IMG/VR virus record: IMGVR_UViG_3300008117_006598
Coordinates: 1 to 44,254 of that record
Length of the DNA stretch: 44,254 bases
DNA from: a virus
Direction: 5' to 3' (one strand)
Within the stretch, counting starts at the first letter, position 1. Every line of letters begins with the position of its first letter. Positions 1 to 44,254 of this stretch are shown piece after piece. The notes below the pieces were generated by a model. It did not search any database. It worked only from the letters and a program-made list of their open reading frames with translations, and was not told the origin of the DNA. Both the position numbers and the translations under genes were made by a program.

Positions 1-306
1 TTACAATACCCAGATTATTATAGTATAACATCTTTACCTGATGAATTAAAAGAAAAAGCAAAACAACACTGGACTTTATACAAAGAAGAATTTCAAAAAT
101 TAGGATGTAACTCTTACATGGAAGAAGAATTTGACAAAGTTCTTAAATATATAGATTTGGAAGAAAGTTATTACACTCATTCATCAAAGGAAGCACGAAT
201 GAAAATCTTTATAGATCAATCACATAAAATTGATGAAATAAGAAATGAAAGCACTGGAGATATAATCCCAGAACTATTACCATGGTTTACAAAAAAATAT
301 GAATAA
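1..306 (+). CDS. Radical-SAM protein, C-terminal end only (cut by window edge)
   Basis: The frame is open from base 1, so this is the last 101 residues of a longer protein whose start lies outside the window. An internal ATG at 118 gives a 62-aa reading, but the frame continues upstream without a stop. The visible part resembles the C-termini of the other radical-SAM proteins here: a helical stretch, then an acidic/aromatic patch and a closing IIPELLPWF, comparable with VFPEF in the 455-aa paralogue at 3966-5333. The cluster-binding core is not visible. It overlaps the next gene by 8 nt (299-306), which indicates translational coupling. Seen: the open frame and the end motif. Inferred: the family assignment, from similarity to neighbours. 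Confidence 0.6.
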   Translation, partial: LQYPDYYSITSLPDELKEKAKQHWTLYKEEFQKLGCNSYMEEEFDKVLKYIDLEESYYTHSSKEARMKIFIDQSHKIDEIRNESTGDIIPELLPWFTKKYE

Positions 307-1483
307 TTTTTGTACTATGCCTTTTAATAGTCTTGAAGTAAGTCCAGACGGAACTGTTAAAGTATGTTGTAAAATTGATAAGGATCTTGAAAAAACATCA
401 AAAATCAAATTTAATGTTTTAAATGACAAAATTGAAGAAATATGGAATTCTGATGATTTAAATAATTTACGTCAACAATTTATTAACAACGAAAAACCCA
501 TTGACTGTAATAAATGTTGGATTGAAGAAAGTTCAGGATTAAAAAGTTTAAGGCTACAAACTATAAATCAGGTATATGATTTACGGAAACCTAAAATTTC
601 TTACTTAAGTTTAAAATTATCCAACAAGTGTAATTTAGCCTGTAGAATTTGTAACCCTACTTTAAGTAGTGTTTGGCAAAATCATTTTGACAAACTAAAT
701 TTAGAACTAACACCTGAACATACATTTAAAACTATTAAATTAGAAAAATTTTCAGGAGATAACCTTCAATCATTACATGAAGCTAGTTCTAATTTACAAC
801 ATTTATTATTATATGGCGGAGAACCTTTAATAAATGAAGAAGTACTAAATTATTTAACATATTTGGTAGACAATAAAATTTCTAGTCAGATTATTTTAAC
901 TCTAAACACGAACGGAACAGTTTATTCTGATGAACTGATAGATCAATTCAAAAAATTTAAAAGAGTAAATTTGTTTTTAAGTATTGATGATGTTGATAAA
1001 AGATTTGAGTATCAACGTTGGCCAGCAAAATGGTCAAAAATTGAGAGCAATTTAAAAAAATATTCTGCGTTAAATGATAACATACATGTAAAATTTTATC
1101 CATCTATAAGTATTTTAAATATAACAGATTTAGGAGAAACTCTAGATAAACTTTCATCTTATGGCATTCCTATAACTTTTAATAATATTATACATGAACC
1201 TAAAATATTAAGTATAAGAAATTTACCAATAAAATTAAAAATAAAAATAATTTCTTATTTAGAATCATTAAATTTTGACAGTTTTCTACTAGACAAGGGT
1301 TATGAAAACCCTAAAGAAGCTTTAATAAACTTTATTAATTTAGACAATGAGTTTGAATTAGATTTATCAGAAGAAAATTATCTTAATAAGATAGTTAATT
1401 ACTTGGATATACATGACAATTTCAGAGGTACGAAACTTAGTGAATATATACCAAACTTATGGAACAATATAAACGAAAAATAA
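299..1483 (+). CDS. Radical-SAM enzyme with N-terminal SPASM-like domain
   Basis: A 394-aa protein. Residues 1-85 look like a SPASM/twitch auxiliary iron-sulfur domain: an FC near the start, then SPDGTVKVCC, then a stretch rich in N, D and L leading to DCNKCW. The radical-SAM core follows, with the CX3CX2C cluster motif in SNKCNLACRICNP (about residues 108-120) and the glycine motif YGGEPL about 60 residues later. Radical-SAM enzymes use a 4Fe-4S cluster to cleave S-adenosylmethionine and start radical chemistry. SPASM members often modify peptides, but the substrate here is unknown. All key residues are present and it looks functional. It starts inside the preceding gene and ends 2 nt before the stop of an oppositely oriented radical-SAM gene. 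Confidence 0.9.
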   Translation: MNNFCTMPFNSLEVSPDGTVKVCCKIDKDLEKTSKIKFNVLNDKIEEIWNSDDLNNLRQQFINNEKPIDCNKCWIEESSGLKSLRLQTINQVYDLRKPKISYLSLKLSNKCNLACRICNPTLSSVWQNHFDKLNLELTPEHTFKTIKLEKFSGDNLQSLHEASSNLQHLLLYGGEPLINEEVLNYLTYLVDNKISSQIILTLNTNGTVYSDELIDQFKKFKRVNLFLSIDDVDKRFEYQRWPAKWSKIESNLKKYSALNDNIHVKFYPSISILNITDLGETLDKLSSYGIPITFNNIIHEPKILSIRNLPIKLKIKIISYLESLNFDSFLLDKGYENPKEALINFINLDNEFELDLSEENYLNKIVNYLDIHDNFRGTKLSEYIPNLWNNINEK

Positions 1484-1485
1484 TT

Positions 1486-2382
1486 TTAACCATTTGCTTG
1501 TGTTTTGCATAAATTATAAAAATTTTGAAGTTCAGGATAATAATCTAATACATCTACGTTTCTTCTAACCTTCATTTGTTCAACAAAATTGTACCAATGT
1601 GTCCTACTTTCAATATCATATTGACTTCTATACTCAGCACTTACTGATTCTGTGAGATTATTTAATAAATCACGGTTATAACTTACCCAAGAGCCGTGTG
1701 CAACGGTTCCTGTTCTAGACATTAATCTCCTAAGTTGTTTGTCATTTTTTTCAGCACAGATTTCTATATATTCTCTAGCTTGATCTAAATATTTACCAAA
1801 GTCACAAGTTAATACGTGGGGATTATGATGTCTGGGAAAACTCACAACATTTTTCATTAATCCTATCTCAAAATCAAATTCATTTATTAAAGAATTAGTC
1901 CAATGAATAAATTCCGGTAAACTAGATACACTAAAACTATTTAAGGCCATTTGAAATCCCATACCAAAATTATTTTCATTTAATCCGTATTTTTCTCTTT
2001 CACTTAAGATTCGGCGAATATTACCCTCAAAACGATTCCAATCTAAACCATACCGTATATACTCGGCTTTTTTACCCAATGCTTCAATGCTAGGTTGAAG
2101 TCGTAGAAACATGTACTTAGTAAGTTCAGGTAAAAGACTTAAAAATCTATCCATTTGAATTTGTTTTGTATTCATGTTTGATAATACACCTAATTCAACG
2201 TGTTTGTCTTTTTTACCTAAATCCTTGTAAGCATGTGTCAACTTTTCAATAACGTCATAAAATTTAGGCATATAGGTCGGTTCACCTCCAAGAATATTAA
2301 TAACTTTACCTGTATGGCGACCAACGTCATAAAACCACTCCCAAAATACTTTTTCTAATTTTTCTGGCGCTACAGATTTCAA
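1486..2382 (-). pseudogene. C-terminal fragment of a broken radical-SAM gene
   Basis: About 297 residues corresponding to the second part of a radical-SAM/SPASM protein. They start at EKVFWEWF and run through the intact glycine motif ILGGEPTY to a conserved end with MKVRRNVDVLDYYPEL. The only available start is a TTG at 2382, which falls inside the end of the N-terminal fragment in another frame. Compared with the intact paralogue at 3966-5333, about 45 residues holding the CX3CX2C cluster motif are missing between the two fragments, and the frame is lost at the join (about 2375-2385). Without that motif the enzyme cannot bind the SAM cluster. Seen: the two frames and the missing motif. Inferred: deletion from an ancestor like the paralogue. 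A metagenomic assembly error is the alternative. Confidence 0.8.
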
Positions 2383-2947
2383 TCATATCAGGGTTGTCTG
2401 CCCGCAAGAAAGGATGATTAAAAGGTAATTCATCTACTGTTTTAGGCATTTTATCTTGATACCACTTTTGTGTATCTCTAACTAAAAAAGGATATGCTTT
2501 ATTAGTTGTAATCATATGACGATGTACAAAATCTCGCAATCCTCCCCGAGGTGAAGAAGAATTATTCCATTCAAGCCTAACACATGATTCACAATCAACG
2601 TGCGTTATACCTAATAATTTCTCTCGGCGTCGATCTTGCTCATAAGGCAAATTTTGTATAGCATCAATTCCGTAAGTATCTAAATCTTCATTTGTTATTA
2701 CCTGTTTAGGTACTCTACAGCATGTTCTAATATGCCCACTCATCAAATTGACGATTGGATAATCCCATTTAAATCTACAAATTACGTTACTAGGATCAAC
2801 CTTTGCAGGAAACGTAGGTTCTTCCATAAAAGTTTTTAATGGTGGAACAGCCACATGTTCTGTTGTTTGATATGTTAATTCGTCTTGTAATTTTGGTTGT
2901 TCAATTATTTCCCAAAATTTCTTAGTTCCAAAGATATTCGTATTCAT
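2327..2947 (-). pseudogene. N-terminal fragment of a broken radical-SAM gene
   Basis: A 206-residue fragment. It has a roughly 50-residue N-terminal extension, then a SPASM-like cysteine domain (CRFKWDYP, IRTCC and CESCVRLE), then a linker ending in PDMIEI. In relatives the radical-SAM cluster motif follows within about 10 residues. Here the frame instead runs into about 16 unrelated residues and stops. The remaining protein continues in another frame (1486-2382). The start overlaps the end of the upstream gene by 26 nt, so the operon arrangement is normal and only the internal segment is missing. The fragment may still be translated but would be inactive. Confidence 0.8.
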
Positions 2948-3509
2948 TAAAAATTGACCTATAATTTATGTTTCTTCTGGTGCTTAGTTTATCTAACTCA
3001 CTAAGTAAAACTTGATGTTTTTCAGAATGTTTTAATTTATGAAAATTAAAACTGTTTTTTAAACTTTCTAAAAAATTAATATATTTTCTATGATTTTTAT
3101 TTTGTAATACAGAGATACATTGATTAACGTAATACTCACCCATAGTAGTATCCATTAAATCAATATGCAAATAATTTGGATATGTTACTATGTTTCCATG
3201 TATGTCAAACAAAGTATTATATTTACGCTCCAAATCTAATACTAACTGTAAGTGTTCTGCAAGTGAGGATAAACATAGTAAATTTATTGTGGTAATATTC
3301 GTAATTTTTATACCTTTTATTTGAGCAAGCTCATTTAAATTTTTCACAAATCTTGGATAATTTAAACCAGAACGAATAAACTCTGCTCGTTCTCCAACTG
3401 ATTCCATGGATACATTTATATTGAATTCAATTTTATGTTTATACCTATCTATGGTATTGCAAAATTTTTCAAAAAACTTATCTTTGGTATAATAAATCAC
3501 CAAATTCAT
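2922..3509 (-). pseudogene. C-terminal fragment of a second broken radical-SAM gene
   Basis: About 195 codons. From KDKFFEKFCNTID onward it aligns by eye with the second half of the radical-SAM core of the 455-aa neighbour, including the shared pattern VSMESVGERAEFIRSGL, and it ends with a typical STRRNINYRSIF tail. The first residues come from reading the end of the N-terminal fragment in another frame. The block with the glycine motif (GGEP) and the strand after it, about 65-75 residues in the paralogue, is absent. The join lies near 3480-3490. Seen: overlapping frames and the absent GGEP. Inferred: an internal deletion of roughly 200 nt that also shifted the frame. Confidence 0.8.
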
Positions 3510-3969
3510 TACTATTGCTATTAATAGGAATATACTTTTTTATATCTCCGTGTGTTTCTTTTTCAATTTGCCATTGACTGCTAAATTCTTCGTTACAGTA
3601 TATGCATTTCAAATCGCAATAATTATCTAACTGAATATCAAGATCATTGGGATTATGAGACTCAATTAAATTTTTATTACTAATCTTATCAAAGTGTTTA
3701 TGCCAGCTATTTGAACCGTCCCTAAAACTTTGTATACCAGAACTTTCAAGATTCCAGCAATAGTTACATCGTTCTGGTTTAGATCCTAGTAACATTTCAT
3801 TACGGGCGTCTTTTATTACGTCCAAATTTAAAAAAACTTCTTCTTTATATTTTTTTAAATCTTCATCTTGTAATTGAATAGATGGTGTTTTACAACAAGT
3901 TCTTACCCTAGTTTTTGCTAAATCAACTATTGGGTAATTCCAAAGTCTCGAACAGAGAAATTCACTCAT
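3478..3969 (-). pseudogene. N-terminal fragment of a second broken radical-SAM gene
   Basis: A 163-residue fragment carrying the complete first half of the enzyme. The SPASM-like cysteines are present (VRTCCKTP and CNYCWNLES). An intact radical-SAM cluster motif follows in NYCDLKCIYCNEEFSSQW. The frame then stops shortly after PINSNSNEFGDLL. The rest of the enzyme continues in a different frame at 2922-3509 after a missing segment. Its ATG overlaps the stop of the 455-aa gene (ATGA at 3966-3969), so it was translationally coupled to that gene. This break removes a different part of the enzyme from the break in the next gene, so one event copied between paralogues cannot explain both. Confidence 0.8.
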
Positions 3970-5333
3970 AATGTTCCCTTCTCATTTGTCTGAGTAATTT
4001 TAGTCTCACCCAATTTATAAAAAGATTCGAATTCTGGAAAAACTTGTAGTATATTAGTTTTTCGGCGATCATCTAATTTTTTTGTATAATTATAAAACCT
4101 TTCTGCGTCCTGCAAACTTTCATTTAATGGTTTATCTTTGTCTATAGACTCTTTAACCGACTTTAGCCACACTAAAAAAGCTTTATAAGAATGTTTTTTA
4201 TTGTCATTGATTTGATAATTTTCATTTAAATCTGTAACTATTTCTATGCACTTGTCAAAATAAATTGCAAACTCTTTTGGAGCAATCATAGGACTTTGTT
4301 CAATTGGATGAGTTACTATATTATGGTGAATGGTCATAAACTTATATTTTTTACAAAGGTTAGCAAAATATTCCAAATACAAATGAAATCTAGGAATTGA
4401 TAATAAATTTAAACATGGCAAAAATGCTAAAGTTACGTTAGTATTGGCAAGTAAATATTCTATGTTTTTAGACCATCTTTCCCACTTAACTCCATTACGT
4501 ATGTATTCTAAATCTTTGCCAATATTTTCTCCGCTAATTTGAATAACTATTTCAAAATATTTTTCTAATTTAGGAATATAATCTAAAAATTTTTGAAAAT
4601 AGGCAACAGGTGTATTAAGGTTACTAGTTATACAAAGCTCCATTTTTTCAATTTTTGTATAAGATGATACTTTATCGTGAATTTTAATTATTTGATCTAA
4701 ACATTCATACAATTCCTCAATAATTAATGGCTCTCCTCCTATAAAACCAAATCTTTTATTAGTGAAAATTGCTTTATTTTCATACCATAACCAAAATAAT
4801 TGCTCTGCTTTATGATTTCTATTATCTTGATTAGTATATGACCAATGTACTTCGTTATGTTTCTTTTTTTCGCTATACCATTGAGTGCTATAAAACTCAC
4901 TGCAATACGTACATTTAGCATCACAAGTATTATTTAAAACTATTTCAATTACATTTGAGTAGTTGCTTTTTTCTAAATTGGGGACATTTTTATATTCATC
5001 AAAACTCAAATGAATATTATTTTTTATGACTTCGTTATTTTTTGCCATAAAATGCATAAATTTACTGTCACTTCTAGAACTTTTATATCCTGCATCCTCT
5101 AGTTGCCAACAGGTGTTACAATCAGAATGTTTTACATCATTTAATAAAGCTTTTCTTCTTTCGACAAAAGCCGGATGGTTCGAAAAAAAATCCGTACCTA
5201 ATTCATCTAATAATTTATCATCTATGGAAATTTTTGGGGTCCTACAGCAATAACCAAATTGGTTAGAAAACATAAAGAACATAGGATAATCCCATGCCAT
5301 ATGGCACATAGTTTTTGTTTTATTTTCAATCAT
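3966..5333 (-). CDS. Radical-SAM enzyme with N-terminal SPASM-like domain
   Basis: A 455-aa intact enzyme and the best reference for its two broken neighbours. The N-terminal cysteine domain has MCHMAWDYP, FGYCCRTP and CNTCWQLED within the first 80 residues. The radical-SAM core begins near residue 130, with NNTCDAKCTYCSEFYSTQW giving the CX3CX2C motif, and FIGGEPLI follows about 60 residues later. The C-terminus ends in DDRRKTNILQVFPEF. The reaction and substrate are unknown. SPASM-type enzymes in cellular genomes often modify ribosomal peptides or sugars. The gene overlaps both neighbours by 4 nt (ATGA), so this is a translationally coupled operon. No key residue is missing. Confidence 0.92.
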   Translation of the reverse strand: MIENKTKTMCHMAWDYPMFFMFSNQFGYCCRTPKISIDDKLLDELGTDFFSNHPAFVERRKALLNDVKHSDCNTCWQLEDAGYKSSRSDSKFMHFMAKNNEVIKNNIHLSFDEYKNVPNLEKSNYSNVIEIVLNNTCDAKCTYCSEFYSTQWYSEKKKHNEVHWSYTNQDNRNHKAEQLFWLWYENKAIFTNKRFGFIGGEPLIIEELYECLDQIIKIHDKVSSYTKIEKMELCITSNLNTPVAYFQKFLDYIPKLEKYFEIVIQISGENIGKDLEYIRNGVKWERWSKNIEYLLANTNVTLAFLPCLNLLSIPRFHLYLEYFANLCKKYKFMTIHHNIVTHPIEQSPMIAPKEFAIYFDKCIEIVTDLNENYQINDNKKHSYKAFLVWLKSVKESIDKDKPLNESLQDAERFYNYTKKLDDRRKTNILQVFPEFESFYKLGETKITQTNEKGTL

Positions 5334-6376
5334 TTTCTATCACCGAATAATATATAATCTTCTTTAGTGTAGCCCTCCATTATTTCAGAGCCTGATCCTT
5401 CTTTTGGACCACTAGTTTTATTTGCTAAACTTCCTCTAATTGGTACTATTGCCCAAGTGCAGTAATCAGTAAAGAAAGGAATATTTTTAAGTTCTTCTTC
5501 AAGTAATAATGTTTCTTCTCTGTTGTGCGGGGCCATCATAAATTTAACTTCAAGGTGTCCTAAATTTCCATGTGTAACTTTTTCTTCTGTTACGGCTCTT
5601 ACTACATTTACAAATTTTTGCCTGTCGTAAAATTCAAAATGCACACTTAAATTTAAGTCACCGTAGTGAATGATTTCTCTATAATAATCTGGCAATCTTG
5701 AACCATTACTATGTAGACTTATGTGGTGTCCACATGTATTAAGATAACGTAACCAATCTAAGAAATGTTTATTTGTTGTAGGTTCCCCACCCGAAATAAT
5801 AAAGTTTACTTGTTGCCCTTTAATAAACTTATCTTCTATTAATCTAGTAGCTTTCATTAATTCTTCTAAGCTTTTATGAGGGTCAGTGTTATTGTGTATC
5901 CAAGGCCAACAATAGCTACAATCATAGTTGCAACGTCTGCCTATTTCCCAGTAAACTTGTTTTTGATTACTAGCATGAGTTCTCTCCATTGCAACAAACT
6001 CTACTAAATCATTATTTCTTAATTCTAATTCTGTATGTAAATCTTGACCACGCCTTAACTTATCTTTAAATTCTATTTTTTGTATTTTAGGTATAAAAAG
6101 ATCGGCACCGCAACTACAAGTTTTTTTGTTACAATCTATCCAATTGTCAGATACAGAAAAATCTTCCCATACATTTCCTAATCGTCCCCCTACCCGACAA
6201 CTAGCAGTCCAAACATAACCATCCATATCAATATATAAATTGTCTACACCAGCGCCGCATTTCCATCCATATAGGTAATTTGCTTTTTGTCCCACTAATT
6301 CATCAGTTGACCAATCTCTCCATTGTCCATCTTTGCTATAAGTTCTAATTGGTTTGCCGGGTGTTATGTCTGCCAT
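5330..6376 (-). CDS. Radical-SAM enzyme with N-terminal SPASM-like domain, divergent type
   Basis: A 348-aa enzyme more distant from the other five. The N-terminal 120 residues have the SPASM layout: KCGAG, then IDMDGYVWTASC, RLGNVWE and a CNKKTCSCG cysteine group. The radical-SAM core follows, with RRCNYDCSYCWPW (CX3CX2C) near residue 150 and IISGGEPTT near residue 195. It looks complete. The ATG at 6376 is preceded by AAGG about 8 nt upstream. That upstream region lies inside a 75-bp tandem duplication. It is the first gene of the minus-strand radical-SAM set, and its stop overlaps the start of the next gene. The substrate is unknown. Confidence 0.9.
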   Translation of the reverse strand: MADITPGKPIRTYSKDGQWRDWSTDELVGQKANYLYGWKCGAGVDNLYIDMDGYVWTASCRVGGRLGNVWEDFSVSDNWIDCNKKTCSCGADLFIPKIQKIEFKDKLRRGQDLHTELELRNNDLVEFVAMERTHASNQKQVYWEIGRRCNYDCSYCWPWIHNNTDPHKSLEELMKATRLIEDKFIKGQQVNFIISGGEPTTNKHFLDWLRYLNTCGHHISLHSNGSRLPDYYREIIHYGDLNLSVHFEFYDRQKFVNVVRAVTEEKVTHGNLGHLEVKFMMAPHNREETLLLEEELKNIPFFTDYCTWAIVPIRGSLANKTSGPKEGSGSEIMEGYTKEDYILFGDRK

Positions 6377-6525
6377 GTGTTTACCTTAATAATTCTATAT
6401 TTAATTTACTGTTACCAACCTTCTAATTTTCTAATTACATCTATTTCTTTTGTGTTTACCTTAATAATTCTATATTTAATTTACTGTTACCAACCTTCTA
6501 ATTTTCTAATTACATCTATTTCTTT
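6376..6525. repeat. Exact 75-bp tandem duplication
   Basis: Bases 6376-6450 are repeated base for base at 6451-6525, and base 6526 also matches. The unit holds the last 12 codons and stop of the upstream 308-aa gene and the whole spacer up to the ATG of the 348-aa radical-SAM gene. That spacer includes the ribosome-binding site and a TTAAATA element (minus strand, 6398-6404 and 6473-6479). The copy next to the 308-aa gene (6487-6525) is the coding one. The other copy leaves a dead gene end at 6412-6450. Identity over 75 bp in a fast-changing phage genome implies a recent event, or an assembly artefact. Confidence 0.95.
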
Positions 6526-7413
6526 TACTAAAGGTCCTAAATTATGTCTACTAGTGTTATAATGTCTTTTGAAAAATTTACTTTGCTCTGCACTAAGCAC
6601 ACACATAGGTAATCCCAATTTATTTTGTAATGCTTCACCTATTTCTTCATTAATATTTTTAGCAGAAGTTTCCCATAATTCAACAAATGTATCAAAGTCT
6701 TGAACTTTATTGTAATCCCAATCAGTAAGCATAGTCATGTAAGTGCCTAAACGGGCACCATATATTGCATAATTGCCGTTCTCAACATCCGCACCCACAT
6801 TATGCCAAACTGTAAGATTATCTAAGTTTCTACTAGCAACACTTTGCTTGAACTTTTCTACTGTAGGTTTCTCTCCATTTACCAAACACATCTTCACGCC
6901 CTCACGAAAGCCAGCTCTCCAAGCTTGAAATGGTGTGTAATTAGGATATGTTGTGCTATAGCAATCATACATACTCCAATACAGTCCATTTGTATAATCT
7001 AAACAAAAATCAACTGTAGTGACATTATTACCATCACTAGCTTCATGAGTTTTCATAGTCTCTACATACGTTTTAGTCCAACTACTGATGCCACCGTTAC
7101 CATACTGCAATCCATTAATAATATTTCTAGCTCTCCAACGATATTGTGCTTGTTGATAACTTTCATCTTTATCCGTAAAATCTAATGTCAAATTAAAAAA
7201 ATCAAAGTCTGGAAGATTATCTCCATCAATTAATATAAATCTTTCAGTGTCAGATTCCTCAGCAGCAGCTTTATGTGCTGCATCACTACCTTTAACACCG
7301 TCAACTCTACGTGCCCAAGGAACCATGTTTTTAATTTTAACCCAAAATTCTTCTTTTTGTGGTTCATCGTAACTAAGGTAAATACAATCTAGGTCTGCAA
7401 TATCAATCTTCAT
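6487..7413 (-). CDS. Glycosyltransferase-like protein, phage type
   Basis: A 308-aa protein. The N-terminal half has the character of a GT-A glycosyltransferase: a hydrophobic strand ending in an acidic motif, RFILIDGDNLPDFDFF (about residues 58-73), which resembles a DXD nucleotide-sugar/metal site. A distinctive central block follows (TVWHNVGADVENGNYAIYGARLG, quoted in two parts: TVWHNVGADVENG and NYAIYGARLG). No signal peptide or membrane segment is seen. The donor and acceptor are unknown. It is co-directional with two other glycosyltransferase-like genes and the radical-SAM genes, and it overlaps the 95-aa gene upstream by 11 nt. Its last 12 codons are duplicated downstream by the 75-bp repeat. 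Glycosyltransferase is a family-level inference from the DXD context. Confidence 0.6.
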   Translation of the reverse strand: MKIDIADLDCIYLSYDEPQKEEFWVKIKNMVPWARRVDGVKGSDAAHKAAAEESDTERFILIDGDNLPDFDFFNLTLDFTDKDESYQQAQYRWRARNIINGLQYGNGGISSWTKTYVETMKTHEASDGNNVTTVDFCLDYTNGLYWSMYDCYSTTYPNYTPFQAWRAGFREGVKMCLVNGEKPTVEKFKQSVASRNLDNLTVWHNVGADVENGNYAIYGARLGTYMTMLTDWDYNKVQDFDTFVELWETSAKNINEEIGEALQNKLGLPMCVLSAEQSKFFKRHYNTSRHNLGPLVKEIDVIRKLEGW

Positions 7414-7690
7414 ATAATTTTAATTTCCATTTTTTTGAATTTGGTTCAGTTGAAATAATACTAACGTCCTCTGTACTACAACTAGTACCTTCTTCTGAAA
7501 CTACTAATTTTGAAATAAGTGACTTTTTAAAAATTTTTACTATTTTACCTTCAACTACTTTTATATCACTTCTACCTTCTGCGTATGTCTGCTGATCTAT
7601 TACAATATAATTTCCTTCTGGTTTTTCACAGGTGTAAAAAAGAACCTTTCCGTGTTCATCGTAATAAAGTCTATATTCAAGCGAATTCAT
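7403..7690 (-). CDS. Small conserved-looking phage protein, unknown function
   Basis: A 95-aa protein, not recognised with certainty. The N-terminal half (YRLYYDEHGKVLFYTCE, then GNYIVIDQQTYAEGR) looks like a small beta-rich fold. A short lysine-rich tail ends in KKWKLKLYED. It has three cysteines and no signal peptide or membrane segment. It sits between two glycosyltransferase-like genes and overlaps both (14 nt and 11 nt), so it belongs to the same transcription and translation unit. It could be an accessory factor of those enzymes or a substrate of the nearby radical-SAM enzymes. Neither is shown by the sequence. Confidence 0.7.
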   Translation of the reverse strand: MNSLEYRLYYDEHGKVLFYTCEKPEGNYIVIDQQTYAEGRSDIKVVEGKIVKIFKKSLISKLVVSEEGTSCSTEDVSIISTEPNSKKWKLKLYED

Positions 7691-8474
7691 GTTCTAGTTT
7701 TTCAGAAAAAGTTTTGACATGATAATGAAACGGATATACTTGTGTAAAGGTATTAACTCTTAAACTTTTTTTAGAGATTTCATAAACTAATTCTTTAGTC
7801 CAATCTTCTGTTTTTAAGTCGTTTATAAATTGTTTCATGTGTACCATACTCATACCAGACCAATTTGGCATAGTAGTTTTTTCAATTCCATATATGTTAC
7901 ATGCAATAGCATATGCCCAGTCAGTAGTAACTAGTTCATTAGGGTCACATTTAAGAACCTGTTTAAAATCATCCCAATTTTCAAAAATAGTTTTTATTGA
8001 TTTAAAAAACATTTCAGAAAAATCACATTTTTTAAAATATGTAATTGCATTATATACATCAGGTAGTTGATTATTATCAATAAATGCTCTGTAGAATCTA
8101 TTCGATGATATGTCACCTTTGTAATTTCTTATACTAGAGCATACTACTAGTTCTCTATTTTTTAAAACTCGCCACCAATAATCTATGTTTACAGGAATAA
8201 ACATATCTGCTTCAAGTTTAATTGTATATTTGTAAGGACTAGCCTCATATACTTGCCAATCATTAACTAATTTCCAATCACTATTAGGCGCAAGATCACC
8301 GTAAGGTAGAGCAATAACATAATCAAAATATTTACTATGCTCTACATCATCTGATATTAAAGAAATACTAGCATTTGGCATAACTTTTTTAACACTATAA
8401 GCTAACATTTCAGCACACTTAACATAGTCAACAGATTTAGTATTTTGTGCCAAAACCACAAATCCTTCATTCAT
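7677..8474 (-). CDS. Glycosyltransferase-like protein (GT-A type)
   Basis: A 265-aa protein with GT-A features. The N-terminal strand GFVVLAQNTKSVDYVKCAEM opens the nucleotide-binding fold. LISDDVEH ends the second strand. YTIKLEADMFIP (around residue 85-96) supplies a DXD-like acidic motif (EAD). TTDWAYAIACNIYG lies in the second half. It is a paralogue of the next upstream gene: both share the opening ...VDYVK-A pattern and the D..AxAIA block. The family normally transfers a sugar from a nucleotide donor. The acceptor is unknown, and a virion protein, DNA or host glycan are all possible. The start at 8474 overlaps the end of the upstream gene by 8 nt. Confidence 0.65.
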   Translation of the reverse strand: MNEGFVVLAQNTKSVDYVKCAEMLAYSVKKVMPNASISLISDDVEHSKYFDYVIALPYGDLAPNSDWKLVNDWQVYEASPYKYTIKLEADMFIPVNIDYWWRVLKNRELVVCSSIRNYKGDISSNRFYRAFIDNNQLPDVYNAITYFKKCDFSEMFFKSIKTIFENWDDFKQVLKCDPNELVTTDWAYAIACNIYGIEKTTMPNWSGMSMVHMKQFINDLKTEDWTKELVYEISKKSLRVNTFTQVYPFHYHVKTFSEKLEHEFA

Positions 8475-9228
8475 TAAAAATCTCCATAAAATTATTTTTA
8501 TCCAACATGTGAAAATCTAAATCTTTTACGATTATGTATTTAGGTTTCTCTTGATCCAGAATAACTTTGTATTCTGTTTCAGTCAATCTTTCAATCTTAG
8601 TTCTTTCACTAACATGAATTAAATTCCACGGAATAAAATGTTTTTTATTTTCTATATGACCATTTAATATTCTATTTGCAATAGCGAACGCATGATCATT
8701 TCTATAAGTCGTAGACCACATTCCATGTAAATCTATGTAATGTTTATAATTTTCTTGAACCATTTTAACACATTCAAAAAATAATTTTACTCTTTGTGTT
8801 TTTCTAAAAAAGAACACTGTTGCCCACAAAGTGTTAAATCCTGTAGGACTTATAAATTCTTGTGGTTCATTAGGATACATCAAAAAGCCTGTCGTATTAT
8901 GTATGCAATAATCTTCATAAAAAGAAAACACATTATTTAATTTATTTGAGTTAATTACATAATCAACATCTAACAATAAAGTCTCATCATATGGACTTAA
9001 CTCATATGCGTGATATCTACCTTTGTTATACCAAACTTTATTATGTTTGGAGTTAGTATCATCTTTATTAAAATAAACTATATTATCAAATTTTAAGTCA
9101 GTTGGTTGATCTGTTACTAAAGTGCAGGGTAATCCTAAGAACCTGTTTACTCTATTAGCAGTAATGTGAGCCATTTTAACATAATCAACTTCACTATTGT
9201 TAAATGCAAAAAGTAGGACACCTTTCAT
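8467..9228 (-). CDS. Glycosyltransferase-like protein (GT-A type), paralogue of its neighbour
   Basis: A 253-aa protein. It opens with GVLLFAFNNSEVDYVKMAH, has TLVTDQPTDLKFD at the second strand, and then ETLLLDVDYVIN with a clear DXD motif (DVD) near residue 88. The RNDHAFAIANRILNG block matches the D..AxAIA block of the 265-aa neighbour, so the pair arose by duplication. No membrane segment or signal peptide is visible, so it is probably cytoplasmic. It overlaps the 101-aa gene upstream by 4 nt and the 265-aa gene downstream by 8 nt. The sugar and acceptor are unknown. Confidence 0.65.
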   Translation of the reverse strand: MKGVLLFAFNNSEVDYVKMAHITANRVNRFLGLPCTLVTDQPTDLKFDNIVYFNKDDTNSKHNKVWYNKGRYHAYELSPYDETLLLDVDYVINSNKLNNVFSFYEDYCIHNTTGFLMYPNEPQEFISPTGFNTLWATVFFFRKTQRVKLFFECVKMVQENYKHYIDLHGMWSTTYRNDHAFAIANRILNGHIENKKHFIPWNLIHVSERTKIERLTETEYKVILDQEKPKYIIVKDLDFHMLDKNNFMEIFNE

Positions 9229-9530
9229 CGTTTATTTCTTAATTCTTCCCATTCTTGATGCCATTCTTCCATAACTTCGTAGTAGATATCAAGTGCTTTT
9301 TGAAATAATTCGGCTCTGTCAACTTTGACTGGGTTCTCATTCAAATCTAACAAAATAAATTTTTTTGATGCTCCCGAAACCAATAATGATAGTAGTGGTT
9401 GATCAGCTTTCCAAAGTCCCCCTTGGTTAGCAAAAATAAGTTTACTTTGATATTTTTCTTTAAGGTAATGTTTAGCTAGATTATGATCAAACCTAGCCTT
9501 TACTTGAGTTTTTAATAAATCTACGTTCAT
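9225..9530 (-). CDS. Small protein of unknown function, first gene of the glycosyltransferase/radical-SAM unit
   Basis: A 101-aa protein with no recognised family. A mixed N-terminal half contains LIFANQGGLWKADQPLL and a strand FILLDLNENPVKVD. The C-terminal half is a long charged helix ending in EEWHQEWEELRNKR. The ATG at 9530 lies only 5 nt downstream of a late-promoter-like TCTAAATA element (9536-9543) with no visible ribosome-binding site, so the mRNA may be leaderless. The stop overlaps the start of the next gene by 4 nt. Position suggests co-expression with the glycosyltransferases and, further on, the radical-SAM genes. Confidence 0.7.
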   Translation of the reverse strand: MNVDLLKTQVKARFDHNLAKHYLKEKYQSKLIFANQGGLWKADQPLLSLLVSGASKKFILLDLNENPVKVDRAELFQKALDIYYEVMEEWHQEWEELRNKR

Positions 9531-9535
9531 TTAAA

Positions 9536-9543
9536 TATTTAGA
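9536..9543 (-). promoter_or_regulatory. Late-promoter-like element TCTAAATA
   Basis: On the minus strand the bases read TCTAAATA, close to the T4 late-promoter element TATAAATA read by the gp55-type sigma factor that is encoded in this window. It lies in the only gap between the tail block and the glycosyltransferase/radical-SAM unit. The gap to the ATG at 9530 is 5 nt. With T4 spacing, transcription would start at or next to the ATG. A single short match is weak evidence, but location and recurrence support it. Confidence 0.45.
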
Positions 9544-9564
9544 ACGCAGATTGGACAAAGAAAA

Positions 9565-10569
9565 TTAACTTCCTGTAACGCTTCCTGTCACGTTTACAGT
9601 ACCCCAGGTGTTATTGATATATGATGTGCCGGGAGGTCTTAATGAGAGGGTTACTGTTGAATTAGTCCCTGCTGTTCCTTTGGTAGTGCCTCCGCCGTTT
9701 GGAATTTCATCCCATAAAGTTGTAATAGTTATAATACTACCTATATCTCCGTTCGTTCCCTGTGTTCCATTTGTTTTTACTTTAACACTTATAAGACTTG
9801 ACAAATAACCTGCAGGCCCAACTGTAGCTGTTTGTTTAAAAATTTCTTGATCCGTTGACGTTAATCCATAATAACCTTTGTCTTTAGCTAAGGTCGTTGG
9901 TGTACCTGAACCACCAACTTTAGTTACACCATCGTATACAACCTCAGCAATAGTCACTGTGCCTGAATTAGTGCTACTTATGACAATTGTGCCACATGCT
10001 GCTGCTAGTTTGTTCCATAAATCATTTACATTGGTGCCGGTTGGATGAGAAAAAGTCAGTGCAATTTGCCCGCCTGCATTAAAAAAGTACCTTGCTGCAT
10101 TACCGTTTTGAAAAGTAATTGTATGTGTAAATGTAATTGCGTTCGTCCAAGAAGTAGCCCTTGCAGTAGTAGTGGTTGATGAGGTTCCTTGAGCAGCAAT
10201 ATTATTTCTGTTTGTATAAATTGTTTTTAAATTGTTTGCAAAAATTGATACAGGATTAGCTCCTGTTGTCATTGAGGCAGAAATAAGCTCGTATTGTGCT
10301 GCTGTAGGCATTTCTGTAACTGTGCTACCTTGATGATTAGCTAAAGCAATAATATTATTTCTAAGATTATTCCAATCATCAGGACCAACTTTTGTAATCG
10401 TGTTGACATTTTGTACCGGTACTTGACCCACAGCACCTTGACCAACTCCTCCGCGTCCATTACCGGTTGCAAGCACTGCATTTAAAGTATTTGCGATTGC
10501 GGTTGTAGATGGTCCTACTAAATCGTTAAAATCTGAAGCTTGTATTAGTCCATACTGTTGATAAGTCAT
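9565..10569 (-). CDS. Tail-fibre-like virion structural protein
   Basis: A 334-aa protein rich in Thr, Gly, Asn and Ser. Two N-terminal helical repeats carry the D-x-N-x-L pattern (ASDFNDLVGP and GPDDWNNLRNNI), each about 60 residues before a beta-rich part. The C-terminal two thirds look like a beta-structured fibre/receptor-type domain, with NAARYFFNAGGQIALTF near the middle. Such proteins are frequent in the tail-fibre region of T4-like marine phages, where they decorate or extend the baseplate. A near-perfect ribosome-binding site (AAGGAG) lies 6 nt before the ATG. It is 10 nt downstream of the 410-aa fibre gene. The exact virion position cannot be told from the sequence. Confidence 0.65.
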   Translation of the reverse strand: MTYQQYGLIQASDFNDLVGPSTTAIANTLNAVLATGNGRGGVGQGAVGQVPVQNVNTITKVGPDDWNNLRNNIIALANHQGSTVTEMPTAAQYELISASMTTGANPVSIFANNLKTIYTNRNNIAAQGTSSTTTTARATSWTNAITFTHTITFQNGNAARYFFNAGGQIALTFSHPTGTNVNDLWNKLAAACGTIVISSTNSGTVTIAEVVYDGVTKVGGSGTPTTLAKDKGYYGLTSTDQEIFKQTATVGPAGYLSSLISVKVKTNGTQGTNGDIGSIITITTLWDEIPNGGGTTKGTAGTNSTVTLSLRPPGTSYINNTWGTVNVTGSVTGS

Positions 10570-10579
10570 AATTATCTCC

Positions 10580-11812
10580 TTATTTAATTATGACAATAGC
10601 AGTAACCTCACCTATATCATCAGTGGTTTTTGTTGTAAGACTTCTACCAATGACATTAAAAGATGATGCTTCTCCGTCTTTTGCTGCTCTTGCAATGCCT
10701 TTGCCAGCACTGACTAGACGGTCACCCTTTTTAACTTTGCCTTTTACTTTTACAGGAACACGCCCGCTAATAGCAACAGCTGGATGAGTATTGTCTGATC
10801 CTGCTCTACTATTCATCATATACGCAGCAGAGGTGCTTATTACTCCAAACACGTTATTACTCAATTCATCAATAACAGCAGTAATTTCAGCAACACCTCC
10901 TAATTCAACTACAGTTCCTGCTTCGTAAGGTTGATCAGATTCAAAACGCTCTGCTAAGTCAGCATATGTTGCTTCTAATCTAGCTCCTGGACCTAACGCC
11001 CATAAACCTGTAATATTTCCACCACCTGCTAGTTCCGTTGTTTCTACTTTAGTAGGTTTAATATTCCCAGTGAATTGTGATACTCCGTTTGATCCTGTTA
11101 GATAATTAAAAACGTTTGCATTAGTATATGTGCCAGCTGGCTGAAATGATTGTCCATTTGCGTACATATAGTTGTCGCACATAATCCCGTAAGCAAGACT
11201 CGCATTACCAACTGCTGACGGAAATTTTATGTTGCCAGTTTGAATATTCCAAGCCAATCCTGAAGAATTTCCTTGCATGGTCCATGTTCCGACCATCGTT
11301 CCTCCTGTAGTGGGGTCTCCAGTTGAGATCGAAGTACACGGATTTAGTGATCCTATTCTTGCTACAACCAAATTAGCGTTTGCTGCATATAAATTACCAG
11401 TTACATTAGCATTGGCCGTTGTAGTTAAAATTCCAACAGTCAAATAATTATTAGAAGTAATATTGTTAGCAATTATATTTCCTGTTGCATTTATGTTAGC
11501 TAATGTAGCATTACCTGCTGCAGTTGTAGAAGTTAGTGTCAACCAATTACTTGCAACTAGCGTGCCGTCAACTGGGCATACGCACAGTGTATTTGTTGTA
11601 GTATTAAACCAAAGTTGCCCTCTAAGAGGATTAGGAGGTGGGCTAGCACTCGCATAACTTTCTAATTGTCTTACAAAGTTTGTATCTAAAACTTGTCCAT
11701 AACTAGATTTATTTCTTCCAGGTAACCCTAGACTTGTGCTTGTGGTATTGATGGTACCATCCTGTATTGTTGTCAGTACGTTACCATCACTTCTAATAAT
11801 TGTATATGCCAT
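10580..11812 (-). CDS. Tail fibre protein with C-terminal beta module
   Basis: A 410-aa protein. The N-terminus has the pattern seen in marine T4-like tail fibres: YGQVLDTNFVRQLESYA then PPPNPLRGQLWFNTTTN, likely the baseplate-attachment part. Residues about 95-160 are Asn/Ala/Thr-rich beta repeats (GNATLANINATGN-type). The C-terminal 130 residues begin at LEATYADLAERFESDQPYE and include VFGVISTSAAYMMNS and VAISGRVPVKVKGKVKKGD, a conserved fibre-end module related to autoproteolytic or chaperone-like tail domains. Function: host recognition or fibre assembly, by family analogy. The ATG at 11812 is 29 nt downstream of a GATAAATA late-promoter element. Confidence 0.75.
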   Translation of the reverse strand: MAYTIIRSDGNVLTTIQDGTINTTSTSLGLPGRNKSSYGQVLDTNFVRQLESYASASPPPNPLRGQLWFNTTTNTLCVCPVDGTLVASNWLTLTSTTAAGNATLANINATGNIIANNITSNNYLTVGILTTTANANVTGNLYAANANLVVARIGSLNPCTSISTGDPTTGGTMVGTWTMQGNSSGLAWNIQTGNIKFPSAVGNASLAYGIMCDNYMYANGQSFQPAGTYTNANVFNYLTGSNGVSQFTGNIKPTKVETTELAGGGNITGLWALGPGARLEATYADLAERFESDQPYEAGTVVELGGVAEITAVIDELSNNVFGVISTSAAYMMNSRAGSDNTHPAVAISGRVPVKVKGKVKKGDRLVSAGKGIARAAKDGEASSFNVIGRSLTTKTTDDIGEVTAIVIIK

Positions 11813-11841
11813 TGTTTTGCTCCGTTTTCCTAAATTTTAAG

Positions 11842-11849
11842 TATTTATC
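11842..11849 (-). promoter_or_regulatory. Late-promoter-like element GATAAATA
   Basis: Minus-strand GATAAATA lies in the 37-nt gap between the 206-aa gene and the 410-aa fibre gene, 29 nt before the fibre ATG at 11812. One mismatch from T4 TATAAATA. It is one of four identical elements found directly before structural genes in this window. Confidence 0.5.
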
Positions 11850-12470
11850 TTATATGGTATTGAGGTTTGTTAAACTTTGAATTCGGATTGTATAGTCAAT
11901 CTGGATTTGTCTGTTTAAGCTTTTCTGAACTGGGTGAAAAATAACATGGGTAAGCAGTCTAGTTTGGTCGTTACCTGCTGTATCAGTTCCATAGTCAGCT
12001 AAAATACCTATTTCGTCAAAAGTGTATGTCGATTCTAATTGAGTTCCATTATCAAATGCGGTTTGCCCTGCTGGTTCACCATAATCTAATAAACACTGAA
12101 TTAATACATCACTGTACACTTTCCCTATAACGTGTGAAACAATCATTTTGTTTCTTGCCGGATCAGTATTTAACACATTAGTATCGTCTACAATCTTCTC
12201 ATATGTCTGATTGTACAATGCTGCATTTTGTCCCGTTGTGTTTGGGGGCAAATACGTAATGATTCCTGTGCTATCAATACTAGCACCTCCATTTCCAAAT
12301 GCCATTTTGTAAATTGATCCGTATCCCCTACTGCTTAATGAGTCGGCCATAGCTTCTGAAATGTTTTCATAATGAATTGCATTCTTTTTATCTACAAATA
12401 TTTCTCCAGACGCAGGATCATAGATTTTTAAAAAACCCTCAACTTTTAACTGATAATTTATTATAGACAT
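11850..12470 (-). CDS. Virion structural protein of T4-like marine phages
   Basis: A 206-aa protein. The opening FLKIYDPASGEIFVDKKNAIH is a pattern I associate with structural proteins of marine T4-like phages. It is followed by MADSLSSRGYGSIYKMAFGNG and a beta-rich part with YTFDEIGILADYG and LLTHVIFHPV. The N-terminal motif is shared with the 48-aa protein encoded just upstream. Probably a tail or baseplate component, given its position between the giant tail gene and the fibres. The precise role is unknown. The ATG overlaps the stop of the 48-aa gene by one base (TAATG), so the pair is translationally coupled. Confidence 0.7.
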   Translation of the reverse strand: MSIINYQLKVEGFLKIYDPASGEIFVDKKNAIHYENISEAMADSLSSRGYGSIYKMAFGNGGASIDSTGIITYLPPNTTGQNAALYNQTYEKIVDDTNVLNTDPARNKMIVSHVIGKVYSDVLIQCLLDYGEPAGQTAFDNGTQLESTYTFDEIGILADYGTDTAGNDQTRLLTHVIFHPVQKSLNRQIQIDYTIRIQSLTNLNTI

Positions 12471-12616
12471 TAATCGTCACCCCGTTTTTGCAGTAGTATT
12501 TCGTCCGTGTTAGGGTCAAAAATCTTAATTACAGAACTTAAAATAAATCCAGTTTTCTCATCTGGTTTAGGTTCTGGTTTTTCCGCATTTTCAACTTTAT
12601 TTTTGTTATCCATCAT
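12470..12616 (-). CDS. Short (48-aa) protein paired with the 206-aa structural protein
   Basis: A small frame starting with two consecutive Met codons (12616 and 12613). An acidic/proline-rich start (VENAEKPEPKPDEKTG) leads to VIKIFDPNTDEILLQKRGDD. This end matches the opening motif of the next gene (x-K-I-x-D-P-x-x-x-E-I-x-x-x-K). The stop overlaps the next ATG by one base. The shared motif, the coupling, and a late-promoter element just upstream argue that it is real. It may be a duplicated, shortened relative of its neighbour. There is no clear ribosome-binding site, and the predicted transcript would begin at or next to the start codon. Confidence 0.7.
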   Translation of the reverse strand: MMDNKNKVENAEKPEPKPDEKTGFILSSVIKIFDPNTDEILLQKRGDD

Positions 12617-12622
12617 AGTATA

Positions 12623-12630
12623 TATTTATC
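12623..12630 (-). promoter_or_regulatory. Late-promoter-like element GATAAATA
   Basis: Minus-strand GATAAATA between the giant gene (stop at 12640) and the 48-aa gene. The gap to the first ATG (12616) is 6 nt, so with T4 late-promoter spacing the transcript would start at the ATG. Identical to the elements at 11842, 31914 and 39243. Confidence 0.5.
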
Positions 12631-12639
12631 TTTCATTTT

Positions 12640-15600
12640 TTAATCATTTTTAAGAAAATTAGCTGGCACCGATGTGCTTAACTGCAGCGGATCTCCATCT
12701 ACTGTGTAATTTTCTGTGTTCCATGTCTTGTTGTAGAAGAATGGGTCCAAAACATCTTTTGCGGACAAGCTGTAGACGTTTGAATATACAGGATGTTCAT
12801 TTAAAACCGCAGTACCATCAACTCCCCTATGAAGCCCTGATAAGGTGTTATTTTGATAATCTACGTTATTAAACATAATTTTTTCCCCATTTATAAGCAC
12901 AGAATTTCCAAAACGTATCGTAACCTGCAAATTATTACTTAAACTTACATTGTTAATTAAAATTATCTGCGTTACAGAATTAGTAGTAGTTATGTAATAA
13001 TCATCTGCACTTAAATTTACATTAGTAGTTAAATTAAGCACAGATACCTCTTTAATGTCTTTTACATTATAATTTAAATTAGTGTAATATCTTTGTTTAG
13101 TTTGATCAAATAATGCTACTTGATTTAGAGTGGTAAGATCAACTAAATGTTCTACTTCTTTTACATAAATTTTTGTATCTGTTGTATACAACGGTCTTTC
13201 TAACCAAGTTCTGTTTCTAAAATTACTATTGTAGACCGCTCCTTGACCCTTGCGATTAACTATCATAGTGTACCAAAGCTCATTGGGAGTTGGAGAAGGC
13301 ATATAACTTGTAACTAAAACCACATCTCCTACATTTATACGTGTCATAATGCTAAGTTTATTGTTTGGTTGACTGATTCTTAAATTATTTGAAGTAACCT
13401 TAGTCCCATTTACTGTTACAAATAATCTTTCTACATCAACAATATCAAAAGATGGTTGATTTATTGTAAATGTAGTTGCATTTTTCCAAATAAAACCTCC
13501 GCCTGAAATTCCTGAATCAAAATAAGGGCCATACGTGTTACCTATAACCGGATATGCTAAATCAAAATCTAAATAAAGTTCAAAAGGATAGTAAGTAATT
13601 GCACTTTCAACATACGTTGGTAATGGTTTAACATAGAAAACGTTATTATTAATTTGAGACATATTACGAACACCGTCTATGAGAACTGCATCTTTGGCTA
13701 TTAAGTTAGGATTTACTATCGTAGTTACAACTATAGGAGTTGAAGGTGTGTTTATATAATTAATAGGAGTGACCTGTAAAGTATTAGAAAAGTCTGTTAC
13801 AAAAGACTGTGCATAGGTGTCATTAAATGTAGTGATACTAACAATATTGTTTACACTTAACGAAGAAATAATAGTTAACACACTGCCTGATATAGTATAA
13901 TTTACACCATATCTTTGCCTTACGCCATTAATTTCTACAATAGAATTTGTAATATTATCTCCGCCCATTGAATTAGTGAGAGTAAAAGTTGCGGGACCAC
14001 TGACATATCTAAAAGTTTGAGTTTCTGGAATACAATATTGATATGAGTGAGATATATCTTCGGTAGCACCAAATATAGCAAAACTTACAAAATCACTACT
14101 TAAGTTAATTGACTTTTGAAACACTATTTTTATTGAGCCAGATTGATTTGGTTCTAAAATATAGTCAACATTAAGAGTTTGTTTAACTGAATTTAAAAAC
14201 ACTATTGAGTACAAATAAGCATCACTATTAAATGGGTAATTGGTGTTTATAAATCTTCTATTAATAGCTAAATCTAGTTGTAGTGGGTAAGAATCTGATG
14301 TGCCTTTAACTTGTTGATTACCACTTCCTATCTCATATACTTCAACATAAAGTGATTCTGTTGAAGAAATAGGTCCTACTAACTGGACTGTTTTATTGAC
14401 CCAATCTATTTTTGAAATTTTTAATGAACCTGTAGTTGGAGCTAAAGGTATAGTTTCATATATTCTTGATCCTCTTCCTGTTGAATTGTTAACTATGTAT
14501 AAAGCTAATTTTGTAGGATAATCAACTAAATTTTTGAAAGAGAACGACAAGTTGTTATCCAATCTTACAAAAGCACTAGCTACTTTAAAACCAAAATGTT
14601 CATAAGTTGTTGGATCCCATAGAGATCCGGCAGAAGTTTTTATAGTCATTGATAAATTATCGTAAACTACAGCTGGAATCATTTCTTCTGGACCATAACC
14701 AGATAAAAAGTTATCCCCCTTTACTTCATAAATTGGAACTAATGAATTTATTAAAGAAACATTTTCCCAAGTACTTATATCCTTACTTCTTAAAATTGTT
14801 GAGTTTTCACCTACAACGATAAAATACGTACCATCATACGAAATTTGATTTAAATTTTGATTTGTTATTGGGTTTAATGTAAACCATTGTTTGCCCTCGC
14901 CACTATATAATATATTTCCATTATCACCAACTACTACAAATGTGCCGTTTGCATAAATTCCATAATTTATATTAAATGAAACATTACCGAGGATTTCAGC
15001 CTGAAACCAGTTAGTTCCATTATTTGACCAATATATTTGTGCATTTTCTCCGGCTGCTACTATAGTTGTCAATGAGCTACAAACAGTGTTAAACTTAGCA
15101 TCAAACTTAATATCTACTTTACTCCAACTATTTCCTTCAAAACCAAGCAACACTCTAGCACGATTTTCTATAAGAGGATACGCAGTACCTGCGTCAGCTA
15201 TAACTTCTAAACCATATCCAACAGCAATAAATCCTTGGTACGTCGGTAAAATTCCATTTACAAACGTCACTGATTTTATTGAATTTGGTAATTGACTACC
15301 GAACGAAAATTGGGTGTTCCATTCGGTAGCATTTGCACTTAAAATTATAGTTTCACCGACTGCAATGTATAAATCATTATAATAGGTTGACGAATTCAAT
15401 ATTTCCTGAGGTGCCCCAACCGAAAGTGTATCATAACCACCTATGTCGTAATACCCGTCATCAAAAACTGTGTACTCACCTGTGCTTACCCAGCTATAAC
15501 CGTCATAGCTAATAAGAATGGGGCTAGGAGCATTTAATGAGGTTATTATATAATAAGATCCTGAATAATTTATATCGGTTACTTGCAAAGATTGTGGGCT

Positions 15601-18600
15601 TATCTTTTTCCAAGTCCAATTTTTGCCGTCTGTGCTATATAATGCTATAGAATACTCAGGTGTATTACCGACCGCTATATATTTTACCCCATCGAATACT
15701 ATGCTCTTAATGTCAATGTCTTTAGGGTAGAACTTTTCACCTTTCAATAATACATCAAATTCATAATCTTCGTCAAACTTGTTAGATAAAAAAGTGCTAT
15801 TAGGGTATTCCAGTCCTGACATAAGAAGTGGTAAATTTTTACCTGGCATGTCTATAGTAGGCTGATAATATGTAACAATTCTATCTAATGCGTTAATTTC
15901 ATCAAAATCACTAGCTAAAAATTCCCATTTTGTAATGTCAAAAGTAGAGTCTGTGTTTGATTCTATGCAACGATACAATTTATTATTGTAGGCAACTAAA
16001 GATGCTCCTCCAGCACCACGCAACGGTTCTGGTAAAAATCCTAAACTACCAGAATTAAAAATAAACGGATTGCTTACCGTATTTTTCACAGGATTTAATT
16101 CTTGATAATCAGTGTATAATTTCAATTGTGTGGTGTTTATAGGCTCTACAAAATATTGGTCAAAAGCTTTTGTGCAAATTCCATCAAGTCTATAAAAAAT
16201 AATTTCGCCTAAATAGGCAAATGTTATTGTAATTATTAAATCATTAGTTGGTGTGGTTCCACCTAGCAAGTTACCTGGAATTGTTATGATGTCGCCTGTG
16301 CTGTATATAGAACCGTAATCTTTGATATCGATTGAATACTTATTTTCAACAATAACTCCATTAAATGTTGGACTTGTTACCCAAATTATTGCGCCACCTG
16401 AACCTGATGTATCATATACATACGGAGATGTTAAATTAGTTAAATTATAAAAGTATAATTGCTTTTTATAAAGATTACCAGGTGACAATGAACTATTATT
16501 ATAATTAACTGTAATAGTCACTTCTAAGGTAGTTGGATCTGTACTTACTCCTGTTACCGGTAAAGTAGCACCCTGTAAGCTTGTGTTGTAAACCACTGGA
16601 GGCAATCCTTCAACATAAATGCTTTCTATTGCTCCTGCAAAATTTACACTTTGCACGCTAATTACCGCATTGTTTAAAGGAGTGGTTCCACCTAAATCAG
16701 TTCCCGAAATAGTAATTATGTCATTAGGTTGATAATTAATACCTGCACTGTTTATAGATGCTGTGTAAATGCCGTACTGTGGGCCATCTGACCAAACAAA
16801 CGGAGGATTATTTGCTCCACCGTAAACCCAGTTGTAAACATTAAACACTGCGCCTGTGCCTAAATTATTAGTTGTACCAGTTAGACCTATAAATTCTATT
16901 GACTCTGCTAACTGATTTCCTATACTTGCGTCGTTACCAGAACTGTTGTATCTCTGTATGTAAAACTGATTGGGTTGCCATTCTTGTACAATTGGTTTGT
17001 AAGACGTTCTATCAAATTTTAATTTAGGTATAATCTGTCTAGTTGGCGTATTACTTGAGATTGGAATTAATCTTGCACTAATATTAAAACTATGATTTTG
17101 GCTGGCAGAGCTTTCCACCAAAACTACTCTATGAACATCATTAATTGCATTTATTTTTGAAGTATACAATGCTGTTGCAACTAAAGTATTTTTATTTTGT
17201 TCTGTAATAATCGGAGAAGTTAAACCATATTCTATTAATCTCACATAATAAAAAGCTTTATCGACTAATCCTAAAATAGTAGATACATTATCCTCTTTTT
17301 TATATTGAATTAAATCCCCTGTTACAAATAAGAAAATAGGAATATTAATTGTGTTATTACTAAAATTGATGTCTGAGGAGTTAAAGTAATGCAATATAGA
17401 GGGTTCTACAACAATCTCAGGCAAAACCTTATACCCTTCACCGGGATTTAATACAGTAACTCCTATTACCTTATCTCCAGACATTTCTGCTTGTAATGCA
17501 GCCTGCACTTTTGGTGCTGGATATATTGATGTATCTATTCTTGTTACAATGTTTGGTGGTTCTGTGTACCCGCGAGCTGTGTCTAGCACTGACACTGCAG
17601 GAAGATCAATATATACATTTGTGTTTGGTATATGATCTGCGACATTGCTATCATATGCCCCTCTGGTCAGTCCTGTTAATATTCCTTTATCTCTGTCAAC
17701 GTTCGTGTACCCTATAAATTCATCGTCTATCTTAATTACACCTACTGCAGGGTATCCAAATGCATTATCAACAACGATATAAGTTGTGGCTATCGGTACG
17801 TATTCTTTTAATTTGCCAATAACATAATTATTAGAATTTAAAAGTTTAATTCCGTAATTGTTATACCACTGATTATATTCATACTTTTTCCATACAGGAT
17901 CATCTGAATTATATTGTGAAGGAGAAGAACTTTCACCAAATACAAGCTCAGGAGTAATAAACGTATCTTGATTGCTATTCCATTGAGCTGGTAAATCAAA
18001 ATCTGTTATATTACCATCATACAAATCAGTTCGTGAATATTTTAAGCTAAATTCTTTTAATTTTACTCTGTAAGGTTTAACTTCATTTATATAACCTAAA
18101 AGAAAATCTTCGTTGTCACGTTGGAAATTTTTACTCTGTACTAATTCTCTTAAGGTGTGCTCTACATCTAAAAATGAAGTTTTATTTAACCAAGGAAGAT
18201 AATTACCAAATTCGTCGCTTTCAGTTAAAATGTAATTAAACATTAAAATAAGACTCTTATTTCTGTGAATTTGTAAATCTTCTGTATAAACTTCTTCGTT
18301 AAGACCTCTTACGATATTAAATGTTTCTTGTGAAGGGAAATAATCAAAAGGTGTAGAATCAAAGAAGGTATCACCGAAACCAAATCCTCCTTCAGAGTAA
18401 TCATAAAGGGAACTTTTAATTTGTATTGTTCCTTCCTGTAACCCAATTCTTTCCCAATTCGCATCATTGTAGATATATACCTCACGTTTACCGTTACTGT
18501 TAGATTGTACTCCAACAATCATATTGGAATAAGGACTTAGTTTTTCTAAATCATAATATTTTTCAACTTCCATGTCAGTTTTGGTGGAATCATTGTAACC

Positions 18601-21600
18601 TTCTGCCCACCAATCCACAAACTCCCAAAAATTATTTGTATCAAAATATTCGCCTGTTAATGTAAAGAATGCTGGTGCATTTATTCCAGTTAAAGCTAAT
18701 CCGCCTAAGGTAAGAAAACTTGGATTTTTTAACTCAGTAATTGGGTACTGTAACATCACATAATTTGCATATTGGCAATAATTTTCTAAAGCCTTAAGTC
18801 TATCATAGAAAAAACTTTGATTTGGTCTTGTATCAGTGCCCGTTTGTAAAAGTTTAGGTAAGAACGGGTTAGGTATTTCTTGTCCTAATGAATCTACACC
18901 GGCAAAACTGTCTAAAAACTTTTTATATAAGCCTGAAGGTTCAAATACACTATTATATAAGGTTGGTATGCCAGGAAGAAAATCTTCTTTATAATTTTCT
19001 CTAATTAATTGATATTCATTGTGAATTGTATCTTCAGAAGTTGCTGTTTTAAATCCAATATGTATACTTGTATAATTAGCTCCAACAAATGTGTTAATAT
19101 TGTAAAGTCCAAAAACGTTAGTTTTCAGTGGTGCAAAGAAAGAAATACCAGATAATAAAGGATTTTTAATATAATCGCTTATAACATTATCAGGTAATGT
19201 TTTAGTGTTATCAAGTATCGTTCCTACATTTTTTACCCAATAATAGTATTTTGCAACAAGCACCCCTGCATCTGTTAAACTAAACAGAGTAGTATATGCA
19301 TCAGGATCATTTATTTGCCCAGTTCCTGTATAATTTATAGGTAATTGATCACTTTCAATCCACGTATAAACTGAAACTACGCTATCAGGAAACACTGTTG
19401 CCCAATATTTACTATTATAAGTTGTGTCATTTTGATGGTAATTAACAAATTTAACCTGTGACAAATCAAACCATAACTTACCTAAATATTCTTTACCCCA
19501 AACAATTTTTCTATTAGAATCTTCAGTATTATATCCAGCTGGGTCAACAGGCGAAATAAAATCTAAATTTTCTCTGACAACACCAAACAATTTTCCTTGT
19601 AAGGGGTCGATGTAATCTAAACTTGTTATGTTCAAATTATCTAAGTTATTAAATAATTGTATACTATTAATTTTTTGTATATCAACTTCATCCACTGGTT
19701 TTCTATAGACAGAATAATTTGTCTGATATTCTAAGTTTGTAAAAATATTAACTTTGCCATTTTCAGTTCCTGACAAATAGGTTGGAGAACCGATTAAAAT
19801 ATTATAATTATTAAAAGCTAAAGAGTAGCCATAATATGGAACCTTTAAGTAAGAAAGGGTCGAATCATTAATAATTTGAGACAATACAAATTTGCCTACA
19901 TTTGCAATATTTTCATTATTTGCAGGTAAATAATCATAGAGGTAAGCTGACCCTACATCAAATAATATGTCAATAAATGTTGTAAAATTATTGTCAAATA
20001 TGGTATCATTTGTAAAATTTTCATCATCAGTAAAATCAAATACTGTAGGTGAATTACGATTGCTAGCTGGAGCTGTTATGACAACGCTACCTAATTCATT
20101 AAATTTAACTTGCTGTCCAAATAGTGTGCTGTTTTGTACTTTATAATCTTGTAAAAATTGTGTTTTTTGATATAATGTTATGCCTAAACTTGCTAAATCA
20201 GCAGCGTCAAAAACAGTCAAATTTAATTTATCACGTGATAGATTTAAATTTTGATTTACCAGTTCAATAATTAACTTATTATCATCTGTTTTAGAAGCCA
20301 TTATATTTGGAATATTAGAATTATTAATTGTTGCGATTGCATCGTTTATTCCAGAACTTGGTAAAATAACACTATAACCATTTAATAAAATTGTTTTTTG
20401 TGTAGTTAAATTATAAACAGATGTTCCTTTTATTATACCATATGATTTTCCCTCACTGGTATAACGATACACTGTACCTTCTTGAGTTGTTTCATTTCTA
20501 ATGTCGTAGGGTGCGCTAATTAATAACTCGTTTCCTGTTACAGTAGTATCTAAGCTGCTTCCATACAACATTCCTACTCTAGGATTAGGAACTTCTGTAT
20601 AACCTGTTAAGGTTTGTGTTAATATAAAATCAGAACTCTCCACTACAATTATATCACCTGCATTAACTTGAACTTTTATAGTCAATTTGTTAGTTGAAAG
20701 AGAATAATCGCTAGAACTCAATACAGTATCATTGTAAAGAACTCTGATAGCAGAGCCGGTTAATGTTGGTGTCCATGCTAATGTTATAATTAACTGCGTA
20801 TCTAAAACTAAATTATTAGGTTGTTTATAAACCTGTCGTATCCTATCATAAACATAAACTCCCCCAGTATCTGTATTAAGCAAATAATCCTGATTAGGTG
20901 CGCCAACATACAATTTTGTACCGTCATAATTAGTCGCTAAACTAAGTCCGAAACCAGTTGCTGCTGCTGCGCCTGTTATAGTTGCTACACTTGTATAACC
21001 GTAGTATCCTCTATACACAGTCGTGCCGGAAGTTACACTTGTTTCAAATTTACCATCTATAAAGAATGTAGTCCTATTAGGCCCAGAACTATATTCTCCG
21101 GAAATTATTCTATATGTTGTAGGGCTATTTACATTTGTAAAACTTACAAATTGTCCTTCTGTTAATAAAGTTAATCTATTGCCAGAAACGGTAAATGATG
21201 AATTACCGGCTTGAACACTACTTGCAAGAGTGTAGCCAATACTTATAAAACTTAAGCTACTATTTTTTCTGTAAACAAATATTTGTCTAGTGCTAGATTT
21301 TGATATGAACAGATAATTTGTATCATCAGACAATGCAATCTTGTCTACTGTAGTCGTTGAATATGTAACTAATGGGTTCGTATTAGCAGCATTGTCCGCT
21401 TGTAGTGCAACTCCTTCTATATTATTAGTTTTTACAAGCTCATAAACCCAAATTGTACTTGTTGGAGTTGAAGTGGTTTTTGATACTACCATAATATTAT
21501 TTTTAATTACGATATTAGTGCCGTAACCAATTCCATTATTGATAGTGTCTGCTAATGCGTATGAATTTAAAAGACTATCGTATAGGTACCTATACAATTT

Positions 21601-24600
21601 ACCAGTTCCTGAGTCTGCGACAAAGTAACCTAACAGTGGACTATAAGCAACTGCATTACCAAATGTTGATGTAGACTCGGGTTTAATGAAGTTGGTATTT
21701 TTATAATTTAAACTTTTTCTATAAACAGCCCATTTATCATCAACATCATTGTCAACCCAAATCGTATTTTTAACAAATTCTGTACCAGTCAAATTTAAAG
21801 TTGAAATGTTCGCAGGAGAAGAAACACGACGATTATCAAGTTTAGCTATTAAACCAATTGAAACTATCGATAATGTATCTGTTGGTAAAATTAAATCTAT
21901 TATGATAGCATTTAAATTTACAACTTTATTTACAGTATAAAATCCATCTACTGGTTCGGCATAATAAAGAATTAAAATTATATCGTTAGCAACTAAATTA
22001 TGAGGATTATCAAAAAACAATGTTGCTGTATTGTTTAAATTATTTACAACATTTTTGATTTTTGCAATAGTTCCATTATTAGGAATTAAAGAATTGATAC
22101 TGTAAATTTTCCAATCATTTTTAAAATCAGCTATCCAAATATATTCATTTTTATATAAATTATAAATGTTAGTATTAGTACGAAGTCCATTAATTTTAAA
22201 TGAATAGGCTTTAACGTCATTAAAGTTTACATATCCTGCTGAAGGTAGCCCACTATAATTTTCATCTTTAAGTAATGGTAAAATATCTGTTCCAGTTATT
22301 GTGCTACGATAATTTGTAATTGAATTAAGGGGTACCTCAAATGATGCTCCTTGCTCTGACTCACCATCTATAACAGCCACTACATTAGGATTATTATTAA
22401 GTTTTTGTTCTTCTAACTTAAATTCAATAAAATTGCTATTGTTTAACCCGCCATAGCTTCCTAAATTAATTGCCCAGTTTTCAAATACTTGATAATCAAT
22501 ACCGCCTGTATGTAGTTTAATATTTTGAATAGCTGAAGCACTTATATTACTACCTTTTTCAACAATCATTGTTTTGTATAAGTTAACCTGCGATATATCG
22601 TCAAGGTTGGCAGCTGCCAAATAATTTCTTGGACGATATCCTATTAATGAAAATGCCAATAAATCTGCATCATTTTCTAAATTTGCTGAATAAGCATCGT
22701 AGTATAAAGTGCTTTCATATGCTCTGTTGCTTGCATTTGGTAATAAACCCTTTTGAATTTCATCATAATCAACTTTAGTCCATAGCCCTTGTTGAAAGGT
22801 TGGATTAGGTTGAACGATAGTGTTTGCTGCATAATAATTACTCTTGTATTTTACAATAATTCCTTTAGTGTACTTAACACTTGGTGACCATTCTTCTACA
22901 TTATCTAGATTTAATATAAATCCTTTTGTATCAACAGTGCCTTCCCAAGTTGCAGTTTTAGAACCTTTTAATAGAATTCTATATTGTCTTAGCCCAGTTA
23001 ATGGATCAAAAATTAAATCATTAAACAAAGTAGTATTATCAAATATTATTGCGTGTTCAAAATTACTAAGATTTCCAGTGAAATATGCGACTGTATCATC
23101 AGAAGTTAAGGGTATCGCTGTAAAATTAGTTCCATCTCTAATAATTGACAAATCTTTAATCTGTATTGGAATTAAATTTTGATTTAAAATATAATTTTGG
23201 TTTTGTATAGTTAGTGGTTGTACAATTGCATTTTCTTTTTCAATTACAATCTTTGAGGCCATTGGATTGATGTTTAGGATCGCGCCAACCTCCCAACCAG
23301 ATTGAGCCCAAGTTAGAACCTCAAATATCATTGAGTTCCAATTTAATAAAACGTTACCCTCTACTTGATCAAATATTAATCCTTGACTATTTAAATAATT
23401 TCCATACGAATTTATAAACTCAGCAAGTGCTTGGATACTTGTAAATTCGTTACCATACGGTACAACAATTTCTTTTTCGCTAAAATTTTTAGATACTTTT
23501 ACAGATAATGAACCTGAAGTGATAGTGTCGTATTTTCCATTCTTTAAAGGAGCAAAGGTTTTAAAATAAATTTTATTTTGAGAATTTCCATATACTTTAT
23601 AGCCAACATTAGTCTTTTGAATTATTATTGAACTGTAAATAATAGTATCAAATGGTTGATTTTCGTGTAATATAACAGAATAACTTTCATCTGGTATTAA
23701 TAAAGAATTGTTTAAACTGTTTGGCGTTCCTTTATCTACATAAAACTTTAACAAATTCTTATCACTGAAACCTGCTAATCTATAGACTAATCGTACATCC
23801 AAATTGTTAAGATAAACAGATAAAACATCATATCCTAAATTTCCTGTGCTTTGAATATAGTCTACTATCCAGTTTAAATAACTGTGTTGCGCTGTACCAC
23901 TGCCATACAATACTGCATTCAGTCCAGTAAATCTAAACTTATTATCTATAAGGTATTGATTAAATTCTGTGCTAAATTTGTATTCATCTAGATTTACGCA
24001 TAGAGAGAAAAACTTTGCAGGTTTACACAAGATTAAAATTTTAAGTAAATCAAACGGCCAAGTACTACTTTTTATATAACTATACTCAGACGCACCCCAA
24101 TCATTAACTTTCCATGGAGTTTTAAAACTTAGCTCATCATAATTTCCTACCCCTGAATTCATAGGATCTACTAAATTGCCTAAACTATCAACAGGTAAAA
24201 TTTGTTTAAATCCGGGACGTTTACGTGAATCAATAGTTCGAGGATTTCCATTGTTATAATCATATCCATTCTCTATATCATCCCACAAAACATCATTGTC
24301 TTTGGTATATGGGGCGGGACCATAATAATCTTCCCACCAAATTGGTTTATTAGTATAACCTATCATTTCCCAAGGTGTTAAATTAGGAGTTGTGGTATCA
24401 AAAAACCAATTATACATACCTCTCCAATTGCCGCGTTTCATAATTGTTCCATCTAATCTGTTTGTAGCAGTAGAGTAGTTGTATGTGAAGGGGTTAGTTG
24501 TATCGTAATATTGCTGTTTATAATCAATTCTATTTTTACCTACCCAATTTAGGAAGGACAAAGAATATAAATTAATTATTTCTTCATAGTTATATTTTGT

Positions 24601-27600
24601 GTTTCGAAATTGTCCCGGTAAAACCTCATCGCTTGAAATTGGAATGGTGTTACTTACTTTTAAATTATTGTAAATTCTACATTCAAACTCGAATAAAACT
24701 TTATCTCTAAAATCGACTAATTGATTGTTTTTGTAATCACCATATAATGTAGTCAAAGAACCGTCATGACCTTTAATCAAATAAGTAGGATTAAGGTAAG
24801 TTTGATCTAAAACAATTTCAGGTATGGTAGCAGCATAAAAACCTAATTTTGTTGGTGTGTTTGGCACAAAACTTCCATAGGTTTGATTATACTCATTAAT
24901 TATAATGCTATCTCCTGCAATCAAGTCTAACGAAATTGTGACTTTAGGTTCATCTACACTTACAGAGTAATCAACATCTTTTAATAATTGTCTTTGGATT
25001 AAAGTGCCGTTTATTTCTCTTTTTAAATAAATTAATAAACCAAAATAATTAGCACTTGAGAAATCATATATTCTGCTCAAAGTAAAGGAAGATGAAAACA
25101 CGGATACGCCAAATGTGTAAGTATTGGTTTTAAAAATACTTCTATTTGGTATCATGTCTGACCAAAAGAATGGATTACTTTGATTTTTATAGGACGAAAT
25201 TATATTTAAAGCATCATCTAAAATATAGGATGCAGTTTGATTTATATCATATTCATTATTATTAACTGTATCGACTAACAGATTTTTAAATTTAATATAC
25301 TCATTTGAATTATAGTTTAGCGCCTCTATTAAATTATAATTTTTGTTTTTAAGTAAAGCCCCAGTCAAAGCAAGCGGAGCACTATTTTGAATTATTTTTG
25401 TTCCGTAATTTACTAAATTAGGCAAATCTCTGTAATTGTTTGCACCAAAAATTTTGCCTTCAATTTGATTTGAATTTACGCAAATACTTAAATAATGATT
25501 TTTTATATCACCTAAGTTGAGCGATGTAATTTCTCCATTAAAAACATTGTTTTCTAAATTAGTTGGAATAGTAAAATATGACTTTTTACTTACAACATCA
25601 CTATAAATTAAAATTTGTATTTTTGTATCAAATAAAGGATTACTGAATAAAGTTACAGTAGTGCTATTATTCTCAACCGTAAAGCTAAATTCATTTGCAA
25701 ATAAAAATTGCTCATTTACAAAAACTTTTACGGTAGGCCAAATTACAACATCTTGAGATTGTGCCGGAATATCGCAAACAAACACCGCTTCATCAATTCC
25801 CGAAACATAATTAAATTCAAAAGCTTGATATTGAATACTATTAGCTGCAGCAGTTTGCCAACCAATCTGTTTTGTAAAATCGGTTCGTGAATTATAGATA
25901 TATGGATAACCTTGATTTACTTGTTGTTGGGTAGAAATACCGTTTAACAAATATGTAAATGAATTAGTATTATAAGAAACATTAAATGAAATATCTCCAA
26001 TATTATTGACTGAGCTATACTTTAATGGAAACCCTAAAATAGGATCGTCAGGTCCTGTGCCAATACCAAATTCAAATAAGGTTGATCCTATAAAATTGCT
26101 GCTATTATAGTAATCAGTGTCTCCATAACTTAATCCGTTCGAATCAAAAATATCAAAAAGTGGAGGTTGATTTATTGACAACTTTTCCTGAGCCAAAGTA
26201 TAATTTACACCGTCAAAATAATAACTATTCCCTGCTCTGGTTTCACCTAACAATACAACTAACTGGTCATTATATAGTACTTCACCCTCTTGACTTTCAC
26301 TTAAAACAATTATAGGTGGAGATTGAATAATAATAGTTGTTGCTGTAGAATTGCTTAGAGGAGCGACTGCACTTAAATTGCTAGTCGTACTTAATCTTAT
26401 GGTTGTGGACGTTGGTTTGTCATAAACATAGTACTGTGTGTCTTTTAACAAACCTCCATAGTTATCTCTTAAAGATACCATAGCCCCGATTTGAAATAAA
26501 CTAGAATTTTGTACAGTTAATCTATTATTTGATGAACTTGCATTTGTAATTTGTTGTTGTAAATTTAACTCTGGATTGAGAGATACAAAATTAACCTCAT
26601 ATATTTTATTTCTTACATTTTTATTAGTGTCTGCAGAAAAAACAATTTTGCACTTATCAAATAACCCAAATGAATCTCCATCAGGATAATATTGCAATTT
26701 TCCTGCAACTTCGGTTAATGCATTAGTTGATGTTATATCATAATAATCGACTAAATCTTTAAACTCGGTGCCTGAATTAAAAAGCTTTAAATTAGGATAA
26801 AACTCAATAATTGGACGTTTTGCCCGAGCTAAATCACTGTTTGTTAAATTCTGTAAGGTTTCACTTGATGTATGTTTTATTGTTTCTTGTATAACCTCGC
26901 TATGAAACCATCTATTACTTCTTGACCAAGGATCAAGGCATCTAGAATTTCTAGAAATTGTTATATAATCGGGAGTGACAACCTGCTGCGTTATTTCTGA
27001 ATACTCAGTCATGTCGTATGGAATTATATCATACGCATTGTAGATATTTTGCGTAAATTTTTCAGGATTAACAAATCTTTCAATAGGAATTAAATTAATC
27101 GATTGACCTATTCCCTCTACATAGAACTGTTTATTTCGATAAAATTCTGGAATAATATTTCCAGCAAAAGAAATTTTTAATCCATTTGTAAACTTCACAT
27201 TATTAGGTGACAAATAAGTTTCTTTACCTATAATATCTGTATCTACATTAATGAAGTTTGCAGAAGAACTATCTACAAGTTTAATTGTGCCAAATTTTAA
27301 AGGGTTAACGCTGTCTTGATAATATAGTGTATCAAGAGGAGCTGTTATTTCAGGTATTTCTTGTATTACACCTTCAGTTGTCTTTACAAATTTTTTGTTA
27401 ATATACTCATATCCAGCTAAAACTGTAATATTAGTATTTGCTGGAATTTCGTCTGCTATTTCTAATTTTAGTACTGGATCACCAGGCTCGTCAGTTTCTA
27501 AATAGGTAATTTTAAAAAATGTTTTATTTACAAATATTTCCGTATATGAGTCGAAACCAATAGGTGGGTTAGTTATGTTATCAAACCCTAAATCTTCATC

Positions 27601-28524
27601 ATAAAAATCGCTTAGCTTTGCCAATTTATTAGGTGATGTTTCATAAAACAAAAGTGTTTTATCTTTTAAATTAGTAACGTTATCAATACTTTGAACTGTA
27701 CTTAATCTTTGACCATGTATAAGTTCAAAAGCTTGCGTGGTAACTAAGTCTACATTGACATTCCCTTCATAAGTTTGATTTTCTTGTGCATTCGCTAAAG
27801 GTACTTCAAATTTGATAGTACCCTGTGATATACCATTATAATCAAGACCAAAAATATCCCTAGTTGTGACATTATTTCTTGTTGGATCTGTTCCACTTGT
27901 TCCAGGTAGAGTTTGTATGTAAAACTTTGAATCTGTTTGATTGACATTAAAATAATAAGTTCCGCCTCTTAATAGGGTTATAGTCGAATTAAATCCCTCA
28001 ACTAAACTATTGTCTCTTACAAATCTATAATAATTCACTTCACTTAATACATCAATAAAAGAAGTAAACGGAATTTTTAATGGTTCTATTTGCACTGGAT
28101 CTGGTCCATTTGGTAGCCAGTAGTATTGACTAAAATTACTTAATTTATCTAAATCAACAAAACTATCCCAACTATAAAATTGATTTTCAAATAGTAAAGA
28201 GTTATTATTTGTAGGCGATCCTTCAAGCTTTAGGGCATCTAAAATTTCAGGGTATGTAATAAAATCCGTAGGTTTACTTGTATCACTTTTTGTGAAAACA
28301 ATTGCAGGTTCAAGTTGATAGTTTTGCCTAACTTTGTTAATTTCAGGTATATAATAAGAATCCGATGTTATTCCATATTCATATCTTCTACCTATATATC
28401 CCTGCAATTTTTCTAAATCGGGTTGCTGAACTAGTTGATCCAACGTGGCGGACAAAAAGTTTTTATTGGGTGTTGTTTGAAAAATTTCTGGAAGAAAATC
28501 AATTGTTCTTATTTTTGCTACCAT
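12640..28524 (-). CDS. Giant (5,294-aa) baseplate/tail structural protein
   Basis: One uninterrupted frame of 15.9 kb, directly after gp6, where T4 has the gp7/gp8 wedge genes. Its first 150 residues (IRTIDFLPEIFQT, YSWDSFVDLDKLSNFSQYYW) match the style of large structural proteins of marine T4-like phages. Visible parts: a Trp/Tyr-rich block at about 1400-1510. A conserved block at 1930-2030 (LIGYRPRNYLAAA). About seven FG-GAP-like repeats at roughly 2280-2920 (LYVGAPNQ, LLISAPYD, VVITAPAS, ILIGSPTY). A block at 3360-3515 ending in YINEVKPYRVKLKEF. A GLTRG module near 3600, repeated as GLHRG near 5240. Two LGGTTP repeats (about 3940 and 4085). Six BNR-like repeats at about 4270-4590 (VVVGDNGNILYS, IVVGENSTILRS). 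Fibre-like beta repeats to the end. Probably an extended baseplate or fibre organiser. The role is inferred from position. Confidence 0.85.
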   Translation of the reverse strand: MVAKIRTIDFLPEIFQTTPNKNFLSATLDQLVQQPDLEKLQGYIGRRYEYGITSDSYYIPEINKVRQNYQLEPAIVFTKSDTSKPTDFITYPEILDALKLEGSPTNNNSLLFENQFYSWDSFVDLDKLSNFSQYYWLPNGPDPVQIEPLKIPFTSFIDVLSEVNYYRFVRDNSLVEGFNSTITLLRGGTYYFNVNQTDSKFYIQTLPGTSGTDPTRNNVTTRDIFGLDYNGISQGTIKFEVPLANAQENQTYEGNVNVDLVTTQAFELIHGQRLSTVQSIDNVTNLKDKTLLFYETSPNKLAKLSDFYDEDLGFDNITNPPIGFDSYTEIFVNKTFFKITYLETDEPGDPVLKLEIADEIPANTNITVLAGYEYINKKFVKTTEGVIQEIPEITAPLDTLYYQDSVNPLKFGTIKLVDSSSANFINVDTDIIGKETYLSPNNVKFTNGLKISFAGNIIPEFYRNKQFYVEGIGQSINLIPIERFVNPEKFTQNIYNAYDIIPYDMTEYSEITQQVVTPDYITISRNSRCLDPWSRSNRWFHSEVIQETIKHTSSETLQNLTNSDLARAKRPIIEFYPNLKLFNSGTEFKDLVDYYDITSTNALTEVAGKLQYYPDGDSFGLFDKCKIVFSADTNKNVRNKIYEVNFVSLNPELNLQQQITNASSSNNRLTVQNSSLFQIGAMVSLRDNYGGLLKDTQYYVYDKPTSTTIRLSTTSNLSAVAPLSNSTATTIIIQSPPIIVLSESQEGEVLYNDQLVVLLGETRAGNSYYFDGVNYTLAQEKLSINQPPLFDIFDSNGLSYGDTDYYNSSNFIGSTLFEFGIGTGPDDPILGFPLKYSSVNNIGDISFNVSYNTNSFTYLLNGISTQQQVNQGYPYIYNSRTDFTKQIGWQTAAANSIQYQAFEFNYVSGIDEAVFVCDIPAQSQDVVIWPTVKVFVNEQFLFANEFSFTVENNSTTVTLFSNPLFDTKIQILIYSDVVSKKSYFTIPTNLENNVFNGEITSLNLGDIKNHYLSICVNSNQIEGKIFGANNYRDLPNLVNYGTKIIQNSAPLALTGALLKNKNYNLIEALNYNSNEYIKFKNLLVDTVNNNEYDINQTASYILDDALNIISSYKNQSNPFFWSDMIPNRSIFKTNTYTFGVSVFSSSFTLSRIYDFSSANYFGLLIYLKREINGTLIQRQLLKDVDYSVSVDEPKVTISLDLIAGDSIIINEYNQTYGSFVPNTPTKLGFYAATIPEIVLDQTYLNPTYLIKGHDGSLTTLYGDYKNNQLVDFRDKVLFEFECRIYNNLKVSNTIPISSDEVLPGQFRNTKYNYEEIINLYSLSFLNWVGKNRIDYKQQYYDTTNPFTYNYSTATNRLDGTIMKRGNWRGMYNWFFDTTTPNLTPWEMIGYTNKPIWWEDYYGPAPYTKDNDVLWDDIENGYDYNNGNPRTIDSRKRPGFKQILPVDSLGNLVDPMNSGVGNYDELSFKTPWKVNDWGASEYSYIKSSTWPFDLLKILILCKPAKFFSLCVNLDEYKFSTEFNQYLIDNKFRFTGLNAVLYGSGTAQHSYLNWIVDYIQSTGNLGYDVLSVYLNNLDVRLVYRLAGFSDKNLLKFYVDKGTPNSLNNSLLIPDESYSVILHENQPFDTIIYSSIIIQKTNVGYKVYGNSQNKIYFKTFAPLKNGKYDTITSGSLSVKVSKNFSEKEIVVPYGNEFTSIQALAEFINSYGNYLNSQGLIFDQVEGNVLLNWNSMIFEVLTWAQSGWEVGAILNINPMASKIVIEKENAIVQPLTIQNQNYILNQNLIPIQIKDLSIIRDGTNFTAIPLTSDDTVAYFTGNLSNFEHAIIFDNTTLFNDLIFDPLTGLRQYRILLKGSKTATWEGTVDTKGFILNLDNVEEWSPSVKYTKGIIVKYKSNYYAANTIVQPNPTFQQGLWTKVDYDEIQKGLLPNASNRAYESTLYYDAYSANLENDADLLAFSLIGYRPRNYLAAANLDDISQVNLYKTMIVEKGSNISASAIQNIKLHTGGIDYQVFENWAINLGSYGGLNNSNFIEFKLEEQKLNNNPNVVAVIDGESEQGASFEVPLNSITNYRSTITGTDILPLLKDENYSGLPSAGYVNFNDVKAYSFKINGLRTNTNIYNLYKNEYIWIADFKNDWKIYSINSLIPNNGTIAKIKNVVNNLNNTATLFFDNPHNLVANDIILILYYAEPVDGFYTVNKVVNLNAIIIDLILPTDTLSIVSIGLIAKLDNRRVSSPANISTLNLTGTEFVKNTIWVDNDVDDKWAVYRKSLNYKNTNFIKPESTSTFGNAVAYSPLLGYFVADSGTGKLYRYLYDSLLNSYALADTINNGIGYGTNIVIKNNIMVVSKTTSTPTSTIWVYELVKTNNIEGVALQADNAANTNPLVTYSTTTVDKIALSDDTNYLFISKSSTRQIFVYRKNSSLSFISIGYTLASSVQAGNSSFTVSGNRLTLLTEGQFVSFTNVNSPTTYRIISGEYSSGPNRTTFFIDGKFETSVTSGTTVYRGYYGYTSVATITGAAAATGFGLSLATNYDGTKLYVGAPNQDYLLNTDTGGVYVYDRIRQVYKQPNNLVLDTQLIITLAWTPTLTGSAIRVLYNDTVLSSSDYSLSTNKLTIKVQVNAGDIIVVESSDFILTQTLTGYTEVPNPRVGMLYGSSLDTTVTGNELLISAPYDIRNETTQEGTVYRYTSEGKSYGIIKGTSVYNLTTQKTILLNGYSVILPSSGINDAIATINNSNIPNIMASKTDDNKLIIELVNQNLNLSRDKLNLTVFDAADLASLGITLYQKTQFLQDYKVQNSTLFGQQVKFNELGSVVITAPASNRNSPTVFDFTDDENFTNDTIFDNNFTTFIDILFDVGSAYLYDYLPANNENIANVGKFVLSQIINDSTLSYLKVPYYGYSLAFNNYNILIGSPTYLSGTENGKVNIFTNLEYQTNYSVYRKPVDEVDIQKINSIQLFNNLDNLNITSLDYIDPLQGKLFGVVRENLDFISPVDPAGYNTEDSNRKIVWGKEYLGKLWFDLSQVKFVNYHQNDTTYNSKYWATVFPDSVVSVYTWIESDQLPINYTGTGQINDPDAYTTLFSLTDAGVLVAKYYYWVKNVGTILDNTKTLPDNVISDYIKNPLLSGISFFAPLKTNVFGLYNINTFVGANYTSIHIGFKTATSEDTIHNEYQLIRENYKEDFLPGIPTLYNSVFEPSGLYKKFLDSFAGVDSLGQEIPNPFLPKLLQTGTDTRPNQSFFYDRLKALENYCQYANYVMLQYPITELKNPSFLTLGGLALTGINAPAFFTLTGEYFDTNNFWEFVDWWAEGYNDSTKTDMEVEKYYDLEKLSPYSNMIVGVQSNSNGKREVYIYNDANWERIGLQEGTIQIKSSLYDYSEGGFGFGDTFFDSTPFDYFPSQETFNIVRGLNEEVYTEDLQIHRNKSLILMFNYILTESDEFGNYLPWLNKTSFLDVEHTLRELVQSKNFQRDNEDFLLGYINEVKPYRVKLKEFSLKYSRTDLYDGNITDFDLPAQWNSNQDTFITPELVFGESSSPSQYNSDDPVWKKYEYNQWYNNYGIKLLNSNNYVIGKLKEYVPIATTYIVVDNAFGYPAVGVIKIDDEFIGYTNVDRDKGILTGLTRGAYDSNVADHIPNTNVYIDLPAVSVLDTARGYTEPPNIVTRIDTSIYPAPKVQAALQAEMSGDKVIGVTVLNPGEGYKVLPEIVVEPSILHYFNSSDINFSNNTINIPIFLFVTGDLIQYKKEDNVSTILGLVDKAFYYVRLIEYGLTSPIITEQNKNTLVATALYTSKINAINDVHRVVLVESSASQNHSFNISARLIPISSNTPTRQIIPKLKFDRTSYKPIVQEWQPNQFYIQRYNSSGNDASIGNQLAESIEFIGLTGTTNNLGTGAVFNVYNWVYGGANNPPFVWSDGPQYGIYTASINSAGINYQPNDIITISGTDLGGTTPLNNAVISVQSVNFAGAIESIYVEGLPPVVYNTSLQGATLPVTGVSTDPTTLEVTITVNYNNSSLSPGNLYKKQLYFYNLTNLTSPYVYDTSGSGGAIIWVTSPTFNGVIVENKYSIDIKDYGSIYSTGDIITIPGNLLGGTTPTNDLIITITFAYLGEIIFYRLDGICTKAFDQYFVEPINTTQLKLYTDYQELNPVKNTVSNPFIFNSGSLGFLPEPLRGAGGASLVAYNNKLYRCIESNTDSTFDITKWEFLASDFDEINALDRIVTYYQPTIDMPGKNLPLLMSGLEYPNSTFLSNKFDEDYEFDVLLKGEKFYPKDIDIKSIVFDGVKYIAVGNTPEYSIALYSTDGKNWTWKKISPQSLQVTDINYSGSYYIITSLNAPSPILISYDGYSWVSTGEYTVFDDGYYDIGGYDTLSVGAPQEILNSSTYYNDLYIAVGETIILSANATEWNTQFSFGSQLPNSIKSVTFVNGILPTYQGFIAVGYGLEVIADAGTAYPLIENRARVLLGFEGNSWSKVDIKFDAKFNTVCSSLTTIVAAGENAQIYWSNNGTNWFQAEILGNVSFNINYGIYANGTFVVVGDNGNILYSGEGKQWFTLNPITNQNLNQISYDGTYFIVVGENSTILRSKDISTWENVSLINSLVPIYEVKGDNFLSGYGPEEMIPAVVYDNLSMTIKTSAGSLWDPTTYEHFGFKVASAFVRLDNNLSFSFKNLVDYPTKLALYIVNNSTGRGSRIYETIPLAPTTGSLKISKIDWVNKTVQLVGPISSTESLYVEVYEIGSGNQQVKGTSDSYPLQLDLAINRRFINTNYPFNSDAYLYSIVFLNSVKQTLNVDYILEPNQSGSIKIVFQKSINLSSDFVSFAIFGATEDISHSYQYCIPETQTFRYVSGPATFTLTNSMGGDNITNSIVEINGVRQRYGVNYTISGSVLTIISSLSVNNIVSITTFNDTYAQSFVTDFSNTLQVTPINYINTPSTPIVVTTIVNPNLIAKDAVLIDGVRNMSQINNNVFYVKPLPTYVESAITYYPFELYLDFDLAYPVIGNTYGPYFDSGISGGGFIWKNATTFTINQPSFDIVDVERLFVTVNGTKVTSNNLRISQPNNKLSIMTRINVGDVVLVTSYMPSPTPNELWYTMIVNRKGQGAVYNSNFRNRTWLERPLYTTDTKIYVKEVEHLVDLTTLNQVALFDQTKQRYYTNLNYNVKDIKEVSVLNLTTNVNLSADDYYITTTNSVTQIILINNVSLSNNLQVTIRFGNSVLINGEKIMFNNVDYQNNTLSGLHRGVDGTAVLNEHPVYSNVYSLSAKDVLDPFFYNKTWNTENYTVDGDPLQLSTSVPANFLKND

Positions 28525-28538
28525 GTCTTTAATCTCAG

Positions 28539-31500
28539 TTAAGGTTGTAATTGTTCAGGAGTAATAGCAGATATAATCACTATATCGCTAGCTTGAGCAC
28601 CGTTGACAAATATTTCATAAGGAGCACATCTAATTTCATATAAATCACCAAACGTTAGCGAAGGATCTTTAGGAACAAGAATTGCTGAACTAATCAATCC
28701 TTCTAAGCTAGCATGTAAATAGGCGCTTAATTCACTAAAATAAAAAGTATCACCAAAATCCCAATTATCTATTAGGAAATAATCGTTCATTGCAGATAAG
28801 ACTGCTGATCTAATTTCACTATCACTTGCGGTAGTGTTACTTGATTTAATTACTTTAATAGTTGCTCGTAATTCGGGAATAGCTTTATTTCCAAATAAAG
28901 GTTTAAACGTAACACTGTTAAAAACAACAGTATCACTCATCATTTTGTAATCATTTAGTCCATTGTAATTTTGGGATAATTCTTCAATTGTTGGTTTAGA
29001 TGGTTCAACAATTGTTCCAGTTGTGTCCTGAATCCAATTGACGTAAGAATTATAATATCCTAAGGTTACAACATACAAATCAATAATGTTTGTTGTTCCA
29101 GGATCAATTCGAGTAGTGTTATTACTCAAATGCTGATACTGAAAAGATAAGCTTTGTCTTCCTGTAAGAGCAGTGTATTGTGTAACTTCCTCTAAGTTTA
29201 ATATGTTTAATGTGCTAGCGTTTTGTATTGATTTATAAAATTTGTTTTCCGAATAAGCGTAAAAAATTTGACCAACTGGATATTCGTATTTTATTGCTTC
29301 AATATTTGTTTTGTAAGCATAATTATAATTAATCAGTTCTGGTTCAGTAATGCTTTTTTTTGTTAAGTTGTTTGCATTAGTTGTCGTTTCAATAAAAACA
29401 AAATTAGATGTATTTGTCGATCCATATGCATAACCTGTAATAGTTTCAAAAAAATCAGGGTTGTCAATATAATTTGGATTAGTTGCGTTAAAGCACCCTA
29501 TTTCAACAGAATAGTTATCAGGATAACCGTCCGGTTCAATTACTTGTCCAGTAACATTAAGTTTAAAATCTTCTCCTAATATACTTACACCATTTGATGA
29601 TAAATTTGTTTTAATTACTTTAATATTGTCTGTTGCCAAATTACCTGAAAAAGGGTCGTAAATTATTCTATCATTACTGAATATAAATCTTGTATTTTTT
29701 ACGCTACCAAAATAATAAGTTATTGCCTTGCTGGTAATTCTATAAGCTCCTGATCCTAAACTATTAAACTTTATTAATGCATCGGAACGATTTATATCTC
29801 CGATAAACCATCTATTAACATTTATTGGTAAATTATTAACATAGTACAGTGAAAAATTTTGTAGATTTGACAAATAATCTAAAATATTTTGAATTGTAGC
29901 ATTCGTCAGTGTATTCTCAAACACAGGTATAATTGTTGTCAGTATTGACCCAGTTGGCACAAATTTACTTAAGGTAATAGGACCAGATCCATTATAAAGA
30001 TTTCCTACACCACCATTACTACCATCTTCTACAACATTAAGTACATTGACCCACATAAAAGTATTATTTACTGACGGTGCTATTCCTGCCACTAAACGAT
30101 TATTTTTAAAATAATAACCGGTTGGAGCAATAAATTTTAATAATGCATTAGGTGTACAGTATTTCATATTATAAGCACTGTATATTCCTACATTAACGGG
30201 CCCATTAGAATTGTAAAAATATCCTGTAACTAATGTACCATCAAAATTGGTTTGTTGCCAAGTTGTTATTCCATCGCCCGAAGCCACATTAATAGAATAT
30301 CTATTTGCAGTTAGTGCGTAATACTGATATAAGTTATTGTTTGATAATATTTCTAATATTTGATTAGATAATAATCTAGATACAGAGCCTGAAATCTCCG
30401 ACGCATTAAAGTCATAAAACTTATCATTTGATTCTAAATATAAAACACCATCTTCACTAAAACTCGTAGTATTGGAGTACTTACCTGTTGGGTCTAGTAG
30501 GTCGAAATTTCTTGACACTCCAATTGAACTAATGTTTAACGCTTTCGTTTTAATTATAGAACTGAATAATGTATAGGGAAAATTATTATAATCTTCCCCG
30601 TTAACCATTCTATTTTGAGAATAAAAATGTATAGGTGCCTTTGCTTTTATATTCGCAATAGATTCTCTTGATTGTGCATTATTAACCGTGCTCGTAAGCG
30701 AAACAGTAAGAGTAAGTGTTTCAGTTTTATTTTTTTTGCTTATGTAACTAAAATTTAATGTAACTCCCTGAATTTCAGCAGGATCAATTGTGTATTGAAG
30801 TGCGTTACTTACTCTAACCAATGATCTAAATGAACCAACTGGGATTTCACTAAAGACACCATCTCCAAAAACGTAATTAACCTGATCATTAAATCTTGAT
30901 GTTACAGAGAAAACTGCTTTTCTTGAATTTTCAGTTCTTAAATATGTGTTAGCAAACAAGTTATCTACTTGTACCCAATTTAGTAACTCTCCTGTTACGG
31001 GATCAATTTTATATAACCAAGTATCAGTTTCGTTAATTCCTTGTATATCACTAATAGGAACAACTTGATTAGCTATTTGTTGGGCCAAAGAAAAATCGTA
31101 TGTAGTTAATGTGCCTTGCTTAAAATATAAGAAAAAACCAGTATTGGCACTACCAAAACCAAACTTATCGTTTCTATATAGTATATTAAATGTTCCCTTA
31201 GGGTTAGGAGGTATTTCATACAAATAGTTTTCATTCATGCTAGTCACACTAACACATTCAAAATTCATTGTTACACCACCGATTGTCGCAGAAAAAGGTA
31301 TTACCGGAGAAACAGTTGTAGGTATTTTGATAGAATATTCTTCCGTTTTTACATTAGCTATTTCTTGTGTGTTACCGGGTCTACCAATTCTTTGAGTAGC
31401 AATTAAACAAGCATTTATGATTGAATTAAATTGTTCTTGCCAATTTGGATTAGCTGGATCATTAAAGTATACCGGAATACCTGCAAGATTAAAACCGTTA

Positions 31501-31895
31501 ATATCTGTGACATTTTCAGTTGTGCTAATGCTGGTTATTTTTAAAAATCCTTGAGCAGCGTTATTTCGTTTTGGATTATAATTAACTAAATTCGCTAGTT
31601 TTATTACACTATCTCTGCGCTCTGCTGTATCTATGAAATTTTCTCTGGTATTTAAATCGTCCCTAAAAGCAACTGCTTGACCCATAAACGCCATAACATC
31701 CAAAAGTGCAACATACTCGCTACTTTCAATATAGTCATTAAAGGTTTCCGGATAATATAAACGTAGGTAATCTACAAAACTTTTTCGTAGTGTTTCATAA
31801 TCGTAGCTTCTAAAATTGGCTTGACTATAGGTTTTGTAAATTGCTTTCCAGTCATTTACTCCGAATATTGCAGATTGTCTAGAACTTGTAGCCAT
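28539..31895 (-). CDS. gp6: Baseplate wedge protein gp6
   Basis: An 1,118-aa protein. Residues 30-120 carry the gp6 hallmark seen across T4-like phages: LRKSFVDYLRLYYPETFNDY, YVALLDVMAFMGQAVAFRDD and NFIDTAERRDSVIKLANLV then YNPKRN. The central part is beta-rich and contains a baseplate-J-like region (VFGDGVFSEIPVG). The C-terminus has NWDFGDTFYFSELSAYLHAS. gp6 dimers form the ring that ties the baseplate wedges together and triggers sheath contraction. It is longer than T4 gp6 (about 660 aa), as is common in marine relatives. The ATG has an AGAG ribosome-binding site and a GATAAATA element 18 nt upstream. The stop is 14 nt before the giant gene's ATG. Confidence 0.95.
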   Translation of the reverse strand: MATSSRQSAIFGVNDWKAIYKTYSQANFRSYDYETLRKSFVDYLRLYYPETFNDYIESSEYVALLDVMAFMGQAVAFRDDLNTRENFIDTAERRDSVIKLANLVNYNPKRNNAAQGFLKITSISTTENVTDINGFNLAGIPVYFNDPANPNWQEQFNSIINACLIATQRIGRPGNTQEIANVKTEEYSIKIPTTVSPVIPFSATIGGVTMNFECVSVTSMNENYLYEIPPNPKGTFNILYRNDKFGFGSANTGFFLYFKQGTLTTYDFSLAQQIANQVVPISDIQGINETDTWLYKIDPVTGELLNWVQVDNLFANTYLRTENSRKAVFSVTSRFNDQVNYVFGDGVFSEIPVGSFRSLVRVSNALQYTIDPAEIQGVTLNFSYISKKNKTETLTLTVSLTSTVNNAQSRESIANIKAKAPIHFYSQNRMVNGEDYNNFPYTLFSSIIKTKALNISSIGVSRNFDLLDPTGKYSNTTSFSEDGVLYLESNDKFYDFNASEISGSVSRLLSNQILEILSNNNLYQYYALTANRYSINVASGDGITTWQQTNFDGTLVTGYFYNSNGPVNVGIYSAYNMKYCTPNALLKFIAPTGYYFKNNRLVAGIAPSVNNTFMWVNVLNVVEDGSNGGVGNLYNGSGPITLSKFVPTGSILTTIIPVFENTLTNATIQNILDYLSNLQNFSLYYVNNLPINVNRWFIGDINRSDALIKFNSLGSGAYRITSKAITYYFGSVKNTRFIFSNDRIIYDPFSGNLATDNIKVIKTNLSSNGVSILGEDFKLNVTGQVIEPDGYPDNYSVEIGCFNATNPNYIDNPDFFETITGYAYGSTNTSNFVFIETTTNANNLTKKSITEPELINYNYAYKTNIEAIKYEYPVGQIFYAYSENKFYKSIQNASTLNILNLEEVTQYTALTGRQSLSFQYQHLSNNTTRIDPGTTNIIDLYVVTLGYYNSYVNWIQDTTGTIVEPSKPTIEELSQNYNGLNDYKMMSDTVVFNSVTFKPLFGNKAIPELRATIKVIKSSNTTASDSEIRSAVLSAMNDYFLIDNWDFGDTFYFSELSAYLHASLEGLISSAILVPKDPSLTFGDLYEIRCAPYEIFVNGAQASDIVIISAITPEQLQP

Positions 31896-31913
31896 ATAAT
31901 TTTCTCTTTATCA

Positions 31914-31921
31914 TATTTATC
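31914..31921 (-). promoter_or_regulatory. Late-promoter-like element GATAAATA
   Basis: Minus-strand GATAAATA in the 45-nt gap between gp25 and gp6, 18 nt before the gp6 ATG. It would give a leader of about 12 nt carrying an AGAG ribosome-binding site. It probably drives gp6 and the giant gene. Confidence 0.5.
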
Positions 31922-31940
31922 ACGTAAAAAAACAGCACTT

Positions 31941-32390
31941 TTAGCTTGAAGTAACTGTTCCTGAATTTCTGTCAAAGTTTAGCTGAAGTTGTTGAACCTT
32001 ATTTTCTGGTGCTATAGCAAGTTCCATTTCCGCTAAAAAACCGCTATCGTAGGGGTAAATTATCACTGTATTAATAATTAATCTAGGGTCTAACCCTGCA
32101 ATACGCCTAATCTCGTTTTCTATTTGAATTTGAACTTCTGGTATATTAGGTTCAAATATAAATGACCAAATTGTTGTACCATACTCAGGTTTACCTGGTT
32201 TTTGTCCTTGGGGAATGTTTAGGGCGTTTAAAAAATCAACTATCACAAGTTGATCATCATACAAACTAAACTTTTTAACTGGTACGACCGGTCTTGTAAT
32301 AGTTCCTTGTCCACCATCTATTCCGGGAGGATTAAGCGATGGCGCAGGTAGATTGTTAAATTGTGTGCTAAATCCTCTATAAATTACCAT
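31941..32390 (-). CDS. gp25: Baseplate wedge protein gp25
   Basis: A 149-aa protein of the gp25/GpW family. The N-terminal 45 residues are proline- and glycine-rich. The core follows, with LYDDQLVIVDFLNALNIPQ, the family signature YGTTIWSFIFEPN and ENEIRRIAGLDPRLIINTV. gp25 sits at the junction of wedge and sheath initiator and forms the first ring contacting the tail sheath. Size and motif order match T4 gp25 (132 aa). GGAG lies about 9 nt before the ATG. It sits directly between gp5 and gp6. Confidence 0.95.
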   Translation of the reverse strand: MVIYRGFSTQFNNLPAPSLNPPGIDGGQGTITRPVVPVKKFSLYDDQLVIVDFLNALNIPQGQKPGKPEYGTTIWSFIFEPNIPEVQIQIENEIRRIAGLDPRLIINTVIIYPYDSGFLAEMELAIAPENKVQQLQLNFDRNSGTVTSS

Positions 32391-32404
32391 TTTTTATAGC
32401 TCCA

Positions 32405-35341
32405 TTATGTAAATAAATTTTCTTCTGCAACTTGAACTTGTGCTTTAAGGTTGTCTATTTCACCCAAAAGGTTGATATATTCTTCAAGTGCTTGTTGAGT
32501 AATTAAAGCATCAGATCCGTATTGTTCCTTAAGCAATAACCATGTATTTCTTGCCTCAAATTTTTGATCTGTTTTGCTTGTTAATTCTATTTTTAAATTT
32601 TCAAAAATTGATAAATTTTCGTCGTCTGGCACATCTAATTCCTGCCCTTCGGAATTTGGCAATGGGATTCGGCTGTCTCCATAAATTGCTTTTGTTGCAG
32701 CCTGAATGCTGCTTCTATTTACCGTATTTTCTGCAACTGTAGACATTACTGTTGATGCAGGACCACCAGAAGATAAAGCTTTACTTGCACTGTTTAATGC
32801 TGATATTTCTGGTCCATTTAGGGATGATTTAGCAAAATTGGTCAGACTACTGGTTAAGGTATTAGGATTAATACCTATTTGACCAAAATTAAGACTATTT
32901 TGAATTGATTGGGTTATTATATTTGATAAATTGGAAGTGCCTAAATTTAATTGACTTGCGCCTAATGTACTTACCTGATTCGTTATTGCACTTAAGCCTC
33001 CAGTTAATCCTCCTAATGATCCTCCTGATGATTGTTTATTAGCATCATTAAGTGCTGTTAAGTTTTGTGGAATACCTGCTGTTAATTTAGTAAAGCTTCC
33101 TTTTATTGCATTAAAGACGCTTGAGGCGGCACCTGCTACTGAACCAACAACTGCCCCTGCACCAGATGTTATGGATGAAAGCATGGAGCCTACTGGGCTC
33201 GTTGTTTTTTCTGCCATATCAGCAGCATAATTACCAGTGCCTATCGTGTTTCTAATTTCAGTTGTTTGAGGAGAGGATAAGTTTCCAGATGCAAATGATG
33301 TTACAGACGCTACACCAAATTTTGCTGCACTGTTTAATAGGCCGGTAATTTGTGTTGGGCTTTCTTTTCCTGTTATTATGCCATTGACTTTTAATGCGTC
33401 AAAACCATTATTCATTAATCCAACTTGAGTGCTTGTTTGAGCATTTACATTTGTAACAAATGCAGGTAAATTGGAGACTCCATCTTTACCGGTAAACACA
33501 CTTTGTGGTAAAGCTTCCCCTAAATATGTTGAAGTTTTAGCCACATTATTTATAATTACGCTAGATCCTGGTTTTAGATATCCTGCTTGTTCTAACTGTT
33601 GAGGTGAATGTCCGAGTTTACCAAGCACTGCAGCTTGAGTTCCGTCAATAGTTACAAGACCACCACTTTGACTAACTGCATTTTTTATAGTTGGATTATT
33701 TCCTGCAGAAACAGCAGCCTGAGATACTGCTGCAGAAGTAGTATTAACATCAAAATTTCCTTTAGCAGGTGTGATATTTTTTGCTGTAGAGGCAAGAGAG
33801 GGCGTTGTTACCTGTAGCGGTCCTGTATTAGAACCGTTTGCTGTTGAATTAACTCTTTGTAATTCGGAAGAAGGTTCCGAAGGAAAATTTCCTGCGGCAC
33901 TCTCATCAATTTTTACATTGACACCCTTATTTGCATCTACCCAAGGTGTGTGAGTTGGTACACGGGAATTAATACTCGGCAATTTGCTTGGAGCTGGAAT
34001 CCAACCTGCTGTGCTATCAAATAATGTATCGGAATGTTGAACTATTGGTATTGGTTTTATCTCAACTGGCTGTAGAGATGAGCTACCTGTGTTTAGGTTT
34101 ATTCTACTACCATTAATGAAAGTTGTGCTGTCACTTTTAAAAGAAGCAGGGCTTTTTGAAGTAAAACTCATTCCTTTTTCAACTTTTAATAAGTGATCTC
34201 CTATAGTCTGCTGCGAAAAATTTTTTCCAACCCTAATGTTTGTATCCTTGTCAGTATTTAAATTTAATTCCTCAGCATAAATGTTAAGCTGTTTTTTTGC
34301 ATTTATATTGATATTATTATCAGCATGTAAGTTTAAATCTCCTTTAGTTCTAACATTTAAACTATTGGTACTATAAAGATCAATTGTTCCTTCTTTTCCT
34401 AATTCAACATAACTTTGACCGTTACTGTGAATTATAAAAAGCGTTTGTCCATCGTCACTCATCGTTATTTGATGACCGCCGGCAGTGCGTAATCTCATTA
34501 AATTGTTTTGTCCAAATATATCACCGTCATCTAATACAATACTATGACCACCTCTTCTTGCTATAATTTTTGCTTCTTCAACTTTAGAGTCAAGTAAATT
34601 TTCAGCTAACTCTCCGTCATTAGTACCGCTAATTGCACTATAGATGGGTCGTCCTGGAGTACTAATACCATAAACATTACTTGGGCTTTCACGCACAGAT
34701 GAACTGGTAATGGTACCTCTTATGTCATCACGAATTAAACCCTGTTGCCATAATTGAGCAGCGATAACTGTATGCACAGGTCTTGCTTGTTCATTAAATG
34801 CGGGACTGTCAAATAAATTTTCATTTTTATCATTTAATTCTGTTACTGGTAAATTTTCTGCGTTACCATACCTTGATGCTTCTCCTTCTTCCATTATTAT
34901 TTTATTAGTTGAGCCTATACCAGGCACCATGTGTGTTAGTCCTGGTGTAGGGACGCATCCTATATAGTAACCAAAATCTTTTTTACCATATAAAAATAAA
35001 CAAATAACTTCAGAACCTATATCAGGAGAGGTAGCCCAAAAACCATAACTATGAGGATTAGTCGTGTATGTACCATATGAAGTAGTTTCGTTACTGTTTG
35101 GATTATAATCTCCTAAAATATTTCCGTAAAAAGGAGACAAATAGCTTACCGTTACCCAGCTACTTGAGTCATTAGGATTAGTTGCTCCAAAATCTTCAAT
35201 GTAAACTTTAAGCCGCCCTGTTCTTATAGGGTCTACATTTTGTTTCACAATTCCTTTTACTGCGAACGGATAAGAAACTGCTCCGCCTGGGTTAAGTTTG
35301 TACTGTTCTGTTGTTCCCGATGTTTTAATTACATTATCCAT
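32405..35341 (-). CDS. gp5: Baseplate hub / central spike protein gp5 without lysozyme domain
   Basis: A 978-aa protein from the ATG at 35341. A TTG at 35362 would add seven residues but lies inside the upstream gene with poor spacing. The N-terminal OB-fold region has YPFAVKGIVKQNVDPIRTGR, SDIGSEVICLFLYGK-like strands and YYIGCVPTPGLTHMVPG. The glycoside-hydrolase (lysozyme) domain of T4 gp5 is absent. Residues about 260-405 form a VgrG/gp5-type beta-helix (GGHQITMSDDGQTLFIIH, NLHADNNININAKKQLNIYA). Residues about 430-880 are Ser/Thr/Ala/Gly-rich and look disordered. The last 70 residues form a likely coiled coil. It caps the tail tube and pierces the envelope. Peptidoglycan cutting must come from elsewhere. 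Confidence 0.9.
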   Translation of the reverse strand: MDNVIKTSGTTEQYKLNPGGAVSYPFAVKGIVKQNVDPIRTGRLKVYIEDFGATNPNDSSSWVTVSYLSPFYGNILGDYNPNSNETTSYGTYTTNPHSYGFWATSPDIGSEVICLFLYGKKDFGYYIGCVPTPGLTHMVPGIGSTNKIIMEEGEASRYGNAENLPVTELNDKNENLFDSPAFNEQARPVHTVIAAQLWQQGLIRDDIRGTITSSSVRESPSNVYGISTPGRPIYSAISGTNDGELAENLLDSKVEEAKIIARRGGHSIVLDDGDIFGQNNLMRLRTAGGHQITMSDDGQTLFIIHSNGQSYVELGKEGTIDLYSTNSLNVRTKGDLNLHADNNININAKKQLNIYAEELNLNTDKDTNIRVGKNFSQQTIGDHLLKVEKGMSFTSKSPASFKSDSTTFINGSRINLNTGSSSLQPVEIKPIPIVQHSDTLFDSTAGWIPAPSKLPSINSRVPTHTPWVDANKGVNVKIDESAAGNFPSEPSSELQRVNSTANGSNTGPLQVTTPSLASTAKNITPAKGNFDVNTTSAAVSQAAVSAGNNPTIKNAVSQSGGLVTIDGTQAAVLGKLGHSPQQLEQAGYLKPGSSVIINNVAKTSTYLGEALPQSVFTGKDGVSNLPAFVTNVNAQTSTQVGLMNNGFDALKVNGIITGKESPTQITGLLNSAAKFGVASVTSFASGNLSSPQTTEIRNTIGTGNYAADMAEKTTSPVGSMLSSITSGAGAVVGSVAGAASSVFNAIKGSFTKLTAGIPQNLTALNDANKQSSGGSLGGLTGGLSAITNQVSTLGASQLNLGTSNLSNIITQSIQNSLNFGQIGINPNTLTSSLTNFAKSSLNGPEISALNSASKALSSGGPASTVMSTVAENTVNRSSIQAATKAIYGDSRIPLPNSEGQELDVPDDENLSIFENLKIELTSKTDQKFEARNTWLLLKEQYGSDALITQQALEEYINLLGEIDNLKAQVQVAEENLFT

Positions 35342-35342
35342 A

Positions 35343-37607
35343 TTATGATTCTCTGCCTCCAATGTTTACACCTGCATAGCTTAAGGCAGGTTGACTTCTT
35401 ATGTTGTTAATTGAATCATCATCTGCTACAGAGCCTGGGGCAATAGTAGCTAATATTGATCTTTGAGTTTGCTCATATGTTAGCACCGGTTCATCTGTTT
35501 GACTTACTATTGGAGTTTCACTTACTGTTTGACCAAATCCTACATTGGTTGCCCCGATGTCAGTGTTAGTTGGGAAGGTTTGTGACACTGCTTCTCTTCC
35601 TTGATCAGTACTTGCAGAAGGTTGCGAAGTAGGATTAGGGTTTATCCATTGCACTAAATCTAAATCTTGAGTAAATCTTCCCTTACTAAAACTACTTACA
35701 ACTGATAAAACCATATATACTAGACCCTGAACTTCCTGACCAGTTGTGTTATTTACAGGGGTATCTTTATAAAATTGAATGTTTTTGTTTATTAACATTA
35801 ATCCTGTTGAATCGTCATAGTCCACTCCTTCATAAAAATTAATCTCAATAAAAACTTGTCCTCCTAAAGGATTAATGGATAAATTAGGACCATATGCCGC
35901 CTCCCTAGGTGTACTAGCATTTTTTGATGTACCGATAGTGGTCATTAAGAAATCAGGATCACCAAGTATTTGTAATTTAGCTTTAATTGTATCCCCAGGG
36001 CTGTATAAATTAGTTTTAATACTTCCCACAGGGATTCCAGCTTTACCAGATAAGGTCTCCAAAGAAATATTTTTAGCTCCTGGCACAATAGGAGTTTTAT
36101 CTCCATCACTGTTAGGTTGTTCTTTAATGTTGTCTGAACCACCTGGTAAAAAATATAAATTATTATATGAAGTTTCAAAACTGATTACTTCAGTATTCAA
36201 TCCTGTAAAATAGTAATTAAAAACTTTAAATGGCCCATAGTAATCAGTTTTATTTGTGGGATTTACAAAAGTAGATTTAATATATGGGATTTGATATGGT
36301 TGAATTCTGTAAGTTATATAAAAAACATAATCATTTCTCAATGGATCATATGCTTTAGGTTTTACAATTGGATTTATACTAAACCATTGAAGTTTTTTGG
36401 AACCTTGATTACCTTCGCTAGGCTTAAACTCAGGCACCCCATCTTCTGTATAAATTTTATCTAAAGCTTTTGTTATGTAATCACTTTGTAAAATTACATT
36501 ATCAATAAATTTAGTTAAAGTCATTCCACCTGAGACAGCAATGCTTCTTGTATTAGGATTATATGTAAAATTAGTTATTGTATCTTTTCCAGTTATTTGT
36601 GAACTATCCGTAGGAATACCCAAACTTGATTTTACTTTGTCATATCTTTCTTTTGATGTTAATTTTGAAAATTTAATAACGTTGCTAAGTTCAATATTAT
36701 AAACATTAATTTCTTGTGCTTCTCCATTATTAACAAGATTTTGCTCACGCTCATTCATTATTTGAATAATGCCTTTTGCATTTGGATTATCTCCTTCTTC
36801 CCTTGCTCCTAATAGAACTTCCCCTACAGTTGTTCCTGAAACTTCCCTATCTTCTGGTATTAAATTTCGTTTAACCCCATATGCTTCTTGAATAGATATA
36901 GGCACTGCCTTAATAGTGTATACTGTACTTTTACCGTCTAATTTAAATGAAAAATCTTGCAGATATAAAGGATAATAACTTGTATTACTACCTTGGTTGT
37001 TGCTACTAGAACCTGTATACTGCCCTTGTTCTATTCCAGGATATACATCGTCAATAGGATTTCCGTCATCATCGTACCCCATAAAACTAATTGCTAAAAC
37101 ATAAAATTGTTTAATTGGATCTGTGTTTAGATGAATGTTTGGTATAGTGCTTTTAGTAGTTATTTCTAAAGCTTTTTGTTTTAAAACTGTTGTAAAACTA
37201 AAGCCCATTGGCTCATAAATTTTAAATTCAAAATTAATAGAATTGGTTGGTGCTTCTGTTGCTTTTGTATTGCAAAAAGTCTTAAAAGTTAAATCATCAA
37301 TAAAATATTCGGCATTTGGATTTATTCTAGGAGCATTACTTTTTACTCCTGTTCCCCCAGATTCCGCTACTGTATAAAAACCCTCATCCTGCCCAATATA
37401 TGTCAATCCTGAATCAATGAATCTAATATACGCTTCAGAAGTTACCATGTAAAAAGTTAAGTGGTATGTGAAACTAGCGTATTCACTTAAAGGATTTTTT
37501 GGACGACCACCTGCAATGACCTCTTTGTAATTTTCTGGAGTACCTATAACAACTACTTCCGGTAAAGTTCCTCCTTCTTTTGCAGAGTATCCATCATCCT
37601 GTACCAT
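35343..37607 (-). CDS. Probable baseplate hub / tail structural protein
   Basis: A 754-aa protein. The N-terminal block NPLSEYASFTYHLTFYMV with YIRFIDSGL is a pattern of structural proteins next to gp5 in marine T4-like phages. Later come INFEFKIYEPMGFSF, YVLAISFMGYDDDG and YPLYLQDFSFKLDGK, all beta-rich. A second conserved part has WFSINPIVKPKAYDPLRNDY and YRIQPYQIPYIKS. The last 90 residues are Ser/Thr/Gln-rich. The position directly before gp5 is that expected of a hub partner such as gp27, but I do not see a convincing gp27 motif, so this is a positional inference. It lies 1 nt after gp53 and ends 1 nt before the chosen gp5 ATG. Confidence 0.65.
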   Translation of the reverse strand: MVQDDGYSAKEGGTLPEVVVIGTPENYKEVIAGGRPKNPLSEYASFTYHLTFYMVTSEAYIRFIDSGLTYIGQDEGFYTVAESGGTGVKSNAPRINPNAEYFIDDLTFKTFCNTKATEAPTNSINFEFKIYEPMGFSFTTVLKQKALEITTKSTIPNIHLNTDPIKQFYVLAISFMGYDDDGNPIDDVYPGIEQGQYTGSSSNNQGSNTSYYPLYLQDFSFKLDGKSTVYTIKAVPISIQEAYGVKRNLIPEDREVSGTTVGEVLLGAREEGDNPNAKGIIQIMNEREQNLVNNGEAQEINVYNIELSNVIKFSKLTSKERYDKVKSSLGIPTDSSQITGKDTITNFTYNPNTRSIAVSGGMTLTKFIDNVILQSDYITKALDKIYTEDGVPEFKPSEGNQGSKKLQWFSINPIVKPKAYDPLRNDYVFYITYRIQPYQIPYIKSTFVNPTNKTDYYGPFKVFNYYFTGLNTEVISFETSYNNLYFLPGGSDNIKEQPNSDGDKTPIVPGAKNISLETLSGKAGIPVGSIKTNLYSPGDTIKAKLQILGDPDFLMTTIGTSKNASTPREAAYGPNLSINPLGGQVFIEINFYEGVDYDDSTGLMLINKNIQFYKDTPVNNTTGQEVQGLVYMVLSVVSSFSKGRFTQDLDLVQWINPNPTSQPSASTDQGREAVSQTFPTNTDIGATNVGFGQTVSETPIVSQTDEPVLTYEQTQRSILATIAPGSVADDDSINNIRSQPALSYAGVNIGGRES

Positions 37608-37608
37608 A

Positions 37609-37908
37609 TTAAATTCCGTAAGTATCTGTCAGTGTATCAATTTGAGGCAAGTAAATAAAAGTACCAATCACAAAATCAAATAAGGGGTCTTTTAATTTAT
37701 TAGGATTTCTTTGAGCAAAAACCCACCAAAGTTTTGAGTTATTATATAAATCATAAGCCAATAAATCAGGTCTTAAATTGTAAGTTGGAGTAATTTGCCA
37801 ATAGATATCATCTGCTTTTTTTGGCAGTGGTCTATCTACCATAATATCTAAAAATTGATTGTTAACTACTCCAGTAAAATAATATGGACTTGTTGATGGA
37901 TATATCAT
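37609..37908 (-). CDS. gp53: Baseplate wedge protein gp53
   Basis: A 99-aa protein from the ATG at 37908. A TTG at 37914 adds two residues but is only 3 nt from the GGAGG, whereas the ATG has a good 9-nt spacing. The gp53 signature is clear: RPDLLAYDLYNNSKLWWVFA, then QRNPNKLKDPLFDFVIG and FIYLPQIDTL. gp53 bolts neighbouring baseplate wedges together in T4. This version corresponds to the conserved core and is shorter than T4 gp53 (196 aa). The start codon overlaps the stop of the 437-aa gene by one base (TAATG), so translation is coupled. Confidence 0.93.
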   Translation of the reverse strand: MIYPSTSPYYFTGVVNNQFLDIMVDRPLPKKADDIYWQITPTYNLRPDLLAYDLYNNSKLWWVFAQRNPNKLKDPLFDFVIGTFIYLPQIDTLTDTYGI

Positions 37909-39221
37909 TACCAAATGCCTCCTGTGCCATTTTGATTGCCTAACAGTAAACTACCTTTACTATATTCTTTCAAACTAAAATTGTTTGCCATTGAGTACCG
38001 CGATATGATTGGTATGCATGAAATTTGTATTTGTATTTTTGTTGGTACATATGTTGGATCACTAACACTCGATAAATTAAATGTGGGTCTTTGGGACTTT
38101 GCCCCTGGTGTTAGCCCATTATTTTTCAATCTAAAAAATGAAGATAGTAAATCATTTATGAAAGACCCATTATTAGTGGTCTTTGCAGTATCAGTTTGAT
38201 TTTGAACATTTAAACCTCCTGTGTTAGCAACTACGCCAGCTTTTATATAATCTACTTCATTTGGTAGATTATATGCAAAATTTGTTATCGCAACAGGATG
38301 ATTATTAAATTGATACTTACCGAAACCGTTTAGATAACACAACGGCGGAGGAGTTCCTCTTTGCGGTTGACTATCATTTCCGTAAAACATTTTTGTAACT
38401 GATTTGAAAAAATGTATTACAGCAAGTAAGTAATTTGCTTCATTTGTGTCCTGAGCTGTAAAATCGCAACTAATACTAATATCTCCTACGTTACTATTTC
38501 TATATTGATAAATTCTGTAATTTGTATGAGCTAAATCAGTTGGTTCATAACTAGCTGAATACGACACCTGAATATTTGGTGTATATGGAAATACTACCCC
38601 ACTAGTCGCTATCAATGGACTTAATATATGATTAGACGTAGTTGAAATTTCAGGATCTTTATACAAATAATTTGCATTAGGTGCTAAACTAATTCTGAAG
38701 CGCCAATCTTGTTGTGCCAACCATTGTGCTTGGTCCTTCTGTGTGCCCTGACCTTGCGTTTTTAACAATGCTCCTACATTATTGACATCAAAACCTGGAC
38801 CACCTTCAAACCCTTCAGGTACGCTAGTAGCGACAAATTCATCGGGTAACGGTTCTGAATCAATAGTTGGAGGACTATTATAAGAGCTTCCACTATTTGG
38901 ATTAGAAGTACGATTTGGTGTAAAATAGGAACTTGACGTTGGCTCTTCATCAGGATTTACGGTTAGTGGAGTATTGTAAGAGCTTCCAGTGTTTGTATTA
39001 GAAGAGGTTCTAGGTGTAAAATATGTATCCGACCCTCCAAGAGTAGTGTTAAAACTTATGGGGGTTGGGTTTTCTGTCAAAAAACCAATTGAGTTTGTAG
39101 TGTAAAACCCTGCTTCAGAACCTGAAATTCCAGCTTGTATAAGCAGTTCCGAATTACTTAAAGTCGGACTATTTTGCTTTAATTGATTGTACAAATATGC
39201 TTTTGCTGGATCATATGACAT
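37908..39221 (-). CDS. Tail/baseplate structural protein (possible tube-cap role)
   Basis: A 437-aa protein. An N-terminal motif (AYLYNQLKQNSPTLSNSELL) is followed by two copies of a 32-residue Ser/Thr/Asn/Pro repeat starting YFTP (residues about 67-126). Then comes a well-ordered core: DWRFRISLAPNANYLYKD, ATSGVVFPYTPNIQVSYSAS, YRIYQYRNSNVGDISISCDF and LAVIHFFKSVTKMFYG. The core resembles tube- or cap-type proteins of marine T4-like phages, and the position before gp53 would suit gp48, but I cannot confirm that. It is the first gene of the leftward tail block. GAGG lies 8 nt before the ATG and a GATAAATA element 21 nt before it. Confidence 0.6.
   Translation of the reverse strand: MSYDPAKAYLYNQLKQNSPTLSNSELLIQAGISGSEAGFYTTNSIGFLTENPTPISFNTTLGGSDTYFTPRTSSNTNTGSSYNTPLTVNPDEEPTSSSYFTPNRTSNPNSGSSYNSPPTIDSEPLPDEFVATSVPEGFEGGPGFDVNNVGALLKTQGQGTQKDQAQWLAQQDWRFRISLAPNANYLYKDPEISTTSNHILSPLIATSGVVFPYTPNIQVSYSASYEPTDLAHTNYRIYQYRNSNVGDISISCDFTAQDTNEANYLLAVIHFFKSVTKMFYGNDSQPQRGTPPPLCYLNGFGKYQFNNHPVAITNFAYNLPNEVDYIKAGVVANTGGLNVQNQTDTAKTTNNGSFINDLLSSFFRLKNNGLTPGAKSQRPTFNLSSVSDPTYVPTKIQIQISCIPIISRYSMANNFSLKEYSKGSLLLGNQNGTGGIW
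38844..39023 (-). repeat. Two imperfect 96-bp repeats within the 437-aa tail gene
   Basis: The segment encodes YFTPRTSSNTNTGSSYNTP and, 32 residues later, YFTPNRTSNPNSGSSYNSP. The DNA is also clearly similar at a 96-bp offset (for example the TAAGAGCTTCC strings at about 38880 and 38976), so it is a fairly recent in-frame duplication. The repeat makes a flexible, polar linker between the N-terminal motif and the ordered core. Confidence 0.8.
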
Positions 39222-39242
39222 CTTAAATTCCTCTTATTTATA

Positions 39243-39250
39243 TATTTATC
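39243..39250 (-). promoter_or_regulatory. Late promoter element GATAAATA (with adjacent TATAAATA)
   Basis: Minus-strand GATAAATA, 21 nt before the ATG of the 437-aa gene. A second, exact T4-type TATAAATA overlaps just downstream (39235-39242) but would start transcription inside the GAGG ribosome-binding site, so the 39243 copy is the better candidate. It would drive the 437-aa gene, gp53, the hub protein, gp5 and gp25. Confidence 0.55.
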
Positions 39251-39292
39251 GCTAAATAATATGATGTTTTTTACCTTTTTTTGCAAAAACAC

Positions 39293-39322
39293 TTGCAAAT
39301 GTCTCAGTCTTTCTGTTACAAT
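39293..39322 (+). promoter_or_regulatory. Sigma70-like promoter for the gp55 operon
   Basis: TTGCAA (39293-39298) and TACAAT (39317-39322) are separated by 18 nt and lie 24 nt before the gp55 ATG. They match the host housekeeping pattern TTGACA-17-TATAAT well enough for an early or middle promoter. A plus-strand CTAAATA at 39252-39258 could be an additional late element. Confidence 0.45.
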
Positions 39323-39346
39323 AATAACAACTTTATAAGATAACCT

Positions 39347-40243
39347 ATGACTTTAACACCAAAAAAACCTATTAATTACCTTAATAACAAAGATATTTTA
39401 AAAGAAATTCACGCTAGCAAGAATTCATATTGTTCATATCTAGACAAAAATACCGATCACAGGTATGATTTTATTGTAGATATGCCACATGCTAGTATAG
39501 AAGATAGTTTAAAATATGCACTTAAACCTAAAATTGTAAAAGAGGCGAAAGAAAATCGTGCTGCTAGGCTAAGTCTAGAAACAGGAGAAACGGTGAATCC
39601 TAAGAAAATTCCTAATTCTGACTTAGTGTTTAGAGTTATGACATGGGACCATGTTCCAGTTGCCCCAAAACAACCTAGAAAAGTTGAAAAGAAAAAATCA
39701 GCAAAAGATATTTTTGAGTTTGAGGACATCACTGAAGATTTGTTAAGCGATTTAGATGATCCGTCGTTAAAGGACGAAGTAGACGATATGGTTCATGTCC
39801 GTGTAAATTTTCCTCCATTCCAACATTTTCGCATGGATGAAAATAAAACTTTTCATTGCATAGGAAAAAGTCATTGGGAAGGAGATTTAAAAACTGGGTC
39901 CTTCAACAAAGACCACGGAAACATAACAGATAAACTAGCACGTATGTATATCATGCTATGTGAAAAGTACGCAATGAAGTTCAACTGGCGAGGATACACA
40001 TATAATGATGAGATGCGTAACAGTGCCATTCTCCAATTAACTTATGTGGGTTTAAGGTTCAACGAAGCAAAAAGTCAAAACCCATTTGCCTATTATACAG
40101 CAGCAATTACAAATAGTTTTTGCCGCGTATTAAATTCAGAAAAAAGAAATCAAAACATACGTGATGACATTTTAGAGATAAACGGATTAAACCCAAGTTG
40201 GAGTAGACAAAATAGTGACAGTTTTTCTACTTACGAAGAATAA
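39347..40243 (+). CDS. gp55: Late-transcription sigma factor gp55
   Basis: A 298-aa protein. Residues about 190-280 match the sigma-region-2-like core of T4 gp55: NITDKLARMYIMLCEKYAMK, FNWRGYTYNDEMRNSAILQL and AKSQNPFAYYTAAITNSFCR, then LNSEKRNQN. T4 gp55 is 185 aa, so there is an extra N-terminal region of about 110-180 residues, charged and acidic in part (EFEDITEDLLSDLDD). gp55 redirects host RNA polymerase to TATAAATA-type late promoters, helped by gp33 and the sliding clamp, and several such elements lie upstream of structural genes in this window. It is the first gene of the plus-strand operon, behind a host-like promoter, consistent with expression before late genes. Confidence 0.88.
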   Translation: MTLTPKKPINYLNNKDILKEIHASKNSYCSYLDKNTDHRYDFIVDMPHASIEDSLKYALKPKIVKEAKENRAARLSLETGETVNPKKIPNSDLVFRVMTWDHVPVAPKQPRKVEKKKSAKDIFEFEDITEDLLSDLDDPSLKDEVDDMVHVRVNFPPFQHFRMDENKTFHCIGKSHWEGDLKTGSFNKDHGNITDKLARMYIMLCEKYAMKFNWRGYTYNDEMRNSAILQLTYVGLRFNEAKSQNPFAYYTAAITNSFCRVLNSEKRNQNIRDDILEINGLNPSWSRQNSDSFSTYEE

Positions 40244-40287
40244 CCATAAAGATTGTTTATCATTATACTAACTGTTAGAATATTTGA

Positions 40288-40620
40288 ATGACAAATTTAT
40301 TTAAGAAGGCAGCAGTCTTTACAGATATACACTTTGGATTAAAATCAAATAGTTTACAGCACAATCAAGACTGTGAAAAGTTTGTAGATTGGTTTATCTC
40401 TCAAGCAAAGAAAGAAGGGTGTGAGACTTGTTTCTTCTTGGGAGATTATAACCATCACCGTGCAAGCATCAACATACACACCATGCAATATGGTCTTAGA
40501 GCATTGGAGAAACTAAATGACAACTTTGATAGGGTCTTTTTTATTCCTGGTAACCACGATCTTTATTACAGGGATCGTAGGGATATTCATAGTAAGATTG
40601 GAAACGATTACAAAAGTTAG
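40288..40620 (+). pseudogene. gp47: Recombination nuclease gp47, N-terminal fragment (gene broken)
   Basis: 110 residues with the first half of the SbcD/Mre11-type metallophosphoesterase: FTDIHFG (D13, H15), FLGDYNHHR (G52, D53, H56) and IPGNHDLYYRDRRDIHS (N89, H90). After HS the frame runs into KIGNDYKS and a stop at 40618-40620. The true continuation (DWKRLQKLGGKYLFGHFEL) is in another frame from about 40596. Compared with T4 gp47, roughly 36-40 residues between these points are missing. gp47 pairs with gp46 to resect DNA ends for recombination-dependent replication. Seen: both frames and the gap. Inferred: internal deletion of about 110-120 nt with frame loss. Confidence 0.85.
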
Positions 40621-40631
40621 GTGGCAAGTAT

Positions 40632-41213
40632 TTGTTCGGTCACTTTGAACTTCCAAAGTTCTATATGAATGCTATGGTAGAAATGCCTGATCATGGTGAA
40701 CTCAACGACACACATATGATTGGATTTGAAAAAGTATTCAGCGGGCATTTTCACAAACGACAGTCACGAAGCAACGTTTGGTACATAGGCAATGCATTCC
40801 CACACAACTATGCTGATGCAGGTGATGATGCACGTGGTATGATGATATTAGAATATGGCAGTGAACCTGAGTTTCACAGTTGGCCAGATCAACCACGTTA
40901 TCGTGTCTATAAACTAAGCGAAATATTAGAAAATCCTGAAGGTCTTTTAATAAAAGATTCTAATATAAGAGTTCATTTAGATATAGACATAAGTTATGAA
41001 GAAGCGAATTTTATTCGTGAAACATTAATTCCAAAACATGAGTTGCGTGAAATGGCGCTAATACCAATGAAGCTTGACCAAATGTCTATTGATATTACTT
41101 CAGGTGAGTTAAAATTTGAAAGTGTGGATCAAATAATTATTGATCAAATAAGTGCAATTGAAAGTGAATTTTATGATCAAAAATTATTGCTAGACATTTA
41201 TAGAAATCTATGA
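40632..41213 (+). pseudogene. gp47: Recombination nuclease gp47, C-terminal fragment (gene broken)
   Basis: About 193 codons from a TTG, although homology extends 12 codons further upstream (to about 40596), where a stop at 40593-40595 blocks the frame. It carries the remaining metal ligands: FGHFELPKFYMNAM (H of motif GH) and VFSGHFHKRQ (GHFH). Then come VWYIGNAFPHNYADAGDDARG, typical of gp47, and a C-terminal helical part that would contact gp46. The TTG start is only the first available codon, not a proven one. The stop overlaps the gp46 ATG (ATGA), so the original operon coupling is intact. Confidence 0.85.
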
Positions 41214-42970
41214 TTTTATTAAAAAATATTACATTACGAAATTTTCTAAGCATAGGTGCAATAACACAAGCGGTTAACTTTGACAGAACTGACTTAACAC
41301 TTATTTTAGGTGAGAACTTAGACTTAGGTGGTGATGGTGCTAGAAATGGTACAGGTAAAACAACCCTGATTCAAGGTCTGTGTTATGCGATGTTCGGCAG
41401 TCCGATCAACAATATTCGCAAGGATAATTTAGTCAATCGCACTAACGGTAAGGGTATGATGGTTACTCTAGAGTTTAGTGTAAATGGAATTGATTATAAA
41501 ATTGAGCGCGGTCGTAAACCAAACGTGCTACGTTTCTATACCAATAATGAGCAAACAAGTAAAGACGATGCTCAGGGTGAGAACAAAGAAACACAAATAG
41601 CAATTGAAAAAGTCATTCACATGAGTTTAGATATGTTCAAGCACATTGTTGCATTGAACACTTACAGTGAACCTTTCTTAGCTATGAAGGCAAATGATCA
41701 ACGAAATATTATTGAGCAGTTACTTGGTATAACATTATTAAGTGAAAAGGCTGAATTAATTAAATTGTTAATCAAAGATTCTAAAGATAACATACAACAA
41801 GAAGAATTTAAAATAAAGGCTATTGAAGAGGCAAACAAACGTGTACAAGAACAAATTATAGCATTAAAACGCAGACAAACTTTATGGAAAACAAAACATG
41901 ATGAAGATACTAATTCTTTAATGAACCAATGGTTAGAATTACATAATGTAGATATTACTGCAGAATTGCAAGCTCACAAAGATTTAGCAATACATAACAC
42001 TAAAGTAAAAGAAAAGGCTGACTTACAAAAATGGCTTACAAGTGCAGAACTAGCATTAGGAAAAGAATCAAAACAATTAGAAAAATTAAAATTAGAAGTT
42101 GAGAAATTAAAGAAACACGAATGCTATGCATGTGGTCAAACCATGCATGATACTAAACATGAAGAAGTTTTAGCAGGCAAAGAAAAAGCATTGCAGGAGT
42201 CAGCATTACAGGTTTTAACTACAAGCGGGGAAATAGAAACACTAACTCAACAAATAAGTGATTTAGGTGAGATTGGTTTAATGCCTAAGTGTTTTTATGA
42301 CACCGAACAACAAGCATTTGAACATGCAAACAAGATGACAAATCTTGAAGATATTATACGAAAGAAAGCGGAAGAAACTGATCCATATGCAGAACAAATT
42401 ACTGAAATGGAAAATCAAGCACTTCAAACAATTGATTTTGATGCTATTAATAGAATTACTAGAACTATGGAACATCAAAAGTTTTTGCTAGATTTATTAA
42501 CTAGCAAGGATAGCTTTGTTCGTAAAAAGATTATAGACCAAAATCTAAGTTATTTGAATGGTAGACTTACAAATTACTTAGACAAATTAGGGTTACCGCA
42601 TCAAGTTGTATTCTTAAATGATTTAAGTGTAGAAATTACAGAACTTGGACGTGAGTTAGACTTTGATAACTTGTCACGTGGTGAACGTAATAGATTAATT
42701 TTAGGACTAAGCTTTGCATTCCGTGATGTATGGGAGAACTTATATGTTCCTATCAATACATTGTTTATTGACGAATTGATTGATAGTGGTCTTGATACAA
42801 TGGGTGTCGAGAACAGTATTGCAATTCTAAAAGATATGTCACGCAGACGCCAAAAGAGTATTTGGTTAGTCAGTCACAGAGAAGAACTTGCGGGACGTGT
42901 ACCTAGTGTATTAAAAGTTATTAAAGAAAATGGTTTTACAAGTTATAACACATCAGTGGACATAGAATGA
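41210..42970 (+). CDS. gp46: Recombination endonuclease subunit gp46 (Rad50/SbcC-type ATPase)
   Basis: A 586-aa intact SMC-like ATPase. Walker A lies in ENLDLGGDGARNGTGKTTL (about 35-53). Long coiled-coil arms run from about 170 to 440 with the zinc hook CYACGQ in the middle (about residues 305-310). The ABC signature NLSRGERNRLIL is near 487 and Walker B TLFIDELID near 517. LVSHREEL supplies the H-loop. T4 gp46 is 560 aa. With gp47 it resects ends during recombination-dependent replication and host DNA breakdown. Here its partner gene is broken although gp46 is complete. The ATG overlaps the gp47 stop and the stop overlaps the next ATG. Confidence 0.95.
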   Translation: MILLKNITLRNFLSIGAITQAVNFDRTDLTLILGENLDLGGDGARNGTGKTTLIQGLCYAMFGSPINNIRKDNLVNRTNGKGMMVTLEFSVNGIDYKIERGRKPNVLRFYTNNEQTSKDDAQGENKETQIAIEKVIHMSLDMFKHIVALNTYSEPFLAMKANDQRNIIEQLLGITLLSEKAELIKLLIKDSKDNIQQEEFKIKAIEEANKRVQEQIIALKRRQTLWKTKHDEDTNSLMNQWLELHNVDITAELQAHKDLAIHNTKVKEKADLQKWLTSAELALGKESKQLEKLKLEVEKLKKHECYACGQTMHDTKHEEVLAGKEKALQESALQVLTTSGEIETLTQQISDLGEIGLMPKCFYDTEQQAFEHANKMTNLEDIIRKKAEETDPYAEQITEMENQALQTIDFDAINRITRTMEHQKFLLDLLTSKDSFVRKKIIDQNLSYLNGRLTNYLDKLGLPHQVVFLNDLSVEITELGRELDFDNLSRGERNRLILGLSFAFRDVWENLYVPINTLFIDELIDSGLDTMGVENSIAILKDMSRRRQKSIWLVSHREELAGRVPSVLKVIKENGFTSYNTSVDIE

Positions 42971-43452
42971 AATCAACATTATATTTAGATATGGACGGCG
43001 TAGTAGCCGATTTTGACAAGTACGCATTTCATGCGATAGGTGCGTTACCCAGCGGAGGCATTTATCCTGATGACAAGTGGGATAAGTTAGCATTAAACGA
43101 AAGATTATATAGGGACCTAGACAAGACACCTTATGCAGATGAACTCGTAGATTTTTGTCGTGAGTTTGCTTGGAACAAATATAATTTTTACTTTTTAACT
43201 GCAGTTCCAAAAAATAATGATTTAAAATGGTCATTCTATGATAAGATATTATGGGCACAAAAACATTTCCCAAACATACCAGTTATGTTTGGGCCTTACA
43301 GCAAAGACAAACATGAACATTGTCAAATAGGTGACATACTTATCGATGACAGAACAAGCAACATAGAGGAATGGCGTGCTGCAGGTGGTATTGGCATTCT
43401 TCATAAAAATTTTAAAGATACAATTGAAGCATTAAAAAATATCCAAGACTAA
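42967..43452 (+). CDS. HAD-family 5'(3')-deoxyribonucleotidase-like phosphatase
   Basis: A 161-aa protein. The N-terminal DMDGVVADFD (residues 8-17) is the HAD nucleophile motif with the second acid. FLTAVPKNND supplies the motif-II threonine. DILIDDRTSNIEEW supplies the acidic motif IV. Size and motif spacing match the small deoxyribonucleotidases (NT5C type), which remove phosphate from deoxynucleoside monophosphates. In a phage this would adjust nucleotide pools or salvage host DNA, in keeping with the neighbouring gp46/gp47. It overlaps gp46 by 4 nt (ATGA). The substrate is inferred from family only. Confidence 0.8.
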   Translation: MKSTLYLDMDGVVADFDKYAFHAIGALPSGGIYPDDKWDKLALNERLYRDLDKTPYADELVDFCREFAWNKYNFYFLTAVPKNNDLKWSFYDKILWAQKHFPNIPVMFGPYSKDKHEHCQIGDILIDDRTSNIEEWRAAGGIGILHKNFKDTIEALKNIQD

Positions 43453-43457
43453 GGACT

Positions 43458-44027
43458 ATGATAAGTAAAAACATGCCTTCACCACAAAAAGCAAAAGGAT
43501 CTGGATTTGAGCGAGAGATAGCTAAATATCTTAGCGATTTATACGGCGAGAGTTTTATTCGTGCGCCTGGATCTGGGGCTTACATCGGAGGCAAAAATCA
43601 AAATCGCACACAAATTCTACATGAAGGACAGATTCGTAGCTTTAAGGGTGACATAGTACCCGGCGAGAGTTTTCCAAAATTCAATGCAGAATGTAAATTC
43701 TACAGCGATTTTTCATTTCATTTGTTACTTAGTGGAGAACATAAAGTACTTGATAGTTGGTTAGAGCAGTTACTAGCTGTGGCTGATCTAGGTGATTTAA
43801 ACATATTGTTTATGAAGTTTAATCGCATAGGTCGTTATGTAGCAGTTCAGTGTCAACTAACTTGGATTACTGATAATTTTTTCTTTTACGGAAGTAAAAA
43901 GTTTGGTGATTGGTACATTATGGAATTTGATACATTTATGGCACAAAATAAAGATATTATTAAATCTTACTCAGGCAAATCAATAGACACCACGTCAGAC
44001 GATTCAATCTTAACAATACAAATTTAA
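43458..44027 (+). CDS. Hjc-like PD-(D/E)XK nuclease (possible Holliday-junction resolvase)
   Basis: A 189-aa protein. KGSGFEREIAKYLSDLYG (residues about 13-30) carries the N-terminal glutamate helix. IRAPGSGAYIGG follows, then SFKGDIVPG (catalytic Asp) and FNAECKFYSDF (E-x-K), the order seen in archaeal-type Holliday-junction resolvases. The family cuts branched DNA, which suits a gene behind gp46/gp47 and would replace T4 endonuclease VII (gp49). The ATG at 43458 has AAGGA close by (2-3 nt spacing). An ATG at 43473 is the alternative, with wider spacing. It is the last complete gene before the structured intergenic region. Confidence 0.7.
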   Translation: MISKNMPSPQKAKGSGFEREIAKYLSDLYGESFIRAPGSGAYIGGKNQNRTQILHEGQIRSFKGDIVPGESFPKFNAECKFYSDFSFHLLLSGEHKVLDSWLEQLLAVADLGDLNILFMKFNRIGRYVAVQCQLTWITDNFFFYGSKKFGDWYIMEFDTFMAQNKDIIKSYSGKSIDTTSDDSILTIQI

Positions 44028-44034
44028 ACAATTA

Positions 44035-44225
44035 GCGACTGAGTTTGTCAGTCCTCCTTGAGGAAGTACAGGTAGTGCTGTGCCGACGGATCTGGAGTAT
44101 GCTTAGGAGCGATTCTAAGGAACACCGACAGGGCAATCGTGTGGAGCGAACCCTGAATGAGTACATAGTTAACTTTGTCTTGCGACTATGTAACATGCGT
44201 TGCTGAGATGAATAATCTCACTACA
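44035..44225 (+). ncRNA. Putative structured RNA, G+C-rich and hairpin-rich
   Basis: The segment 44041-44160 is about 52-53% G+C by count, far above the AT-rich genes around it. It can form a chain of hairpins: GACTGA/TCAGTC (44037-44042 with 44048-44053), TCCTC/GAGGA (44052-44064), CTTAGGA-GCGA-TTCTAAG with a GNRA loop (44102-44119), CAGGG/CCCTG (44129-44133 with 44151-44155), TACATAGT/ACTATGTA (44162-44169 with 44185-44192) and TGAGAT/ATCTCA (44204-44220). No long reading frame covers it. It could be a trans-acting RNA or a leader for a gene at the edge. The strand follows the upstream operon and is an assumption. I do not recognise the family. Confidence 0.55.
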
Positions 44226-44254
44226 GTCCCAACAAACCTTACAGAGCAACCGGT
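44208..44254 (+). CDS. Possible start of a further gene, cut by the window edge
   Basis: From the ATG at 44208 the frame is open to the end (MNNLTTVPTNLTEQP). The ATG lies in the last hairpin of the putative structured RNA, and there is no clear ribosome-binding site upstream. It could be a real gene whose start codon is hidden in RNA structure, or a chance frame. Only 15 codons are visible. Confidence 0.3.
   Translation, partial: MNNLTTVPTNLTEQP

Follow-up and report, generated by a model that had tools for sequence, protein, structure and literature searches.

The window, that is the whole 44,254-nucleotide stretch of viral DNA analysed here, comes from a T4-like environmental phage with a run of radical-SAM genes in which a SPASM/twitch-type auxiliary domain, described elsewhere as a C-terminal extension, lies ahead of the radical-SAM core. 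We propose, at a probability of roughly 45%, that the array encodes late-acting enzymes that would tailor a glycan of the virion or of the host surface, a substrate suggested by the genes around it.

Gene content and relatives of the array

ORF calls and matches to the NCBIfam profile NF033640 (N_Twi_rSAM) confirmed the six radical-SAM-type genes, here A to F, that a sequence-only reading had placed within positions 1–6376. F (1–306, plus strand) is the C-terminal fragment of such a gene, truncated at the contig end and, as had been said, known only from that terminus; it matches NF033640 positions 310–396 (E 6.6e-10, NCBIfam profile search). Its full-length orthologue is likely the minus-strand gene at 8318–9535 of the related locus L037, which has a similar C-terminus by eye and carries an N-terminal Pfam SPASM match (4.3e-8). 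The only intact array genes in the window are E (299–1483, plus strand, 394 aa), B (3966–5333, minus strand, 455 aa) and A (5330–6376, minus strand, 348 aa, with a different N-terminal twitch-like domain). E and A exceed the PF04055 cut-off for the radical-SAM core (CX3CX2C plus a GGE-type motif); B, at 26 bits, falls slightly below the cut-off of 29.5 and is radical-SAM by motif.

Both remaining genes are broken as assembled, and mutation or assembly error could each account for this. D (1486–2947, minus strand; ORFs 2327–2947 and 1486–2382) has lost its CX3CX2C segment: an alignment with the intact L037:4682–6283 shows ~120–140 nt absent and a frameshift at ~2371–2385. C (2922–3969, minus strand; ORFs 3478–3969 and 2922–3509) has lost its GGEP segment, with ~170–185 nt absent and a frameshift at ~3490–3503 relative to the intact L037:3487–4704. 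The claim that N-terminal cysteines precede both CX3CX2C and GGEP in five genes thus holds for E, B and A, and fails for D, which has no CX3CX2C, and for C, which has no GGEP.

As two of the five testable copies are broken, with losses that disrupt the frame and delete catalytic motifs, the array might be decaying in this phage, which would make at least part of it dispensable cargo and would be compatible with any function of the enzymes. We regard such decay as unlikely, however: A, B and E are intact, the counterparts of C and D are intact in both L037 and a second related locus, L017, and an exact 75-bp tandem repeat at 6376–6525 hints at assembly trouble. Moreover, an exact-DNA search for another contig of this species across the C or D breaks found nothing.

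E and B are members of NF033640 (5.5e-89, 299 bits, and 1.6e-63, 215 bits, respectively, against a curated cut-off of 170), and C, D and F match only as pieces along the model; A is not a member. The N-terminal-twitch layout is not new: NF033640, a model without an assigned function, already places the twitch ahead of the core, and KVP40-like Vibrio phages hold relatives. Our literature search found no paper naming NF033640. The KVP40-like proteins, annotated as 'moaA/nifB/pqqE family' (phrog_14086 type), match E from residue 2 onward and mostly occur at two or more places in each genome; however, they share only 21–27% identity with E and have a different genomic setting.

A count of copies per genome, which had been suggested as a check, showed 4–13 radical-SAM matches in related phage records. 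A 2017 study (PMC5332604) reported 12 radical-SAM genes, along with an ATC gene, in the T4-like marine virus TARA_ERS488813_N000010, a likeness to the phages studied here, which are T4-like and rich in genes for radical-SAM enzymes and Fe-S assembly. We found no near-identical phage genome. The nearest relatives of every window gene tested were genes of other phages, which argues that the array copies are old and rules out recent tandem duplication. Expansion by duplication, as earlier proposed, therefore stands for the deep past only, B, C and D falling in one old clade. Searches with short peptide patterns confirmed no relatives of B; its orthologues (L037:2114–3487 and L017:10976–12358) turned up beside A.

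A twitch domain ahead of the core

In all array genes except F, a cysteine-rich domain comes before the core or its remnant. In E it spans residues 4–74 (308–520, plus strand), with the core starting at ~103, and the motifs are C5/C23/C70/C73 in the twitch domain followed by CNLACRIC and GGEP in the core. In an alignment of 69 diverse relatives C23, C70 and C73 never vary and C5 almost never does, alongside the conserved core residues C111/C115/C118 and GGE; this conservation of the N-terminal cysteines is far beyond chance. Pfam SPASM (PF13186) matches E residues 5–74 (2.6e-10), and in a blind PDB search the N-terminal profile of E aligned to residues 186–257 of BtrN (4m7t; E 4.7e-8), all four cysteines of the E family being aligned with those of the BtrN C-terminal twitch. 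The Pfam SPASM matches and the BtrN alignment ruled out an unrelated zinc-binding domain. The AF2 model of E is confident (pLDDT 90.8) and has the element order hairpin, short helix, long helix, CxxC, in agreement with the description of twitch domains in PMC6231123. The permuted order asserted from the sequence is thus borne out by profile, alignment and model; the corresponding model of A has low confidence over the N-terminal domain, with a pLDDT near 60.

The 'SPASM-like' label needs narrowing, however. A twitch domain is defined by CX9-15GX4C around a hairpin, two helices and a CxxC or CxC, with one cluster, and a full SPASM domain by CX9-15GX4C-gap-CX2CX5CX3C-gap-C, with seven cysteines and two clusters. 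E reads C5-x12-G18-x4-C23, then C70 and C73, and the 69 sequences have four conserved N-terminal cysteines, not seven. The domain is a true SPASM/twitch relative of the twitch type, predicted to hold one cluster. BtrN itself has the opposite domain order and is a dehydrogenase of the butirosin (antibiotic) pathway with an aminocyclitol substrate. Similarly, SkfB, SuiB, CteB, anSME and PqqE have a related core and type of auxiliary cluster, but their auxiliary domain comes after the core.

Gene A differs from the rest. Its twitch-like domain (residues 38–97; 6086–6265, minus strand) precedes a core at residue 149 and contains five cysteines (C40, C60, C82, C87 and C89) that are invariant in 25 sequences. 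We located relatives of A at 51 loci, most of the full-length ones being 69–82% identical; there was no match in cultured phages at 1e-5, and among cellular genomes we found A on a single 13-kb contig from a Bdellovibrionaceae MAG. Membership of NF033640 is ruled out (28.6 bits against a cut-off of 170, over core residues 134–237 only), as is identity as a viperin (NF038283, 46.6 bits against a cut-off of 180), leaving a conserved gene without an identifiable family. Profile comparison gave no support for a common origin of the N-terminal domains of A and NF033640 (hhalign 15.9%), whereas the A domain is homologous to the C-termini of 16 canonical-order radical-SAM proteins from related arrays (hhalign 99.5%). 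The newer part of the finding is A, which lies outside NF033640 and whose N-terminal domain matches one that such enzymes carry at the C-terminus.

Neighbouring genes and a possible role in glycan tailoring

On the minus strand, A–D overlap one another and follow the genes for baseplate and fibre proteins. A candidate T4-type late promoter, TATAAATA (39235–39242, minus strand), precedes the structural genes of the same strand, 13 bases upstream of an ATG at 39221; the motif is rarer than expected, as chance would give 12.4 matches in the window and there are 2. The gene order and this motif together suggest a late operon. Giant, repetitive tail-side proteins adjoin the arrays, and carbamoyltransferase, nucleotidyltransferase and methyltransferase genes occur near them, here or in relatives. 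NifU_N and Fe-S_biosyn genes lie near relatives, a parallel to what PMC5332604 describes.

In the window a conserved neighbour (6487–7413, minus strand) has an invariant DGD motif by alignment and is sugar-transferase-like by motif, with no PDB profile or Pfam match, and two adjacent genes with DxD-like motifs (7677–8474 and 8467–9228, minus strand) may be GT8-like glycosyltransferases; the sole PDB matches of their profile were to glycogenin-2 and not significant (E 0.44 and 0.9). The 2OG-oxygenase-like neighbours had no PDB profile match. Pelagimyophage host-recognition clusters are known to contain glycosyltransferases and radical-SAM cassettes (PMC7029224). The glycan reading draws on the conserved DxD genes and GT8-like hint, together with the carbamoyltransferase, the methyltransferases, and a CTP_transf and mannose-6-P isomerase C-terminus found in the array context. 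It draws further on the sugar-like substrates of BtrN, the twitch match, and of BlsE, the top structural match of A. Against it, the KVP40 relatives sit outside an annotated tail-fibre region, none of the transferase-like genes of the window matches a glycosyltransferase significantly, and the core is equally or more akin, in sequence and fold, to the peptide-modifying TigE, SkfB, CteB and SuiB.

These last enzymes, with anSME, are the best PDB relatives of the core, and with the giant tail-side proteins nearby they raise a somewhat less probable alternative, in which the array would act on amino-acid side chains in the proteins of the tail fibres or the baseplate, by oxidation, epimerisation or cross-linking, in the manner of RiPP and protein maturases. 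However, the neighbouring genes resemble sugar enzymes, and ten relatives of the array proteins have no RRE-type leader-binding domain by Pfam, in contrast to SkfB, SuiB and CteB, which carry an N-terminal RRE. Nor does the window array, with its overlaps and gaps of at most 110 bases, have space for a separate precursor-peptide gene, although a precursor could be encoded farther away. Phages also use radical-SAM enzymes in DNA hypermodification. This precedent and a weak similarity of the core to the viperin and QueE families would fit hypermodification of the phage DNA or of a nucleotide, as a nuclease shield or an antiviral-like nucleotide. We consider this improbable, as the viperin score is far under its cut-off and the minus-strand genes come after structural genes of the late class and not after early genes of DNA metabolism.

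Under the glycan reading, the one-cluster twitch domain would have been relocated from behind the core to the front, a topologically cheap move, since the C-terminal twitch of SkfB folds back so that its first strand packs against core strand beta-1 (PMC6231123). By analogy with the family, the core cluster would cleave SAM, the resulting 5'-deoxyadenosyl radical would abstract a substrate hydrogen atom, and the twitch cluster would either hold the substrate or accept the electron, as proposed for BtrN. Gene context suggests that A–D, transcribed on the tail-gene strand, would act late on the sugars of a glycan on tail fibres or the host surface, with the nearby sugar-transferase-like, carbamoyltransferase, nucleotidyltransferase and methyltransferase genes as putative partners and IscU/IscA supplied by some phages. 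The modification is, as had been stated, uncharacterised.

More speculatively, and with considerable doubt, we suggest that a multi-enzyme N-terminal-twitch line, in some phages with its own Fe-S supply, builds a radical-modified sugar of the virion or host surface, and that the twitch domain crossed the core at least twice independently, once in the NF033640 type and once in the A type, the second move being traceable to canonical-order enzymes in related arrays. A front-placed auxiliary domain beside canonical-order relatives offers a natural test of the role of its position in catalysis. The arrays also suggest that aquatic phages hold a large reserve of putative radical enzymes; encoded beside tail genes and genes for sugar modification, these could influence which hosts a phage recognises.

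A twitch domain ahead of the radical-SAM core

In the intact gene E (window positions 299-1483, plus strand) the domain preceding the core is a twitch with, as predicted from sequence and model, a single cluster. An alignment of E with 69 diverse relatives showed C23, C70 and C73 to be invariant and C5 nearly so, a conservation as strict as that of core cysteines C111, C115 and C118, and the spacing C5-x12-G-x4-C23 conforms to the quoted twitch signature CX9-15GX4C (PMC6231123). Pfam SPASM matched the N-terminus of E (2.6e-10) and those of seven other relatives, each above its cut-off, and an unprompted PDB profile search aligned positions 4-73 with the C-terminal twitch of BtrN (4m7t 186-257; E 4.7e-8), placing the four twitch cysteines of both in register although the domain lies at opposite ends. 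The predicted structure that the sequence-only reading had proposed as a check was confident (AlphaFold mean pLDDT 90.8, ~93 for the N-terminal domain), and its modeled elements, a hairpin followed by one short and one long helix and finally CxxC, come in the order of the SkfB twitch (PMC6231123). That reading's "SPASM-like" domain is thus retained as a twitch, but not as a full SPASM, since four conserved cysteines suffice for only one cluster. The twitch-first layout is already catalogued in NCBIfam as NF033640 ("N_Twi_rSAM, twitch domain-containing radical SAM protein"), and relatives occur in cultured KVP40-like phages.

Gene calls and NF033640 matches bore out six radical-SAM-type genes in 1-6376: three intact, two broken and one truncated. 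E (299 bits) and B (3966-5333, minus; intact, 215 bits) pass the 170-bit cut-off; pieces of F (1-306, plus; cut by the contig end), D (1486-2947, minus) and C (2922-3969, minus), the last two each broken into two frames, also match. The claim that five genes place this domain before CX3CX2C and GGEP holds for intact E, B and A but not for D or C: compared with the intact syntenic genes of phage locus L037, D is missing ~120-140 nt including all three core cysteines, and C ~170-185 nt including GGEP. These breaks may be true mutations or assembly errors. A further oddity nearby is a 75-bp exact tandem repeat at 6376-6525, which takes in the start of A and the end of the 6487-7413 gene and is either recent or an artefact of assembly. 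Exact-DNA scans across both breaks found no second contig of the window's species.

Gene A and its distinct N-terminal domain

Intact A (5330-6376, minus) is not an NF033640 member, its 28.6-bit match being confined to the core. Its relatives span 51 viral loci, mostly 69-82% identical, and 25 sequences share C40, C60, C82, C87 and C89 without exception. The AlphaFold model is weak (mean 70.7, N-terminal domain ~60), with BlsE its best PDB match. By hhalign, the N-terminal domain matched the C-terminal domain of 16 core-first radical-SAM proteins, encoded at related loci, with 99.5% probability, so in this group of viruses one domain is found before the core in some proteins and after it in others. 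The probability fell to 15.9% when the comparison was with the N-terminal domain of the NF033640 type, and the two domain moves may therefore have been independent. A literature search of partial coverage, from which we claim no priority, returned no description of family A, nor of one twitch domain that takes both positions relative to the core within a single virus group. A 61% relative of A lies on a 13-kb contig (L072) in a Bdellovibrionaceae MAG; this contig may be of phage origin and have been binned together with a host.

Age and distribution of the array

In a maximum-likelihood tree E, B, C and D each grouped with orthologs from other phages (L037, L017; bootstrap 99-100%), with B, C and D in one clade (100/100) and E in another. 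The proposed expansion by duplication therefore stands as an ancient event, not a recent one. The copy count across phage genomes called for by the sequence-only reading gave 4-13 Radical_SAM matches per record in 16 virus records, the window among them; NF033640 members scored above cut-off in 17 of the 19 records carrying A, and the arrangement A, B, C, D, E is conserved at three loci (L017, L018, L037). The array is common to L017 (a record of 524,565 bases) and L018 (170,963 bases); the larger record may be joined or chimeric. A 2017 study reported 12 radical-SAM genes in a T4-like virus (PMC5332604).

Genomic context and putative function

The window, a complete IMG/VR record (44,254 bases) classed as linear, carries a T4-like gene set (late sigma factor, SbcC/SbcD-type nuclease, baseplate wedge, hub and tail lysozyme); the phage collection searched held no near relative. 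A single 5,294-codon ORF (12640-28524) is flanked by baseplate and fiber genes. A-D share their strand with tail genes. Together with A-D, the genes between 9530 and 6487 mostly overlap or almost touch (largest gap 110 bases). The T4 late-promoter core TATAAATA is depleted (2 occurrences against 12.4 expected), one copy, at 39235-39242, lying 13 bases upstream of the ATG of a structural gene at 39221.

Near A relatives are genes for a carbamoyltransferase, a cytidylyltransferase with a mannose-6-P isomerase C-terminus, methyltransferases, and NifU_N/IscU-type and IscA-type proteins (IscU-type/IscA-type Fe-S assembly at related loci L033:1397-1777 and L034:2029-2352), as well as a B12-binding radical-SAM protein (L066:9034-11616) whose cluster recurs at 25 of the 52 loci examined around A. 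Neighbors resembling 2OG oxygenases and sulfotransferases were assigned by eye only, and library and PDB searches gave no confirming match. In the transferase-like genes of the window, DxD motifs are conserved and the sole PDB hints are to glycogenin-2 (E 0.44-0.9). In pelagimyophages the host-recognition cluster contains radical-SAM cassettes and glycosyltransferases (PMC7029224).

By analogy with their family, the array enzymes would use radical chemistry and an auxiliary cluster. Since peptide maturases are among the closest core relatives, protein modification is a serious rival, if a rather unlikely one; DNA or nucleotide modification appears improbable. Our tentative preference, at a probability of roughly 45% and with substrate and timing suggested by context, is that these enzymes are late-acting radical-SAM oxidoreductases that would modify the sugars of a glycan on the virion or on the host surface.
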